Shown here: positions 1 to 64,000 of the stretch, in pieces
Numbering within the stretch: the stretch's first letter is position 1
Layout: each line of letters opens with the position of its first letter
Assembly (NCBI RefSeq): GCF_008932245.1
Contig: NZ_CP034911.1
Location: forward strand, 62,001-126,000
Direction: 5' to 3'
Source: Sinorhizobium alkalisoli
GTDB lineage: Bacteria; Pseudomonadota; Alphaproteobacteria; Rhizobiales; Rhizobiaceae
DNA length: 64,000 bases
Notes under the pieces: model-generated
What the model saw: only the letters and a program-made list of their open reading frames with translations
Databases searched by the model: none
Told to the model about the DNA's origin: nothing
Program-made: the position numbers and the translations under genes

Positions 1-195
1 TTCAACGGTCCGGTCCTTCTCGACGTGATCGAGCGGTGCCCTCCAGAGGACGTCGGCGGTCCGTGGGGATCCGAGCAATCCCTGTGGCCCTTGCCGACAG
101 CAACCATGAACTGCACGACGAATTGGTCACACTACGATCCCACCGTGAGCGCGACGAACAGCCCACCTTTTCTTTGCTGATTGCGACCGCGAGAT
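1..195 (+). pseudogene. remnant of a pRiA4b ORF-3-like protein
   Basis: The first frame reads VIERCPPEDVGGPWG, the hallmark cysteine/proline stretch of the plasmid pRiA4b ORF-3-like family. After a frameshift near position 90 another frame continues as ALADSNHELHDEL, the family's next conserved block. The rest of the fold is missing: the gene runs off the left edge and ends in a stop near 193. Function of the family is unknown; it is common on rhizobial plasmids near insertion sequences. This copy is clearly broken. Confidence 0.6.
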
Positions 196-792
196 AAGCT
201 TCCTCCTCCATCAACAGACGAAAGCCGTGGGATGCTCGTCGCGCACACATCCCATCAAAGTCCATGTTGCGAAACTCAGCGACAACGGCGACTCAATAGC
301 CGCAAAATGGAAACGCCGATCACGCAAGAGAACTCGAGCCTGCGTCCCTCGGCGAATGCTTACAGTCTGGCCGTCACCCTCGCTGGCTGTGGATACGAAC
401 GAAATTCAAGGGAACGCTCTCGCTCAAGCGGCTCGTCAATCTCGCGCGCGTGCAGATCGAGACAGCGACATCTACGAGCTCTATTGCGCCACGTAGGACC
501 TTGGTACCGCCTTCCTCGTGCGGGCGCAGACGAACAGGCTGCCCGAGTGTCGCCCCAAGATCCTGGCCTTCGCGCCTTCGCCCAGCTTGCCGCGGCGCTC
601 TTGGACGGGATGTCATCGCAGTTGATCACAACGACCCGACTTGGCTGCAGGTGAAGTGCTATCAAAACCTTGACCGGTTTGCACGACATCGCTTTCGGCA
701 TCTCTATTGGATCAAGCTCGACGATGTGGGTCAATCGGCAGCCCTGCCGGATGGATGACCGTGCATCCGGACAACGCCTTCGTCAGCCAGTA
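196..792. other. non-coding stretch, no supported gene
   Basis: Several overlapping frames are open here on both strands, but none shows a recognisable motif, a good ribosome binding site or a family resemblance I can name. It is probably degraded sequence between the plasmid-family remnant on the left and nopP. Confidence 0.4.
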
Positions 793-815
793 GTCAGCCA
801 AGTCGTCTATCTAGG
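793..815 (+). promoter_or_regulatory. possible degenerate tts box upstream of nopP
   Basis: GTCAGCCAAGTCGTCTATCT resembles the start of a tts box (GTCAG...TCG...), the TtsI binding element of rhizobial T3SS genes. It lies 53 bases before nopP, a plausible distance. The match is weak, and a second GTCAG at 782 makes the register uncertain. Confidence 0.3.
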
Positions 816-867
816 GCTGCCGCGCCAAGCAACCTAAACTCACGTCAAAACACAGGAGCGAATCGTC

Positions 868-1680
868 ATGTATGGTCGAATTGGTGACTCTTCTGATATC
901 CAATACACGCGTAGGGGGAGGCGGCAAACGGATGCAGGAAGCCAAGAGTTCGCGGCCACGTTTGCCCGGATGCACATAACCGCATCGGCTTCCAGCGGCG
1001 GCTCATCGTCAGCGGCTACGCAAGCTTACTCCCTCCAAGCCAACCCTCCGGTGGTGCAGATCGACAGATCTACTTTCAGGAGGGAGGCGAGGCAATTTCA
1101 CGGCGCTGAGATCACGCGCATCGCAGACAATCCACAAGAGTATTCGGAATTCATATCATCACGCGCCAGACGCACTGCGGACGTTGCTAGTCAATACGGC
1201 GTGAGTCGAGACTCGGAGCACGCGCGATATTACAGCTACCAACTGGGAGACCACTGTGTTGGACTGCTGAGAACAGAAGGCGGATTCAGCATGACTGAGT
1301 TCGAATCCGAAAGGTGGCGGGAACAATTTCCCGGTCGAACTGAGGTCACCTCTATAGTGGATCTTCAGGTAACTCATCCGCTCGTCGAGAATGCAGGCGA
1401 TATTCTGCTGGAGCATCAACTTCGGAGGGACGGCGAACGACCGTTACTGAATTGGCGTGCGGCTAATCCAGAAGCACAAGCCCGCGCAGCGACGATGGGG
1501 TTTGTTGAAGTGGATGATGGCGACATGGTCCTTGACCCTACTCAGCATCCCGACAAGTGGACGAAGAACAGTGCCGGTGAATGGCAGCGTGTGGGCAAAC
1601 CGCAGCAGTATCTCTGCAAAACTAAGGATAGCGGGAACACTGAACCAAGTTCAGACTCCTATGAGGATGACTTTATGTGA
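868..1680 (+). CDS. nopP: type III effector NopP-like
   Basis: This 270-residue protein matches my recollection of rhizobial NopP in length and in its central and C-terminal blocks, for example HARYYSYQLGDH, LRTEGGFSMTEF and DLQVTHPLVENAGDILLEHQ. NopP proteins are exported by the symbiotic T3SS into legume cells, where they affect nodulation in a host-dependent way and are reported to be phosphorylated by plant kinases. The N-terminus is Ser-rich and non-hydrophobic, as expected for a T3 secretion signal. AGGAG at 854-858 sits nine bases before the ATG. A weak tts-box-like sequence lies upstream. The C-terminal tail is acidic and Ser-rich. The gene is intact, although its left neighbour is a pseudogene. 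Confidence 0.75.
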   Translation: MYGRIGDSSDIQYTRRGRRQTDAGSQEFAATFARMHITASASSGGSSSAATQAYSLQANPPVVQIDRSTFRREARQFHGAEITRIADNPQEYSEFISSRARRTADVASQYGVSRDSEHARYYSYQLGDHCVGLLRTEGGFSMTEFESERWREQFPGRTEVTSIVDLQVTHPLVENAGDILLEHQLRRDGERPLLNWRAANPEAQARAATMGFVEVDDGDMVLDPTQHPDKWTKNSAGEWQRVGKPQQYLCKTKDSGNTEPSSDSYEDDFM

Positions 1681-2212
1681 TCGGACGCTCGTGGAGATAG
1701 CAGCGATGGCGGGCCGCTGATGGCTATGTGCCGTGTCCATTGTCATGTGCGGTGAGCGAAATGGCTCGACCGAAACGGCAACGCGCACCACGGGCGGCCC
1801 CGGCCGGCGCAGACTCAAGCGGAGCAGCTACCGCCTGAACATTGCAAGTGCTTTAGCGAGCGCCGCACCGAAGTCTGCAGCCATGTCAGAAACGTTAGGA
1901 GGAGACGCATCGGGCCTCCATCTATGTTTCTTCGACGTATTCGCCGGAAAGTTCGGCAGCTTCCCGGCCTGGCTGTGCGTGGCGGTCACTCCGATCGATC
2001 TCGTGGTGAAACTCGCGCCGCAGGCAGTGCAACTTCCAGAGCGTCCTCTGGCCTAAACCCGCTCAGGCGGGATGGGATGGGATATTGGCGATGAGATTTA
2101 CGTGTGCATCTGAGCGATTGCACATGTCAGCCAAACCCTGGCCAACGAGCGCTGAACGACACCAGCCCGCAAAATGATAGGCACGGCATTTTCGCCGTTT
2201 CGGAGATGGAAT
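1681..2212. other. intergenic region before the giant effector
   Basis: About 530 bases with no supported gene; a frame at 1733-2056 has no recognisable features. I looked for a tts box for the downstream effector. The closest match, GTCAGCCAAACCCTGGCC near 2135, is too weak to call. The ribosome binding site GGAG at 2202-2205 belongs to the next gene. Confidence 0.4.
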
Positions 2213-5200
2213 ATGACGGTCATTGGCCCACCTGGGAACTCGCGTATTAGGAATGCTGGGGCCGACAATATTTCGGGATCAAGCAGTTCGCGCTCGCAAT
2301 CAGGCCCTCCCCTCGCGGAGGGCCGCCAAAAGTTCAATTCCATCCTGGAGGTGATGCACTCTGGGTCTCAAGGCACAGGTGCGTCCTGCGCACGCACTGC
2401 CGACGAAGACCCTGGGGAGAGGTCGTCCGGCCCTTCCGCGGGCGCACGGCGAGTGCTGGCCGCTGTTGTTCGAGCAACCGCGCTGACAAGAGCAGGCGCC
2501 GTGCGGCGGCGCCGTCTTCCCTCAGTCCCGGAGGGTGATGCCACAGTTCTAGTCGCTGACCAGCCATCCAAGTCGGATATGGCAGTCCCGCTTTGTATAA
2601 CCGCCGGACAAATCAAGGCAGAAGATCAACAGATGAAAGGCTTGCTTGCAGAATTTGAATCTAGCCGCCTTGAAGCTAGCCTAACCGCCAACCGAGGCCC
2701 TACCCTGGAGGAGAAGCAAGAGGCGCTCGATCGAATCGTCGATGCAGGCTCAACAGTTCTGGAATATCACGCGAGTCTGGCCCCAGGGAGCGATAGCATT
2801 CTGTCCAATGATCATGCGCGTCTAACCCGGGATCTGGTGCTCGATGCGGCATCGGAATGCATGGAACTCGCCAAGGACGGCATGCAATTGCTAGAGATTC
2901 GTAACAAGGCGCACGCCGTGCTCGCCTTGGTCCTCCGATCCAACCCTAGCCCCGCCAAGCTGAGCCAAGCGGTTTCCAGTGTGGCAAGGCACTATATAGC
3001 TTGCGTGGAGTTTTGGGAAAAGAAGACATGGCGCGCGGAACGCATCCAGTTAGCCTATGCCGTCACTGCCAACCTACCAAATACAAATGCCGAGATCCAG
3101 CAGGCCGAAGAGGCCAAATTGCGACTGCATACCGGCTCGACACTGATGTCGAGGTTCATGGTTCTGCAATCGCGGATCGAGCTGGCGCGGTTGTTAATTG
3201 AGCCACGAGCGAGCAGTTTCCAAGCGCCACTGAGGGAAATGCTTATCGGTGAGAACGGGCGAGTACCTCTGTTGGATGCCCTCAGCGCCTCAGTTTTGCC
3301 GGCGGTGCATCGGACGCGCGGCGCTCTTCAGACCAAGGCAGGGCGCCCACTCGACTCGATAGACTGCTCCGTTCTGCAAGGCGTCATGCAGAGGCTTTTG
3401 GATTTTGCATCGGCGTTGCCCGACTTGCTTGGCAGGCTAAGCGACGACCGAACAGGTGCCGACCTCCCGTTGGAATTGTTGGGTCAGATAGCGGAAGGCG
3501 CGCGAGGCACTGCGGACCAGGTCCTGCAACTCTTGGACCTGCAGCCAACGAGATCATCCATCAGCGAACGGCCGGCTGCCGCTGTGACTGCGACCGACAC
3601 TACCGGCCAGGCTGTGACGGAGAGGGCTGCACCGGCCGAAGGCACTTCGACCCGCAGGAAGGGGAAAAGCAGGCGCAAGCCCTCCGCTGGCGCCCGAAGT
3701 TCGGCCCCCGGGCGACCGGAACCGCAAGTCGTTTCGGGCAAGAGCGGCACGGCGCAAGCAACCGAGGTTCTCTCCCTTGGCAACAGTTCATCGGGCCCCT
3801 CCATTAGTCCACATCGAATTGCGGACGCTGCGCCCCGTGCAGGCATTACCGCGGGGCGTGTTCTTCCCTCATTGTCGGTTGATGGAGCGCGAGCTCGAGA
3901 AAAAAGCTTCGTGGGCGAACCCCGGCCCGGCGATCAAGGACCCGGAACATCGCAACCGGACGCGCTCCCAACTGGTAGCCAGACTGTGGGCATTGGGGAA
4001 GCTGGATCAAGCAGCTCGCCCCCGCAATCAAGTCACGCCGTTGGACAGAGCAGCCAATCGTCCGATGTCGGCGTGCAGCGGACGCTCGCTGGCTCCCAGT
4101 ATAAACGAATGTCCTATGCTCGCGTTGTGCTAGGGGCCGACGAAGCCCTTGGCGGCAAATCCGCCGATTCATCCATAGGTCCCGCCCGAGCCCTCACGAC
4201 TCCGCGACGGGCAGCCAGTGGGCCTCAGCATCATTCTACCCAAGGTCCGCAAGGCGAAGTAACGGCCAGGGAAAAAAAGTCTTTGCGTTTTCATGAGAAC
4301 TGGCGGCTCCGCGATCCAAAGCCGAGTCGCTCGCAACCAGACACGCTCCCACCTCAGGAGCAAAGCGAGCCCAGGCCAGCGGCAGGAGCGGGACGGCGGC
4401 GTTTCGACAATGTAGCCGCACAGAGCTACAACGAAGCACTACTTAATGACGCTTTACATGAGATTTCCTTCGCTCCCGGCATCACTGAATTCTCGTGCGC
4501 TGTGGTGAAGTACGACAAGAGTCTGCAAGGCCAGGCACATCATGCAACATTCCTCCAAAGGGCCGCTTCCGAGTTCACTCGTCAATTTATTCCAAGATGG
4601 GAGCAAGATGTCCGCGTCCGCAATACCTGGGGGTACGCCACCTCCTGCAACGCGATCAGCCGGGAAACTGGCGGTCAGGCAGGCATGGAAGCTTGCAGCG
4701 CCATGGCAGCTCAGGTGTCGAGACTCGGCAGCGCGCTGAACGACGTTGAAAGTAAAACGCTTTCACTGTTCGTATTGTCTTTCAGTCGCTATCCCCGAGT
4801 AGCGGAATGTCGCAATGGAATGATTGGTATCGCCAAGGTTTTTCATGAGCAACGCGGAGCGCTTTCGGAGCTCAACGGTCAAAGTCTGGCACTGCTGGTC
4901 AACGGCTTTAGCAAATGGCCGGAACACGAGAACGCTCGTAAAGCCGCGATAGCAGTTGCCGCCGAGATTCGCCGCCGCCCCGCCGGGCTGTCTGATTTTG
5001 GTCCGCAGAACTTGGCTAACGTTGTGAACGGTTTGAGCAAGTGGCCGCAAGAGGCGGAGTGTTGCGGCACTATCAATGCAATCGCCGATGAGGTCTGTCA
5101 CCGCGCCGATAAAGACGCCAATCTATCCGGGTTTAATCCGCAGGCTCTGGCAAACCTGGTGAACGGCTTCAGCAAAGCGCCGGAACTGGTACACTCACGC

Positions 5201-8200
5201 CAAGCAACCGTCGTCATAGCCGATGCGGTCTGTCGCCGCGCCGATAAAGACGCCGATCTATCCGGGTTTCATCCGCAGGATCTGGCGAACCTGGTAAACG
5301 GCTTCAGCAAGTGGCCCGAGGACTGCCGCGGAGCTATCGCTGCGATCGCGCGTGCGGTGCCTTGCGCCGCCGGCGAGCTGTCGGGTTTCATTGGGCAGGA
5401 TCTGGCGAACCTGGTGAACGGCTTCAGCAAGTTGCAGGCGGCGGAGTGCTCCCGCGCTTCCGTCGCAATTGCCAGTGAGGTCTGTCATCGCGCAAGCCGC
5501 CCCGAGGTCGGGCTCTCTGATTTCAATCCGCAGCATCTGGCGAACCTGGTGAACGGCTTCAGCAAATTGCAGGCGGCGGAGTGCTCACGCGCTGCCGTCG
5601 CAATTGCCGGTGAGGTCTGTCACCGCGCCAGCCGCCGCGAGGTCTGGCTTTCTGATTTTGATGGGCAGCATCTGGCGAACCTGGTGAACGGCTTCAGTAA
5701 ATGGCCGCAAGAGGAGAATTTGGGTCACGCCACCAACATCGTCGCTGACGAGGTGCTTCGCTGCGCCGACCAGCTGCCTATGTTTGATGCGCACCACCTG
5801 GCGAGCCTGGTGAACGGCTTCAGCAGGTGGCCGCAATCGGAAAACTCCTATCAAGCCACAGTTGCGGTCGCAGGTGCCGTGGTTAGCCGCCCCGGGCGCC
5901 TCCAGGGATTCACTGGGCAGGATCTGGCGAACCTGGTGAACGGCTTCAGCAAGTGGCCCGAGGACTGCCGCGGAGCTATCGTCGCGATCGCGCGGGCGGT
6001 GGCTCGCGCCGCCGGCGAGCTGTCGGGATTTAATGAGCTAGATCTGGCGAATCTGGTAAACGGCTTCAGCAAGTGGCCCGAGGACTGCCGCGGCGCCATC
6101 GTTGCGGTCGCGCGTCAGGTCGGTGGCCGGGCCGACCAGCTGCCTGTGTTTGGTCCGCAGGCACTGGCGAACCTGGTGAACGGCTTCAGCAAGTGTCCTG
6201 ACGAGGCGGGCTGCGGCGACGCCGTCGTTGCCCTCGCTGCGGAGGTGGTCAGTCGCGCCAGCCCCAGCGACCTGCTGCCTGGATTCGATCCGCAGGCACT
6301 TGCGAACCTGGTGAACGGCTTCAGCAAGTGGCCGCAAGAGGAGAAATCACGCCAGGCCGCCGCGGTAATCGCCGGCGAGGTAATTCGCAGCGCTAACCAG
6401 CTCCCTGATTTTACATCGCAGCACCTTTCGAACCTGGTGAACGGCTTCAGCAAGTGGCCGCAAGAGGAGAAATCACGCCAGGCCACCGCGGTGATCGCCG
6501 GCGAGGTGATTCGCGACGCCGATCGGCTCTCTGGTCTTAGCTCGCAGCAGCTGGCAAATCTGCTCAACGGCTTCGACAGGTGTGCGGAAGAGGAGGCATG
6601 CAGCCAGGCGGTTTTGGAGATCGCCCGCAGACTTGGCCCGGCCGGTCGACCATACCGTCATTTTACGACGCACGGGCTCTCCAGTATCGCCAACAGTTTG
6701 GCGCGTGGGGTTATGAGGAGAGAGGACGCCGGAGAGATCGCAGAGGCCGCGCTGCTGAAAGATCGACTACACAAACTGGCTCATTATCTTCATTATGCGA
6801 GCGATCGCATCGGCGAGGCCGACGCGGTGGCCGTCACGAGCATCTTGAAGGCGTTGGCCAAGGCCCAGTTGCATGACGATCTTAGCTTGCTCGCAGCCCC
6901 TGGAATAAATCGACTGAGGCAATTGCATCAGGCCCCTGGCTTTGCCGTTGAGAACAACCTCGAAATTATGGGAAACATTTGCGCCGTTCTGCTGCCGCTG
7001 GCGCGCAGCCCGCGCAAGCAGCTGCGTTGGCACCGAAGGCAGGCTTTGAACTTGCTTAATGATATCCAACCTATCGTGGAGCACAAGATCGAGGCCCATC
7101 TCAGGGCAAGCGATGCCGAGCGGAACCGGGGGCCGAACTCGACACGCCGTCCCGCGCTGTCGATTTATCAAGTGCTCAAGGCCCGTGCGAACCTGGCAAC
7201 ATTGCTGCGGCGGCCGTATGTTGAGGGCAGCAAGTCTGATTTGCGTGTGAGGCGCGACGAGCTGCAGTCCAAGACCAAGGAAATCCTGGACAGCACGCGC
7301 GAGCTCATCGAAAGCGACCTTTCCAGCATGAGTTGGAACTTGATCGCGCAAATCGAGGCTGAACGTCCGATCGATGCGCTCGACACGTTCGTGGCGCAGA
7401 ATGCCGCGACGGTCCAAGCCCAACATTCGGCGTCCGTCTTCGACGTCCATCAGGTTCTGCGAGCCATGGACCATGAACCCAGAGCGCCGCAGGGTGAGGC
7501 GGGATTGATGCGATTGCCGGTAGTCGACATGCAGGGCCGGCAACTGGCCACGGACCCCGAGACGCGCTATTCGATCTTTCATCGCCTGACCTCGGGGGCA
7601 GTGAAGATGGTTGCGGTGCAACTGCCAGGAAAGCCGAGCCCGTTTATGCTGGCACGCACGTTGACCGTCGAGGGCGTGCCATACCGCATGGATCTGTTCG
7701 GCGGAAGCAAGTTAAAGCCGCCGCGAAAAACCCTTTCCCAGATCGCGGCCAAACTTCCAGGTCGGGGGGAACCAGAGCCTTCCGGCGGGAAGCTGCTGGC
7801 GATTCCCTATGCCGAAACCGCACCAGGCACTTCCTTTGAGAAGCTGTCGCGCGCCTGGGCACCTTTCAAAGAGGCATATTACTACACTCAGCGCCGGGGT
7901 TTTGCCGCGCCGCCGGCTCTCAAGGACTTAGGTCCTCACGATTATGCGCTGGAAGGCGCATTCAAACTGTCGTTGCTGCCGGACCGCCCTGCCAGTGAAC
8001 ATCCCTTCAAGCTAACTGGGCGGGAAGGCCCGATTGCGTTGCGACCGCATGACGGCTGCGGCTTCATCAAGGCTTCGCTGGCCACTCGTATGAAGGCTGT
8101 TCGCCTGGCCGGCGGGCAGGAAGGTGCTGCTCGGGTGCCTGCGTTTGGTGAAGGAAGGAGATCGTCCCTGCCTGCCACGGCGCTGCAACATTATCCGCGA

Positions 8201-11200
8201 AGCGAGATGGTGGCAAATGAGGTGCGAGAGAAAGCTAAGATTTGGCTCGATAGTCGACAGGGGCAACGACTGACGGCCGAGGAGTTGTTTCGAACCCTGA
8301 CTAGCGGACATATCGACGGTCCCGGCGCGGTTGCGGTACCGTCCGGTGATGAATGTCTCCATGTGCCGACGCTCAAAAGCGAGACCTTGACGGGGACGAA
8401 CGGCGTGCTGATCGGGCGCTCGCCGTACGATAAGCCCAACCTGCGGCCAATCGCCACCGACCTGGTCAGGTCAGCCGCTGGTGGGGACCCGACAGCAGTG
8501 TTCCTCGGCGCGTGTGTGGCCATGCAATACAGCTTTAATGTCGCCCAGAAATCGGGCGAGGAACTCGCGGCCGACGATCCGACTTTCTTTGCTAAAGGCA
8601 TTCTGATCGTCGTGCCGGACGAGATGTGGCCGGCGAACTACGCCGATCGTGCGCTGGTGATGTCTGCGGAGGACGTCAAGTGCCATTCGCAGTGGACGAC
8701 AGGCAAGGACCGCGTCAAGGAGGATACGGCACTCGACTGCCTCGGCGTCCTGCAGGCCACCGAGGTGTTTGCCCCGGGCTCGTTGATCGCCGTGCCGACC
8801 GGTGAACAGAAAAAACTTGACGGCGACTTCGACGGCGACACCGTCATCATCATCGGCGACCGGCCGCAGCTTTATGAGCATGTGCGTGAATTCGATGAAA
8901 AGGAGCAAGCTCTCGGACTTCCATCCCTTAAGCCGCCAAAGTCGCATACCCCAGCACTTGACGGCGACACCTACCAGTTTGGTCGCGCCAGCCAGATTCT
9001 CGCTGCCACCCAGGATGTCCTGGAAACTTACAGCGGTCTACAGCGAAACTTTCTGGCTCAGTCTCATGAATCACGGCGCTGGTTTGCGGAGCGAGCCATC
9101 TTTGGCACCTACGAGGGCGTCCACCATGAACTCCGACGCGACATTGGTCAGTTGCTAGGCCGGGAAGAGGTGAGCGGCCAGGATATCGAGAACCTGTTTG
9201 CGAGAGCGAGGCGCGAGATCGAGATCGCTCAACATCCGGTTGCTCGCGAAATGGCCGAGTTGCTCGTTGCCGACCTTGAAGCATGGGCAGAGGGGCATGA
9301 GGTGGAGCCAGCGCCCGAGACAGTCGAACACGCGGAGGGCACCGAAAGCACGACGCTCAGCGCAGCTGTCTCAGATCTTCTCCCGGATTTGGCGGATGCC
9401 TATCCGGCAACTTCTCAACCAAAAGACCGCATCCGGGCTTTGATCGACAACTATCCGGCGCGGATCGATCCTCGCCCGGACGGTTACAATCCGGATGACC
9501 TGGTGCAAAGCGCAAACAACCTCCTGAGCCTCGGCATCAAGGTCGGCACCGACGCCTACAAATCCAATACTGGCGCTCAGCTGTTTTCGAAGAAGAGCCG
9601 GGACCTTCAGCGGCTGCTGCATACAACGCCTGGCTTGAGGTCCGTGCCATACGTCAAGAGCCTGGCAACGTCTCTCAACCATGGAAGTTTTGACTTCAGG
9701 GCAGCCTTGAAGAATCTGGAGGACAATCCCACGCTGACGGCTTCAGTCATGCAAACCTCGATCAGTCTCGCTGTGGACGAGCGCATCTTGCGCGAGCCCT
9801 CGGGCTTACCGCCCGCAGCAGCGAATTCCGATGAGACGATTACGCTGACCCGCGAGGAGGCCTCAGAGCGCGCTAGAAGTGAGGTTGCCCGCGCAATGAA
9901 AGAAGAGGGCAAAATCACCGCAGCGGCACTCAACGTCGCTGCAAGCCTCAGAAAAATGGGCATTCAGGTGAAAATGCCTCATTTGGAGCGCCGGCTGAGA
10001 TCGGAACGCTCCATACGAGAGCAGCTCGCCGGAACGAGCGTTTCATCCGACAGCACCCAACAGCTGATCAGCAATGCGGTACGCCACGTCTTCGAAATTC
10101 CTGACAAGGATTTTACACGTGCCTTCAAGGCAGCCATTCTGGCGTTCGAGGAGCAGGATTACACCGAAATCGAGGTGACCAACTGGTTCAAGTTCGAGCG
10201 TCCCGCTTATCTCGGCATCCACGCGGTACTTGCCACAGCAGCAGGCTATCGCTTCCAGATGGAATTCCACACCCCGGCCAGCTACAGCGCCAAAGTTGAC
10301 AACCACGATACTTATAAAGAGCTGCAGCAGCTGAAGCGCCGCGATGCTCCTGAGAAGACAGAGGAACTCGAGCAGAAGGTAATAGAGAGCTACAAGGCCG
10401 TTAGAAGACCCGATGACGTGCTGAGCATAACACACTGGAGCGATGGTAAGGGTAGCGTCGCAGTAGCTGGATTGCGAGCTGCGGGACAATCAAGAAAGTC
10501 GGAGATCGCCAGGCCACCGGAGGCTACGGACATTGTCGCTGCCCTCGGCGGGCGGCCGATCGTGCTCGTCGGAATGTCGGGCGCTGGCAAATCCACTATT
10601 GGCCCAGTTCTCGCGGGTCGGTTGGGGCTGCCCTTCATTGATACCGACAGAAGAATCGAGCAGAAAATCGGCAAATCGATATCGGCGATATTTAGGGAGC
10701 ACGGCGAGGATTATTTCAGGAAGTTGGAGGCAGGTGAGATCGCGAAGTTGCTTGGGGCCGGGATAGGGGTGATCGCGACCGGCGGCGGCGCGGTCTTGAA
10801 TGAGCAGACCCGACACCTCATCGGCAGCAAAGGGCTCTCGATCTGGTTAGATACCGACGTAGACGCAATCCGAAAGCGAACAAGAAAGGACCCCAAACGC
10901 CCCCTGCTGCAAGACCCCGATCCGGACCAGAAGCTCGCCCGGCTGATGAGCGAGCGCCGGCCGCTCTATCAACAAGCCAACCTCAGGTTTGTCCCACCCC
11001 ACGGAAACGATCGAAAGAACGCAGACCCATGTTTGAAGGCGCTCCACGCGTACCTGTGCGCGCCCAACGCAGACCGCAGCCCCCCAGGTACCGCATTGCG
11101 CGACGATATTCGTTCTGCGCCGACGCCGACGCCCCCCACCTTCGATGCTCGGATCGGGAGGTCCGATGCGCCAGCTTCGAAACGCCCGGAGGCGTCGGTG

Positions 11201-11767
11201 CTCGGGACCACCGAGTGGCTGAGCGATGCCCATATTCAGAGGGATTACGATTTCCTCGAGCAGCAGCTGCAGGGGATCGATCCAACGCTTGCCGCCAGCA
11301 TAAGGCTAGTGGATCCGTCGGTATCCCATCTGCTGCGCCACATGGAGCTGCAACACGCGCGAGGCATGCTGCAGTCGATCTATAATCGAAACGCCGCCCC
11401 GGCCGACTTCCTGTTCCTTCCAGTGAACAATGGCACTCTTGATGGCCGCGGCACCCATTGGTCGCTGCTGCTCGTCGATCGCCGCGATCCGAAGCGGCAG
11501 GTCGCCTATCATTACGACTCCCTCCAGCATAGAAGATACAACGATGAGGCCGCAACACAGCTGGCAGAACGGCTGGACGCCACCTTGGCGCCAGCCCGCA
11601 TGGCCGCACAGCCGAACGACTACGATTGCGGCGTCTTTGTCGTGGACGGCACGCGGGCGTTAGTCAAGAGATTGGTGGACGGGGAGCGGCCAAACCACGA
11701 GCCACTGCACCTCGACACCCTCATCGCCGATCGGCAGGCGCTGCAAAGCCGACTGACGAGGTATTGA
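2213..11767 (+). CDS. giant SKWP-repeat effector with shikimate kinase and Ulp1/C48 protease domains
   Basis: About 3184 residues. I chose the start at 2213 because GGAG lies seven bases upstream; an ATG at 2174 has no such site. The order is: a Ser-rich N-terminus without a membrane segment; an alpha-helical region; a basic linker (RRKGKSRRK, about residues 481-489); a disordered Pro/Ser/Gly-rich stretch; about 14 repeats with LANLVNGFSKWP (about 850-1465); a helical region; a block with GRSP and, at about residue 2203, DGDFDGD; a shikimate kinase domain with P-loop GMSGAGKST (2787-2795), DTD, ATGGGAVL and RPLLQ; and a C48 protease with GTHWSLL (H3082), YHYDS (D3102), Q3133 and DYDCG (C3139). 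SKWP repeats define RipS/XopAD-type effectors. As I recall, Mesorhizobium loti Mlr6361 is a similar protein of about 3056 aa with 40-45-aa repeats and a shikimate kinase-like region. It is probably a nodulation effector; its substrates are unknown. Confidence 0.85.
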   Translation: MTVIGPPGNSRIRNAGADNISGSSSSRSQSGPPLAEGRQKFNSILEVMHSGSQGTGASCARTADEDPGERSSGPSAGARRVLAAVVRATALTRAGAVRRRRLPSVPEGDATVLVADQPSKSDMAVPLCITAGQIKAEDQQMKGLLAEFESSRLEASLTANRGPTLEEKQEALDRIVDAGSTVLEYHASLAPGSDSILSNDHARLTRDLVLDAASECMELAKDGMQLLEIRNKAHAVLALVLRSNPSPAKLSQAVSSVARHYIACVEFWEKKTWRAERIQLAYAVTANLPNTNAEIQQAEEAKLRLHTGSTLMSRFMVLQSRIELARLLIEPRASSFQAPLREMLIGENGRVPLLDALSASVLPAVHRTRGALQTKAGRPLDSIDCSVLQGVMQRLLDFASALPDLLGRLSDDRTGADLPLELLGQIAEGARGTADQVLQLLDLQPTRSSISERPAAAVTATDTTGQAVTERAAPAEGTSTRRKGKSRRKPSAGARSSAPGRPEPQVVSGKSGTAQATEVLSLGNSSSGPSISPHRIADAAPRAGITAGRVLPSLSVDGARAREKSFVGEPRPGDQGPGTSQPDALPTGSQTVGIGEAGSSSSPPQSSHAVGQSSQSSDVGVQRTLAGSQYKRMSYARVVLGADEALGGKSADSSIGPARALTTPRRAASGPQHHSTQGPQGEVTAREKKSLRFHENWRLRDPKPSRSQPDTLPPQEQSEPRPAAGAGRRRFDNVAAQSYNEALLNDALHEISFAPGITEFSCAVVKYDKSLQGQAHHATFLQRAASEFTRQFIPRWEQDVRVRNTWGYATSCNAISRETGGQAGMEACSAMAAQVSRLGSALNDVESKTLSLFVLSFSRYPRVAECRNGMIGIAKVFHEQRGALSELNGQSLALLVNGFSKWPEHENARKAAIAVAAEIRRRPAGLSDFGPQNLANVVNGLSKWPQEAECCGTINAIADEVCHRADKDANLSGFNPQALANLVNGFSKAPELVHSRQATVVIADAVCRRADKDADLSGFHPQDLANLVNGFSKWPEDCRGAIAAIARAVPCAAGELSGFIGQDLANLVNGFSKLQAAECSRASVAIASEVCHRASRPEVGLSDFNPQHLANLVNGFSKLQAAECSRAAVAIAGEVCHRASRREVWLSDFDGQHLANLVNGFSKWPQEENLGHATNIVADEVLRCADQLPMFDAHHLASLVNGFSRWPQSENSYQATVAVAGAVVSRPGRLQGFTGQDLANLVNGFSKWPEDCRGAIVAIARAVARAAGELSGFNELDLANLVNGFSKWPEDCRGAIVAVARQVGGRADQLPVFGPQALANLVNGFSKCPDEAGCGDAVVALAAEVVSRASPSDLLPGFDPQALANLVNGFSKWPQEEKSRQAAAVIAGEVIRSANQLPDFTSQHLSNLVNGFSKWPQEEKSRQATAVIAGEVIRDADRLSGLSSQQLANLLNGFDRCAEEEACSQAVLEIARRLGPAGRPYRHFTTHGLSSIANSLARGVMRREDAGEIAEAALLKDRLHKLAHYLHYASDRIGEADAVAVTSILKALAKAQLHDDLSLLAAPGINRLRQLHQAPGFAVENNLEIMGNICAVLLPLARSPRKQLRWHRRQALNLLNDIQPIVEHKIEAHLRASDAERNRGPNSTRRPALSIYQVLKARANLATLLRRPYVEGSKSDLRVRRDELQSKTKEILDSTRELIESDLSSMSWNLIAQIEAERPIDALDTFVAQNAATVQAQHSASVFDVHQVLRAMDHEPRAPQGEAGLMRLPVVDMQGRQLATDPETRYSIFHRLTSGAVKMVAVQLPGKPSPFMLARTLTVEGVPYRMDLFGGSKLKPPRKTLSQIAAKLPGRGEPEPSGGKLLAIPYAETAPGTSFEKLSRAWAPFKEAYYYTQRRGFAAPPALKDLGPHDYALEGAFKLSLLPDRPASEHPFKLTGREGPIALRPHDGCGFIKASLATRMKAVRLAGGQEGAARVPAFGEGRRSSLPATALQHYPRSEMVANEVREKAKIWLDSRQGQRLTAEELFRTLTSGHIDGPGAVAVPSGDECLHVPTLKSETLTGTNGVLIGRSPYDKPNLRPIATDLVRSAAGGDPTAVFLGACVAMQYSFNVAQKSGEELAADDPTFFAKGILIVVPDEMWPANYADRALVMSAEDVKCHSQWTTGKDRVKEDTALDCLGVLQATEVFAPGSLIAVPTGEQKKLDGDFDGDTVIIIGDRPQLYEHVREFDEKEQALGLPSLKPPKSHTPALDGDTYQFGRASQILAATQDVLETYSGLQRNFLAQSHESRRWFAERAIFGTYEGVHHELRRDIGQLLGREEVSGQDIENLFARARREIEIAQHPVAREMAELLVADLEAWAEGHEVEPAPETVEHAEGTESTTLSAAVSDLLPDLADAYPATSQPKDRIRALIDNYPARIDPRPDGYNPDDLVQSANNLLSLGIKVGTDAYKSNTGAQLFSKKSRDLQRLLHTTPGLRSVPYVKSLATSLNHGSFDFRAALKNLEDNPTLTASVMQTSISLAVDERILREPSGLPPAAANSDETITLTREEASERARSEVARAMKEEGKITAAALNVAASLRKMGIQVKMPHLERRLRSERSIREQLAGTSVSSDSTQQLISNAVRHVFEIPDKDFTRAFKAAILAFEEQDYTEIEVTNWFKFERPAYLGIHAVLATAAGYRFQMEFHTPASYSAKVDNHDTYKELQQLKRRDAPEKTEELEQKVIESYKAVRRPDDVLSITHWSDGKGSVAVAGLRAAGQSRKSEIARPPEATDIVAALGGRPIVLVGMSGAGKSTIGPVLAGRLGLPFIDTDRRIEQKIGKSISAIFREHGEDYFRKLEAGEIAKLLGAGIGVIATGGGAVLNEQTRHLIGSKGLSIWLDTDVDAIRKRTRKDPKRPLLQDPDPDQKLARLMSERRPLYQQANLRFVPPHGNDRKNADPCLKALHAYLCAPNADRSPPGTALRDDIRSAPTPTPPTFDARIGRSDAPASKRPEASVLGTTEWLSDAHIQRDYDFLEQQLQGIDPTLAASIRLVDPSVSHLLRHMELQHARGMLQSIYNRNAAPADFLFLPVNNGTLDGRGTHWSLLLVDRRDPKRQVAYHYDSLQHRRYNDEAATQLAERLDATLAPARMAAQPNDYDCGVFVVDGTRALVKRLVDGERPNHEPLHLDTLIADRQALQSRLTRY
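4753..6620 (+). repeat. tandem SKWP protein repeats inside the effector gene
   Basis: About 14 units of 38-45 codons, each containing LANLVNGFSKWP or a close variant. The first clear unit starts at 4886 and the last at 6551; a divergent unit (LSLFVLSFSRYP) precedes them and another follows. Units at 5281-5320 and 5920-5960, and two adjacent units at 6300-6480, are nearly identical at the DNA level. This suggests recent unit duplication or gene conversion. It is a coding repeat, not a CRISPR or satellite. Confidence 0.9.
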
Positions 11768-11944
11768 TACGCATGCTGGAAACAGCATGCCAAGCCAGTC
11801 GAATTTGCCAAACCCTGGTCTTCGCGACAGGATTGAACGAAGCAGCCGCTGGCGCGCCTCGCGCCGAGCTAAGGGCAGTCGAGTGAGCCAAGATCTACCA
11901 GGCTATCAGGTGTTTCGTTCACAGCACCAGAGCAAGAAAACCAG
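11768..11944. other. spacer between effector and IS21 element
   Basis: A short stretch of 177 bases with no supported gene, ending at the target duplication of the IS21 element. The sequence resumes at 14558 on the other side of the insertion. Confidence 0.4.
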
Positions 11945-12123
11945 TGCAGTATGCAAATTCCGAGGCAAACCGCCCCCTGATTCCGAAATGATCTCGCCCC
12001 TCCATTCCGAGAAATAGTCGCCCCCTTGTTCCGAGATGATGCCGCCCCCTTTGGCAGGGATGTGGCGTGGGGGTTCTGCCGGTGTGAAGTTCCTTCCGTC
12101 GATGTTGACGAGGAAGGAACGGG

Positions 12124-13674
12124 ATGCCTGCGGAGAGACTGGAGATGCGGCGTGTCCGCGAGATACTGAGATATCGTTTCGAACAAGGACTGGGCCACAA
12201 ATCGATTGCGGTTCGGGTCGGGGCAGCACCGTCGACGGTGCGCGAGACGCTGCGGCGCGCAACGCTTGCGGGTCTTTCGTGGCCGTTGGGTGATGACGTG
12301 AGCGATGCCGTCCTGGAAGCGGCGCTCTACAAGGCGGCGGGGACGAAGACGGGTCATCGTCGCGCGCCGGAGCCGGACTGGGCGCAGGTCCATCGCGAGC
12401 TGAAGCGCAAGCACGTGACGCTGCAAATTCTCTGGGACGAATACATGAGCCGTTATCCCGACGGCTACCGCTACAGCCGGTATTGTGACCTCTATCGCGG
12501 CTGGGCGCTGAAGCTGCCGGTGACGATGCGGCAAGATCATGCTGCCGGCGACAAGCTGTTCGTCGATTATGCCGGCGACACGGTCACGGTCGTCATTGAT
12601 CGGCTGTCGGGCAAGACGCGGCAGGCGCACTTGTTCGTGGCGGTCCTGGGAGCGTCCAGCCTTTCGTTTGCGCAGGCGCGCTGGACAGAGACACTACCCG
12701 ACTGGATCGAATGCCATATTCAGGCGCTGGAGTTCTTTGGTGCTGCGCCAGCCTTGCTGGTTCCCGACAATGCCAAGGTGGCGATCATCAAGGCATGCCA
12801 CTTCGATCCCCAGGTCAACAGGACCTATAGCGCAATGGCGGCGCACTATGGGAGCGCTGTTCTTCCGACACGGCCGCGGCGGCCGCGCGACAAGGCAAAA
12901 GTGGAGGCCGCGGTTCGTATCGTTGAGCGTTGGTTGCTGGGTCGCCTTCGCCATCGGGTCTTCTACAGCCTGGCCGAGGTGAATGCGGCGATCGCCGAAT
13001 TGCTTTACGACCTCAACGACAAGCGTGTCCTGCGCCGGGTTGGCGTTACCCGCCGCCAACTGTTCGAAGAGCTTGATCGTCCGGCTTTGCGGCCTTTGCC
13101 TGTCGAGCGCTATGTCTTCGCCGAATGGCGTATCCGGCGTGCCGGGCTGGATTACCACGTCGAGATCGAACGGCATTATTATTCCGTTCCCTATCGCTTT
13201 GCCCGCGAGCAGGTCGAGGCGCGCATCACGGCCAATACGATCGAGATATTCCACAAGGGCGAGCGGATTGCCGCTCACCGCCGCGCGAGCGGTAACGGCA
13301 AGCACACGACCATCCCCGATCATATGCCCTCGGCGCATCGTCGTTTTGCCGACTGGGCGATTGAACGCATTCGGCGCGAAGCCTCTGCCATGGGGTCGGA
13401 TGTCGGCCTGTTGTGCGATCGCATCCTTGCCGATCGGCCGCATCCCGAGCAGGGCTTTCGCGCCTGCCTCGGGATTATCCGTCTCGGCAGAAGCTTTGGC
13501 CGCGACAGGGTCAATGCCGCCTGCGCCCGGGCGCTGGAGATCGGGGCCCGGACCTATGGTTCGGTGCGCTCCATCCTCGACAATCACCTCGACCGGACAG
13601 CGGACTCAAAAGGAGCCGCGTCGCGTGAACCCATCCACCACGAAAACATCCGCGGACCTCGCTACTACCACTAA
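12124..13674 (+). CDS. istA: IS21-family transposase IstA
   Basis: A 516-residue DDE transposase. An N-terminal helix-turn-helix covers roughly residues 10-50 (KSIAVRVGAAPSTVRETL). The catalytic core includes VDYAGD and PDNAKVAI for the two aspartates and the KVEAAVRIVERW helix for the glutamate. IstA cuts and joins the element ends with help from the IstB ATPase encoded 11 bases downstream. The gene is full length, with no frameshift. Confidence 0.93.
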   Translation: MPAERLEMRRVREILRYRFEQGLGHKSIAVRVGAAPSTVRETLRRATLAGLSWPLGDDVSDAVLEAALYKAAGTKTGHRRAPEPDWAQVHRELKRKHVTLQILWDEYMSRYPDGYRYSRYCDLYRGWALKLPVTMRQDHAAGDKLFVDYAGDTVTVVIDRLSGKTRQAHLFVAVLGASSLSFAQARWTETLPDWIECHIQALEFFGAAPALLVPDNAKVAIIKACHFDPQVNRTYSAMAAHYGSAVLPTRPRRPRDKAKVEAAVRIVERWLLGRLRHRVFYSLAEVNAAIAELLYDLNDKRVLRRVGVTRRQLFEELDRPALRPLPVERYVFAEWRIRRAGLDYHVEIERHYYSVPYRFAREQVEARITANTIEIFHKGERIAAHRRASGNGKHTTIPDHMPSAHRRFADWAIERIRREASAMGSDVGLLCDRILADRPHPEQGFRACLGIIRLGRSFGRDRVNAACARALEIGARTYGSVRSILDNHLDRTADSKGAASREPIHHENIRGPRYYH

Positions 13675-13685
13675 GGAGAAGGAAA

Positions 13686-14423
13686 ATGCTTGCTCATCCG
13701 ACACTTGATAGACTGAACGCCATGGGCCTGGCCGGCATGGCAAAGGCCTTCGGCGAACTCGTCGCCAACGGCGAAGCCGAACATCTCTCGCATGCTGAAT
13801 GGCTTGGACTGCTGCTCGAGCGGGAATGGAGTTCTCGTTATGACCGCAAGCTTGCCGCGCGCCTCAGATTCGCCAAGCTCCGCCACCAGGCTACTCCGGA
13901 GGATGTCGATTATCGCGCCGAACGCGGCCTTGACCGTGCGCTCTTCATGAAGCTGCTCGGTGGTGACTGGATCGGCGCTCACGACAATCTCGCTATCTGC
14001 GGCCCCTCAGGCGTCGGAAAGAGCTGGTTGGCATGTGCCCTCGGCCATAAGGCTTGCCGCGACGACCGTTCCGTTCTCTATCAGCGTGTCCCTCGGCTCT
14101 TTGCCCAGCTCGCGCTCGCCCGCGGTGACGGCAGATACGCCAGGCTGCAACGCACCCTGGGCCATGTTCAGGTCCTGATCCTGGACGACTGGGGTCTTGA
14201 GCCGCTCAACGAACAGGCCCGTCACGATCTTTTGGAAATCCTTGAGGACCGCTACGGCCGCCGATCGACGATCATTACCAGCCAGCTCCCCGTATCCGCC
14301 TGGCATGGCGTCATTGGGGACCCCACCTACGCCGACGCCATCCTGGATCGCCTCGTACACAACGCCCACCGCATCGAGCTCAGCGGAGAAAGCCTACGTC
14401 GAAATCTGCCTCGAAAAGCTTGA
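13686..14423 (+). CDS. istB: IS21-family helper ATPase IstB
   Basis: A 245-residue AAA+ ATPase that controls target selection and stimulates IstA. Walker A is CGPSGVGKSWLA and Walker B is LILDDWG. The N-terminal part (LNAMGLAGMAKAF) matches the IstB N-terminal domain. AAGGAGAAGG lies just before the ATG. It is cotranscribed with istA. Confidence 0.93.
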   Translation: MLAHPTLDRLNAMGLAGMAKAFGELVANGEAEHLSHAEWLGLLLEREWSSRYDRKLAARLRFAKLRHQATPEDVDYRAERGLDRALFMKLLGGDWIGAHDNLAICGPSGVGKSWLACALGHKACRDDRSVLYQRVPRLFAQLALARGDGRYARLQRTLGHVQVLILDDWGLEPLNEQARHDLLEILEDRYGRRSTIITSQLPVSAWHGVIGDPTYADAILDRLVHNAHRIELSGESLRRNLPRKA

Positions 14424-14557
14424 CACCGGAATTGAACGAACTGACAACAATCACTGCCCGCAGACCCCGCTGAAACAGGGGGCGAGATCATCCCGGAATC
14501 CGGGGGCGCAATCATCTCGGAACAAAGGGGCGGCTTCATCGGAATCGGCATGCAGTA

Positions 14558-15328
14558 GCGAGCGGTACATCGACTGAGCTGGTCAAGGCGCCGGGGGCGG
14601 CAGCGAAGGCCCCTTCCCGCGCAGGGCTTCTTCCTGCGTATCGCGGCCATCAGGTTGCGGGGGTCTCAGATCCCGTAGCTCCCGTCTGATCCTGCACAGG
14701 TTAACGAAGCAGGAGGAAGACCATATTGGGTGAGGACACGCCGCCGGCGGCTTAAGTAGCGGAAACTCTCCCCAACGCACGGCGCGTCCAACGACAACTA
14801 TGTTCGCCGGCGCGCGTAAGCCAGCCTGAAAGGGACTGCGCGGCGAGACAATGCTGGGGCCGAGCATGCTGAACACGCCTGTGAGCTGCTGGTCCGCCGA
14901 CGGCGACCAAGAAGATTGAAGCGGAGCACGGACGCGACAAGGAGGAACGGCTGCGAAGTCTATGGTGGCACTTTCAATCTCAGGCGCTTATGCAAAGTAG
15001 TGGTCGGTGTCGGGAGAATATAGCACCTAGGCGACAAAGCGCTTGTCGATGTCATACGTGGATTCAGCAGCGATGCGTTCGGCATGCGGCGACTTCGGGA
15101 AATTCCTACCAATTCACCGAGGCTGCCGCTCGCCCGAATATTCCGATGAAGCCGGCCATTTCTCAAGCTTTCAAAGATCACGACATTTGATCCGGTGTCT
15201 GCAGTAGAAGCGCGCGCCCTCACCACACTTCGACGAGAACGTGACGTTAGATAGAAATCTGCTTCAACAGGAGGCGTCAGATCGCCCGCAGCCATGATCT
15301 ATCACGACGCTATTTTTTTCTAAAGCTC
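14558..15328. other. long non-coding stretch before nopC
   Basis: About 770 bases. No frame on either strand has a recognisable protein family. It may include decayed sequence from whatever lay between the effector and nopC; in related rhizobia the T3SS export-core genes sit just upstream of nopC, but I see no trace of them here. Confidence 0.4.
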
Positions 15329-15366
15329 GTCAGCTTGTCGAAAGGTGACGACTTTAGCTTGAGGAG
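15329..15366 (+). promoter_or_regulatory. tts box upstream of nopC-nopA
   Basis: GTCAGCTTGTCGAAAGGTGA closely matches the conserved 5' part of tts boxes, to which the activator TtsI binds. It lies about 60 bases ahead of nopC, so nopC, nopA and the following rhcD-like gene are likely transcribed from it after flavonoid/NodD/TtsI induction. Confidence 0.75.
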
Positions 15367-15427
15367 GTGGATGCAGAAGACGGCATCGCCGCCCATTGAC
15401 AAATAAAGATAAACGCCGGAGTACCTG

Positions 15428-15745
15428 ATGGTCGCAGTAAATGGAAGTTTTGGCAGCTTCGGTGCTTTCTTGGCTCGTACAGGGGGTCATGAACGTTCGA
15501 ACCGACATCAGTCGCACGTACCTGATCATAAAAAGCCGGCCGATCCTAACACGCAGCCAGACCCCAAGAGGTCCGAAAGGGGGCACGGTCGGACGGACAT
15601 TCCGCCCAAATCTGGCGACGGCTCGCAGGCTGCATCTCAACAAGAAGCCTTTCAGCTGGCTCTCAACGCCGTAGCGTTAACTATCATGAATGATGTCATG
15701 GCTGATGCCGAGGAGGCTATGGCAGAGACAGAAGAGGATACCTGA
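15428..15745 (+). CDS. nopC: nodulation outer protein NopC-like
   Basis: A 105-residue, soluble, low-hydrophobicity protein with an acidic C-terminal tail (DAEEAMAETEEDT). Its size, its place directly before nopA and its tts box identify it as NopC, a small T3SS-secreted protein specific to rhizobia. The middle is Pro/Lys/His-rich and looks disordered; a helix is likely near ALNAVALTIMNDVMADAEEA. The assignment rests mainly on synteny and size. Confidence 0.7.
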   Translation: MVAVNGSFGSFGAFLARTGGHERSNRHQSHVPDHKKPADPNTQPDPKRSERGHGRTDIPPKSGDGSQAASQQEAFQLALNAVALTIMNDVMADAEEAMAETEEDT

Positions 15746-15817
15746 TGCTGGATAGATGGTCCTCGTCAGGAACCGGCGTGTCGTTGATGACGGCACAATT
15801 GAAGAAAGGAAAGCAAT

Positions 15818-16036
15818 ATGTCAAGTAAAGTTGGGTCCAATAGTAGCAAAGTTAGTTCATCCGCCACGGGGTCTACAAATACAAAGGCCAAGAATGATGG
15901 GGCTGATGCATTCAAAGCGCAAATGGAGGAGCTGGCGGCGGTTAGCACGGAGGCTACGAATAGGAGTATGTTGCTGCGCACTGTTACAACGCAACTCTCG
16001 ACGGTCAAGAAGGTCGCCGACGAGCGCGTTCAATAA
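15818..16036 (+). CDS. nopA: T3SS needle/pilus protein NopA-like
   Basis: A 72-residue protein with a Ser/Thr/Lys-rich N-terminus and one long helix (DAFKAQMEELAAVSTEAT...). It fits NopA, the main component of the external pilus of the symbiotic T3SS. AAAGGAAAG just before the ATG is a good ribosome binding site. The gene lies 72 bases after nopC and 62 bases before the rhcD-like gene, in one likely operon. Confidence 0.75.
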   Translation: MSSKVGSNSSKVSSSATGSTNTKAKNDGADAFKAQMEELAAVSTEATNRSMLLRTVTTQLSTVKKVADERVQ

Positions 16037-16098
16037 TGTTTGAAGCGTGACTCACGTAGTCTCGATTGCACCATTTGGTGACGCGATGTGGAACTGAA

Positions 16099-17043
16099 AT
16101 GAGTCGCACGGCAATTGCCGTGCGGCTTCTATCCTTGTCCGGAAGAATATCCTTGAATGACACGATTTCTCTTCATTTCGAAGTCCTGTCTGGCCTCTAT
16201 TGCGGGCTGACCGGTGTGCTGGATCCAGAAGCGAAAGTAATCGGTAGTGGCCTCGATGCCGACATAATCTTTATCGAGCAAGGATTAGCGCCTCAACATC
16301 TTCGCATCACTTTTCTTGCAGATTCGATCGATGTCGAAACCCTTGCAGCCGGAATTAGCGTTCAGGGCAAAGGGAATATTGCCGCCGGCGAGCGTGTTGT
16401 GCTTCCTCTTCCGGTCGTGATCGACGTAGGCGCGATGTCCATGCTCTGGTCGGCAGAGGGTGCAGCGCCCGCTGAATCAGTCGACACACCAAGCCTCTCG
16501 ATCCGCATACTGGCCTTCGTACTATTGGGCTCCGTCGGGATCGGCGCGCTCGCAATGATTTTCTCCTACTACGTTAGCGCCGATGTATCGAGCGCCAATT
16601 CACCTGCTGCTATCCCTAAACCCAAGCTGACCGAAAACCATGCTGACAATCAGATGGCCGTTGCAGCGGCCAGAGATCTGCAACGGGAAGCGGCTAGAGC
16701 AGGCCTGCTCAATATTAAGGTCGACTGGGCCAAGGGGGTTGTTACAGCTGAAGGCACCGTCTCGTCTGCATCGGCCACCAGTTGGCAGAAGGTTCAGGAG
16801 TGGTTCGATCATCGCACGAATGGAGCTCTAACACTGGTCAATAAAGTGATCACCAAAGAGGAGAAGGCGCCGTCGGCAATCGCGATTGAAGCGGTTTGGC
16901 GCGGGTCCTCGCCGTATGTTGTCATTGATGGAGAGAAGTACTTCGTCGGCGCCCTTTTGGATGATGGATGGACAATCGATCGGATCGAAAACAGCCGCGT
17001 GCTGCTGAGCCGGAATGGCCACGTTGCTTCTCTCCCCTATTAA
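16099..17043 (+). CDS. T3SS inner-membrane ring protein, SctD/RhcD-like (y4yQ type)
   Basis: A 314-residue protein from the ATG at 16099 (an upstream start at 16066 would add 11 residues). The N-terminal part has the beta-rich pattern of a cytoplasmic FHA-like domain, with KVIGSGLDADIIF similar to the FHA 'GR...DI' region. A single membrane segment lies near LAFVLLGSVGIGALAMIF, followed by a periplasmic BON/ring-building-like domain (VDWAKGVVTAEGTVSS). This architecture is that of SctD proteins. In Sinorhizobium fredii-type clusters the gene in this position is y4yQ. Confidence 0.7.
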   Translation: MSRTAIAVRLLSLSGRISLNDTISLHFEVLSGLYCGLTGVLDPEAKVIGSGLDADIIFIEQGLAPQHLRITFLADSIDVETLAAGISVQGKGNIAAGERVVLPLPVVIDVGAMSMLWSAEGAAPAESVDTPSLSIRILAFVLLGSVGIGALAMIFSYYVSADVSSANSPAAIPKPKLTENHADNQMAVAAARDLQREAARAGLLNIKVDWAKGVVTAEGTVSSASATSWQKVQEWFDHRTNGALTLVNKVITKEEKAPSAIAIEAVWRGSSPYVVIDGEKYFVGALLDDGWTIDRIENSRVLLSRNGHVASLPY

Positions 17044-17159
17044 GTGCTTTCCGGTTCGCAGGCCATAGGAGAACTCCAATGCTCAAGCTGCCCCACCTGC
17101 CCTGTTGCACTCGGTATCATCCGGAGATGCAGGAATAAATTGTTGTCCCGTTACGGCGG

Positions 17160-17573
17160 GTGCTCCTGCTCCAGCAGATCGGCCACCAGCTTAATCAAGG
17201 GCGAGACGATAGCGGCACAGGACTCAGCGTGAACGACGAAGGTCTCCGAAGCAGGTGGTGTCGCGCGCTTATCGCCAAGGAAGGCGCGATTTCCTGTACT
17301 CCCTCTCCTACGTCTGCCTCGCATGTGGAAAGAGCGCAGGAAACTGCCCCGGTTGCGGCACCTACATCCGATCATTTTCGGGATGTTCAACTGCTGCGAC
17401 TTCTCGCCTATGCGCTCGTATCGGCCGATGTTGGCGGTAGGAGCCTGACGGGCCGGGACACGCTGTATACACCCGGGGGGCCACCGCTTTCGCAGTCTCT
17501 TAGTCTCAAGCGTCGCCATGCGCTGGTGGACCTTCGAAAGCTGCGTAAAAGCCGAGCAATTCTCAAACGATAA
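17160..17573 (+). CDS. hypothetical protein between rhcD-like gene and rhcV
   Basis: A 137-codon frame, rich in Arg, Leu and Ser, without a recognisable domain. It ends 13 bases before the chosen rhcV start. No clear ribosome binding site is visible, and a second frame (17255-17440) contains CLACGKSAGNCPGCG, so the region may be a frameshifted small gene. It lies where a T3SS accessory or chaperone gene could sit, but nothing in the sequence shows that. Confidence 0.25.
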   Translation: MLLLQQIGHQLNQGRDDSGTGLSVNDEGLRSRWCRALIAKEGAISCTPSPTSASHVERAQETAPVAAPTSDHFRDVQLLRLLAYALVSADVGGRSLTGRDTLYTPGGPPLSQSLSLKRRHALVDLRKLRKSRAILKR

Positions 17574-17586
17574 CAAAGGGGCCTCC

Positions 17587-19704
17587 ATGGGCAATATCAT
17601 TCGTAACCTCATCGAGCGCGCGCCGGCCAGCCCGGACTTAATGGTTGCGCTCATGCTGCTTGTGGCAGTGGCTATGATGGTGATGCCAGTACCGACCGCA
17701 GTGATCGACACACTGATTGGCTTCAACATGGGTTTGGCCATACTGCTGCTAATGGTTGCTTTGTATATCAGCACACCACTTGAATTCTCTTCTTTGCCAG
17801 GCGTCATCTTGATTTCCACGGTCTTTCGTCTGGCGCTCACCATCGCAACGACGCGACTGATCCTGGCCGAAGGCGAGGCGGGCAGCATCATCCACACGTT
17901 CGGCGATTTCGTGATCTCAGGCAATATCGTCGTAGGTATCGTCATATTCCTAGTCGTGACCATGGTGCAGTTCATGGTCCTCGCGAAGGGCGCTGAACGC
18001 GTAGCAGAAGTGGCCGCCCGCTTCACGCTCGACGCCCTGCCGGGCAAGCAAATGGCGGTCGACGCAGAGTTAAGGAACGGCGATATAGATGCCAGCGAAT
18101 CTCGCAGGCGGCGCGGCGCATTGGAGAAGGAAAGCCAACTTTACGGCGCTATGGACGGCGCGATGAAGTTCGTGAAGGGTGACGCGATCGCCGGGCTCGT
18201 CGTTATTTTCATCAACATGCTGGGTGGGATTTCGATCGGTTTGCTTTCGAAAGGTATGCCCTTCGGCGAGGTGCTGCGACATTATACCCTTCTCACCATC
18301 GGTGATGCCCTAATCTCGCAGATCCCGGCCCTGCTGCTCTCAATTACCGCGGCGACCATCGTCACTCGTGTAACTGGGGCTGGGAGCCTCAACCTTGGGA
18401 CCGACATAGTTAATCAACTCACGGCGAGCAGGCGAGCATTACGGTTGGCGGCTTCCGTCTTGGTTGCGATGGGGTTCGTTCCTGGCTTCCCTCTACCCGT
18501 CTTTTTTATCTTGGCCGCGGTATTCGCCGCGGCAAGCATTGTCAAGGGTGATGTGCTGGGCGCCGGCGGTGTCGATGCTACACCTGCAGCTCCAGTGGAG
18601 CCTCAAAACCAAACGATGCCTGCGGAGGCATGTCCAATCGCTCTCTTCCTTGCGCCGAACGTCATGCAAGCGATCGGCCAAGTCGAACTAAAACAGCACA
18701 TTGCACGCGTGTCGCAATTGGTCTCAGCCGATCTTGGCATCATTGTTCCCCGCATCCCTGTTGCGGTCGATCAGCAGCTGCCCGAGTCGAAATTCAGGAT
18801 AGATATCGAGGGCGTGCCGGTAGAACAGGATCTGATTGATTCGACACAGCTAATGCTTAAAGACGATCGGGCGAACATTCAGTCGAGCGGCATCCCCTTT
18901 CGCCAAGATTCTGAAAAGGACATAATCTGGGTCGAACAATGCCATGCACAGGCTCTTAAGGCCGCCAGCATCCGACATTACCGCCCCAGCGAACTCCTCG
19001 CCTTGCGTGTGCAAGGGGCGTTAACCCGCTATGCACCGCGCTTGGTCGGCATTCAGGAGACCAGCCAATTATTGGGGCGGATGGAGCAGGAATATGCTGA
19101 TCTGGTAAAGGAGGTGCTGCGCACGACACCGATTCCTCGGATTGCCGACGTACTGCGCCGTCTGCTGGATGAAGGTATCCCGATCCGCAACACCCGCGTT
19201 GTCTTGGAGGCATTGGCCGAACGGAGCGAACGTGAGCAAAATGTCGCCCTTCTCACCGAGTACGTTCGTTCTGATATGAAGCGGCAGATCTGTCACCGCT
19301 ATGCCAATGAACACGGAATCGTGCCCGCGTTCATCATCGAACGTGAGACTGAGGATGTGGTGCGCAGCGCGGTTCGGGAATCGGCTGCGGGGCCCTACCT
19401 CGCACTAGAGGATCGGCAAAGTGAAGCACTACTGTCACAGATGCGTCAGATCCTTTCCAGCACAGCGCCTGATCAGACCCGGCCTGTCGTATTAACTGCA
19501 ACGGATATCCGACGCTTCGTCCGCGGCTTTCTCGCGCGAAACGAGATTGATCTTGCTGTGCTGTCTTACCAGGACCTCGCGCCCGACTTCACCATCCAGC
19601 CCGCCGGATCCGTTAAGCTCCGCCTGGAACCAACAGTGGACCGTCAGGGGCTCGCGATTTCCGCATTGCCGCAAGTTGATAGCCAAGACCTCGATGATAG
19701 GTGA
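17587..19704 (+). CDS. rhcV: T3SS export gate protein RhcV (SctV, FHIPEP family)
   Basis: About 705 residues from the ATG at 17587; a longer frame opens at 17518 but only adds unrelated residues. SctV proteins form the nonameric export gate in the inner membrane. The N-terminal third has about eight membrane segments, and the family signature RVAEVAARFTLDALPGKQM is present. The cytoplasmic C-terminal half ends in domains that bind chaperone-effector complexes. No frameshift is seen. It corresponds to y4yR of S. fredii NGR234. Confidence 0.92.
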   Translation: MGNIIRNLIERAPASPDLMVALMLLVAVAMMVMPVPTAVIDTLIGFNMGLAILLLMVALYISTPLEFSSLPGVILISTVFRLALTIATTRLILAEGEAGSIIHTFGDFVISGNIVVGIVIFLVVTMVQFMVLAKGAERVAEVAARFTLDALPGKQMAVDAELRNGDIDASESRRRRGALEKESQLYGAMDGAMKFVKGDAIAGLVVIFINMLGGISIGLLSKGMPFGEVLRHYTLLTIGDALISQIPALLLSITAATIVTRVTGAGSLNLGTDIVNQLTASRRALRLAASVLVAMGFVPGFPLPVFFILAAVFAAASIVKGDVLGAGGVDATPAAPVEPQNQTMPAEACPIALFLAPNVMQAIGQVELKQHIARVSQLVSADLGIIVPRIPVAVDQQLPESKFRIDIEGVPVEQDLIDSTQLMLKDDRANIQSSGIPFRQDSEKDIIWVEQCHAQALKAASIRHYRPSELLALRVQGALTRYAPRLVGIQETSQLLGRMEQEYADLVKEVLRTTPIPRIADVLRRLLDEGIPIRNTRVVLEALAERSEREQNVALLTEYVRSDMKRQICHRYANEHGIVPAFIIERETEDVVRSAVRESAAGPYLALEDRQSEALLSQMRQILSSTAPDQTRPVVLTATDIRRFVRGFLARNEIDLAVLSYQDLAPDFTIQPAGSVKLRLEPTVDRQGLAISALPQVDSQDLDDR

Positions 19705-19713
19705 GAACCGAAG

Positions 19714-20253
19714 ATGACTTCGCATAAGAATACAGTCGCTGCACCATCAGTTTCATTTCGATTGAACTCAGTCCTCTTCGCTGTACTCGCCATCCTGCCT
19801 CTCGGCGGTTGCGCCAGCTGGAATAAGCCAGCTCTTTCGGTGAAGGAGACGTCGCCCCCAGCGTTGCTCGGCGCCAATCATATCGACCCGGCAATGCGCG
19901 AACGCATATTGAGCGCAGTTGGTCAGGATTCTGAAGAGCGAGCGTTACACAATCTGAAGCAGCATCCGGATAATGTTGATGCGGCAATCAGTTTTACCAA
20001 GATATTGCTGGCGCAGAAACGAGAACATGAGGCGCTTCAGGTACTCGACGGAGTGCTTGCTACGGATCCAAGTAATCTGCGTGTATTGAACGCGAAAGGA
20101 GTTGCCTTGGATCTTCAGGGCCGGCATGACGCCGCACAAGTGCTATATCGGCAAGCTCTCAAAGCAGAGCCAGACAATCAGATGTTGCAACACAATCTGA
20201 ACCTGTCACTGGATACAGACGGGAAGTCCGATCCACGTGCGTTGGCACCGTAG
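19714..20253 (+). CDS. TPR lipoprotein of the T3SS locus (y4yS type)
   Basis: A 179-residue protein with a signal sequence ending in the lipobox LGGC (Cys at about residue 33), so it is probably anchored in the outer membrane. The rest holds TPR-like helices (ALQVLDGVLATDPSNLRVLN and AQVLYRQALKAEPDN). This resembles TadD-type pilus-assembly lipoproteins. It starts nine bases after rhcV, so the two are cotranscribed. In S. fredii-type clusters y4yS has this position. Confidence 0.75.
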   Translation: MTSHKNTVAAPSVSFRLNSVLFAVLAILPLGGCASWNKPALSVKETSPPALLGANHIDPAMRERILSAVGQDSEERALHNLKQHPDNVDAAISFTKILLAQKREHEALQVLDGVLATDPSNLRVLNAKGVALDLQGRHDAAQVLYRQALKAEPDNQMLQHNLNLSLDTDGKSDPRALAP

Positions 20254-20310
20254 CATAACTGTGCGCAGCACGGCCTCGATGCGCATGTCGAAAGCGGTTG
20301 AAACGGGCCC

Positions 20311-20657
20311 TTATTTATCAGATAGAAACCCAATAGCCCTTTGCCAAAACGGCCTGCCTAAACTGCCTTCCTTGTCGAGCAGCCAGCGTTTGCCGGTGCT
20401 CCGTTGGGCAACCGGATGGCGCGGGTACTTAACGTGACAGGCGGTGAAGGCGGCGCCATACAGCGTTGTCAGCTGACGGGCATGCACCGGCCCGCGCGCG
20501 GTAGGATGTGCACCCACATCGGACACGGCAGTGCACCGTTACGCAGCGCCTTTGGCTGCAGCCGAATCTCGAACAGATCGCCCGGCTCGCCTTTCAACGC
20601 GTGCGGGGGATCCGCAGGCACCATTTCCTTCGCGTCCCGCAAGTATTCAAGGCGCTT
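20311..20657 (-). pseudogene. decayed coding sequence downstream of the SKWP remnant
   Basis: Directly after the stop at 20658 the same minus-strand frame stays open (DAKEMVPADPPHALKG, LFEIRLQPKALRNGALP) to a stop at about 20480. A second frame then continues with LTTLYGAAFTACHVKYPRHP to 20311. Together they look like one protein with an in-frame stop and a frameshift. I do not recognise the family; it could be the tail of a deleted second effector. Confidence 0.4.
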
Positions 20658-21501
20658 CTAAGGCGGGAAGGCGTAAATCTTCATGCGCTCCATCGCAGTT
20701 GTGGCCTTCGCCTGGCTCACAGTCTTGACCAGTCCCCGCGCCTCCGACTCACTCGCATGCGCCTCGCTCGCGCTCACGAGCTTCTTCGTGCCGAGTCCTG
20801 AGCGCACGAGGACCTTGGCTGCTGGCGCCAAGTCGCTGATGCTCGTGGCGACTTGCGCTTCTGCCCGCCTCGAGGCCAAACTCCCGATGGCAGCGGCCGG
20901 CTTGCTCTTGCCTTTCCCTTTCCTGCGGCGCGCGGCAGTGCTGCCGACAACAGCCTTGCCAGCAGTTTCTGCCGGTCTCGCAGTGCCGCCGTCGGCCGGC
21001 CGTGGAGCGATGGCTGGCAACTTCGGCTGCAGTTCTAGGAGGTTGACGACCTCGTCCGCAGTGATCCACGCACTGTCCACGACCTGGCCCAACAGTTCTA
21101 ATGGGAAGTCGGCAGCTGTTCGGTGGTCGCTTAGCTTTGCGAGCAGACCGTGCGACGCCGACGCAAACTCCGATAGCCTCTCCAAGACCCCTTCCAAAAA
21201 CGGCGCAGTGCTCTGCTCGAGCTGCCGCCCCCTTGCTCAACATTACAGCTTCGGCCGTCGAGATGAATGCCGGGAAAACGTCGTCTATGGAGCTTGCCAG
21301 CGGACGAACATGCCCGTTCTGACCCAGGAGGATTTCCCTGACGGGTGCTTCGAACCCGTTCGCCTGCGAGCTAGTCTTGACTTGCTCGGGAGCGATCTGC
21401 GATTGCAGCTGCATGATCTTGGTATCGACTAGCCAGCCGGTGTGCAACCGTAGCGTGGCCTGATGGAGTACAATGCGGAGCCGGGCAAACTTGCTTCGCA
21501 C
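20658..21501 (-). pseudogene. remnant of a second SKWP-type effector (N-terminal part)
   Basis: Two minus-strand frames together parallel the N-terminal region of the giant effector at 2213. RLHTGWLVDTKIMQLQSQI matches RLHTGSTLMSRFMVLQSRI; APVREILLGQNGHV matches APLREMLIGENGRV; and LAKLSDHRTAADFPLELLGQ matches LGRLSDDRTGADLPLELLGQ. A basic linker (ARRRKGKGKSK) also corresponds. A frameshift near 21200 and a stop at 20658 break the gene, and no SKWP repeats remain. It lies between y4yS and ttsI, in opposite orientation to both. Confidence 0.85.
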
Positions 21502-21990
21502 GATGACGCGCGTGCGGCCCAGTTTACTCAGAGCATTGGCGAGAGAATTCTCGCTTTATTGGTGAGCCCGCCGCGACGTCGCCGGTGCCTTAACTTGCGG
21601 CCGGAGGCTTGGCGAATCTTGTTTTGCCGTCGACAATCCCGGAGCTGCGCGAGCGCCTAACCTGCGCAAATATGGTCATCGCGTTTGCTGACGTCGAATA
21701 GTCGGACTTGATTGCTGATACAGCACTAGGCCAAGCCACGCGCCAAGTGCCGGTCCTTAGGCAACAATGCCGTCGCCGTTAGGGCGAATGCCTTTCATCT
21801 TGCCGGCGACGGTACGGCGCGCTGTTGCGGACGATTTTTCTCATCCGGCCTGCAATTAGCCTATTCCGTTCGGTCGGTTTCGACCAGCAGCCGCATCCCG
21901 TCGGGATCGATCCCGTTGACCAGAAGGCTGGCGTTCAGCCCCGAGCAGCGTGTGGACAGCAGCTCACGCTGGGATAGAGCCCGCGGCATG
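21502..21990. other. non-coding region between effector remnant and nod box
   Basis: No supported gene. It separates the decayed effector from the nod box. Short open frames have no recognisable domains. Confidence 0.4.
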
Positions 21991-22038
21991 CATCCACCCC
22001 CTAAATGTAACCGATTGGAAAAATGGATTTTTCCAATC
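21991..22038 (+). promoter_or_regulatory. nod box upstream of ttsI
   Basis: The sequence starts CATCCACCCCC and ends GGATTTTTCCAATC. This aligns with the nod-box consensus (YATCCA...ATC-AAACAATCGATTTTACCAATC), with about 17 of the last 21 positions matching. It is the binding site for NodD, the flavonoid-responsive LysR regulator. It lies about 310 bases before ttsI in the right orientation, as in S. fredii, where a nod box drives ttsI. Confidence 0.8.
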
Positions 22039-22346
22039 CGCTTCTCGAAGATAACTCTTTCAGCCATCCGAACCGTGGGCTCCTGGGCGATGCCGGAGCT
22101 CATAAACCTAGGGCCGCACTCAGGAGAATCGATGCGAGAAAAAATCATCAGCGAGGTTGGTGGTGTTTTTGGTCCGCCGACCTACGGTTCTGGTCCAATA
22201 GTCTTCACATGCTGCTGTCCGCGAGTATTTTCGGCGTTTGCATGCTCGTCCCAAAAAGGCAACGCGTTGCGTGAATTCTGCTGTCACCTTAGCTCCATAG
22301 CCGGCGGTGACCTGCTCCGATTCTTCTAGCTTGAGTATGAGGTGAA

Positions 22347-23033
22347 ATGCGAACGCTGCTCGTTGATCACCATGCGGATGTTGCACGCGCGGTACTTGCT
22401 GCGCTCGCGGATAGCGGGTTTGCCGTTGATGTAGCTTGCACTCTCGAGGAGGCATCGTATGCATTTCATTGCGCGAGCTATGAAATTCTCCTGCTGGAGT
22501 TGGTTCTGCCTGATGGCGACGGCTTGGGCTGGCTGAAGCAACTAAGAAGCGAGGGGCACTCAGTTCCCGCCGTCGTTATGAGCTGCTTCGACGACCGCGA
22601 GAAGCGAATTGCCTCTTTCAATGGTGGCGCGGACGATTTCCTGCGCAAGCCCGTCTCTCCTGTTGAGCTCATCGCTAGAATGAGAGCCATTCAGCGCAGA
22701 GCGATACAGTTGACTGATCCCATCCTTGTATTCGGCAATCTCAACTTCGACCCAATCAGCCGAGAGCTTTCCGTTGCAGGTGATCGGCTAACGATCGCAC
22801 GCCGCGAGCTATGTATTCTTGAGCATCTACTTAAGCGTGCCGGCCGCATCGTGCCGCGTGCGCAGTTGGAAGGTCACCTCTATTCCTTCAACGACGAGGT
22901 GTCTACCAACGCACTTGAAGTCGGGATTTATCGCTTACGTGGACATCTGAGTAGGTCAGGCGCGACGCCACAGATAAAGACCGTGCGCGGCATTGGCTAC
23001 ATTCTTGAATTGCCTGGCGCGGTATCAGCATGA
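22347..23033 (+). CDS. ttsI: T3SS transcriptional activator TtsI
   Basis: A 228-residue OmpR-type protein: a receiver domain (about 1-115) and a C-terminal winged helix (about 130-225) with REL...EHLL and TVRGIGYIL. It activates tts-box promoters after NodD induction. The usual phospho-acceptor aspartate is replaced by glutamate (LLLELVLPDGDG, E51), while the lysine in FLRKP is kept. A Glu here is known for TtsI and suggests activity without phosphorylation. The next gene starts directly at its stop codon. Confidence 0.92.
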   Translation: MRTLLVDHHADVARAVLAALADSGFAVDVACTLEEASYAFHCASYEILLLELVLPDGDGLGWLKQLRSEGHSVPAVVMSCFDDREKRIASFNGGADDFLRKPVSPVELIARMRAIQRRAIQLTDPILVFGNLNFDPISRELSVAGDRLTIARRELCILEHLLKRAGRIVPRAQLEGHLYSFNDEVSTNALEVGIYRLRGHLSRSGATPQIKTVRGIGYILELPGAVSA

Positions 23034-24518
23034 TTGATCGATTATGAAAGAAAGACTGCCTTGAATATCGTCTCAATTCGTCATCCTGCCGCCCATCGGC
23101 CTCCGGCTCTCATCGACGGACCAAGGGCCACTAGTTGTCTTTACTTGGGCCCTCTCATCTGCGCGCTCATCCTGTTATCTCCACTTTCTACCGCGGCCCA
23201 AAGCAGCGGGGATGAAGGGGCGCCGCGTGCCACTTCCAATAGTATCAATGCCACGCTGAACCTCTCCTCTTCGCTCGGCCAGACAGTCCGTCTCCCCGCG
23301 CCAGCCGCGACCATCTTTGTTGCCGACCCGACGATTGCGGACTACCAGGCCCCCTCGAGCGAAACCATCTTCGTCTTTGGCAAGAAACCCGGGCGAACCA
23401 CCCTGTTCGCCTTGAACGACAAGGGCGTGGCTCTCGCCCAGGTGCAGATCGTCGTTACGGATCCAATCGGCGACCTCCGAGCCATGTTGAGGGATCAGGT
23501 CGGAGACTATCCAATCCGCGTCAAGTATACCCCGCGCGGCGCGATTCTTAGTGGTACAGCGCCCGATGCCGAAGCCGTCGACACTGCGAAAAGAATCACC
23601 GAGCAATTTCTCGGTGACGGTGCGCAGGTCGTCAATAAGATCAGGGTCGCAGGGTCGTTGCAGGTGAATCTCAGTGTGCAGGTAGCGGAGGTCTCCCGCG
23701 GCGCGATGAAGGAACTTGGTGTTAACCTGTCGGCCCTCGGGCAAATCGGAAGTTTCAAGGTGGGCATGTTAAGCGGCGGCGGCAGAGGCGGCGGCTCTGG
23801 TGCCGCTAGTGGTGGCGGTACAGCAAAAATTGGATACAATGATGGTAATATCAACATCGGCGGGGTTCTCGACGCGCTCGCCAAGGAGCACGTCGCTTCC
23901 ATCTTGGCGGAGCCGAATCTCACTGCGATGTCCGGCGAAACCGCCAGCTTCCTCGCTGGCGGCGAATTCCCCATTCCTGTCCCGCAGGAAAATGGGCAAG
24001 TCTCAATTGAATTTCGTCGCTTCGGCGTCAGCCTGGAATTCCTACCCACCGTTCTCAGCAACAACCAGATCAATATTCGCGTAAAGCCGGAAGTCAGTGA
24101 ACTCACGTCACAAGGTGCCGTTCAAATCAACGGAATTTCCGTGCCCGCAATTTCTACCCGCCGAGCCGATACAGTCGTCGAACTCGCCAGTGGGCAGAGC
24201 TTCGCAATTGGTGGGCTCATCAGGCGTACCGTAACCAATGATATCAGTGCCTTTCCCGGACTCGGTCAGGTGCCGATCCTTGGCGCCCTATTCCGTTCGT
24301 CGTCATTTCAAAAAGAGGAGTCGGAATTGGTTATTCTGGTTACTCCTTACATCGTAAGACCAGGGTCGAACCCGGAGCAGATGAGCGCGCCCACGATGGC
24401 GTCGCCCTTGGATCGGGGGGACCCTGGATCGAATTCGCTACGTCTGCCACGCAGCCGCGCTATTGGCCGCACCGGCATGCCAAGCGCCAAGAGCAGAGTC
24501 GGCTTTATCATCGAATGA
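23034..24518 (+). CDS. rhcC2: T3SS secretin RhcC2-like (y4xJ type; CpaC/RcpA-like)
   Basis: Up to 494 residues. No ATG is available early; a TTG at 23034, adjacent to the ttsI stop, or a TTG at 23061 is the likely start. A signal peptide is visible (LICALILLSPLSTAAQ). It is followed by a pilus-type beta domain (LSSSLGQTVRLPAPAATIFV), a BON-like domain (about 150-205) and the secretin core (about 240-450), including VASILAEPNLTAMSG, AGGEFPIPV and the Gly-rich loop GGGRGGGSG. Secretins form the outer-membrane channel. The domain layout is closer to CpaC of Tad pili than to classical SctC, as described for rhizobial rhcC2. Confidence 0.8.
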   Translation: MIDYERKTALNIVSIRHPAAHRPPALIDGPRATSCLYLGPLICALILLSPLSTAAQSSGDEGAPRATSNSINATLNLSSSLGQTVRLPAPAATIFVADPTIADYQAPSSETIFVFGKKPGRTTLFALNDKGVALAQVQIVVTDPIGDLRAMLRDQVGDYPIRVKYTPRGAILSGTAPDAEAVDTAKRITEQFLGDGAQVVNKIRVAGSLQVNLSVQVAEVSRGAMKELGVNLSALGQIGSFKVGMLSGGGRGGGSGAASGGGTAKIGYNDGNINIGGVLDALAKEHVASILAEPNLTAMSGETASFLAGGEFPIPVPQENGQVSIEFRRFGVSLEFLPTVLSNNQINIRVKPEVSELTSQGAVQINGISVPAISTRRADTVVELASGQSFAIGGLIRRTVTNDISAFPGLGQVPILGALFRSSSFQKEESELVILVTPYIVRPGSNPEQMSAPTMASPLDRGDPGSNSLRLPRSRAIGRTGMPSAKSRVGFIIE

Positions 24519-25081
24519 CGTTCCGGGTCAAAGTTCACCTAGTCGCTCTAACAGCAAGCCTAAGTGGCTGCGCAAGCCCGCCGGTCCATGTCGAGCCATC
24601 GACACCGATCCTTATCCGGCAGCAGACCAGCGTCTTGATTTTGGAGAGCCTTCGCGCCTCCGAACTGCAGCGCTTGCGTATTTTCCTTGCGAGGGCCAGC
24701 AGCGGTCGGCCCGACGCGCTTCATCTGCTAATCAGTGGGTCGCCCCCGCTCAGCGCAGAGGCAGTGCATCAGGCGAAGCAGATGGGCATCGACGCTTCCA
24801 ATATTCAGTTGTTTAATCAACACGAGGGCCATTTAGCGCGAATAGAGTCAATCGTCTATGCTGCGAGCCCTTCTGTCTGCCCGTCATTTTCCAGCACTTT
24901 ACCCAATGACGAATTCGTCGACCAGCCGATGGGCTGTTCAACACGCCATAACCTCGCGGTGATGGTCAACGATCCGCGGGATTTGTTCAACAACCAAGTT
25001 ATCAAGGCAAGCAACGGCGAGCGCGCGGCCATACCAGTTGCCAAATACAGGACATTCACGACAGACAAAAGTGAAGAATGA
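24515..25081 (+). CDS. CpaD-like lipoprotein (y4xK type)
   Basis: A 188-residue protein starting in a 4-bp overlap (ATGA) with the secretin gene, so the two are translationally coupled. The N-terminus ends in the lipobox LSGC. The C-terminal motif GCSTRHNLAVMVNDPRDL is the conserved part of CpaD pilus lipoproteins, which work with the CpaC secretin in the outer membrane. It corresponds to y4xK next to ttsI and rhcC2 in S. fredii. Confidence 0.75.
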   Translation: MTFRVKVHLVALTASLSGCASPPVHVEPSTPILIRQQTSVLILESLRASELQRLRIFLARASSGRPDALHLLISGSPPLSAEAVHQAKQMGIDASNIQLFNQHEGHLARIESIVYAASPSVCPSFSSTLPNDEFVDQPMGCSTRHNLAVMVNDPRDLFNNQVIKASNGERAAIPVAKYRTFTTDKSEE

Positions 25082-25121
25082 TGCTGGGAAGTGCCCGCGC
25101 GGCTCTCCCGGGAGCTGACCT

Positions 25122-26830
25122 GCGTTCGAAGACATCAATGCCCCCGTTGCCATCATCGGTGCCGCCGGCGCGACCCCTTACGCTTCCGTCGGGGCCTATT
25201 GCCGCAATGTCCCGAATGCGCTTCGGCGCGCCACCGGCTCACTGACCGCAAACGTTGATCGGCACGATTTCGATCATGGCGGCCCGTTGTTTCCGAACAA
25301 GAGCAATCGTCCCGTCGACTGCGGCAACCTGCCCTATGAGAACAAGGACTACGCCCTTAACCGGAAGACCATCGGGGAAGCCATCGACGCGATCCTCCGC
25401 GCGGGTGCCGTTCCCGTTCTCCTCGGTGGGTGACGACCCCGTTCCTATCCCCATGCTGGAGGCACTCGGGCGCGACGGCAGCGGCCGCAAGTACACGATC
25501 TTCCAGATCGATGCCCATATCGACTGGCGCGACGTGCACATGGGCGAGAGCTATGGCCTCTCATCCACGATGCGCCGCGCATCGGAGATGAACCACGTCG
25601 AGCGCATCATCCAGGTTGGCTCGCGCGGTATCGGCTCGGCAGAAACCACGGACTATGAAGAGGCCATCAAGAGCGGCGTGAAGTTCATCACCGCCTACGA
25701 GTACCACAAGGCAGAAGCCGTCACCAATTTGATTCCGCAAGCGAGCAACATCGTGATCTGCATCGATGCCGATGCCTTTGATCCGTCGATCGTTCCCAGT
25801 GTCATTGGGCGCTCTCCCGGTGGCCTGAGCTATTATCAGATGGTTGACCTCATCAAGGGCGCGGCCTGCAAGGGGAAGATCGCGGCAATGGACTTCGTCA
25901 TGCCGGAGCGCGACGTTAACTCGTACACACTGCCCTACGATCCGTCGATGAAGGACTGGTCGGATGCCGCCAACCTCTCCTACACCCGCAACTCGGGCCA
26001 CAATCAAATCTGCCTGCAGCGCAAGCTTGCGGCGATAGAAGGCGGCGAGGATGCAGCCGTCTTCTCGACTGGCGTCGCCGCGCTGCATGGCATCTTTTTC
26101 ACTTTCCTCAAGTCGGGTGATCACGGGATCGTCGGCGACGTGACTTACGAAGCGGCATGGCGGCTGTTCGCCGAACTCCTTCCCCAACGCTACAACATCG
26201 AAGCAACATTTGCGGACATGAGCGACATGGCTGCGGTACGTGCGGCTGTCCGGCCGAACGCGAAACTAATTCACACCGAGTCGATTGCAAACCCCACGAC
26301 GAAGGTCGCCGACGTAGCGATCCTTGCAGACATCGCCAAGGGTGCCGGTGCCATGCTTTCGGTGAACTCTACGTTCACCCCTCCTCCGTTCTTCCGTCCG
26401 CTGGAACTGGGGGCCGATCTGGTCGTCCATTCGCTGACCAAGTACATCAAGGGCCATGGCGACGCGATGGGCGGCGTTGTCATCGGGCCCCAAGGAACTT
26501 ATACATCACCTCAAAGCGGACGCCCTCGTTGATCTCGGTGCCACCATTTCCCCCTTCAACGCGTGGCTCATCACGCGTGGCTCCGTCACCCTGCCACTTC
26601 GCCTGAAGCAGCAGTTCTCGACCGCCGAGGCTGTGGCTCGTTATCTCGAGACCGAGGATCGTATCGCATTCGTTACCTATCCCGGTTTGGCGTCACACGA
26701 CCAGCACGAGCTCGCGAAGAAGCAGTTCCGCGGCAAGGGGAGGCTCGCCTCAAAAAGCACAGGGATGGCGGCGTTGCCGACTTCGTTCGGGCGGAACTTC
26801 CCCAAAAGGTTAGGTGCGATATTGATGTGA
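25122..26830 (+). pseudogene. agmatinase/arginase-PLP enzyme chimera, frameshifted
   Basis: The first part is an arginase/agmatinase-family protein (IDAHIDWRD, DADAFDPSIVPSVIG) without a start codon; a stop precedes it near 25116. A one-base insertion at about 25432 (GGTGGGTGAC instead of GGTGGTGAC) breaks the frame. Near 25915 the frame passes directly into a Cys/Met-metabolism PLP enzyme (LQRKLAAIEGGEDAAVFSTG, with Lys in HSLTKYIKGHGD) that lacks its N-terminus. A second frameshift near 26490 interrupts it, and the C-terminus is lost after 26750. A deletion therefore fused two neighbouring genes, and the chimera then decayed. It is not expected to be functional. Confidence 0.8.
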
Positions 26831-26898
26831 CCAGTCTCATGACATCGCATCGCAAATAGCACCGCCGTCTGCGAGCTATCATCAAAGCTCATCCAACA

Positions 26899-27283
26899 TT
26901 GGCGGCTGCGACTGCATGTAAATGCGCCGACTGTAGGCAGCCGGTCCCTGATGATGCGGGTCTCTACATCGTCCGACGTAACGATCTGCCACGCTATCTC
27001 AATACCGGACGACCGGCACGCTGCGATGGAGTTCCGCCGTTAAGGTCGCATCTGCAGAACTGCCGTCGCTTACGTTCGGACGATCCAAGGGACTCGGTTT
27101 TGACCGCGTCATTATCTATCCGACGAAAGAAATGATGGACTGGCTGAAGAGTGCCCAATCGGCGTTGAAAGCCGAAACCCGTGCGAAACTCTATGTTGCC
27201 CTAACCCGCGCAAGCATACGGTAGCGGTGGTCCATGACCTTGCCGATGGTGAAGTCGTTCCAAGATTCACATTGTTCCAGTAG
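26899..27283 (+). pseudogene. C-terminal remnant of a UvrD/PcrA-like helicase
   Basis: Frames together give LYIVRRNDLPRYLNT, LTFGRSKGLGFDRVIIYP and KLYVALTRA, then KHTVAVVHDL after one missing base near 27212. These match helicase motifs V and VI (with VALTRAKH) of superfamily 1 proteins. At least two frameshifts are present, and the ATPase core with Walker A is absent. It may be debris from a DNA-repair or defence gene. Confidence 0.7.
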
Positions 27284-27365
27284 GAAATCTTCGGAAGCTG
27301 CACCCTATACAGATCTATGATTTCAACTGGCCGGTGAGGCGTCATCTTTCGACGATGACGTTTTT

Positions 27366-28604
27366 CTAAGTAGCCTCAGTGAATTCCCGATACAGCTCGA
27401 TTGTGGGCAGATGTGCATCGATAGTCTCGCGCACCTTCGCGGCCATCGGCAGGTTGTTTTTCTCGTTTTTCCACACATCCGTGAATCGTCCGACCGTCTC
27501 GCGTGCGGTGTCGAGGACCAGCTTTTCGGACAGCGCCGCCTTGGCGGCCAGATGTACAAGCTCGTCCTTCGATAGCTCCGCCATTCTTTTCGTGCGCGAA
27601 AAATTAAGCGCGGCCGTATCCTCTCCCTCGATATAGGGGATGGTCGATAGCAGGTCGTAAGCCGGCGAGAGCGCAGGAGTGCGGCGATCGGGATAGATCA
27701 GAGACCAGTTCTTCAGATGCATGTCGCCATTGCCGATCAGTGTGCTGAAGACCAACCGGCGGATGAACTCCGCCACGTCGGCCGTGCTCGTCTCGATGCC
27801 GAGGACGCGGGCGATCATCCGGTAATTGCCCTTGCTGTACTTGTCATCCGGCTTCACGCCGAACACTTGCGCAAAATCCTCGATATGCACCGGACCCTCC
27901 GGCATACGGTCGAAACGTCTAATCGCGAGTGCCTGTCCGTGCAGTTCGCCCACGCCCTGTGGCAGGCCGCTCACCGCATCCAGCTCGACCAGTTGGATCT
28001 CCGGTATGTCCATTCCCATCATGCCGGCGATGGTCATCATGGAGAATTCGTTTTCTGGCACGCCGCTATACTGCTGGGAGGGCAGCTTTACGATCCATGA
28101 TCCACCTGTACCCTCGGCCGGAATAGTCAGCCCGCCTCCCTTCGTGGTATTCTTGAAGGCCGAGAATTTCAGCTGTACACCAGCCAGCGAGAATCGCAAC
28201 GCATTCGGTCGCGCTTCGACAGAAGCCTGCTCGTAATCTGGCGGCAGGTCATCACCCGCGGAGGGATGGACCGTCACTGCACCGGGCAGGTCGCGGCCGA
28301 GCATCCAGAGCAGGAAGAATTCCCGCGTCTGTTTTACGCTGGCACGCTCGGCGAGGTATTTTCGCAGCGGCCCTTCCGGCAACAGGTTCGAGAAGAAGGG
28401 TGGGACCACCATGTTGTATGGGCGGAATTTCGTAATCAGGGCGCCGAACGGATCCTTGAAGGACAAGCTGAGTGTCGGCCGCTTGTCGTTTTCGATATAG
28501 TCCTCATTGAATGCGAAGACGGTGCGCCCGTCCTGCAGGTTCGTCAGGGTCGCGACCGGTTCGGCGTACAGCCTGACATCGAGTACCGTCACCTTAGGCA
28601 TCAT
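27366..28604 (-). CDS. hipA: HipA-family serine/threonine kinase toxin
   Basis: A 412-residue protein from the ATG at 28604 (28601 is an alternative). Its start overlaps the end of hipB. HipA toxins phosphorylate an aminoacyl-tRNA synthetase (GltX in E. coli), which stops growth and promotes persistence. The N-terminal HipA_N domain covers roughly 1-110. The kinase core contains GNGDMHLKNWSLIY (catalytic Asp/Asn loop) and SPAYDLLST (metal-binding Asp). Length is normal and the gene is intact, unlike most of its neighbours. Translation coupled to hipB is expected. Confidence 0.88.
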   Translation of the reverse strand: MMPKVTVLDVRLYAEPVATLTNLQDGRTVFAFNEDYIENDKRPTLSLSFKDPFGALITKFRPYNMVVPPFFSNLLPEGPLRKYLAERASVKQTREFFLLWMLGRDLPGAVTVHPSAGDDLPPDYEQASVEARPNALRFSLAGVQLKFSAFKNTTKGGGLTIPAEGTGGSWIVKLPSQQYSGVPENEFSMMTIAGMMGMDIPEIQLVELDAVSGLPQGVGELHGQALAIRRFDRMPEGPVHIEDFAQVFGVKPDDKYSKGNYRMIARVLGIETSTADVAEFIRRLVFSTLIGNGDMHLKNWSLIYPDRRTPALSPAYDLLSTIPYIEGEDTAALNFSRTKRMAELSKDELVHLAAKAALSEKLVLDTARETVGRFTDVWKNEKNNLPMAAKVRETIDAHLPTIELYREFTEAT

Positions 28605-29190
28605 CGTCCTCCTCATCCAGCGCATAGGCCGAGCGCGGGATTGCGTCATCTCTGTCGCGATGAACCGCTGCGTTGCGCAGCTGCCTTATCTCGCGGGCGA
28701 TCGCACTCATTTCCTGACGTGACATCTTGTCGGCCTGAGAATTTTCAAGGCGGTCGGCTGCCTGCCTGAGGATGTCCAGCTCGTCGGGCGTCAGAGGCAG
28801 ATGCCGTAGGAGGCCCAGACTATCCTTGAATGCGTCCGCGTCGACACTCGCCCCGACGCCATGCCCGTATTGCGCCGACCATCGCTCGAGACGCGCGACC
28901 AGTTTGCGTTGGTCGGATGTGAGGACATCATTCGAGGCCGAGCTGCTATCGAGGATGTTGCGGATCGCCGGCATCAGCTTCTTCGGCGCAAGGATGATCT
29001 CGAGGTCGAGCGCGCGTGCCACATCCACCAAGCTGCCGAGCCCAGGCTCCATTGTACCCCGCTCGATCTGGGAAATATGGCTCTGCGTCAGGCCCGAACG
29101 TGCGCTCAGCTCACGCTGGCTAATCTTCTGTCCTTCCCTAGCAGCGCGTAACTGCTGCGTTATATGCGCTGTTTTATATGCCACGATCAT
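28594..29190 (-). CDS. hipB: HipB-like antitoxin, XRE-family repressor
   Basis: 198 residues from the ATG at 29190. The N-terminal XRE helix-turn-helix (ISQRELSARSGLTQSHISQIE) is followed by a long helical C-terminal part, making it longer than E. coli HipB (88 aa). It should neutralise HipA and repress the operon through the palindrome immediately upstream. It ends in an acidic tail (DEEDDDA) that overlaps the hipA start. Confidence 0.85.
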   Translation of the reverse strand: MIVAYKTAHITQQLRAAREGQKISQRELSARSGLTQSHISQIERGTMEPGLGSLVDVARALDLEIILAPKKLMPAIRNILDSSSASNDVLTSDQRKLVARLERWSAQYGHGVGASVDADAFKDSLGLLRHLPLTPDELDILRQAADRLENSQADKMSRQEMSAIAREIRQLRNAAVHRDRDDAIPRSAYALDEEDDDA

Positions 29191-29225
29191 TATCCTGTAT
29201 CGAATAATAGGGTATATACAGGATA
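29191..29225 (-). promoter_or_regulatory. hipBA operator palindrome
   Basis: TATCCTGTAT (29191-29200) and ATACAGGATA (29216-29225) form a perfect 10-bp inverted repeat just before the hipB start. TATCC...GGATA is the HipB recognition element known from E. coli, although the spacing here is 25 rather than 8 bases. Further ATACAG/GTAT half-sites follow in the AT-rich region up to about 29315. Binding there would block hipBA transcription. Confidence 0.65.
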
Positions 29226-29487
29226 TTATATAGCTAATTCTGCGGGTCAGTGCAACTGCGATATACAGAACCGTATCACTGAACCTGTCTATATACAATT
29301 ATGTATCACTTCGGCCTGTGCAGAGCCTGCCGGCATCGTGTCCACTGTGAAAGGAACATTGATATAGGCCTGCCCGTCAGTTGCGGCTGTGCATGCACGC
29401 CGAATTCTTCAAAAAGCCGGAAACCGACCGCCCCGACATCGATCAGCCCATCATAGCTCGGCCAGTCACACGCCAGCCACATCCTCG

Positions 29488-29712
29488 TCATTGGTGCGAC
29501 TCTCTGGCGGCAAGCCCCTCGAAGCCCCGATCGAGGTCGCGCAATGCCTCGTCGTAATCGACCGCGATTGACACGCCGTCGAGCGTGCTGATATCAATAT
29601 ACTGTCCTACCTTGCGCGGAAGGTGGAACATCTGCGTACCGAAGCATTCGGCGCCATACTGGTTGGTAATGCCCTGTACCGTCACCTTGATCTGCGGAAA
29701 GAGTGGAGGCAT
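29488..29712 (-). pseudogene. truncated paralogue of the HExxH protein (N-terminal part)
   Basis: A 74-residue frame. VGQYIDISTLDGVSIAVDYD and EALRDLDRG match VRELSRYINLERLDGITIAV and EALLDLDRG in the gene starting at 31669, so this is a second copy of its first third. The metalloprotease-like part is missing. Downstream (29306-29487) the coding potential is scrambled. It could still be expressed as a short protein. Confidence 0.5.
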
Positions 29713-29783
29713 GTACCTCCTCCTGTGGCACGGTGCTTTTATCCATCAGCCCCTCTCCGGTCGCTTTATGCAGTTTCACCCAG

Positions 29784-30502
29784 CTACGCCTGCCCGCCGG
29801 CGACAAGTACCTTATAGCGGGCATGCAGGTCATAGAATGCTTCGTCGCCCGCCATAATGGGCATCATGCGCACTAGGCTGAAGACGCACAGCAAAACGGA
29901 GAGGCCGAGTATGTTCAGTGTCTCCTGCAGCTCGTCCTCCTCCAGTAGAGGGTCGAGGCTGAACAAGGCGGTCTCGTCCGGAAGGAACGAACGATGTCGT
30001 AATAGAGAGCTGTAAGTGACATGTGCCGTGTCGGCCGAGAGCTCCCGATACATGTGCGCCATGCGCGGGAACTGGCTGTCCTTGCTCAAGTCACTCGGCT
30101 TGAGCTGCGCGCCCTTCTTGTCGTTCAGGAATTCCTGCAGCAGCTTACGCGATCCCGCATCAAGGTCCTTCTGCATGTCCTTAATGCCTTGGCTTCGTCA
30201 TCCTTGAGCGCCTGCAGATAGTCAGGCTTGCGGCACGCGGCATCCATATGGATCGCGCATTCGACCACCTTGCGGCAGGTACTGCGCACGTCGAGCACCT
30301 TGTCATGCTCGGCGAGCAATAATGCGGTGTCGAACAATGTCAGGGCACGGGCAAACAGCGCAAATTTTACGAACAGCAGTTCGGGCTCTTCGCCCTTCGG
30401 CGCATCTAAGCTGTCCACATCTGCGAGCTTCGCCGCAGCCATGCGGAAATCCCTCATCCATTGCAGCCATCCTTCCTTTATCTGGGGCTGATCCTCACCC
30501 AC
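29784..30502 (-). pseudogene. DUF5677-like protein with one frameshift
   Basis: Starting from a GTG at 30502 with AGGAG seven bases upstream, the frame encodes LLFVKFALFARALTLFDTAL and DVRSTCRKVVECAIHMDAAC. A missing base near 30185 shifts it to the frame containing MAHMYRELSADTAHVTYSSL, which ends at 29784. The conserved Arg-containing helix and the late HxxxS motif fit the DUF5677 family, which has no known function and often occurs in mobile or defence regions. Restoring one base would give about 240 residues. The C-terminal hydrophobic helix (LGLSVLLCVFSLV) may be membrane-associated. Confidence 0.6.
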
Positions 30503-30716
30503 GCGATTCTCCTGGTTTCTACCGGTACATGCGGAACCAAAATCCCGGATGACAATCCCACCGCCAAATGGTTCAGCGGAATTCGATGCGACTATGCGGT
30601 AATCAGGAAGTCGGAAGCCGTCAGCGCCAAGCCATTGTCGAGAGGCGAAGTGGATCGCAGCAGCCTTACCCATGCCGTCAGCCTCATGAGGGCACCCGCG
30701 CCTCTATATGGCCTTC

Positions 30717-31010
30717 CTACATCGTGGCGAACGTGAAAGGAATGCGGAAGCCGCAATTACCATGCTCGTCCCATTGGAAGAAGAAGCCACCCTCGCCCAG
30801 CACATCGATGATGATCTCGCCGATCGGTGCGAATTCGCTTCGATCTTCCCATTGCCCGTACCTTGACCACAGTTCTCTTAGCGCGGTGCGCTGCCTTTCG
30901 AAAAACGGCGCGAACCAATGCCCTCCTAGCGCATCGCGGACCGCAGGGCCATCGTCCATCGTCAAGCTGCAACCGTCCAGATGGCCGAGCAGGTAGCTGC
31001 CGCTCGTCAT
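30717..31010 (-). CDS. 97-residue hypothetical protein
   Basis: Its ATG overlaps the stop of the upstream HExxH gene (TGATG), which argues for translational coupling and a real gene. The protein is aromatic-rich (WFAPFFERQRTALRELW, GFFFQWDEHGNCGF), with no signal peptide or membrane segment. I do not recognise the family. It is intact, unlike the genes on both sides. Confidence 0.55.
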   Translation of the reverse strand: MTSGSYLLGHLDGCSLTMDDGPAVRDALGGHWFAPFFERQRTALRELWSRYGQWEDRSEFAPIGEIIIDVLGEGGFFFQWDEHGNCGFRIPFTFATM

Positions 31011-31669
31011 CAGGTTCTGTAATACCGCACGACCTCGGAGATTATTCGGTCATGGTCGTGATCGGTGCGATAGCGCTGGATACATTCGTTGGCCCGGTTC
31101 ATCGTCTCGTCGAAGATGGGTGATGAATGCGTTGGTGTAATCCTGCAGAGGATCTCGGTCGAACGGGGCTGCGATACGGCAAGCAGCATACTCATCCCAG
31201 CAGGCGCTTTCGGCCTGCCCTTCGCAGGCATCTGCGGCATCATCGTAGATTTTTTTCAGAAGCGTATCGGGGAATTCCTTGTCGGTCGTCATTGTGAGTT
31301 CGACATGAGCGCATTCATGGGCAAGCAGATGCAGGGAGTGGGCGTAGTGCTCGTCCTTGTCGTCAGGCAGGGAAAAATATAAGCGGCGTTCAGGACGAGA
31401 TGCGATTTGAGGACACCGTCACGGATGACGCTCGGTGCCATCGCAACGCCTTCGACCAACTCGGAGCTGGGGGTAAGTCGGTGGTCCGTTTCACACCCTC
31501 GATCGAGATCGAGCAACGCTTCGTTGTAGTCGACGGCGATGGTAATGCCGTCCAACCGCTCAAGATTGATATAACGGCTCAATTCCCGCACATAGTCGCC
31601 TACGCAATAGGCGAGCTTCTTGCCTGCATTTTCTTCCATGCCCCGGACCGAAATACCGATGCTGGGCAC
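31010..31669 (-). pseudogene. HExxH metallopeptidase-like protein with two frameshifts
   Basis: The N-terminal third (MPSIGISVRGMEENAGKK, then YINLERLDGITIAVDYNEAL) stops being coherent at a T5 run (about 31376). One base further, another frame reads HSLHLLAHECAHVELTM, in which HECAH (31305-31319) is a zinc-binding HExxH motif. A second shift near 31128 restores FDETMNRANECIQRY to the end. The restored protein would be about 220 residues. It may be related to small ImmA-type or DUF metallopeptidases, but I cannot place it. A truncated copy of its N-terminus lies at 29488-29712. Confidence 0.55.
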
Positions 31670-31692
31670 GCTGATCGGTCGTTCTTCATCTA

Positions 31693-32670
31693 GAGTCGGT
31701 CAGCTTTAAGCTGAATCGCACCGGGATTCCCTTTTTGCTGCGATTGTGATTCAAGATCATTGCTGGTGAGGAGGCCAGCAATGATGGCGCGACCTATTCT
31801 GTGGATTTACGCCAGCGCGTCGCCGCCGCTTTGGCCGGGGGCATGACGGTGCGCCGCGTTGCGCTTTGGGATATCGGCGGCGACGGCAGTGCGGATCGGC
31901 CAGCTCGACCGGTCCGGCCGCGGTTTGGCGCCGGCCAAGATGGGTGGCCATGTCAAGCCGATGCTGCGGGGCGCGGCGGCCGATGCGGTTCACCGCCGGC
32001 TGGCGGCCAAGACCGATTGGACGGTGCGGGCGCTTGCCGCCGATCCGGGATCGATGTCTCTCATGACACCGTTTGGCGTTTCCTGCGCCGCGAAGGCAAG
32101 ACATTTGAAAAAACGCTGATCGCCAGCGAGCAGGACAGGCCGAAGGTGGCGCGGTTCCGAAGCCGCTGGAAGACCCCCATCAACATCGACTTGATCCGCG
32201 CCGCCTGGTGTTCGTTGACGAAACCTGGGTCAAAACCAACATGACGCGCAGCCGCGGCTGGTGTCAGCGCGGCCAGCCGCTGATCGCCAGAATACCGCAT
32301 GGCCATTGGAAGACGCTGACCTTCCTCGCCGGGCTGCGCCACGACCGCATCGTCGCGCCTTTCGTGCTCGATGGCCCGATCAACGGCATTGCCTTCACCG
32401 CCTGGGTCGAGCAATGCCTGGCAAGCCGGCGCGCAGCGCTATCCGCGACGCCGGCGCCCATCTGTTCTTCCTGCCGCCCTACAGCACCGACCTCAATCCG
32501 ATCGAGATGATGTTCGCCAAACTCAAGACCCTGCTGCGCAAGGCCGACGAGCGTAGCGTCGAGGCAACATGGCGCCGCGTCGGCGAAGTTTCTCAAAGCC
32601 TTCAGCCCGTACGAATGCGCCGCCTATCTGAGGCATGCAGGATATGCTTCAACCTAAATCTGACAAACTT
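31693..32670 (+). mobile_element. IS630-family element, degenerate
   Basis: Imperfect terminal inverted repeats begin GAGTCGGTCAGCTTTAAGCT on the left and AAGTTTGTCAGATTTAGGTT on the right. A TA dinucleotide flanks each end (31691-31692 and 32671-32672), as expected for IS630, which inserts at TA. The transposase inside is broken in several places, so the element is inactive. Confidence 0.75.
31801..32660 (+). pseudogene. IS630-family transposase, multiple frameshifts and a deletion
   Basis: Pieces in different frames read VDLRQRVAAALAGGMTVRRV, DVSHDTVWRFLRREGKTFEK, LVFVDETWVKTNMTRSRG (first catalytic Asp), LRHDRIVAPFVLDGPINGIA and LPPYSTDLNPIEMMFAKLKT (catalytic Glu region). The segment with the second catalytic Asp is deleted near 32425, between EQCLAS and AIRDAGAHLFF. 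It cannot be functional. Confidence 0.88.
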
Positions 32671-32681
32671 TAACGTCTCCG

Positions 32682-33261
32682 TCATGTCTTCTCACGCTGA
32701 CTGCAGACGCCACCGAGGCCGGGACGTGCTGCGTTCGCAATCGCAGCCTCCGATCGGGCGAGCACAGCATCGATGGCCGCATAGTCGACGCCCGGGAGAT
32801 TCTCAGCGCCATCGACATCGTCCCCTTCCACTTCTGGATCAATGGCGGCAGCGCGCCGGATAGCGTCGGCTGTCGCCGGCTCGTCAGCATCGGCCGACAT
32901 AATCTCCGAAGTTTGTCGCAGAGTTCGAATGCCGTCGGCGGACAGCGCCCAGTTGGGGACTTGCCCGGCGATGCGCCGACGGGTGCGCAGGACGTCGCGG
33001 GCGATGGTGAGCTCGTGGGTGGGGGCACGTATGTCGCGAGTGGCGTCGTGGAGGACGAGGTCTTTGAGGTGAACCAGTTCGCCATCAATCCACGGTGAGG
33101 CGCAGGCGTCAGCAAAATTCTGGCGCTCGATCCACCCTGCCCCGACGGATGATCGGGCAATTCGCTCGTCCAGACGCGTCAGAGCGACACCGGCGTCAAA
33201 AGCCGGTCGCGTCAGGGCTGTCTTGCTTATTTTTTGACAAATCGTAAGCCATTGAAATCAT
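32682..33261 (-). pseudogene. DUF1612-like plasmid protein, frameshifted and truncated
   Basis: From an ATG at 33261 (ISMAYDLSKNKQDSPDATG) a one-base shift near 33205 leads into PAFDAGVALTRLDERIARSS, LVHLKDLVLHDATRDIRAPT and ARDVLRTRRRIAGQVPNW, which resemble DUF1612/HTH proteins common on rhizobial replicons. The frame stops at 32682 after about 190 residues; the usual C-terminal helix-turn-helix is missing. The IS630 element borders its 3' end and may have removed the rest. Confidence 0.55.
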
Positions 33262-33421
33262 GGTAACGATTTGCTAAACGAACTCTATTCTTATCGAGCC
33301 CAAACCAGCGCGCCGTTTTCTTTGGCTTCGTGTCCTCGTATTCAGTACGATGCCCAGCGACGAACTGAGCACCAGCGCCCTACAGCGATTAAGTTCACAG
33401 CGCCATCGGAACCCTCCGCCG

Positions 33422-33982
33422 CTAAGCTGGATTCGGATCCCTGGAGGTCAGATCGCGTGTCGTAACGACCTTGCCATAGGCCAAGGCCAAGGCGGACATG
33501 TAGGCCGCATGGACCTGTGCGGCTGAAACCGTCTTCCCGTTAAACTCCACGTCGCGCGTGGCGCAAGCGTCTTCAACAATTGTCGTATTGTAGCCGAGAT
33601 CGGCGGCCGCGCGGCTGGTGGCATCGATGCACATGTGGGACATCGCGCCCAAGATGACGACATCCTTGATGCCTTCTGCGTCCAGAGCGTGCTTCAGTTG
33701 GGTCCCACGGAAGGCGTTGGGGTATTGCTTGATGATTACCAACTCCCCCTTGGCGGGTGCGACCGTCGGGATGATTTCGGCCCCATCCGTTCCTCGCGCG
33801 AAAAACTGTGCATTGGCCGGGTTTTCGTGGCGGACATGGATGACCTTGTCCCCCGCGGAGCGAGCCACGTTGATCACTTTGGCCGCATTGGCGACTGCCT
33901 CATCGATTTCGACGAGCGCGAGCCCGCCGACAGCAAGGTAGTCTTTCTGAAGATCCACTACGATGACAGCGCGCTTGCTCAC
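33422..33982 (-). CDS. isochorismatase-family cysteine hydrolase
   Basis: A 186-residue cytoplasmic protein with the family's catalytic triad: D10 in VVDLQKDY, K84 in VIIKQYPNAF and C117 in GAMSHMCIDAT, followed by the typical SRAAADLGY helix. Such enzymes hydrolyse small amides or vinyl ethers (isochorismate, nicotinamide, N-carbamoyl compounds); the exact substrate cannot be read from the sequence. It lies about 200 bases downstream of the six-gene operon on the same strand, but a direct link is unproven. Confidence 0.85.
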   Translation of the reverse strand: MSKRAVIVVDLQKDYLAVGGLALVEIDEAVANAAKVINVARSAGDKVIHVRHENPANAQFFARGTDGAEIIPTVAPAKGELVIIKQYPNAFRGTQLKHALDAEGIKDVVILGAMSHMCIDATSRAAADLGYNTTIVEDACATRDVEFNGKTVSAAQVHAAYMSALALAYGKVVTTRDLTSRDPNPA

Positions 33983-34183
33983 GGGGCTTCTCCTCTTGTT
34001 GCCGTCAAACGTGAACCGTTGATGCGGCCGTTTGTCACAGGTTCTGACATTTTAGAAATGACGAGATTTGATACGATAAATATTATCTCATGGTACCGGA
34101 TTTTGTCCTGCGCGGAGGCGGGCAAACAGTTGCGATACTGGGAATGACCGACCTCGAGCCGCCGTCCATCACGGATGCGGAAA

Positions 34184-34738
34184 CTAGGTTTCAGTAGCGC
34201 CATCCAGCCGGATCACATCGAGGGCGGGTCCGTCCAAGTTGAAATACTGTTTGCAGTTCGGATCGCACGTGTCGCATTCGAAGACGAGGCGATATGGATA
34301 GAGACCGGGCACCAAATCGGACAGAATCGAGCCCGCCCAATAATAGTAGGACGGCGTCCACCGACTCCGGATCTTGTCTGGGCCGCCATAGACCTTGAGA
34401 TCGTTACATATTTTGCGGTGCTGCGGCGTGCCGTCGGGCTGCAAAAAAACAATGTTCACAATCCGCGCGAGGGGAGGCCAGCCCCCATCGGGGTTCTTTT
34501 CCATGTCGCTGCAATAAACTAACCAGTTCAGAACTTGGCCTTGGCGGCAGACCGTGCGCAGGGCGTTCGTACCCTTGCCGGTGCTGTCACCGCCATTGTC
34601 CATCAATGCGGCTTTGCCGGTGACGCTGCCGGTCCGCAGGGTGCTTGAGACGTCGACTATGGCGACGATGTTCAGCTGCGTCGAAGCCAAGGAAGGGCTA
34701 CTAGGGGGGTTTTGGGAAACCATCGTGGCTTGCATCAT
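34184..34738 (-). CDS. small paralogue D of the decarboxylase operon (AidA/PixA-like?)
   Basis: 184 residues, starting in a 4-bp overlap with the previous gene. The start LNIVAIVDVSSTLRTGSV parallels the other three small proteins of this operon (V...VDV...L). Later come VLNWLVYCSD and YYYWAGSILSD, matching their W and YW motifs. Near the end it has a unique Cys-rich stretch (ECDTCDPNC) that could bind metal. No signal peptide is seen. The pattern is loosely like the AidA/PixA inclusion-body family, but I am not certain. Last gene of the operon. Confidence 0.6.
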   Translation of the reverse strand: MMQATMVSQNPPSSPSLASTQLNIVAIVDVSSTLRTGSVTGKAALMDNGGDSTGKGTNALRTVCRQGQVLNWLVYCSDMEKNPDGGWPPLARIVNIVFLQPDGTPQHRKICNDLKVYGGPDKIRSRWTPSYYYWAGSILSDLVPGLYPYRLVFECDTCDPNCKQYFNLDGPALDVIRLDGATET

Positions 34739-35181
34739 GAACTCCCGGTTTGGGTTGGGCCAGGCGGCATTTGGAGAGTGGCTTCAATGAGGCGTGGGTT
34801 GGCACCATTGTCGACCGTGTGCGTCCGGCTGCCGAGTTCCAATGTCAAGCCATAGGGCAGGTTGCCGACTGGCTGTTTCACCAGACCGACCCAGTAGCTG
34901 ACATCGGAGTCGCGATAAGTATTGCGCTCGACCTTGCAGGTTTCAGCCGGCAGTTCGATTGCCCGCACCGCAGCATGCGTCTCGCATTCGATGGGCAGCA
35001 ACGTCCAGATAATCCGGTCTCCCGATGTGACCGCCGTTGCGAGCTCGGCCGTTGCCTCGTTGCGCGAGCCGCCGAGACGGTTGTCATCGATCATGTAGAG
35101 ATAACCCGCGAGCGTATCGGCCTCCAGTGCTCCGCAGACGTCCACCACCATTCGGACATTGATCGTTTTTGGAATCGTCAT
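34735..35181 (-). CDS. small paralogue C of the decarboxylase operon (AidA/PixA-like?)
   Basis: 148 residues from the ATG at 35181, overlapping the previous gene's stop. Motifs are NVRMVVDVCGALEADTLAG, IIWTLLPIECETHA and VSYWVGLVKQPVGNLPYGL. This set (VDV, W...P...ET, YW.G) is the best match I see in the group to the AidA/PixA inclusion-body family. Those proteins are made in large amounts by some symbiotic and pathogenic bacteria and have no known enzymatic activity. It is soluble and lacks a signal peptide. Confidence 0.62.
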   Translation of the reverse strand: MTIPKTINVRMVVDVCGALEADTLAGYLYMIDDNRLGGSRNEATAELATAVTSGDRIIWTLLPIECETHAAVRAIELPAETCKVERNTYRDSDVSYWVGLVKQPVGNLPYGLTLELGSRTHTVDNGANPRLIEATLQMPPGPTQTGSS

Positions 35182-35903
35182 ATGGCGTCTCCCGCAACAA
35201 CGGTGGAGCAAGGGGTGACCGGCAGCAGCCCGGGCGCGAAGCTGCCGGTGAATCCGTTGACGCCCGGAGCGGAGGTAATCTGAATGCCGCACGTCAGAGT
35301 AAAGAGCTGCGGCTCCCACACCGTCTCGCCGTTCCCTTGAATGGGGCGGTAGAGCGCCACCTCCATCGTGTAGTCGTGGCGGCCGACCTTGGCGGTATCG
35401 ACAGTCGCGCTCCAGTACCAGCCGTCCGTCAGTAGATCGGGCGAACCGTATAGAGCGGGATACAGCACACCCTGCTCCACTGCCGGCCCAGCGATGCGGG
35501 TGAGGACCGGGGGCAGGCTGGCCGCCGCGTCGGGATTGTCAGGCTTCAGCACCTCGCAGGCCGCGCTCAGCAGGGCGGCGTCATAATATCGGACCTTGTC
35601 GTGCTGGCGGACTCGCGGGCGGATGTCGGCTTTCCGATCGTTCCACGGCTTCGAGATGAAGCGGTGACGATAGCTGCGGGGCAGCGTCGTTGGTAGTCCG
35701 CCGATGCCGACCGGGATCCAGTTAAGGACGGCCTCCGTCGCCTGCGATCCGTCGGCATTGTGGACGCCGGGAACGTTGGTGATGCGGAGGCCCGCCGGCG
35801 AGGCGAGTGGGCCCGTATTATCAATGACATAGGCATTCCCGTCGAGAGTGCCCTCCTTCAGGGCCGTCACGATGTCGATGACGGCGACAATGGAGATCTG
35901 CAT
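35178..35903 (-). CDS. small paralogue B of the decarboxylase operon, with insertion
   Basis: 241 residues from the ATG at 35903, which has AGGAGGG four bases upstream; a start at 35921 would lack this. It keeps the group's motifs: ISIVAVIDIVTALKEGTLDG, VLNWIPVGIG, and GWYWSATVDTAKVGRHDYTM. It has an extra insert of about 90 residues in the middle (about 85-165) that the paralogues lack. The stop overlaps the next start. Soluble, function unknown. Confidence 0.6.
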   Translation of the reverse strand: MQISIVAVIDIVTALKEGTLDGNAYVIDNTGPLASPAGLRITNVPGVHNADGSQATEAVLNWIPVGIGGLPTTLPRSYRHRFISKPWNDRKADIRPRVRQHDKVRYYDAALLSAACEVLKPDNPDAAASLPPVLTRIAGPAVEQGVLYPALYGSPDLLTDGWYWSATVDTAKVGRHDYTMEVALYRPIQGNGETVWEPQLFTLTCGIQITSAPGVNGFTGSFAPGLLPVTPCSTVVAGDAI

Positions 35904-35941
35904 CGTACCCTCCTGTTGCAACGATTTGTGCGGCTACCCGG

Positions 35942-36388
35942 TCAGGCGGCGGCGTGGATCGAAACGGAATCCGCCGTCGTACCAGCGGAGGCATTAACCA
36001 CAAGGGACGGTCCCGCGATGCTGATGGCCCGCCCGGTCAGGCCGCCTGTGACCAGCGTCAACCTGTAGGAATGGCGCGTGCCCGGAGCTAGCCACCAAGG
36101 GGCGTATCCCTGCCAGTGCAGGGCCCACGGGGGGGCGTTGGTCTCTGCCGGCATTGCGAGCCCGTCGAACGAGAGTCCGGACAACCAAACTGGGGTCTGG
36201 ACATCGAGCGGTGTCACGCTCCAGCGAACCAGCTGCCTTGGCCAGACGGGACTGGCCAGCTTAGCGGTGCCGGAATCCTCGCCGCCGCAAAAGCTATCGT
36301 CGAACAGGAAGGCATTGTCGTCGGCCGGATTGCCCAGCAGCAGGGCGACGACATCTACAAAAACTTGGATATTGAGTGGTGACATCAT
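35942..36388 (-). CDS. small paralogue A of the decarboxylase operon
   Basis: 148 residues. LNIQVFVDVVALLLGNPADD, LVRWSVTPLDVQTPVWL and LHWQGYAPWWLAPGTRHSYR correspond in order to the motifs of the other three small proteins, but this is the most divergent copy. It is rich in Trp and Pro in the second half. It starts 40 bases after the adenylating enzyme gene. No signal peptide, no known function. Confidence 0.6.
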   Translation of the reverse strand: MMSPLNIQVFVDVVALLLGNPADDNAFLFDDSFCGGEDSGTAKLASPVWPRQLVRWSVTPLDVQTPVWLSGLSFDGLAMPAETNAPPWALHWQGYAPWWLAPGTRHSYRLTLVTGGLTGRAISIAGPSLVVNASAGTTADSVSIHAAA

Positions 36389-36427
36389 CTTCCCTTCTAC
36401 CGCCGCTGGCGGTCCTGATTGCAGAAG

Positions 36428-37960
36428 TCAAACACGGTCGACAACCAAGGGCACCTTGCCGATTTCCGTGCGGACCAGGTCCGCCCCATTTGGATCGACG
36501 AGCCGAATCGCAAAGTTGTAGCCGGAACTCAGTAGGCTCGCCTCGTTCGCTTCCAGCGCATTGAAGACTGACAGGGACCGAACGAATCCGGCGATCATTA
36601 CGGACGAGGAGCCTTCCGGCCCCAGACGGGCGGCGACCTGCGCCGACAGGGATGCCGCGTCCGGCGTCCCGATCACCATATGCAACTGCCGTTTCGTGCG
36701 GTCGATCTGGAATTGGGTGTCCGTGGCGACCCTGTCGATCTCCAGAACCTGCCGTTGCCGGAATTCGGCGATGATGGCCGCTAGGGCTTGGGGCGCCGAA
36801 TATTGAGTGTCGCCGATATGGATGAAATCGCCGCTGCGGCCCGCGTATTCGAACTGCATTGCGTTAAGGCCGGGCGACCGAAGGTCCGGACGGCGGACGA
36901 CCCGGTCACCCACCTTGTAGCGCAGCACCGGGGTCGCATTACCGAACAGACGCGTGACGACCAGCTCGCCTTCCTCGCCTTCCTCCACCCATTGCCCGTC
37001 GGGCCTGACCACTTCCACCAGGTGCAGCCCTGGAACCGCGGTCACGACGGGGCTTTCAGGGTCGAGCTGCAGTCCTATGGTTTCCGCCTGGACGGCGGCG
37101 AAATAGCTGAGAACGGTCAAGTTGGGATAGGCTTCTCTCAGGTCCGCCCTCACTTTGGGGGTTAGCACGCCGCTGCCGTAAAGGGCGACGCGGAAGCTGT
37201 CCCGCGCCTCGCGGGACAGCCCGTCGGCAAATTTCGCCAGCAGCGCGATACTCCCGGAAATGCCCATGATCGCCTTTGGTCCCGGGTAGGACATCATCAG
37301 CTGGAAAACTTCCAAGCTCATCGGGCCCGCGCCGATATAGTTGACGCCGGGGATCCTCTGGAGCACGCCGCCCACCATGGTGCCGCTGCTCCACATCTGA
37401 TAATCGGCGAGCGTTGTGGCCACCCATTTGGCGCCGTCGCCGGTGAGGTAACGCGCCATCACGTGCCGGCCCATGAAATCCCCCGCCCAACCGTAGGTCT
37501 CCTGCAACTCGTCGAGCGCGTAGACGGTCTCCGACGACTTCCCGGAACTGGTGCCGCCACTGGCCACAATCTGAAAGCCGCAACGCTCGATGGGAACGAC
37601 CATGCCGGGCCGCGTCTGCGAGAACATCTGCTGGCAGACTTCCTTATCGGTTAGCGGCAGCCCCTGGAACCGCTTTAGACTGTTTACGGGACCGGTGCCA
37701 ACGGCCCCGTCAATGCGCTGGCGCCAGAGCGGGTTGACGCGGGCGATGGAGATGAGCTGCGATAGCCTGCGCTCGATAATGGCGGCCTGGGTTTCTAGGG
37801 ACATTTCATCGACCCGGCAGCCGAGATGGGCCTGCGCGTGCTGGAGGGCGGACAGGAAAGAGGGCAGGACCAAAACATCATCCACGGTGCGCGGATGCAT
37901 CATCGTCTCCGGCAGCACCGAGTTGGCGAAGTCGTGCGAAGAGGGGGCAAAGTTCAGCAT
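36428..37960 (-). CDS. PaaK/CapK-like adenylate-forming enzyme
   Basis: 510 residues from the ATG at 37960, with GGGGAG five bases upstream; a GTG at 37966 is the alternative. The ATP-binding loop IVASGGTSSGKSSETVY fits the phenylacetate-CoA ligase/CapK branch of the ANL superfamily. Further motifs are GSGVLTPKVRADLREAYP, EEGEEGELVVTRLF and YKVGDRVVRR (the hinge/Asp region). Such enzymes activate a carboxylic acid as acyl-AMP for transfer to CoA, an amine or a carrier. The gene starts at the decarboxylase stop, so the two are translationally coupled and probably act on the same substrate route. The actual substrate is unknown. Confidence 0.75.
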   Translation of the reverse strand: MLNFAPSSHDFANSVLPETMMHPRTVDDVLVLPSFLSALQHAQAHLGCRVDEMSLETQAAIIERRLSQLISIARVNPLWRQRIDGAVGTGPVNSLKRFQGLPLTDKEVCQQMFSQTRPGMVVPIERCGFQIVASGGTSSGKSSETVYALDELQETYGWAGDFMGRHVMARYLTGDGAKWVATTLADYQMWSSGTMVGGVLQRIPGVNYIGAGPMSLEVFQLMMSYPGPKAIMGISGSIALLAKFADGLSREARDSFRVALYGSGVLTPKVRADLREAYPNLTVLSYFAAVQAETIGLQLDPESPVVTAVPGLHLVEVVRPDGQWVEEGEEGELVVTRLFGNATPVLRYKVGDRVVRRPDLRSPGLNAMQFEYAGRSGDFIHIGDTQYSAPQALAAIIAEFRQRQVLEIDRVATDTQFQIDRTKRQLHMVIGTPDAASLSAQVAARLGPEGSSSVMIAGFVRSLSVFNALEANEASLLSSGYNFAIRLVDPNGADLVRTEIGKVPLVVDRV

Positions 37961-37962
37961 GG

Positions 37963-39543
37963 TCACTCCCCAGGCTGGAGCCGGAAAAGCCGCATTTGCT
38001 CGCTCTCCGTTGCATCGTTTTCAAGGATGTCGCGCGCGTGGCGGCGGATCTCAGCAACCACGCCCTCTATGTCGTGCAGGCCTATCTGATGGTTCATGAG
38101 GACCATGCGAAGCATTGTCCGTCCGTCCAAGTCGACCTTCGACAGAAGGTACTGCCCGGCCGCCCGGACGCGGTCACGCAATTGAATTTGCAGACGGGAC
38201 AGGCGTCTGCTGTCCACTCCGGCCGGGCGATGGACGAAGCATAGGATATTGGACTCCGGTCGGTGCGGCACGAGGAAGTCTGGCTGGCTAGCCAAATAAT
38301 CGTGCGCGGCTCCGGTCATCGTCACTAAATGCTCAAGCTTGTCCGCGAAGGCGTGGCGGCCATAGAGCGACCAGGCCAACCACAGATTGAGGATGGCGGG
38401 TCGCTTGGTGCACTCAAAATTTTTCACGCCGCTCTGCACGGCGGTCATCTCGTCTTCGAACGGGTCGAACACATAACTGTCCTTCTGGGGAAAGGCGGTC
38501 TCCGCCATTCCCTTCTGTTTGTAAAAAAGCAAGGTGCAAAGGGCCGGGACGAACAGAGTCTTATGGGCATCCATGCAGAAGGAATCCGCGAGTTCCAGGC
38601 CCGAAAGTCGCGGTCGCAGCCGGTCGGAAACCAGGAAAGCGCCATTGTGGGCGGCATCGACATGCAGCCAGGCTCCGTGCCGCTTTGCCAAGGCGGCGAG
38701 TTCCGGAAGCGGATCGTTAGCGCCAATCGACGTTGTCCCGGCCGACGCAATGACGCAAAACACATCGAGCCCGCAGAACGCCGCTGAGTCCAATGCCGCC
38801 GCTGCACCCGCCGGGCAGATCTGTCGGCGGTAGTTCAGCGGCAACCGAACCACCTGATCTTGACCGATGCCGATGATCCCGGCCACGCGTGTGACGGAAA
38901 AATGGGCATCCTCGCCAACGGCGATGGCAGGGCGCCTCGAGCCGGCGGCCGCGAGACCGCCGTTCCAGCTTTGGGGAAAACAATGGTTTCGGGCGACCAG
39001 CACGGCGGTCATGTTCGCTAGCGATGCGCCGGACGTTGTCACCATCTCGAAGCGGCCATGGGGCCAGCCGACGAGACGACCTAATGTCTCTTCCAGCAAT
39101 CTGTCTGCGATGTTGGGGAGCTGTCCCGCCTCGTAGTATGAGGCCGGCTGCGGCACCATTGCGGAAACCATGTCGAAGACGGCGGCGACGGGCATCACAG
39201 AGCTGAACTGCCGCGCCATATATCCGCGGGAGTTCACCTTGATAGCGGTTTCCAGGTAAAGGTCGAGGATCTCCGAGAAACGGTGCAGGTCGAAGCGCCC
39301 CCTGTCCGCCGGCACCATCAAGTTTCGGGCGCGAGCCATAAGATCGGCAGGTCTTTGCAGCCGAACACCTTCCAAGCTGTCGCCGGACAGCATGTCTGCG
39401 AGGCGTTTGACTGCCTGATGGGCGGCTGCGGCAAAGTCCCCAACGCTGAAAAACTCTTCTAGGCTCGCGGAGCCAGCCTTGGACGTAGATGCCGAACTGT
39501 CATCGAGTTCGTTGACATCCTTCTGTTCATATAGCTTCACCAT
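37963..39543 (-). CDS. PLP-dependent group II decarboxylase
   Basis: 526 residues from the ATG at 39543 (39567 is a longer alternative). It belongs to the glutamate/aromatic-amino-acid decarboxylase family: TTSGASLANMTAVLVARN, ASAGTTSIGANDPL, WLHVDAAHNGAF (PLP-binding Asp) and SFCMDAHKTLFVPALCTLL (PLP Lys). The N-terminal 40 residues are an unconserved extension. These enzymes decarboxylate amino acids such as tyrosine, DOPA, aspartate, diaminobutyrate or glutamate; I cannot choose among them. First gene of a compact six-gene operon with an adenylating enzyme and four small paralogues. Confidence 0.85.
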   Translation of the reverse strand: MVKLYEQKDVNELDDSSASTSKAGSASLEEFFSVGDFAAAAHQAVKRLADMLSGDSLEGVRLQRPADLMARARNLMVPADRGRFDLHRFSEILDLYLETAIKVNSRGYMARQFSSVMPVAAVFDMVSAMVPQPASYYEAGQLPNIADRLLEETLGRLVGWPHGRFEMVTTSGASLANMTAVLVARNHCFPQSWNGGLAAAGSRRPAIAVGEDAHFSVTRVAGIIGIGQDQVVRLPLNYRRQICPAGAAAALDSAAFCGLDVFCVIASAGTTSIGANDPLPELAALAKRHGAWLHVDAAHNGAFLVSDRLRPRLSGLELADSFCMDAHKTLFVPALCTLLFYKQKGMAETAFPQKDSYVFDPFEDEMTAVQSGVKNFECTKRPAILNLWLAWSLYGRHAFADKLEHLVTMTGAAHDYLASQPDFLVPHRPESNILCFVHRPAGVDSRRLSRLQIQLRDRVRAAGQYLLSKVDLDGRTMLRMVLMNHQIGLHDIEGVVAEIRRHARDILENDATESEQMRLFRLQPGE

Positions 39544-39567
39544 GGGGAAGATCCTTTCTGGCGTCAT

Positions 39568-40040
39568 CCTTGATGCTCATAGCCCCCAGCAAGAACTGGG
39601 CCAGCATTTCTATGATTTACAGTTTTCCACGAGATCGGCTTCCGCTCAGCGCATTGTTACGGGCTAGGCTGTGCGAAAAAGCCGAAGCAGGGAACGCTCG
39701 AAAATTATGTGGTCGCGGGTGTCGCCGGCGCTGCAATTGCTGCAAGTCTTCCGCGCGGCCGCTGGCCATCAAATGCGCAGAAGTCCGGATGGTGGGATCA
39801 TCGTCAAATCAGCAGTCGCTGTCTTTGGTTGATTAAGCAACCATCCGGCCAAGCTGCTTCGGCGAAGGGTAACGTTGATAAACGCCGCGTACGATTTTGA
39901 ACAATTCTTGTTCCGACCCCAACAATGGTGAGATCGGCGGTGCAAAATTAGACCACGGTAGCGGCGGGATTGTCCCGCTGCGGGCGGCGTAAAAGCCGGC
40001 CACCTATTTTCCTTCTGCGATGAAAGCAGGAGGGTTGGGG
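39568..40040. other. promoter region of the decarboxylase operon and IS debris
   Basis: No supported gene. The left part presumably carries the promoter of the minus-strand decarboxylase operon. From about 39930 the sequence resembles the left end of an IS21 element (TGGTGAGATCGGCGGTGCAA), leading into the istA remnant. Confidence 0.4.
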
Positions 40041-40058
40041 ATCTATACCGTGGAATTA

Positions 40059-40430
40059 TATTGAAGGTTCGACTTGCCGTCTCGGAAGGGATGAGCCGGC
40101 GTCAGGCAGCCAAGCATTTCAACATATCGCGTGACAGTGTGTCGCCAAGATGCTGTCGTATTCGGTTCAGCCCGGCTATCAGCGCCGGTCACCTGTGCGG
40201 CGGCCGAAGCTGGATGCATTTGTGTCGATGATCGACCATTGGCTCGATGAAGATCTGAAGGTACCGCGCAGCAGCGCCATACGGCCAAACGGGTGTTCGA
40301 CCGGCTCCGCGACGAGTGCGGGTTCACCGGTGGCTACACAATCATCAAGGATTACATTCGCGAGCGGGAACAGCGCCGCCAGGAGGTGTTCGTGCCGAGC
40401 ACTTCCAACGCACCATACGGGAGAATGAAT
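40059..40430 (+). pseudogene. IS21-family istA remnant
   Basis: Frames give KVRLAVSEGMSRRQAAKHFN (helix-turn-helix), YQRRSPVRRPKLDAFVSMID and GGYTIIKDYIREREQRRQE, the N-terminal part of an IstA transposase different from the intact one at 12124. At least three small indels break it, and the catalytic domain is absent. Confidence 0.8.
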
Positions 40431-40619
40431 TTAAGTATGCGCTGCCTCAGGAACCTCGGCGACTGATCTTGCTGAATGAAAAGCCAGGGATGCAGCCGAT
40501 GCAGCAGATCGCCAATCACCTCTGCCGCTCCAGCTCCTGCATGGCAGGACTATTCCGCCGCTACCGTGGCGGGTTTTGCACGGCCGCTCTCGAAACGAAC
40601 GGCGTCAGTTGAGATGACC

Positions 40620-40642
40620 AGGGGTGGCTATGGGCCACCCCT
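40620..40642 (-). terminator. hairpin after the CVNH gene
   Basis: AGGGGTGGC and GCCACCCCT form a 9-bp perfect stem with a 5-base loop, 32 bases beyond the stop of the minus-strand lectin gene. No U-tract follows, so termination would be weak or assisted. Confidence 0.5.
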
Positions 40643-40673
40643 CTCGTCGCTTAATCGACGTCTCCGGCTTGTT

Positions 40674-41117
40674 TTAGTTGGTCAGGGTGCCGTCACTGTT
40701 ATCAATGCCGTTAATCGGGATCGACGAGGCGTGAAAGGCGCCGGCGGTATCGCGGCAGCTTGCGTTCAATGTGACGCCACTGATGGATGGGACAAGTTCG
40801 ATGCTGCCGCAGGATTCCTGGAACGTCGCGCTGTCGCCCTCCAGCTTCAGAGCGCCGTCTACGTTGGCGATGGCGGGCATGGCAATACTGGTTCCGTTCG
40901 GCGAACCATCGGCACGAAGGCAAGTTGCGGAAATTTCGGCTCCACCGTTGTCGGTGTACTGGAAACTGATGTTGGAACAGGTGTTCTGGAAGGTGCTGCT
41001 ACCGGCGATCGCGGCGGTTGCGGTCAGGGTGAAAAGCGCTGATGCGATGGCGATTTTCAGATTAACGCCCAAGCCAAGGCTGGTGCTCTGTCGCCACTGG
41101 ATAAAATTCTGAGACAT
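40674..41117 (-). CDS. secreted cyanovirin-N homology (CVNH) lectin-like protein
   Basis: 147 residues with a signal peptide (about 1-39, LTATAAIA before GSS). The mature part of about 105 residues has two tandem CVNH half-repeats. The first has FQNTCSNISF, ATCLRADG and NVDGALKLEG; the second has FQESCGSIEL, NASCRDTAG and NSDGTLTN. The four Cys residues fit the usual two disulfides. CVNH proteins bind high-mannose glycans; a secreted one in a plant-associated bacterium may bind plant, fungal or bacterial surface sugars. The gene stands alone, with an AT-rich upstream region and a hairpin downstream, surrounded by IS debris. Confidence 0.8.
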   Translation of the reverse strand: MSQNFIQWRQSTSLGLGVNLKIAIASALFTLTATAAIAGSSTFQNTCSNISFQYTDNGGAEISATCLRADGSPNGTSIAMPAIANVDGALKLEGDSATFQESCGSIELVPSISGVTLNASCRDTAGAFHASSIPINGIDNSDGTLTN

Positions 41118-41203
41118 GATGATGCTCCTTTCAGATAAGATGATTTAACATGTAGTGCACTGTTAAATTACAACTTCCAACTAACTGCGTCAAGTATATT
41201 AAA

Positions 41204-41509
41204 CTATAGATGTCGAAATACTATTGAAATGTACGTGCATCCTAACTTTACCTCACATAATTTATATATTTGCCGCACTCGATTGGCCGGCGAGATGTTG
41301 TCACTGAAAGCTGGACACGTCGAATTACCCTCCTTCAGGGTTAGCGATGGTTTATTGTCTGCAGTGCATCTTTGTCTTCTCTGTTGCCCTTTATCCGGGA
41401 ATCGGTCGGAGGCTGCAGAGTTGCCATCCTCGCCGAGGACAGCCCCGGCAGAAGTCGCCATGGAAAGAAGCAATATGCATGCCAAGTGAGAAATTATATT
41501 TAGATACAA
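41204..41509 (-). CDS. possible small secreted protein
   Basis: A 101-codon frame opening at a TTG, with a good signal-peptide-like start (ISHLACILLLSMATSAGA) and three Cys in the mature part. It ends 87 bases before the CVNH gene on the same strand. No clear ribosome binding site is visible, and its start lies at the edge of an ISKra4 remnant, so it may be a truncated gene or chance. Confidence 0.25.
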   Translation of the reverse strand: MYLNIISHLACILLLSMATSAGAVLGEDGNSAASDRFPDKGQQRRQRCTADNKPSLTLKEGNSTCPAFSDNISPANRVRQIYKLCEVKLGCTYISIVFRHL

Positions 41510-41532
41510 GTGGACCGGGTACTTTTCTGGGG

Positions 41533-42056
41533 TCAGGCGGCGCGCAGGAGGGGTGGCTTGCGCACGGTGGCATGCGTTTCTGTCGGCTCGACGGGCAGGA
41601 ATTCGGCCAGCATCGTCGCTGCCTGCCGGTAGGACATCATGCTTCCCAGCGTGCCGTCAGTTCCATGAACTCGGGCGTCGCCCGATCGGGGCAGATTTCT
41701 TTCAGCGGCGCGAATACGCCGGCCATGCCCGGGTGACAATCACGGCACAGCACCCACTGGGATTGCGCACCTTGACCGTGCCGAAGACGGTTCGGAGCCG
41801 CCGCGTCGTCGTTGACCGGCCGGAACGTGTGGCAATCCGGGCAAACCCGACGAAAGAGGGAATAGGTCTCCGCCTCGTGGTTCACGCCCGCGCCCTGCAG
41901 CGCCGCCATGATCTTCTTGCCCGCTTCGATCGACAAGCCGATCTCTCCGTCGAACAGGCGCTCCTCAACGCGCACCGACGGCAGACGTCGCCGAACTCGT
42001 TCTTCCCCTGGGATCGTGATCGTCCACTCCACCGCCACCGTCGCCTCCTTGAGCAA
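41533..42056 (-). pseudogene. ISKra4-family transposase N-terminal remnant
   Basis: VCPDCHTFRPVNDDAAAPNR, WVLCRDCHPGMAG and APLKEICPDRATPEFMELTA, continuing in a second frame as YRQAATMLAEFLPVEPTETH, match the zinc-containing N-terminal part of ISKra4-family transposases. A frameshift lies near 41640 and the catalytic DDE part is missing. Confidence 0.75.
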
Positions 42057-42160
42057 AGCGCGTCAAGGACGTCATAGCCGGTGGAGACCGTAACTTCTCC
42101 GGGCTTGAGCACGGATTGTTAGGCCAGAATGGTCCATGACCATCGTCAGTCGGACCAGCA

Positions 42161-42472
42161 ATGCGCCGCAAGGCCGAACTGCTGCGGGTGCTCGAGCGAC
42201 CGGAAATCCCGCTGAACACCAACACGTCAGAGAACGACCTGCGCAGTTTTGTCATCAAGCGAAAAATCTCTGGCGGCACCATGAGCAGAGATGGTCGGGT
42301 TGCCCGTGACCCGATGCTTGGCCAGATGAAGACTTGCCAGAATCAGGGCCTTTCCTTCTACCATTACCTTGGCGACCGGCTCGGCATCGAGGGCAAAACT
42401 ATTCCGCCACTGGCTGGTCTTATATTGCAGCAAAAGCCTAAGCGCGCGTGCTCTCTAACGACTCATAATTAA
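42161..42472 (+). pseudogene. IS66-like transposase C-terminal fragment
   Basis: LNTNTSENDLRSFVIKRKIS and LSFYHYLGDRLGIEGKTIPP are the C-terminal motifs of an IS66-type transposase. Only about 100 residues remain, with no N-terminus. Confidence 0.7.
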
Positions 42473-42595
42473 CTGGGTCTTCCTCAATTTGTGTGTATGC
42501 GCCGTCTACGCCCCATTGATTTTACAATTTCGGCTACGGGGCAAAGCTACCTGCGTGCCGGATGTGAGCTCACCGGATAGTATCTGACGAGCTCA

Positions 42596-42772
42596 TTGTG
42601 AGGCTTTGATGCGGGCGGCGTATGCCCATGGCATCAGGGCATCGATGTCCTTGGCGAGGTGGCCGTTTGCGAGACGGGTGAAGAGGTCGCACAGGTAGGC
42701 GTAGGGCTCGACGCCGTTCATTTTGCACGTGCCGATCAGGCTGGCAAAGCGGGCCCAATTTCGACCCCCTTC
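42596..42772 (-). pseudogene. IS66-type tnpC tail
   Basis: The minus strand encodes LIGTCKMNGVEPYAYLCDLF, then IDALMPWAYAARIKAS and a stop, the standard end of IS66 TnpC. It is cut off at its 5' side exactly at the IS3 terminal repeat (42773). Confidence 0.75.
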
Positions 42773-42801
42773 TGGAGTGCGCCCCTTGGGGTGGACAGTG
42801 A

Positions 42802-43599
42802 TCAGGCTGCGGTTTTGCCCGTCTGCCGGATGTGTTGATCCTCGAACTGCTGCGGACTGAGATAACCCAGCGCCGAGTGCAGCCGTCGTTTGTTGTAGAT
42901 GGTCTCGATGAAGTCGGGAAGATGTTCGATGACGTCGTCATAGGTTTGGAACGCCATCGGATACACGGCCTCGACCTTGAGCGTCTTCATGAAGCTTTCG
43001 GCCTTTGCATTGTCGTAGGGGTTGCCTCGGCGCCCCATGGAACCGGCTAGCCCGTGATGGCCGAGGTGTTGGCGATAGGTTTCCGCAGCGTATTGCGATC
43101 CACGATCGGAATGGTGGATGCAGCCGGCCGGTGGTCGTCTGCATTCGATGGCCGTCTTCAGTGCCGCCAAAGTCAGACGGGCATCGATTGACCGTCCGAT
43201 GGCATACCCGACGACCATCCGTGACCAGGCATCAAGGATGACGGCGACATAGACGAAGCGATCCGGCAGGGCAACGTAGGTTATATCTGCCTGCCAGAGC
43301 TGGTCCGGTCCGGTCGGAGCGAATTCGCGCGCCAAATTCGGAAAGATCGGCCCATTGTGATCGCTGTCGGTCGTGGCAACGAAGCGCCGCCTGACCTTCG
43401 GCTGCAACCCGTGTTCGCGCATTAGACGGCGGATCTTCTTGTGGTTCACGACAAGGCCCTTTTGACGAAGAGCTGCGCCGACGCGGCGATAGCCGTAGAA
43501 CTCGAACTCGTCGCAGATCGCAAACATGGCTTCGACGACAGCGGTGTCGTCGGCCTGCCCATCGCGGCGGTCATAATAGGTCGAACGAGCGATCCCCAT
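42802..43599 (-). CDS. IS3-family transposase OrfB
   Basis: 265 residues with the rve integrase core: WQADITYVALPDRFVYVAVI (first Asp), HHSDRGSQYAAETYRQHLG (second Asp) and GNPYDNAKAESFMKTLKVE (Glu). It is normally produced as an OrfAB fusion by -1 frameshifting at the overlap with orfA (around 43599). Intact. Confidence 0.92.
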   Translation of the reverse strand: MGIARSTYYDRRDGQADDTAVVEAMFAICDEFEFYGYRRVGAALRQKGLVVNHKKIRRLMREHGLQPKVRRRFVATTDSDHNGPIFPNLAREFAPTGPDQLWQADITYVALPDRFVYVAVILDAWSRMVVGYAIGRSIDARLTLAALKTAIECRRPPAGCIHHSDRGSQYAAETYRQHLGHHGLAGSMGRRGNPYDNAKAESFMKTLKVEAVYPMAFQTYDDVIEHLPDFIETIYNKRRLHSALGYLSPQQFEDQHIRQTGKTAA

Positions 43600-43949
43600 C
43601 AGTCGACATCCTTCCGAGACGGAGATGCCATGGGGCCGGTGATGACGGATGTAGTCTCGTTTCTCGGCCGCGGTGCGTTTTTCAGTGCCCCCTTTAGAAA
43701 CTCCAGTTCCAGAGCCTGTTTGCCGACCAGGCGCTCGAGTGCTGCAATCCGGGCCTCGTACGCCTGAATGAGGTCAGCGGCCTGAGCATCCTCGTCGAAG
43801 GCTCCTTCCTCATATTTGCTGACCCAGATGCGGATCAGTTGGCGTTGGAGGTCATGCCGTCTTGCCAGACCGTGCAGTGTCTCGCCGGACAGATATTCCT
43901 GCACGACTTGGCGCTTAAACTCGATGCTGTGGCTGCGATGTTTTGCCAT
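43599..43949 (-). CDS. IS3-family OrfA
   Basis: 116 residues from ATG 43949. The N-terminal helix-turn-helix (SIEFKRQVVQEYLSGETLHG) binds the element ends, and a leucine-zipper-like stretch (RIAALERLVGKQALELEFLK) mediates oligomerisation. Its stop overlaps the start of orfB. Confidence 0.88.
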   Translation of the reverse strand: MAKHRSHSIEFKRQVVQEYLSGETLHGLARRHDLQRQLIRIWVSKYEEGAFDEDAQAADLIQAYEARIAALERLVGKQALELEFLKGALKNAPRPRNETTSVITGPMASPSRKDVD

Positions 43950-44052
43950 GGTTCTCTCTGCGAAAACACGGCAGACATGGTCAATTCCATTTCCCAATCT
44001 GTCCACCCCAAGGGGCGCACTCCAAATCCGTTAACGTCCAACAACCCCTCAA

Positions 44053-44434
44053 GCGGCTGATCGGCTACGCCCGCGTGTCGACGGACGACCAGGTCCACGA
44101 CGCCCAGATCGACGAGCTGCGAGCCGCCGGCTGCGATCGGATCTAACAGGAGCACGGTTCTGGGGCATCGCGCGCTCGCCCCGTCTTGACCAAATTGCTT
44201 GGCGAGCTTACCGCGGGAGACGTCCTCGTCGTCGTCCGCCTCGATCGGCTGGCCCGGTCGGTCAGCCACCTGCTGCAGGTGATCGAGGATCTTGAAGAGC
44301 GCGGCGCGCATTTCCGGTCGATCCGCGATCCGATCGACACCTCGACCCCCCAGGGTATGTTTTCGCTTCAGGTTCTTGGTGCGGTCGCGCAGCTCGAGCG
44401 AGCGTTGATGGGTCAGAACAAGAGCTGCTCATGA
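44053..44434 (+). pseudogene. Tn3-type serine resolvase, internal stop and truncated
   Basis: LIGYARVSTDDQVHDAQIDE contains the catalytic-serine motif. An in-frame TAA near 44144 follows, then LVVVRLDRLARSVSHLLQVI and SLQVLGAVAQLERALM. The C-terminal DNA-binding helix-turn-helix is missing; the frame ends shortly after the dimer helix. The IS3 end lies 29 bases upstream and removed the native promoter. Confidence 0.82.
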
Positions 44435-44696
44435 GCGATTAAGGGTTTCCGGGCATGTTTAAACTACCCCGCATACACGAGGCAGGTCAAATGATGTAGC
44501 CTGTGCACGGTGCTGGAGACGATGGTCCGAACCGATGGTTATCATACTCTCATCCGCGGATTTTCACCGCCTGACCATATTCGATGCGGGCTTGCCTCTC
44601 TCTAAGAACGGATATTTATCCCAGCGTGTGTCGAGGTTTCCCTGATCTCTGGCCATCATCTCCAGCATGCTGCACAGGCAGATAAAGGCGATGCAT

Positions 44697-45806
44697 TCAG
44701 GCCGACAGCGGTGTTTTACGAGCGATATCCCAGATGAAGCCGGCAAGCTCCCGTGCAATAGCGGTTAGAACACGTGGCTGGGGTTTCCCAGTTCTCGAAA
44801 GATCGCGATAACGCTTGCAAAGCCTCGTCTGCGCCTTCCACCCAATGTCTCTGATCTCGTGCGGAAGGTGCTGGCTGCGTTTAAGATGAAGGTGCCGTTC
44901 GCGAGGGGGATGTCGGTAGGACCAGCTCGCCTCGACCATCATGGTTCGGGCCAGAGCATTGCCGGTTCTGGTGATGCGCCCGCGCCGTGTAGTGCTGCCG
45001 CTGGAATGTTCGCTCGGCACCAGCCCAAGCCAGGCCATCAACTGTCGCGGGTTCGAGAACCGACTGATATCGCCGATTTCGGCAGCCAGGGTTGCGGCAA
45101 TCATGGTATTGACCCCACGCAACGCTCTCAACGCATCAACGACCGGAGCAAACCGCCAGGGCTTCACCGCATCTTCAATAGCCAGATCAAGCGTCCGGAT
45201 GCGTTCTTCGATCTGGCGAATAGCGCGCTTCAGTTCCTCGAAAGCTATCTGCTGATGCGGATAGCGGAATTTGCGCAATTCGTTGATCCAGCGCCAGTGC
45301 ATTTTCGTCCAATAAGTGGGGCGTTCATACCGAAGACCATGGCGAAGCAGGAAGCTCAACAGCTGTTGCTTCGCAATCTTCAGCGCTTCCAGCGCCTGCT
45401 TGCGGGTGCGGATCAAATCCCGCATGGCTTCCTGTTCTTCATCAGGTGTCCAGATCGGCGTCAGTTCTCCTGCTCGCCACAGTCGCGCCAGCATTTCCGC
45501 ATCGCGCCGATCTGTCTTAACCCGATCTCCAGCGCGGCGCGGGATCATGGCCGGAGCAACAACGGCACAATCAAATCCGAGTTTTGTCAGTAGGCGATAC
45601 AACCCGTAGCCACACGGACCTGCTTCGTAGCAAAACACCGGTCGTGCACCCGCAGCCGACAGCCGCTTTGTCAGGCGTAAAACGGAATCGGCGTTGTTTT
45701 CGATAATGCCGTAAAACCGCACGTCGCCATTCCGGCCATCATCCGCGGTCGCAACAGCAATCGTCTCAGCGTGAACATCAAGGCCGACATAAACCATTCT
45801 TTCCAT
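44697..45806 (-). CDS. IS110-family transposase
   Basis: About 369 residues (starts at 45824 and 45797 are alternatives). The N-terminal DEDD/RuvC-like domain has VGLDVHAETIAVA (Asp), CYEAGPCGYGLYR (Glu) and VKTDRRDAEMLARLW (Asp pair). The C-terminal transposase_20 domain has LRGVNTMIAATLAAEIGDIS and WLGLVPSEHSSG with the conserved Ser. IS110 elements have no inverted repeats and use a bridge RNA from the flanking non-coding region. The exact element ends cannot be read here. The gene is intact. Confidence 0.92.
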   Translation of the reverse strand: MERMVYVGLDVHAETIAVATADDGRNGDVRFYGIIENNADSVLRLTKRLSAAGARPVFCYEAGPCGYGLYRLLTKLGFDCAVVAPAMIPRRAGDRVKTDRRDAEMLARLWRAGELTPIWTPDEEQEAMRDLIRTRKQALEALKIAKQQLLSFLLRHGLRYERPTYWTKMHWRWINELRKFRYPHQQIAFEELKRAIRQIEERIRTLDLAIEDAVKPWRFAPVVDALRALRGVNTMIAATLAAEIGDISRFSNPRQLMAWLGLVPSEHSSGSTTRRGRITRTGNALARTMMVEASWSYRHPPRERHLHLKRSQHLPHEIRDIGWKAQTRLCKRYRDLSRTGKPQPRVLTAIARELAGFIWDIARKTPLSA

Positions 45807-45824
45807 AAGCTTCTTCCTTTCCAA

Positions 45825-46099
45825 ACCAATCCGTTTGACAAGGAAAACCTAGCGGCTTTGCCGCCGTAAATCGCTCATCTGGTCTAAGATCGAACGGACC
45901 GTGAACTGTCTTCCTGGAACTTAGGAAAGCTGATGGTGTGCTGCTGGTCGCGAACTTTCTGGCGAAGGCGCGCTTTACGTCTGCCATCCTCGCGTCGTTC
46001 TTTACGCATTCTTTACGACCTCGCCTCGCCTTCAACATGGCGCCCTTACGCCCGGTAGCGCCATTTCTCGGGCCGATATCCATGAAAGGGATTCGGCTC
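45825..46099. other. region between IS110 and the kdp operon
   Basis: About 275 bases with no supported gene. It should contain the IS110 5' non-coding region (a possible bridge-RNA source) and the kdp promoter; I see no clear operator or -35/-10 pair. Confidence 0.4.
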
Positions 46100-46183
46100 A
46101 TGTTCGACCTTATCTACGTCGCGCTTGCCGTTGGCGGCTTTCTGGCCTTCGCAGTCGCCGTGCGCGCCTGTGAGCGCCTGTGA
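46100..46183 (+). CDS. tiny membrane protein at the head of the kdp operon
   Basis: 27 residues: a short start, one membrane helix (LIYVALAVGGFLAFAVAV) and the tail RACERL. It ends 10 bases before kdpF. As I recall, similar short hydrophobic ORFs ending in RACxRL precede kdpF in other rhizobia and proteobacteria, so it is probably real. It may be a small Kdp accessory subunit; its function is not known. Confidence 0.55.
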   Translation: MFDLIYVALAVGGFLAFAVAVRACERL

Positions 46184-46193
46184 GGTGCCGGCG

Positions 46194-46280
46194 ATGATCG
46201 AGTATTTCATTGGCGGCGCTGTCGCTCTGGCGCTTCTTGCCTACCTCACGGTCGCATTGCTGCGTCCGGAACGATTCTGA
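46194..46280 (+). CDS. kdpF: potassium-transporting ATPase small subunit KdpF
   Basis: 28 residues with one membrane helix and the typical end LLRPERF. KdpF stabilises the KdpFABC complex in the inner membrane. It lies 12 bases before kdpA. Confidence 0.9.
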   Translation: MIEYFIGGAVALALLAYLTVALLRPERF

Positions 46281-46292
46281 CGGAGGTGCGGA

Positions 46293-47999
46293 GTGGCTAC
46301 CGATATTCTTCAGTTCCTGCTTTATGCAGCCATCCTGGTCGCGCTCGCCTGGCCGCTCGGCGGCTACATGACGCGGGTATTTCAGGGCGAGCGCACCCTG
46401 CTTTCCCCGGTGCTCGTGCCGGTGGAGCGCGGCATCTATGCGGTTGCCGGCAAATCCGCAATGCAGGACCAGCACTGGACGCGCTATGCGCTCTCGCTTC
46501 TGGTCTTCAACTTCGCCGGCTGGCTGTTCCTCTACACCGTCTTGCGCCTCCAACATCTCCTTTCGTGGAACCCGGAAGGCCTGGCGCCGATGCCCCCGGG
46601 ACTTGCCTTCAACACGGCAGTCAGCTTCGTCACCAACACAAATTGGCAGGCCTATGGGGGCGAAACGACGCTCTCCTACTTCAGCCAAATGGTCGGACTC
46701 ACGGTGCAGCACTTCGTCTCGGCCGCCACAGGCATTGCCGTGGCCGTCGCGGTGATCCGCGGCTTTGCGGCCCGCAATGTCAGGTCGATCGGCAATTTCT
46801 GGGTCGATATGACCCGCTCAATTCTCTACGTCCTGCTGCCGCTGTCGATCATCGGAGCGCTTGTGCTCATCTGGCAGGGGGTGCCGCAGACGCTCAGTGC
46901 CTATGTGCCGACAACCACGCTGGAGGGCGCAAGGCAGCTTATCGCACAAGGACCCGCCGCCTCGCAGATCGCCATCAAGCAGCTCGGCACGAATGGCGGC
47001 GGCTTCTTCAACGTCAATTCCGCCCATCCGCTCGAGAACCCGACGCAGCTCTCGAACCTGCTGCAGCTGCTCTACATCCTGCTGATCCCGGCAGCTTTCT
47101 GCTTCCTGTTCGGACACATGGTGAAGGATCAGCGGCAGGGGATCGCAATTTTCGCCGCCATGGGCATCCTGTTCGTTGTCGGGCTTGCCGTCATCTACGG
47201 CGCGGAGATTCGCGGCAACACGCTCTATGATGCACTGCCGATCGACCAGGCGGCGGGAAACATGGAGGGCAAGGAAGTCCGCTTCGGAACCGGCCTTTCC
47301 GCGCTCTGGGCCGAGGCCACGACGGCCGCCTCCAACGGCTCGGTCAACTCCATGCATGACAGCTTCACGCCGCTCGCCGGGCTTGCGCTTCTGCTCAACA
47401 TGCAGGTGGGCGAGGTCATCTTCGGCGGTGTCGGCGCCGGTTTCTACGGCATGCTCCTCTTCGTGGTGCTCACCGTGTTCCTCGCCGGTCTGATGGTCGG
47501 GCGCACACCTGAATATCTCGGCAAGAAAATCGAGGCAAAGGAAGTCAAGCTCGCGGTCCTCACCTTCCTGTCGATGCCGGTCGGCATCCTGGTCTTCGGC
47601 GCGGTTGCCGCCATTGTTCCGTCGGCCCTGGCTGCGGTTCAGGATCCCGGCCCCCATGGGCTCTCGGAGATCCTCTACGCCTATTCCTCGGCCACCGGCA
47701 ACAACGGTTCGGCCTTCGCCGGCTTCGGCGCCAACCTGCCGTTCCACACGACGCTACAGGGAATCGCCATGCTTCTCGGCCGCTACGCCTTCATCGTGCC
47801 GATGCTGGCGATTGCCGGGGCGCTTGCGACGAAGACGCCAGCACCGGCCTCGGCCAGCACGTTTCCGACCCACGGTCCGCTCTTTGTCGTCCTGCTCATG
47901 GTGGTCGTCCTGATCCTCGGCGGCCTCACTTTCTTTCCGGCACTCGCCCTCGGCCCGATCGCCGAACAGGTGGCGATGCTTGCCGACCAGACGTTCTGA
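46293..47999 (+). CDS. kdpA: potassium-transporting ATPase subunit KdpA
   Basis: 568 residues from a GTG at 46293, the usual length. KdpA is the channel-like, K+-selective subunit with about ten membrane segments. The four selectivity-filter-type loops are visible: [34 protein letters not shown] and [11 protein letters not shown]. It takes up K+ with high affinity under potassium limitation, driven by KdpB. Operon kdpFABCDE with very short spacers. Confidence 0.97.
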
Positions 48000-48008
48000 G
48001 GTGTTTCG

Positions 48009-50060
48009 ATGACCAAGCATAAGCGCAAGGACTTTTCTTTGTTCGACCGGGCGCTCGCCGCCCAGGCGGCGCGTAGCGCCGTCGCCAAGCTCGATCCGCG
48101 CGTGCTTTCCCGCAACCCGGTCATGTTCGTCACCGGCGTGGTCGCGCTGCTCACGACATTCATTTTCCTTCGCGATCTCGTCACCGGAGCAGCGATGACC
48201 GGCACAGTCGGCCAGATCGCCTTCTGGCTATGGGTGACGGTGCTGTTCGCCAATTTCGCGGAGGCGATCGCCGAGGGCCGGGGTAAGGCGCGCTCCGACA
48301 GCCTGCGGGCGACACAAGCGGAGACCGAATGCCGGCGCCTCACCGGAGACCCGGCCGCCCATGAGAATTTCGAGCTCGTGTCAAGCCAGAAGCTTCATAA
48401 GGACGACGTCGTTCTGGTGGAGGCCGGCGACCTGATCCCTGCCGACGGTGAAGTGATCGAAGGCGTCGCATCGGTGGACGAGTCGGCCATCACGGGCGAA
48501 TCGGCGCCGGTGATCCGCGAGTCGGGCGGCGACCGTTCGGCGGTCACCGGCAGCACGTGTCTGGTCTCGGACTGGCTGGTGATCCGCGTCACCGCCGAGC
48601 CCGGCAAGAGCTTCCTCGACCGCATGATCGCCATGGTCGAAGGCGCAGAGCGCCAGAAGACGCCGAACGAGATCGCACTCAACATCCTGCTCATCGGCAT
48701 GACCATCATCTTCGTTCTGGTCGTCGTGACGCTGGAACCCTTCGCGCTTTTCTCCGGCACCTCGATTCCTGTCGCCTTCCTGGTGGCGCTGCTGGTCACG
48801 CTCATCCCGACGACGATCGGCGGCCTCCTGTCGGCCATCGGCATTGCCGGCATGGACCGGCTGGTGAAGGCCAATGTCATCGCCAAGTCGGGCCGCGCGG
48901 TCGAGGCGGCCGGCGATGTCGATACGCTGTTGCTCGACAAGACCGGCACCATCACCTTCGGCAACCGCATGGCCGACGCCTTCATGCCCCTGCCAGGTGT
49001 GAGCGAGCGCGAGCTGATCGAAACCGCCTTGCTCGCCTCGTTTCCCGACGAGACACCGGAAGGCAAGTCCATCGTCGATCTGGCCCACAAGATGCTGGGC
49101 AGGGAGGTCGATGCACTTCGGGAACGGGTTGGAGAATTCGTGCCCTTCAGCGCGCAGACCCGTCTTTCTGGCGCCGACCTGACGGATGGAGGCGAAGTCC
49201 GCAAGGGCGCGAGCGATGCCATGCTCCGCTATGCCGGGGCAAAAGCGAGCCTCGATCTCACGCGCATCGTCGAGAGTATCGGCAAGTCGGGTGGGACGCC
49301 GCTAGTCGTCTCGCGCGACCGACGCATCCTCGGGGTGATCCACCTGAAGGACATTATCAAGCCCGGCATTCGCGAGCGCTTCGCCGAGCTCCGGCGCTTG
49401 GGTATCCGCACGGTGATGATCACCGGCGACAACCCGCTGACCGCCGCCGCGATCGCGGCAGAGGCAGGTGTCGATGATTTCCTAGCTGAGGCAACGCCGG
49501 AAAAGAAGCTGGAACTGATCCGCCAGGAGCAGGCCGAAGGCAAGCTGGTGGCCATGTGCGGCGACGGCTCCAACGATGCACCGGCACTGGCCCAGGCCGA
49601 CATCGGTGTGGCGATGAATACCGGTACGCCGGCGGCCAAGGAAGCCGGCAACCTGATCGATCTCGATAGCGATCCCACCAAGCTCATCGAAGTGGTGCTG
49701 GTCGGCAAGCAACTGCTGATCAGCCGCGGTGCGCTGACCACCTTCTCGATCGCCAACGACGTGGCGAAGTATTTCGCCATCCTGCCGGCCCTGTTCATCA
49801 CCGCCTATCCCGGCCTGCAGGCACTCAACGTCATGGATCTGGCGAGCCCGGCAAGTGCCATCCTGTCTGCCGTGATCTTCAACGCGCTGGTCATCTTCGC
49901 CCTGATTCCGCTCGCCTTGCGCGGCGTACGCTATTCTCCGGCGACGGCGGGCGAGCTGCTGCAGCGCAACCTGTTGATCTACGGGCTGGGCGGCCTGGTC
50001 GTGCCGTTCGTCGGCATCAAGGCCATCGACGTCGCGGTCTCCGCGCTCGGTCTTGTGTAA
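48009..50060 (+). CDS. kdpB: potassium-transporting ATPase ATP-binding subunit KdpB
   Basis: 683 residues, a P-type ATPase. The phosphorylated Asp lies in [12 protein letters not shown]. The actuator motif ITGESAPVI and the P-domain motif [18 protein letters not shown] are intact. It hydrolyses ATP to drive K+ transport through KdpA. It starts nine bases after kdpA. Confidence 0.97.
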
Positions 50061-50065
50061 GAAGG

Positions 50066-50683
50066 ATGAAGACGATGATTTCGCAGATAAGACCGGCAAT
50101 CGCCCTGCTGGCGATGATGATCCTGCTGACCGGCGTCGCCTATCCTTTGGCAATGACGGCGGTCGGGCAGGCCCTGTTTCCCCACCAGGCCAATGCGAGC
50201 TTGATCACCCGTGATGGCGTGGTGATCGGCTCCGAGTACATCGGGCAGACGTTCGAGCAGCCGGAATATTTTCATGGTCGCCCGTCCGCCGTCGACTACG
50301 ATGCGGCATCTTCAGGCGGCACAAACCTTGCGCCGACGAACCGCGACCTGGTCGATGCCGTTGGTGAGCGAGCCCGGATGATCGCGGCGGAGACCGGGAG
50401 CCGGCGGGTGCCGATCGATCTCGTAACATCTTCGGCGAGCGGTCTCGACCCGCACATTTCCCCCGAAAGCGCCTATCTACAGATAGCGCGCATTGCCAAG
50501 GCGAGAGGTCTTTCCGCCCAGGACCTGCGCCGCATGGTCGACGGGCATATCGAAACGCCGCTTTTCGGGATATTCGGTGCGCCGGCCGTCAATGTATTGA
50601 AGCTGAACCTGGCGCTCGATGAGCGGGCGCCGATTGAAACGGACGCGACAGGATCGATGGATGGCGCCAGCGCCGAACGGTGA
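50066..50683 (+). CDS. kdpC: potassium-transporting ATPase subunit KdpC
   Basis: 205 residues with one N-terminal membrane helix (IALLAMMILLTGVAYPLAMT) and a periplasmic domain including GSEYIGQTFEQPEYFHGRPS and SSASGLDPHISPESAYLQ, both hallmark KdpC motifs. KdpC is needed for complex assembly and activity. A second ATG at 50075 is possible. Its last 23 bases overlap kdpD. Confidence 0.95.
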   Translation: MKTMISQIRPAIALLAMMILLTGVAYPLAMTAVGQALFPHQANASLITRDGVVIGSEYIGQTFEQPEYFHGRPSAVDYDAASSGGTNLAPTNRDLVDAVGERARMIAAETGSRRVPIDLVTSSASGLDPHISPESAYLQIARIAKARGLSAQDLRRMVDGHIETPLFGIFGAPAVNVLKLNLALDERAPIETDATGSMDGASAER

Positions 50684-53357
50684 AAACCGCCCTGAGCCGG
50701 AAGCCCTTCTCGCAGAGGCGGAGAAGGAGGGCCGCGGAAGACTGAAAATCTTCCTTGGCGCAGCACCCGGGGTCGGCAAGACCTATGCGATGCTCCAGGC
50801 CGCGCGGAAACGCGCGGCCGAAGGCGTCGACGTGCTGGTGGGCATCGTCGAGACGCACGGACGCCAGGAGACGGAACGACTACTCAGAAATATGACCGTC
50901 CTGCCGCGCCGCCCGCATCTCTATCGCGGCCGCATCCTCCACGAGATGGACCTGGACGCCCTGATTGAGCGCCGGCCGCAACTGGCGTTGATCGACGAGC
51001 TTGCCCACACCAACGTGCCTGATAGTCGGCACGAAAAGCGCTGGCAGGATGTGGAGGACGTGCTCGCCGCCGGCCTCGACGTCTATACCACGCTCAACAT
51101 CCAGCATCTGGAAAGCCTCAACGACATTGTCGCGCGCGTCTCCGGCGTGCGCGTGCGCGAGACCTTGCCCGACAAGGTCCTGGAACTTGCCGACGAGATC
51201 GAGCTGATCGACCTTCCCCCGGAAGAGCTGATCGAGCGCCTGCGCCAGGGCAAGGTTTATCTGCATGGTCAGATCGCCCGCGCCATCGAGAATTTCTTCT
51301 CCAAGGGCAATCTGACGGCACTACGGGAACTGGCCATGCGCGTGGCGGCCGACCGGGTGGACGCCCAGATGATCGCGCACATGAAGACGCACGCGATCAG
51401 TGGTCCTTGGCCGACGCAGGATCGCATCATGGTGTGCATCAACGAGTCCCCCGTGGCGAAGTCGCTTGTGCGCGCCGCAAAACGCATGGCCGACCGTGCC
51501 CGCGCACCATGGCTTGCTGTCAATATCATTTCCTCATCCAGCGAAACCCTCGAAGACGAAGCCAAGGACCGGATCGCCGAAGGCCTGCGGCTTGCCGAGA
51601 CGCTCGGCGCGGAGGTCGCCAGCATCAATGCCGAGGCCAATATCGCCGAGGAGATTCTGGAGTTCGCAAGATCCCGCAACGTCAATCGAATCCTTGTCGG
51701 TCGTCCCCGCCCGCGTGGGCTCCTTGCGTCCTTCACACGAGAGACGGTGGCCGAAACGCTGATCCGCCAGGGAGAGGACTTCGAAATCACCCTGATTGCC
51801 CCCGATCAGGAGGAGGCCCGTCGAACGGCCATCCGTGCCGGCCGCGTCCGGGTCGAGCGCGACCCGAAGGCCTATCTTGCCGCAACGGGCATTGTCGCTC
51901 TTGCCACCGCAACCGCCTTCGCGATCGAGCGCGTCCTGCCGGTCGCCAGCCTGTCGCTCGTGTTCCTGACCGGCGTTCTCATCACCGCGACCCGCCTGGG
52001 GCTTTGGCCGTCGCTCTATGCGGCGACCGTCAGCTTCTTCACCTATAACTTCTTCTTCACCGAGCCTTCCCACACCTTCGTCATGCACCGGCAGGACGAT
52101 ATCCTGACGCTGGTGCTCTTCTATGCGACCTCTGTCCTGGCGGGGAATTTGGCTGCACGGCTGCGCAATCAGGTGAACGCCCAAAGGGCGATCGCGAAGC
52201 GTACAGCAAACCTTTACGAGTTCAGCCGCAAACTCGCGAGCGCAGCCTCCTTCGATGATGTCATCTGGACTGCCGTCAGCAATGTCGGAGCGATCCTCAG
52301 ATGCCAGGCAATTGCGCTCACACCGGGTGCGGCCGGGCGGCTGGAGATCGGCGGCGCCTTTCCGCCGCTCGATGAACTCGACGTGCGCAACTACGGCGCA
52401 GCCCATTGGGCCTTCGAGCATGGGGAACCTGCCGGTTGGACAACCGCCACGCTTCCCTCCTCGGACTGGCTATTTCTGCCGCTCAAGACGGCGCAAGGAA
52501 CCCATGGGGTTCTCGGCATCACCTTCGAGGAGCGGCGGTCGTTGACACCGAACGACTTGCGCATTCTCGATGCCCTGACCGATCAGGTGGCGATCGCCGT
52601 CGAGCGCACGCGGCTGGTCTCGGACCTTCAGGACTCCCGTATCCTCGCGGAAACCGAGCGGCTGCGTTCGGCGCTGCTCTCCTCGGTGAGCCACGACCTG
52701 CGCACGCCGCTCGTCTCGATCATCGGCTCGGCAAGCTCGCTGATCGAGGCGGACGATGCGCTGGGCAGCAACGGCCGGCGACAGCTTGCCGAGACGATCA
52801 AGGAAGAGGGCGATCGGCTCAACCGATACGTCCAGAACCTCCTCGACATGACGCGGTTGGGGTATGGGGCATTGAAACTCAATCGGCAGCCGAGCGAGGC
52901 GCGCGAACTGGTTGGGGCGGCAGCACACCAGCTCGGATCGGCCCTCAGAAGCCATGTATTGGTCCTTGACGTCGCTGACGATCTGCCGGCAGTGGATGTC
53001 GACCCGATCCTGATGCAGCAGGTATTTGCCAACGTGCTCGACAATGCCGCCAAATACGCCCCCTCCGGCTCCACCATCACCGTCACCGGTTCGACCGGCA
53101 AAAACGCCTTGGCAATTGTCGTGAGCGACGAAGGACCGGGCATTCCGCCCGCAGACCGCGAGCGCGTCTTCGACATGTTCTATCGCGTGCGAGCGGCGGA
53201 TGGACAGCGGGCCGGGACGGGCCTCGGCCTTGCCATCTGCAAGGGCATCATTGACGCGCATGGCGGCAGCATCCGCGCCGAGTCGGCCAGGGCGGACGGT
53301 ACCGGCACGCGAATCGAGATCCGGCTGCCGCTCGCCGACACCAGGGCCGATGCATGA
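50661..53357 (+). CDS. kdpD: sensor histidine kinase KdpD
   Basis: 898 residues from the ATG at 50661, inside the end of kdpC. The order is: an N-terminal KdpD domain with Walker A FLGAAPGVGKTYAM (about 25-230); a Usp domain (about 250-370); four membrane helices (DUF4118, about 400-500); a GAF-like domain; HisKA with the phosphorylated His in SVSHDLRTPL; and HATPase with DEGPGIPPADRERVFDMF and GTGLGLAICKGI. It senses low K+ and phosphorylates KdpE. Confidence 0.96.
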   Translation: MAPAPNGENRPEPEALLAEAEKEGRGRLKIFLGAAPGVGKTYAMLQAARKRAAEGVDVLVGIVETHGRQETERLLRNMTVLPRRPHLYRGRILHEMDLDALIERRPQLALIDELAHTNVPDSRHEKRWQDVEDVLAAGLDVYTTLNIQHLESLNDIVARVSGVRVRETLPDKVLELADEIELIDLPPEELIERLRQGKVYLHGQIARAIENFFSKGNLTALRELAMRVAADRVDAQMIAHMKTHAISGPWPTQDRIMVCINESPVAKSLVRAAKRMADRARAPWLAVNIISSSSETLEDEAKDRIAEGLRLAETLGAEVASINAEANIAEEILEFARSRNVNRILVGRPRPRGLLASFTRETVAETLIRQGEDFEITLIAPDQEEARRTAIRAGRVRVERDPKAYLAATGIVALATATAFAIERVLPVASLSLVFLTGVLITATRLGLWPSLYAATVSFFTYNFFFTEPSHTFVMHRQDDILTLVLFYATSVLAGNLAARLRNQVNAQRAIAKRTANLYEFSRKLASAASFDDVIWTAVSNVGAILRCQAIALTPGAAGRLEIGGAFPPLDELDVRNYGAAHWAFEHGEPAGWTTATLPSSDWLFLPLKTAQGTHGVLGITFEERRSLTPNDLRILDALTDQVAIAVERTRLVSDLQDSRILAETERLRSALLSSVSHDLRTPLVSIIGSASSLIEADDALGSNGRRQLAETIKEEGDRLNRYVQNLLDMTRLGYGALKLNRQPSEARELVGAAAHQLGSALRSHVLVLDVADDLPAVDVDPILMQQVFANVLDNAAKYAPSGSTITVTGSTGKNALAIVVSDEGPGIPPADRERVFDMFYRVRAADGQRAGTGLGLAICKGIIDAHGGSIRAESARADGTGTRIEIRLPLADTRADA

Positions 53358-54055
53358 GCGCGCTTGCCCGCATCCTCGTCGTGGACGACGAAAGTCAGAT
53401 CCGGCGCTTCCTGCGCGTCGCCCTTGAGGCACACGCCTACGCGGTCGCCGAGGCCGCCACGGGCCTGGAAGCCGTGCAAATGGCAGCGACGGAGGAACCG
53501 GACCTCATCGTGCTCGATCTCGGGCTTCCGGACATGGACGGCAAGGATGTTATCGCGCGGGTGCGCGAGTGGTCGCAGACTCCGATCCTGGTGCTTTCCG
53601 TCCGACAGGAGGAGGCTGAGAAGGTCGAGGCGCTCGACGCGGGCGCCCAGGACTACGTCGTCAAACCCTTCGGCATCAAGGAGCTGCTCGCCCGCATCCG
53701 CAGCCTGCTGCGCGACAGGTCGGCGACGGACAATGCCTTGAGCAAGGCTGTCGTGGAGATCGGCGATCTGCATATCGACATCGCCGCGCACGAGGTTCGC
53801 AAGGACGGAAAGCCGCTGAGGCTGACGCGCAAGGAATTCGAGGTCCTATGGACGCTCGCGCGCCACGCCGGCCGCATCGTCACCCACCGGACACTTCTGC
53901 ACGAGGTCTGGGGCAAGGCGCATGAGCATGACACGCAATATCTAAGGGTGTTCATCCGACAGCTTCGCCAGAAGCTCGGCGATGACCCGGCATGCCCGCG
54001 CTACATCATGAATGATCCCGGCGTCGGCTACCGGATGCTGGACTCGGCTGACTGA
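53354..54055 (+). CDS. kdpE: response regulator KdpE
   Basis: 233 residues, OmpR/PhoB type. The receiver has VVDDESQIRRFL, the phosphorylated Asp in LIVLDLGLPDMDG and Lys in YVVKPFG; the C-terminal winged helix ends in YIMNDPGVGYRM. It activates the kdp promoter. The start overlaps the kdpD stop by four bases (ATGA). Confidence 0.96.
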   Translation: MSALARILVVDDESQIRRFLRVALEAHAYAVAEAATGLEAVQMAATEEPDLIVLDLGLPDMDGKDVIARVREWSQTPILVLSVRQEEAEKVEALDAGAQDYVVKPFGIKELLARIRSLLRDRSATDNALSKAVVEIGDLHIDIAAHEVRKDGKPLRLTRKEFEVLWTLARHAGRIVTHRTLLHEVWGKAHEHDTQYLRVFIRQLRQKLGDDPACPRYIMNDPGVGYRMLDSAD

Positions 54056-54118
54056 CGATTCAGTTTCGCCAGGGCGACGACGACACGAAGGCCGCGGATT
54101 GGCGGATCGAACGGACCG

Positions 54119-54385
54119 CTAGCCTTTATCTCGGACGCGCATAATGGTCTGCCGGCTGGTGGTGAACTTTCTGGCGACTGCCGAAACGCTCATTCCGTCG
54201 GCCAGGTTCTCGCGCACATCCCGTTTTTGCCTTTCGTCGAGGCTCGATGGACGACCAAGGGTCTTGCCTTCCGACTTCGCCCGCTTGAGGCCGGATTGCG
54301 TTCGCTCGATCAGCAGATCCCGCTCGAACTGTGCAACGGCGTTGAGGACGTTCATCGTCATTGTTCCGGCCGAGCTGGGCCTGCT
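54119..54385 (-). pseudogene. serine recombinase C-terminal remnant
   Basis: AVAQFERDLLIERTQSGLKR, then GRPSSLDERQKRDV and a helix-turn-helix (SVSAVARKFTTSRQTIMRV), is the end of an invertase/resolvase. The catalytic N-terminus is missing. Confidence 0.8.
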
Positions 54386-54431
54386 CCTTCGACTTTGGGG
54401 CAATTGCCGGGACATAACCGCGGAGAGTCTT

Positions 54432-54761
54432 TTGCAACATCAGCCGTCGGCGGCGGCGAGCGCGACCGCACTCGTTGGCCGCCTCAATGAGCCAAGCGTT
54501 CTGATCGACAACGAGAGTCGTGTGGCAGCCTCGAACAAGTCCTTCGATGCCCTCGCGGGGACAGCCAAAGATCTCGTCGACCGCCTCACCAAGGCGCTTG
54601 CCGCAAAGGACCGTTCGTCGTCATGCCTAACGTTGGAAGTACCGGAGGTCAACGGCAAATCGAGACGTTTTGACGTCTTCCTGCAAACCGGCTTGGCACC
54701 TGACCAGTGGGCCATCGGTACCTTCGTGCCTGTTAGAAACCGCACGCGCAAAATGGGATGA
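54432..54761 (+). pseudogene. fragment possibly of a PAS-type sensor protein
   Basis: A frame without its own start reads NEPSVLIDNESRVAASNKSF and FDVFLQTGLAPDQWAIGTF, a PAS-like pattern. It is cut off on the left near the recombinase remnant. The assignment is tentative. Confidence 0.3.
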
Positions 54762-54840
54762 CGATGAGCAAGATGGAGCAGCCCACCGGCTTCCGACAGT
54801 TCGACATCGGGCTTAGAGGACGCAAGAGCACGTGGATGGC

Positions 54841-55094
54841 GGCCAGCCGGCCAATTCAAGCTCGGACCTTGGGGCGGCCCGATCAACCTCGTGGCCCTGA
54901 CCTACGGAACGGGCGCGATCGTGAACCTGGTGTGGCCCCGTGCGCCGGATGCACCTTGGTTCACCAATTACGCCACACTGCTGACAGTGGGCATCGTGGC
55001 AGGAAGCGGAGCTCTGTACATGGCGTTCGCCCGGCCTACGAGCGTGGCACGGCACCTGCAGGCGATGCGTGGAGGAACGGAACGATTGGGCTAA
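54841..55094 (+). pseudogene. C-terminal tail of an APC-family amino acid permease
   Basis: The frame gives FKLGPWGGPINLVALTYG, a membrane helix, NLVWPRAPDAPWFTNYATLL and a last helix ending in YMAFARPT. This is the typical end of an amino acid/GABA permease. No upstream part remains. Confidence 0.6.
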
Positions 55095-55122
55095 CCCCCG
55101 TCAAGGCGTGATCCCAAGCAAA

Positions 55123-55146
55123 CTGGGCGGCGCAAGCGCCGCCCAG
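55123..55146 (+). terminator. strong hairpin after the permease tail
   Basis: CTGGGCGGCGC, a two-base loop (AA) and GCGCCGCCCAG form a perfect 11-bp stem 28 bases after the permease stop. No T-run follows. Probably the old terminator of that gene. Confidence 0.55.
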
Positions 55147-55403
55147 ACGAACTGCCGGATAAGAATATCTAGGTGTACGCTTTCAGCCAGCTCCGGCGCA
55201 GACTGCTTGTGACCAGTACACCGCTCACAGGCTGAGAGGTTGGTCACTGCTCGGAAAAATCTCGGGCTCCTGGTGGCCGAAGACGGAAGTCTGCCTCGCA
55301 TGAGCCCGCAGGTCTTAGCGAAGACGCGGGTCCGCGCCTCCACTCCACGCTACGCTAGTCTCCGAAGCCGACAACGCTCTTGATCTCAAGGAAAGAATCG
55401 TGG

Positions 55404-56049
55404 ATGCTAAAGTCGGCATGCTACCCTGATATCGATCTGCGGTTTGAGCTTGTCGCGGGTGTGATGAAAGAGGTCACCGGCGATGTGGATATCGCCACCC
55501 GCATCGTCGAGGACAATGATCCACGCTACGAGATCTTGGGACGTCGCTCCGGAGATCATCGTACCGGTCTGCGGTCCTCAATATCTCGAACGTCATGGCT
55601 GTCTGGAGGACGCCTCAAGACTGGCGCAGCCGACTTTCCTGCACCTGACTGATCACCAGAAAGACCAGTGGAAGCCATTTCTCGGAGCCAGCTATCCCGA
55701 GATCTCCTCAGGCGGGACATCGAACCAGTTTTCGGACTATGCAGTCATCTTGCAGGCGGCCAGTCAGGGCAAGGGCGTAGGCTTGGGTTGGATCAGCGTG
55801 ATCGCCAATGCTCTGAGGCAGGGCGTATTAACTCGGGCCTCGGTGGTGCAGGTCGACACCGGCCGCATTCACCGACTGATCACTCCCAGGAACAGGGTCC
55901 TTCCGTCGCCAACTCGCAAAATCTGTGAATGGCTGCAGTCGAGGATGGCGACCGATTCGGATCTCTTGGAGATCCGAACAGGCGCTTCAATGCAGGGCCG
56001 AGCCCATGACCGGGGCATTGCGCAGACTTTGCTCGCCTCTAAAGAGTAG
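55404..56049 (+). pseudogene. LysR-type regulator, effector domain only, frameshifted
   Basis: YPDIDLRFELVAG and DVDIATRIVEDNDPRYEI, then after a shift near 55545 DVAPEIIVPVCGPQYLERHG, LHLTDHQKDQWKPFLG and QAASQGKGVGLGWISVI, match a GcvA-type LysR substrate-binding domain. The helix-turn-helix is missing. Confidence 0.75.
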
Positions 56050-56161
56050 TTTTCAGGGCACTGTAAATTTCGCGGCCGTCGAGAAAATGTGGGGATCTAG
56101 CGGTATGACCAAATTTGATCGTGATCCCCTTTCTCGTCGCCACCGACTTTTCCGGTAGCAG

Positions 56162-56942
56162 GTGCGTCAACGAGCAGATTGGTCTGCTCGCGTGGCGGAC
56201 ACGACGCCAGAGGGGATGATACATGCGGTCGAACTGGCGATCCCTCGTCTGCTGGCGGACGCCGGCCGGGCCGAGAAGGACATTATGGGGATTGGTGTTT
56301 CGATACCCGGCGAGGTCGATCCGCAAAAGGGCATATGTCTCCAGAGCCCGCGGTTCGGCTGGCGCGACCTCCACTTCGCCGAGATGCTGGCCGAGCGTGT
56401 GCATGCGCCAGTGTGGATCGACGACGACGTGAATGCCTTCGCGATCGCGCAGAAACTGTTCGGCGCCGGCCGCAACCACCGTAATTTCGCGGCGCTCGCC
56501 ATCGGAACCGGCATCGGCTGCTCGCTCGTGTTGAACGGGGATATCTACCACGGCAGCAACAGCAGCGCCGGGAAGCTCGGCCATATCACCTCGACCACTG
56601 GCGGAGCGCTTTGCGAATGCGGCCGGCGCGGCTGCCTCATGGTCCATGCCGCCGAGCCCGCCATGCTGGACGAGTACCAGCGCCGGCGGGGAACGCCGAT
56701 TTCACGCGCGACCTTCGTCGATGCCGTCGAGGCGGGTGACGAGACGGCGCTCGCCATCGTCGGCGGGGAGGCCGTCAGTTCGGCGATGCGCTGCTCACGC
56801 CGCTGCGGACGGCGATGGAAGGGTCTGTCTCCTTCTCCAAGCCTGAGCTGCTGACGGAATGGGTATCGAGCTCCTGGGCTCGGGTGCTGCCGCGCTTGCC
56901 ACGCAGAGCAACTTTGATCTCGAGCGCTCTCCGAGCGGCTGA
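56162..56942 (+). pseudogene. ROK-family kinase/regulator remnant
   Basis: GIGVSIPGEVDPQKGICLQS, WIDDDVNAFAIAQKLFGAGR and the zinc motif CECGRRGCL define the ROK family (sugar kinases and NagC/XylR-like repressors). The N-terminal part is lost. Frameshifts near 56790 and 56880 spread the C-terminus over three frames (LLTPLRTAMEGSVSFSKPEL, then GSGAAALATQSNFD). Confidence 0.8.
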
Positions 56943-57026
56943 TGCGGCGAGTTTAGCAGTCCAAAGCATATTGCCCTTGCAGTTGAGCGGAATCGAACCT
57001 GAGACCCCCGAGAAAGTAGCGGGCGT

Positions 57027-57319
57027 CTATTCGTCGTTGAACTCGACGGGCCAGATCTGGGCGCCCTGCAAAACACGCAGAACGCGAACTTCGTCGGCCA
57101 TCATGGTATTGCTGCGATGAAAGGCGTACGCGGGATAACAAGCTCTCGAGTCCCGGCAATCCGGCCAGGACGACCACTCTCAGGAAAGTCAAGGAGACGG
57201 CGTACAGCGCGGACGATATCTTCGTCCGCGTGGACCGCAGCTCTCGGATTCTCTCGTTCAATGTTACTGAAGATGGTCCCGCGATCATCAAGCGCGTATC
57301 GCGCCCATACAAGCCTCAT
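57027..57319 (-). pseudogene. RelE/ParE-family toxin with a one-base frameshift
   Basis: RLVWARYALDDRGTIFSNIE, RLLDFPESGRPGRIAGTREL and VIPRTPFIAA, then after one extra base near 57110 DEVRVLRVLQGAQIWPVEF, form a complete ParE toxin of about 97 residues. Toxins of this family inhibit gyrase or cleave mRNA. Upstream, in the position of a ParD antitoxin and overlapping the ATG, only a short possible tail (DWAEADARFCERRETAL) is visible. The pair looks inactivated. Confidence 0.8.
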
Positions 57320-57491
57320 CGGTCACCCGCCCCTGCTTTACACAAGGCCGTCTCCCGGCGCTCGCAAAAGCGCGCATCGGCCTCGGCCCAGTCATGCGGC
57401 GAAGGGCTGCTATCCCCGAAGGACTTTGCCACCCCGTTTTACCAGGGTGGCAACGGCTACTCGCATCAGCTGACCTCGCTGTGTTGCGACT

Positions 57492-58079
57492 TCAGCGGCC
57501 CCTGCCTTCGATCTCGATATAGAGTTTCACATCATCACCGATCATACCGAGTGCGGTCTTCAAGCCGAAGTCACTTCGCTTGACGGTGGTTTCGGCACTG
57601 AAGCCGACGACCTGGCTTTTGTCCCAGGGGTTTTCGCCCTCTTTGTTGAAGGTGACGTCGAGGGTGGCTGGCTGGGTGATTCCGGCGATCGTGAGATCGC
57701 CAGCAACCTTGCCGGTCTTCTCCCCGGTCCGCTCGTACGCCTTTCCAACGAAGGTGATGTCCGGAAACTCGGCCGCATTGAACCAATCGGCGCCCTGGAT
57801 ATCGCTGTCGCGTTGTTTGTTGTTGGTGGAGATGCTCTCGACCTTGACCGTCACATCGAGTGAACTCGCTTCCGGCTTGGCGGGATCAAATTCGAAGTTC
57901 CCTCCGAAATCCCGCGCGACCCCGACCACGCGCGAAAAACCCAGATGGTCGATGAAAAACACGATATTGGAGTGAACAATGTCGATATCGTAAGTTCGCG
58001 CCCGGGCCGGACCGATCGATAGCGCGGTCGCAACGAGAACCGACGCGATATAGGTGCATGCAAGCTTGATCATTGACAT
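57492..58079 (-). CDS. YceI-family periplasmic protein
   Basis: 195 residues from ATG 58079. The signal peptide (SVLVATALSIGPARA) is followed by the lipocalin-like YceI domain with DIVHSNIVFFIDHLGFSRV, SISTNNKQRDSDIQGADWF and KRSDFGLKTALGMIGDDVKL. YceI proteins bind isoprenoids or other hydrophobic ligands in the periplasm. It starts ten bases after the end of the membrane protein gene, on the same strand, so both share a promoter. Confidence 0.88.
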   Translation of the reverse strand: MSMIKLACTYIASVLVATALSIGPARARTYDIDIVHSNIVFFIDHLGFSRVVGVARDFGGNFEFDPAKPEASSLDVTVKVESISTNNKQRDSDIQGADWFNAAEFPDITFVGKAYERTGEKTGKVAGDLTIAGITQPATLDVTFNKEGENPWDKSQVVGFSAETTVKRSDFGLKTALGMIGDDVKLYIEIEGRGR

Positions 58080-58089
58080 TCCTCCCTTG

Positions 58090-58944
58090 TCAAATTGGAA
58101 AGCTCGAACCGTATGAAAGGATTGCAATCGCGGCCGCGGCGGCGGCGGGTATCGCGCAGAGCAACCCGAAGGCGAAAAGACGTGCAAAGCGCCTCCGAAG
58201 ACGGCCGATCCATTTTATCCGCCTGGCGAGCTCCGGAACGAGGAAGACGAGCCCGAGCGTCGCGAGCGCGAGGAGATCGGCCTTGCGGGTTATCAGCGTC
58301 ACCGCATAGACGACCGACAACATCCCGCCCGCTCCCCCTAGCAAGGCAGGCGTACCGAAGGGATTGTCATCGCTCCCAAAACTCCAAACGACAATCGCCA
58401 GGAGCGCGACCGCGAATATCAGACAGACCTGCAGGCTCGACGACGATGCGCCAAGGAGCGCAATAGGAGCAAAGCCGAGGGTGGCGATGGCGAGAAGTAG
58501 CATGCGTTTCATGCCGTCCTCCGCGGCCGAACCGCCGAAGTCCCGTTGCAGCAGCGTCATCGACAGCATGCCGGCGGCCACGGCCACGGCGATTTCGAGC
58601 GGGGCGACTGTTAGCCGACTCTGTGCGATGTACAAGGCTGCCGCGAGCGGCTGCACCAAAGACAGCCAGCCAGCGAGGCGCGGACGATTGGCGAGATCGG
58701 CAGCGAAGCCGGCGACGGCACCGGCCAAGGATATGTAGAAGATCTTGTTCACTGCCCCGACGGCCGGAATCGGCGGAATCTTCTGATAGACGAGGAAATA
58801 GGACGCCAGAAAGGCAGCCGAGACGATCAGGCCGGTCCAGGCCGCGTCGAGGCTCAGAGCGCGCCGAAGGCCCGCAAGCGCGAAGGCGGCAATCGATACC
58901 GACGTCATCCCGATAACGATGGCTTCCTGCGGGGTGTCTCCCAT
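58090..58944 (-). CDS. multi-pass membrane protein of unknown function
   Basis: 284 residues from ATG 58944 (a longer frame from 59028 is less likely). About eight hydrophobic segments cover nearly the whole length, for example LIVSAAFLASYFLVYQ and VCLIFAVALLAIVVW. I do not recognise the family. It precedes yceI and follows a promoter that carries the same palindrome as the P450 operon, so it may transport or sense a substrate or product of that pathway. Confidence 0.65.
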   Translation of the reverse strand: MGDTPQEAIVIGMTSVSIAAFALAGLRRALSLDAAWTGLIVSAAFLASYFLVYQKIPPIPAVGAVNKIFYISLAGAVAGFAADLANRPRLAGWLSLVQPLAAALYIAQSRLTVAPLEIAVAVAAGMLSMTLLQRDFGGSAAEDGMKRMLLLAIATLGFAPIALLGASSSSLQVCLIFAVALLAIVVWSFGSDDNPFGTPALLGGAGGMLSVVYAVTLITRKADLLALATLGLVFLVPELARRIKWIGRLRRRFARLFAFGLLCAIPAAAAAAIAILSYGSSFPI

Positions 58945-59052
58945 CGAAGTCACCCTCTCGGCGGAAAGATTTGAATGAGCGATTGCTGCAGCACCGTTTC
59001 TCCTCCCCAGGGCAGCGGCACAGACCAATGGTAATTTAAATACTATTCAGTC

Positions 59053-59076
59053 TTGAAATACCTTTTAGTATTTATT
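59053..59076 (-). promoter_or_regulatory. operator-like palindrome O1, upstream of the membrane protein/yceI genes
   Basis: TTGAAATACCTTTTAGTATT contains the 16-base core AAATACCTTTTAGTAT (59056-59071), identical to that at 63288-63303 in front of the P450 gene. A half-site (AAATACTATT) lies just upstream. The inverted ATAC/GTAT arms suggest a dimeric repressor or activator. Confidence 0.65.
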
Positions 59077-59135
59077 ATCGAGGTTTGTCAATTCCCTTCT
59101 GCAGACGCATGGCAGCGGCCGCGACAGCGGCCGGC

Positions 59136-59969
59136 TCAGCCGAGCCTGTCGGCGTGCCACCTCAGGTGATCGTCCATGAAGGTCGAGATGAAATAGTAGG
59201 AATGGTCGTAGCGCTCGTGCATGCGAAGCGTCAGGCCAATGCCGGTGTCCTTCACCGCCGCTTCGAACAGCCCCGGCCTCAGACCGTTGTCGAGGAAGCC
59301 ATCCGCCTTGCCCTGGTCGATCAGGAATTCCGGAAAGCGGGCGCCATCCTCGACGAGCGCGCAGGCGTCGTATTTTCGCCAGGCGGCCTTGTCGGCGCCG
59401 AGATACTTCTCGAAGGCGCCGACGGACCAGTCGGCGGAAGAGGGGGCGACGATCGGCGCAAAGGCCGAGCAGCTCCGGAGGCGCTCGGGGTTCCTGAGTG
59501 CGATCGTCATGGCGCCGTGGCCGCCCATCGAATGGCCGAAGATGCCCTGCCGGTCCATGTCGACGCGGAAATGCTCGCGGACAAGCGCCGGCAGTTCCTC
59601 GGTGATGTAGCTGTACATCCGATAGTGTTCGGCCCACGGCGCCTCCGTCGCGTCCAGGTAGAAGCCGGCGCCCTTGCCCATCTGCCAGTTCGTCAGCTCG
59701 TCCGCCACGTCCGCTCCGCGCGGGCTGGTGTCCGGGCAGACGACGATCAGGCCGAGCTCGGCGGCCATGCGGCGGTATTCGCCCTTTTCCATGACGTTCG
59801 CGTGGGTGCAGGTGAGGCCGGAGAGATACCAGAGCACCGGGCGCGGTTCCCGCGTCGCCTGCGGCGGCACATAGACGGCGAAGGTCATTTCTCCGTTGCA
59901 GGCCGTGGATTCGTGGGCGAAGACGCCCTGCATGCCGCCAAAGGCGGTGGTCTGCGAGATGATTTTCAT
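59136..59969 (-). CDS. fghA: S-formylglutathione hydrolase (esterase D family)
   Basis: 277 residues, an alpha/beta hydrolase of normal length. The nucleophile is S147 in GHSMGGHG; LSGLTCTHANVMEKGEYRRM and YDHSYYFISTFMDDHLRWHA (catalytic His) are hallmark motifs. It hydrolyses S-formylglutathione to glutathione and formate in formaldehyde detoxification. As the last gene of a P450 operon, it may deal with formaldehyde released by oxidative demethylation. Confidence 0.92.
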   Translation of the reverse strand: MKIISQTTAFGGMQGVFAHESTACNGEMTFAVYVPPQATREPRPVLWYLSGLTCTHANVMEKGEYRRMAAELGLIVVCPDTSPRGADVADELTNWQMGKGAGFYLDATEAPWAEHYRMYSYITEELPALVREHFRVDMDRQGIFGHSMGGHGAMTIALRNPERLRSCSAFAPIVAPSSADWSVGAFEKYLGADKAAWRKYDACALVEDGARFPEFLIDQGKADGFLDNGLRPGLFEAAVKDTGIGLTLRMHERYDHSYYFISTFMDDHLRWHADRLG

Positions 59970-60049
59970 GGAAGCCCCTCAAGCAATCGGCGTCGGCCGC
60001 TTGCATCGCGGCCCCCTGTCCCTCGGCTGACGCTCCGCAGCGCGTAGCG

Positions 60050-60955
60050 TCAGGCAAGCGCCTTGGCGAGATAGGACATATCGAAGACGCCGGTCGCCGA
60101 CCTGCGATGGTCTTCGTCCAGCAGCCCCGCCCGGATCATCAGGTCGATCGTGGTCTCAAGTGCCTTCTCGGGGATGGCGAGCCCATTCGGCCACATGCCC
60201 ATATCGCGCATATAGCGCAGGCCGCGGAGTGCGAGCCAGGCATCATCCGGCACGGTAACGCGCTGGAAGATCGGCAGTGTGATGCTCTCCTTGGCGGGAT
60301 CGTTGGTGATCCGGTATGCCTCGACAAGCGCCTTCAGGAGCTTGCACATCGTCTCACCATTGGCTTCGAGCCAATCTGTTCTGGCAATGAGCGCCGCAAA
60401 TACGATTTCCGGAATGGCGTCATTGACCTCGCCGATGAGGTTGTAACCCGCGGCTTCTGCCAGGAAGTTCCAGGGAGCCGGCTGCGGGGCGCAATCGATA
60501 TCTCCCGCCTGGAGCGCCTCCCACCGCTTGGTGTGCACGCCGGCAAGCGCGAATTCGTAGTCGCCCGGATATTTCAGCCCGTCGCGGGAAAGCAGCAGCT
60601 GCGTGTAGATCGCCGTTCCCTCGGTCAGCGACGAGGTGCCGATTTTCTTACCCTTGAGCGCGGCGATCGATCCGATCGACGGATGCGCGACGAGCGACAT
60701 CGGCAGGCGGTTCGAGTTCGACGCGACGATGCGCAGGTCACCGCCCTTGATGTAGCTCGAGACCGCCCCTTCCGGCGGCGTGATCGCCAGATCCGCCGCC
60801 CCTTCGGCTACGGCGGTCGTCGCCTTGTCGACGCTGCCGAGACGCAGATATTCAACCTTCAGCCCGTATTTCTCGAACAGGCCCTGCTCTTCGGCGACGA
60901 ATACGGGAAGCCAGTTGAAGCCCTGTGCGCCACCCGCCAACTTAACGATAGTCAT
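60050..60955 (-). CDS. substrate-binding-like protein (NMT1/SsuA type) without signal peptide
   Basis: 301 residues. AGGAGG precedes the ATG at 60955. The fold pattern is that of nitrate/sulfonate/taurine-type binding proteins: LPVFVAEEQGLFEKYGLKVE, ADLAITPPEGAVS, LKGKKIGTSS and IDCAPQPAPWNFLAEAAGYN. It begins directly at the first beta strand (MTIVKLAGGAQGF), so it is probably cytoplasmic. No ABC permease or ATPase is nearby. Some enzymes with this fold, such as 4,5-dihydroxyphthalate decarboxylase, are cytoplasmic, so an enzymatic role in the pathway is possible. Confidence 0.75.
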   Translation of the reverse strand: MTIVKLAGGAQGFNWLPVFVAEEQGLFEKYGLKVEYLRLGSVDKATTAVAEGAADLAITPPEGAVSSYIKGGDLRIVASNSNRLPMSLVAHPSIGSIAALKGKKIGTSSLTEGTAIYTQLLLSRDGLKYPGDYEFALAGVHTKRWEALQAGDIDCAPQPAPWNFLAEAAGYNLIGEVNDAIPEIVFAALIARTDWLEANGETMCKLLKALVEAYRITNDPAKESITLPIFQRVTVPDDAWLALRGLRYMRDMGMWPNGLAIPEKALETTIDLMIRAGLLDEDHRRSATGVFDMSYLAKALA

Positions 60956-60982
60956 AATTGTTCCTCCTTGTGCGGCCGCGAA

Positions 60983-62008
60983 CTAGCGGTTCTGCGCCTT
61001 GAGTCTCTTGTCGAGCAGGGGGTAGGCGCGGCGCGCATTGCCTTCGAAGATCGCGTGCCTGTCCTCGGCGCTGAAGCCGAGCGCATCGATATAGCGCTTG
61101 GTGTCATCGAAGCTGTGCCCCGTTTCCGGGTCCACAGCCTTCACGGCGCCGAGCAGTTCCGCGCCGAACAGGATGTTCTTCTTGTCCACCACGCGGAAGA
61201 GCGTGTCGATGCCGGCCTGATGATAGACGCAGGTGTCGAAGAACAGGTTGTTCATCAGGTGCTCGGTAAGCGGCGGTTTTTCGAGCATGATCGACAGACC
61301 CCGATAGCGTCCCCAATGATAGGGGGCAGCGCCGCCGCCGTGTGGTATGATCAGCCGCAGCCTGGGATGCCGTTCGAAGAGATCGCCCTGGATGAGCTGC
61401 ATGAATACGGCGGTGTCGGCATTGATGTAGTGGGCGCCGGTCGTGTGCAGACAGCGCTCGCACGAGCCCGATACGTGGATCATCGCCGGAACGTCGAGCC
61501 CAACCATCGCCTCCCAGAGCGGATCCCACCATTCGTCATAGATCGGCGGAGCACTCCAGCGTCCGCCGGACGGATCCGGATTGAGATTGCAGCCGACGAA
61601 GCCTTGAGCGACGCAACGCTCGAGTTCGGCGATCACGGCCCGCAGATCCCCGTCGACGGTTTGCGGCAGTTGACACACGCCGGCGAAATTCTCCGGGAAC
61701 AGGTCGACGATGCGCTTGACGTTGTCGTTCGAGATTCGCGCCCATTCACCGGCGATCTCCACATTGTCGATGTGATGCCCCATCCCCGAGGCCCGTGGAC
61801 TGATGATCGTCAGATCCGAGCCGCGCTCCTTCTGAAGCTTCAGCTGGTTGGCCTCGATGATCGCGTACAACTCCTCGTCGGAAATGCCGGGATAGGCCGG
61901 CCTCTCCCTGACCCTGCCTTCCGCAAAGGCGACCTGCGCCTTGCGGAAGTCATGGTGTTTCTGCGGTTCGGTGGTGAAGTGGCCGTGGCAGTCGATAATC
62001 AGGGTCAT
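60983..62008 (-). CDS. amidohydrolase-family 4-oxalomesaconate hydratase-like (LigJ type)
   Basis: 341 residues; the ATG at 62008 overlaps the P450 stop by one base (TGATG). Metal-binding HGHF near the start, HVSGSC, LIIPHGGGAAPYHWGRYRG and FFDTCVYHQAGIDTLFRV resemble, as I recall, LigJ of Sphingobium, which hydrates 4-oxalomesaconate in the protocatechuate 4,5-cleavage/gallate route. GAHYINADTAVFMQLIQGDL and FEGNARRAYPLLD also fit. A related decarboxylase (ACMSD-like) is the alternative. Confidence 0.72.
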   Translation of the reverse strand: MTLIIDCHGHFTTEPQKHHDFRKAQVAFAEGRVRERPAYPGISDEELYAIIEANQLKLQKERGSDLTIISPRASGMGHHIDNVEIAGEWARISNDNVKRIVDLFPENFAGVCQLPQTVDGDLRAVIAELERCVAQGFVGCNLNPDPSGGRWSAPPIYDEWWDPLWEAMVGLDVPAMIHVSGSCERCLHTTGAHYINADTAVFMQLIQGDLFERHPRLRLIIPHGGGAAPYHWGRYRGLSIMLEKPPLTEHLMNNLFFDTCVYHQAGIDTLFRVVDKKNILFGAELLGAVKAVDPETGHSFDDTKRYIDALGFSAEDRHAIFEGNARRAYPLLDKRLKAQNR

Positions 62009-63198
62009 CACGCATCCCACTTTGCCGGCAGCACGTTCACGCCGCGGAAGCGCCAGCCCTTGGCCTTCACTTCCTGCTCGGGGTCAAGGCGCAGGTTCGG
62101 CAATTGCCTGAACGCCTCTTCGAGCGCGATCTCGCCCATGGCGCGCGACAGGAAATGCCCCGAACAGAAATGCGGACGGAAGCCGAAGGAGACGTGCTGC
62201 TTCTTCTTGCGCAACATGTCGAACTGATCCGCATTCTCGAAGCGCGCTTCGTCGCGGTTTGCGGACCCCATGACGATGGCTACGGAGGACCCCGCCGGGA
62301 TGACGGTGCTGGCGATCTCGAAATCCTGCGCGGCCACACGGGGCGTCACCCCGATCGGCGCGATCCAGCGCAGCCCCTCGTCGAAAGCCTTCAGCGCGTG
62401 AGCCGACGGATCTTCCGCCATGACCTTCGCCTGTTCCGGGTTCGACAGTAACCCGGCGCAGGCGTTTGCGGCCGCATGGCCAGGTTCCTGCAGGCCGCCC
62501 AGGATGATGACGCGCATGGTCGGCGAAATCTCCTTAAGGCTGCGCGCCTTGCCCTCGGGCATGCCGCCATGCATGACGTGGCTCATCAGCGTGTGGTTGG
62601 GCTTCGAAAGCGCTGCGTCATAAAGTGCGCCCAGCTGGTTGTCGATATCGGCGAGAGCGGCGTCGAGCCGGTCCCAGACCGCCTGGTCGTTGGAAACATT
62701 CTGGAGACCCAGCGCCATCGCGTGGAACCACTCGACCAGATTGTCGTTCGAGGTTTCCGTCAGGCCGATCACGTCGCCGATACAGCGCACCGAGATCGGC
62801 TCGAAAAGCTCGGTCGTCAGATTTGCCGCGCCCTTCGGTCTGATCTCATCGATAAACCGCTGCACCACCGGTCGGGTCAGGCGGTCGACATAGGAGCGCA
62901 CGCGCTCCTGCGTCAGGTTGAGGTCGATGCCCTCGCGCAGGCAGGCATGCTCCTCCCCCGACATGGTCAGGACATTGGGCATGCCCATGACGCGCGCCTC
63001 CGGCCGATCCGGAGCGCCCGACGGTCCGAACACCCTGTCGTTCGCGCCGACCGTGCGGCAATCCTCATACCGTGTAACGAAATACTCGTTGGTCCCCGCG
63101 AAGAACGCGACCGGGGCCTCGCGGCGCAGTCGCGCGTAAACCGGGTAGGGATCATTGTACAGGTTCGCCCCTGTCAGGGCAGACGCATCACTTGCCAT
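62008..63198 (-). CDS. cytochrome P450
   Basis: 396 residues from ATG 63198, with GGAGG seven bases upstream. The heme-binding Cys lies in FGFRPHFCSGHFLSR. The I-helix reads ILGGLQEPGHAAANA and lacks the usual acid-Thr pair, as in some bacterial P450s with unusual substrates or proton relays. A K-helix ExxR is seen in LKAFDEGLRWIAP. It is soluble and bacterial-type, and needs ferredoxin/reductase partners not encoded in the window. It is the first gene of an operon with a LigJ-like hydratase and fghA. Oxidative demethylation of a methoxyaromatic is a reasonable but unproven guess. Confidence 0.9.
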   Translation of the reverse strand: MASDASALTGANLYNDPYPVYARLRREAPVAFFAGTNEYFVTRYEDCRTVGANDRVFGPSGAPDRPEARVMGMPNVLTMSGEEHACLREGIDLNLTQERVRSYVDRLTRPVVQRFIDEIRPKGAANLTTELFEPISVRCIGDVIGLTETSNDNLVEWFHAMALGLQNVSNDQAVWDRLDAALADIDNQLGALYDAALSKPNHTLMSHVMHGGMPEGKARSLKEISPTMRVIILGGLQEPGHAAANACAGLLSNPEQAKVMAEDPSAHALKAFDEGLRWIAPIGVTPRVAAQDFEIASTVIPAGSSVAIVMGSANRDEARFENADQFDMLRKKKQHVSFGFRPHFCSGHFLSRAMGEIALEEAFRQLPNLRLDPEQEVKAKGWRFRGVNVLPAKWDA

Positions 63199-63266
63199 TT
63201 CCACCTCCCACGCAAACCTTCCGGCATCGGTGCCGCTCTCGGCACCACTCCTTCCGCCATCAGGAT

Positions 63267-63308
63267 TTCACATACCATTTGGACTTCAAATACCTTTTAG
63301 TATGTGAA
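63267..63308 (-). promoter_or_regulatory. operator-like palindrome O2, P450 operon promoter
   Basis: TTCAAATAC, six bases and GTATGTGAA (63285-63308) form a near-perfect palindrome (8 of 9 pairs), preceded by the half-site TTCACATACC at 63267-63276. The central 16 bases equal O1 at 59056-59071. Confidence 0.7.
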
Positions 63309-63404
63309 TGCGTCGTGTGTCAATGCATGATTGCGAATGCGCTATGGTGAAGGCGCTCAGCGGCAAACCTTCGACAGGAACTGAAAGTCGCGCAGCCTTG
63401 CGTC

Positions 63405-63447
63405 TTTGGATACTCAATGGTATTAGAACACTGTCTAGTATTTCAAT
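63405..63447 (+). promoter_or_regulatory. related operator-like site O3, alcohol dehydrogenase promoter
   Basis: GGTATTAG and CTAGTATTTCAA, separated by eight bases, repeat the TAGTAT arms of O1 and O2 in a less perfect arrangement, about 35 bases before the dehydrogenase ATG. It may be the third site of the same regulator. Confidence 0.45.
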
Positions 63448-63481
63448 CGGTGTCTGAACCAGTTGCAAGTGGGAGGAAATC

Positions 63482-64000
63482 ATGACGCAGACCATGCGTG
63501 CCGCACGGCTACATGCCGTCGGTGAGCCGATGAGAATAGATCAGGTGGAGCGGCCGGTTGCCTCAGGCACCGATATCGTCGTTGAAGTCAAGGCCTGCGG
63601 AATGGTGCCAAACCTCGGCAATGTCCTTGCAAATTGGGAGACTTGGTATCCGCAGATGCCATTGCCGCCACGGCCGGCAATCCACGGGCTCGACCCTTCC
63701 GGGATCGTTCATCAGGTCGGCGAGCAGGTCGTGTCACTCAAGCCCGGGGACCGCGTCTATATCAATCCGGGGCGTTACTGCGGCGCTTGCCACGCATGCT
63801 CGTCGGGCCATCCGCAGGCATGCCAGCATTGGACGCTGGGCGGATATTTCGGCTACAATCCGAAAAGCCTGGAGATGTTCAAGCGATACCCCTATGGCGG
63901 GTTCTGCGAATACATGCTGGCGCCGCAGGCACAGGTCATCAAAATTCCCGACAATATGTCGTTTGTGCAGGGATCGCGGATGGGATACCTCGGCACGTCC
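63482..64000 (+). CDS. zinc-dependent alcohol dehydrogenase, partial
   Basis: The first 173 residues are in the window; the gene runs off the right edge. GGGAGG precedes the ATG. VEVKACGMVPN, GLDPSGIVHQVGEQV and CGACHACSSGHPQAC (structural zinc site) define the medium-chain dehydrogenase family. The usual catalytic-zinc His after the first Cys is replaced in this stretch (HGLDPSG instead of HE), which is unusual. It is transcribed away from the P450 operon through a shared promoter region, so it is likely part of the same pathway. Confidence 0.82.
   Translation, partial: MTQTMRAARLHAVGEPMRIDQVERPVASGTDIVVEVKACGMVPNLGNVLANWETWYPQMPLPPRPAIHGLDPSGIVHQVGEQVVSLKPGDRVYINPGRYCGACHACSSGHPQACQHWTLGGYFGYNPKSLEMFKRYPYGGFCEYMLAPQAQVIKIPDNMSFVQGSRMGYLGTS

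Follow-up and report, generated by a model that had tools for sequence, protein, structure and literature searches.

Organization of the operon

The stretch of DNA analysed here, referred to as the window, comprises 64,000 nucleotides of Sinorhizobium alkalisoli (contig NZ_CP034911.1, positions 62,001 to 126,000), and the operon described below is located on a rhizobial symbiosis replicon. At 34184..39543, inspection of the sequence and its open reading frames confirmed six frames on the minus strand in the order DEC, PAAK, S1, S2, S3, S4, packed as the preliminary description had reported.

DEC, 37963..39543, minus strand: group II PLP-dependent decarboxylase, 526 aa
PAAK, 36428..37966, minus strand: adenylate-forming enzyme of a divergent PaaK-like type, starting at GTG, 512 aa
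S1, 35942..36388, minus strand: PixA/MakCD-superfamily protein, 148 aa (by profile)
S2, 35178..35903, minus strand: PixA/MakCD-superfamily protein that has a large insert as well as a C-terminal NGFTG, 241 aa (by model)
S3, 34735..35181, minus strand: PixA/MakCD-superfamily protein, 148 aa (by profile)
S4, 34184..34738, minus strand: PixA/MakCD-superfamily protein, 184 aa (by model and profile)
CYSH, 33422..33982, minus strand: isochorismatase-like cysteine hydrolase of the amidohydrolase type, 186 aa, encoded by an optional seventh gene

The DEC frame contains an alternative ATG at 39567, and only the ATG at 39543 has an AGGA 8 bases upstream. The start of PAAK overlaps the end of DEC by 4 bases, gaps of 39 and 38 bases separate PAAK from S1 and S1 from S2, and both S2/S3 and S3/S4 overlap by 4 bases. 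CYSH begins 201 bases past S4, and in loci of Bradyrhizobium and Ensifer it likewise lies 3' of the operon. The six genes named earlier stand; the boundary drawn after S4 missed this next gene.

The small proteins and their fold

S1 to S4 are four paralogous small beta-sandwich proteins. Membership of the PixA/MakCD fold superfamily was judged by a significant fold or profile match to the MakC, MakD or PixA structures and by a helix between strands 1 and 2, and on this basis all four belong to it, S2 and S4 by model and S1, S3 and S4 by profile, which bears out the proposal that they are divergent copies of one fold. The S1 profile matches 8rqy at 2.6e-11 and MakD (6tct) at 2.2e-10, the S3 profile matches the same two structures at 1.1e-19 and 1.3e-16, and the S4 profile matches both as well. 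Searched with Foldseek, the model of S4 (pLDDT 86) returned 14 PDB matches at E<=0.001, all 14 being MakD, MakC, PixA (4lzk, 4pib) or 4q52, and the model of S2 (pLDDT 76) matched 8rqy, 6tct and 4lzk at the same threshold. All four proteins also match the NCBIfam MakCD model NF049870 (S1 at 1.5e-06, S2 at 0.0054, S3 at 8.2e-16) and fall outside that family as curated, the best score being the 58.2 bits of S3 against a cut-off of 110. Since all 24 members of the S3 alignment match the MakCD model at E<=0.1, they are relatives. The Pfam PixA model PF12306 is matched by none of S1 to S4 at E<=1 and by 2 of the 24 S3-alignment members, with a best E of 0.039.

Polar residues are strongly conserved in every S protein. 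In the C-terminal NGFTG of S2, N216, F218 and T219 occur at frequencies of 0.99, 1.00 and 0.95 among 78 sequences. A DNA-binding domain was found neither in S1 to S4 by Pfam and NCBIfam nor by fold in S2 and S4. Three predicted proteins join S3 to S4 as fusions; being predictions, they may themselves be errors.

Two known systems invite comparison. The mak operon of Vibrio cholerae (MakC/MakD; 8rqy, 6tct; NF049870) resembles the window operon in encoding adjacent paralogues of this superfamily, as judged by profile and model, and differs from it in having two of them beside pore-forming toxin genes, whereas in the window there are four, and their partners are DEC and PAAK. In the window operon the Pfam and NCBIfam assignments give DEC, PAAK, S1 to S4 and, past a gap, CYSH, with no makA, makB or makE among them, and on this gene content it does not qualify as a mak operon (makDCBAE). 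MakC and MakD are cytosolic and form dimers in crystals, MakD being mostly monomeric in cross-linking (PMC11484084). The PixA/AidA inclusion-body proteins (PF12306; 4lzk, 4pib) are matched in Foldseek by the S2 and S4 models and differ in that the S proteins do not match PF12306; AidA and Bnr1 adjoin in one operon, and the part of their account that was available mentions no DEC-PAAK partner (PMC9060813).

The enzymes

The two enzyme families assigned in the preliminary description, a decarboxylase and a PaaK-like adenylating enzyme, agree with the Pfam and NCBIfam profile matches. DEC is a group II PLP decarboxylase by its match to PF00282 (9.7e-43, 146.8 bits against a cut-off of 27) and by the PLP lysine K336 (numbered from 39567), which is kept in 82 of 84 sequences with gaps in the other two. 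Its relatives of solved structure include GAD65/67 and DfoJ, and it shares with the glutamate, diaminobutyrate and cysteine sulfinate decarboxylases the profile, the PLP lysine and a C-terminal arginine. It differs from them in scoring far under the cut-off of every NCBIfam decarboxylase equivalog, the nearest being diaminobutyrate decarboxylase (142.6 bits against 900), so that it is assigned to neither the glutamate nor the diaminobutyrate enzyme. It differs also in P141 (82/84, two gaps) and S143 (80/84), which replace the N and F of the GAD65 motif NMFTYE, residues that we take to contact the substrate in GAD.

By sequence, PAAK forms a family of its own, one of high conservation, and its representative in the window matches no Pfam model at E<=1. 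Its matches to PaaK-type NCBIfam models start at 3.7e-12 and all lie under the cut-offs, with 45.6 bits against 700 and 33 against 646.3 for the PaaK phenylacetate-CoA ligase equivalogs, and 12.5 of 800 bits for BagE/FevW. It nevertheless shares with the PaaK and BagE/FevW ligases the adenylation motifs, and it can be aligned with the PaaK structure 4r1l. S136-G-G-T139, E295, D354 and R377 are present in all 84 sequences and K504 in 82, with two gaps; these positions, mostly placed by the alignment to 4r1l, which stops before K504, presumably play the adenylation roles familiar from ANL enzymes. By these motifs and the C-terminal lysine, PAAK belongs to the ANL adenylate-forming enzymes. Enzymes of the BagE/FevW type couple two substrates directly.

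CYSH matches PF00857 at 3.6e-38 and keeps D10 in 30, K85 in 31 and C118 in 30 of 31 sequences, two weak matches counted in.

Conservation of the six-gene set

Two PAAK peptide patterns retrieved 94 relatives, of which the best 80 supplied the loci examined, farther PAAK relatives falling outside the count. Of these 80, 74 keep DEC-PAAK-S1-S2-S3-S4 in identical order; three further loci, retrieved because their DNA resembles that of the operon, are excluded from this figure. The order occurs in Actinomycetota, Pseudomonadota, Cyanobacteriota, Bacteroidota and Acidobacteriota, five phyla in which both set and order are borne out by non-MAG record titles, and on MAG contigs only in Chloroflexota and Aminicenantes. 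The neighbourhood comparison called for earlier therefore upholds co-conservation across phyla, and the prospect that the genes might not be conserved together elsewhere does not hold; chance packing of unrelated genes is ruled out by the same result. The count includes three loci (L026, L058, L060) whose S1-position gene scored higher with a different S query, so that its place in the order decided the assignment; those of L026 and L060 group with S1 in the tree, from which L058 is absent. It also includes L009, where DEC is in two pieces, and L069, whose PAAK frame is split and whose DEC, like that of L027, is cut by the contig start. Of the 77 complete loci, 43 carry an Actinomycetota label and only 24 have CYSH nearby; at some loci further enzymes, for example an aminotransferase or GNAT protein, lie inside or beside the operon.

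Presence and absence agree with this. Among the matches listed, at thresholds of 1e-60 for PAAK and 1e-6 for S4, the two genes occur in the same 27 of 298 genomes of a first taxon sample (Fisher 6e-39) and in the same 4 of 195 genomes of a second (Fisher 2e-8). A tree built from 24 operons sets each S position apart from the others by a single branch (SH-aLRT values of 86, 100, 99 and 97). Correlations between the pairwise distances of the six genes lie at 0.83-0.95, figures uncontrolled for relatedness that shared phylogeny could explain. The S genes are absent at 6 of the 80 loci, two of which are cut contigs; the genome of one (L059) has four S-type matches on another contig and that of the other (L024) one weak match. 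Four genomes have DEC, PAAK and CYSH without a match to the S4 profile, the only S profile applied to them, which suggests that S proteins are dispensable for the enzymes. AraC-type regulators lie near the S-less loci L015, L022, L052 and L061.

Further common components were sought by clustering 3564 neighbouring open frames (not called genes) from 83 loci, and no cluster occurred in more than 15 of them; the 15-locus clusters appeared by eye to be a response regulator, an adjoining frame and an ATPase of ABC type, and their distance from the operon varied. Across some 330-360 upstream bases of five rhizobial loci the mean column identity was 49%, and no shared operator site was seen.

All seven genes gave dN/dS values of 0.11-0.47 against three relatives, the maximum being S2 against L009, and this purifying selection agrees with the earlier suggestion that the operon is under selection. 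A decaying remnant is thereby ruled out, yet in L009, the nearest relative (Ensifer sesbaniae), DEC is in two pieces, the other genes reading whole. An anti-phage defence system finds no support in PADLOC, where at E<=0.1 the six operon proteins gave only a weak SspA match on DEC (0.047). Phage cargo was likewise set aside: S4 is unmatched in phage records, and PAAK relatives were not found in viral contigs.

A model of the operon and its alternatives

In the model that we put forward, tentatively and at somewhat less than even chances, the operon is a single horizontally mobile cassette of two modules, one of amide-making enzymes and the other a cytosolic hetero-oligomer of S1 to S4. DEC would convert an amino acid to an amine and CO2, following which PAAK would adenylate a carboxylic acid and join it to this amine, directly or via CoA, and CYSH, where present, might cleave an amide for turnover or self-protection. 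The amide chemistry is suggested by the enzyme families. The four PixA/MakCD-fold subunits, S3 lying beside S4, may hold the enzymes together, bind or store the product in an inclusion-like assembly, or both. In favour of the model as a whole are the gene order kept at 74 of the 80 loci, the co-occurrence of PAAK and S4, the tree of S positions, the correlated distances, the catalytic residues kept in DEC, PAAK and CYSH, the genomes with enzymes and no S4-profile match, the predicted S3-S4 fusions, and the cytosolic location and crystal dimers of MakC and MakD. Counted against it are the patchy presence of CYSH, the low equivalog scores of DEC, the mostly monomeric state of MakD, the divided decarboxylase of L009, and the chance that the fusions are errors and the distance correlations a product of shared phylogeny. 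A more far-reaching version is rather unlikely: that S1 to S4 are four obligate subunits of a new heteromeric PixA-fold body scaffolding or enclosing DEC-PAAK, a widespread organelle-like structure, metabolic or defensive, that makes and stores an amine-derived amide and whose six genes have passed between phyla as one cassette.

In nature, bacteria of soil and water are prey to grazers, and S1 to S4 could instead be AidA/MakCD-like parts of a weapon in which the enzymes make a bioactive amide that acts on grazing protists or nematodes. The S fold is common to the proteins that accompany the Mak toxin in Vibrio and to AidA, which is reported to be needed for virulence of B. cenocepacia in C. 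elegans (PMC9060813), and one S4 homologue, P0163, is named "Nematocidal protein AidA" in UniRef. That name, however, looks automatic, MakC and MakD are unsecreted and have no toxic effect of their own (PMC11484084), and neither a toxin-like gene in the window operon (Pfam, NCBIfam) nor a neighbour cluster common to most loci was found, which leaves this explanation unlikely.

A second alternative, in which the S proteins are substrates, a residue being modified by PAAK or by the amine with no small-molecule pathway involved, would account for the tight co-occurrence of S4 with PAAK and for the conserved polar residues. The genomes that have the enzymes without an S4-profile match argue against such dependence, and a non-systematic inspection identified no acceptor residue; we consider it improbable. 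About as improbable, and if anything a shade more so, is the idea that the operon corresponds to a natural-product cluster already characterised and named differently, the S proteins being ordinary accessory proteins: the share of Actinomycetota among the loci and the additional enzymes at some of them would fit, but the six genes and their order are alike in five phyla while no set of flanking genes is common to the loci, and the open-access literature yielded no such cluster. Lastly, that S1 to S4 are regulators or DNA mimics setting the expression or activity of the DEC-PAAK pair is very improbable, since four separate fixed-order subunits would in our opinion be unusual for one regulatory role and the searches described above found no DNA-binding domain, despite the proposal of PixA-family Bnr1 as a DNA mimic (PMC9060813), the NCBIfam label "regulator" for MakCD and the AraC-type regulators near the S-less loci.

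Implications

No published description of the DEC-PAAK-S1-S4 set was found in the open-access literature, in line with the operon having been called unrecognised. Its fixed order in at least five phyla, together with the matching presence and absence in two genome samples, marks as one functional unit a set of genes largely annotated "hypothetical protein", and a symbiosis replicon of rhizobia is now seen to carry such a cassette. Two defined enzymes are hereby linked to the PixA/AidA/MakCD superfamily, itself still poorly understood, which makes the function of its members approachable through metabolites and pull-down.

Operon organization and genomic context

The preliminary description had placed six minus-strand genes in one tightly packed operon, and this layout was confirmed from the decarboxylase gene through S4, with junctions that are either overlaps of 4 bases or gaps of 38-39 bases. 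A seventh gene, CYSH, follows on the same strand.

Genes of the operon and CYSH (window coordinates)
39543-37963, minus strand: DEC, group II PLP decarboxylase
37966-36428, minus strand: PAAK, divergent PaaK-like adenylating enzyme
36388-35942, minus strand: S1, small protein
35903-35178, minus strand: S2, small protein, paralogue of S1
35181-34735, minus strand: S3, small protein, paralogue of S1
34738-34184, minus strand: S4, small protein, paralogue of S1
33982-33422, minus strand: CYSH, isochorismatase-like cysteine hydrolase, 201 bases past S4

The contig bearing the operon is taken to be a symbiosis replicon because it carries nifH (1.9e-135). PAAK was detected in 1 of 33 genomes of the genus, that of the window alone (E<=1e-60), and the operon is therefore accessory in the genus and was probably acquired. 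Upstream of the operon, a small CVNH (cyanovirin-N homology) domain protein is encoded at 40674-41117 on the minus strand (9.8e-10).

Elsewhere in the window, type III secretion genes occupy 16066-24518 on the plus strand (a YscD-like/Y4YQ protein, the FHIPEP export gate and a secretin), and upstream of them lies a 3197-aa frame (2174-11767, plus strand) that has shikimate-kinase (PF01202, 3.4e-43) and C-terminal Ulp1-type protease (PF02902, 9.5e-08) domains and looks like a giant secreted-effector-type protein. A HipA-type kinase gene is located at 27366-28649 on the minus strand (HipA_C 1.9e-48, Couple_hipA 3.6e-22).

Family and fold assignment

The enzyme families named at the outset fit the profile searches, in which DEC matches the PF00282 decarboxylases (Pfam, 9.7e-43) and PAAK is nearest to PaaK-type ligases at 3.7e-12, under the curated cut-off (NCBIfam). 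CYSH matches PF00857, the isochorismatase-like hydrolases (Pfam, 3.6e-38), and PAAK and S1-S4 have no Pfam match at E<=1. The domain search suggested for the small proteins placed all four near MakCD in NCBIfam, each under the curated cut-off (S3 1.8e-15, S4 1.7e-7, S1 1.5e-6, S2 0.0054). Among solved structures, the sole matches of the S1, S3 and S4 profiles at E<=1 are the entries 8rqy and 6tct of MakC/MakD, proteins of the Vibrio cholerae mak operon, and the AlphaFold models of S4 (pLDDT 86) and S2 (pLDDT 76) both have MakD, MakC and PixA as their top structure matches. The reading of a decarboxylase, an adenylase and four copies of one fold is supported; the detailed chemistry and the assembly set out below are inferred.

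PADLOC returned nothing of weight for DEC, PAAK and S1-S4, and the membership tests yielded no known system passing as a whole. No paper on a DEC-PAAK-S cluster was found in an open-access literature library, where matches concerned MakCD, PixA/AidA or unrelated subjects, and the claim of novelty is confined to that library.

Conservation and distribution

The first sign of the operon elsewhere came from DNA similarity, which located it together with CYSH on Bradyrhizobium plasmids. The proposed gene-neighbourhood search, a scan with the PAAK alignment at one genome per species, recovered DEC, PAAK, S1, S2, S3 and S4 in this order in 74 of 80 loci (the best 80 of 94), and in 77 of 83 after the addition of three plasmid-collection loci, with the S1-position gene assigned by place in three of the complete loci. 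Rather than lacking co-conservation, the six genes are kept across phyla, with median intergenic gaps of 11 to 48 bases where start codons were set by script. The complete loci belong to Actinomycetota (43), Pseudomonadota (11), Cyanobacteriota (10), Bacteroidota (7), Acidobacteriota (1) and Chloroflexota (1), and four have no phylum label (L001-L003, and L029 with the record title Aminicenantes); the Chloroflexota and Aminicenantes cases are short MAG contigs, and the other five phyla include records without MAG in the title. DEC or PAAK frames are split or cut in L009, L027, L046 and L069. L009 comes from the nearest relative located, Ensifer sesbaniae, and has its decarboxylase in two pieces (8503-10007), with the PAAK, S1-S4 and CYSH frames all whole.

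PAAK and S4 occur in the identical 27 of 298 genomes in the family of Actinomadura macra (L056), and in the identical 4 of 195 in the order to which the L023 cyanobacterium belongs, with zero mismatches in either; the Fisher values (6e-39 and 2e-8, respectively) overstate independence because the samples are centred on operon carriers and their members are related.

S genes are missing from six loci, of which L024 and L059 are cut contigs; for the remaining four (L015, L022, L052, L061) an S4-profile search of the whole genome gave zero matches. CYSH (E<1e-15) is present in these same four, and within the fetched stretch of 24 of the 77 complete loci. In L022, DEC lies ~4.5 kb away from CYSH-PAAK. 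Both S-less Commensalibacter loci carry, beside CYSH-DEC-PAAK, a DJ-1/AraC-type regulator and a ~420-aa protein (L052 6356-7618, L061 6334-7602), alike by eye and with no credible Pfam match. Among other variants, PAAK and S1 are separated by a class I/II aminotransferase gene in L029 and L060 (Pfam) and in L053 (clustering alone), a GNAT-family protein is found near L051 (Pfam) and in five more cyanobacterial loci (clustering), and Bacteroidota L083 and L085 have a tandem double DEC-PAAK ahead of S1-S4.

Evolutionary history

A tree of 96 S proteins from the window and 23 loci, built on 145 columns only, sets S1, S2, S3 and S4 each apart from the rest by a single branch (support 86, 100, 99 and 97, respectively), and from this sequence evidence the four paralogues most likely split before the cassette crossed phyla. 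Pairwise distances correlate at 0.83-0.95 for all gene pairs, with relatedness uncontrolled. The suggestion that the operon is kept by selection is borne out by dN/dS values of 0.11-0.47 for all seven genes against Ensifer L009 and Bradyrhizobium L006 and L002, with DEC of L009 represented by 412 codons of a single piece.

Proposed chemistry and role of the small proteins

Catalytic residues kept across homologues include SGGT, E295, D354 and R377 of PAAK (84/84, with K504 in 82/84), K336 of DEC (82/84), and D10 (30/31), K85 (31/31) and C118 (30/31) of CYSH. Assignment of DEC to a known equivalog was rejected, the N and F of the GAD65 NMFTYE motif being replaced by P141 (82/84) and S143 (80/84); these positions presumably bear on the substrate, and that of DEC may well, therefore, differ from that of GAD65. 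DEC would make an amine, PAAK would activate an acid, and CYSH would be an amidase-type hydrolase able to cleave an amide, a combination which suggests that an amide is made and can also be cleaved.

S1-S4 could themselves be the substrate of PAAK, but the enzymes persist in the four genomes without an S4-profile match, which argues that the small proteins serve the enzymes or their product instead. Among the 120 of 259 S4 matches listed, at least three (P0137, P0142, P0198) are predicted single-chain S3-S4 fusions, with the S3 profile first (8e-52 to 1e-40) and the S4 profile following (1e-77 to 4e-75). S2 carries a near-invariant NGFTG at its C-terminal end (N216 0.99, F218 1.00, T219 0.95; n=78), which the single-chain model places in a tail of low confidence (64 for block 211-220, 54 for 221-230), as a partner-binding tail would look. 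In the cell experiments described in PMC11484084, MakC was cross-linked into large complexes and MakD remained mostly without cross-links, and PixA proteins are presented in PMC9060813 as stationary-phase inclusion proteins. Taking the fusions, the S2 tail, the MakC complexes and the PixA inclusions together, we propose that S1-S4 may form a hetero-oligomer.

The six-gene set is a real, old and mobile cassette, with CYSH as an optional seventh gene.
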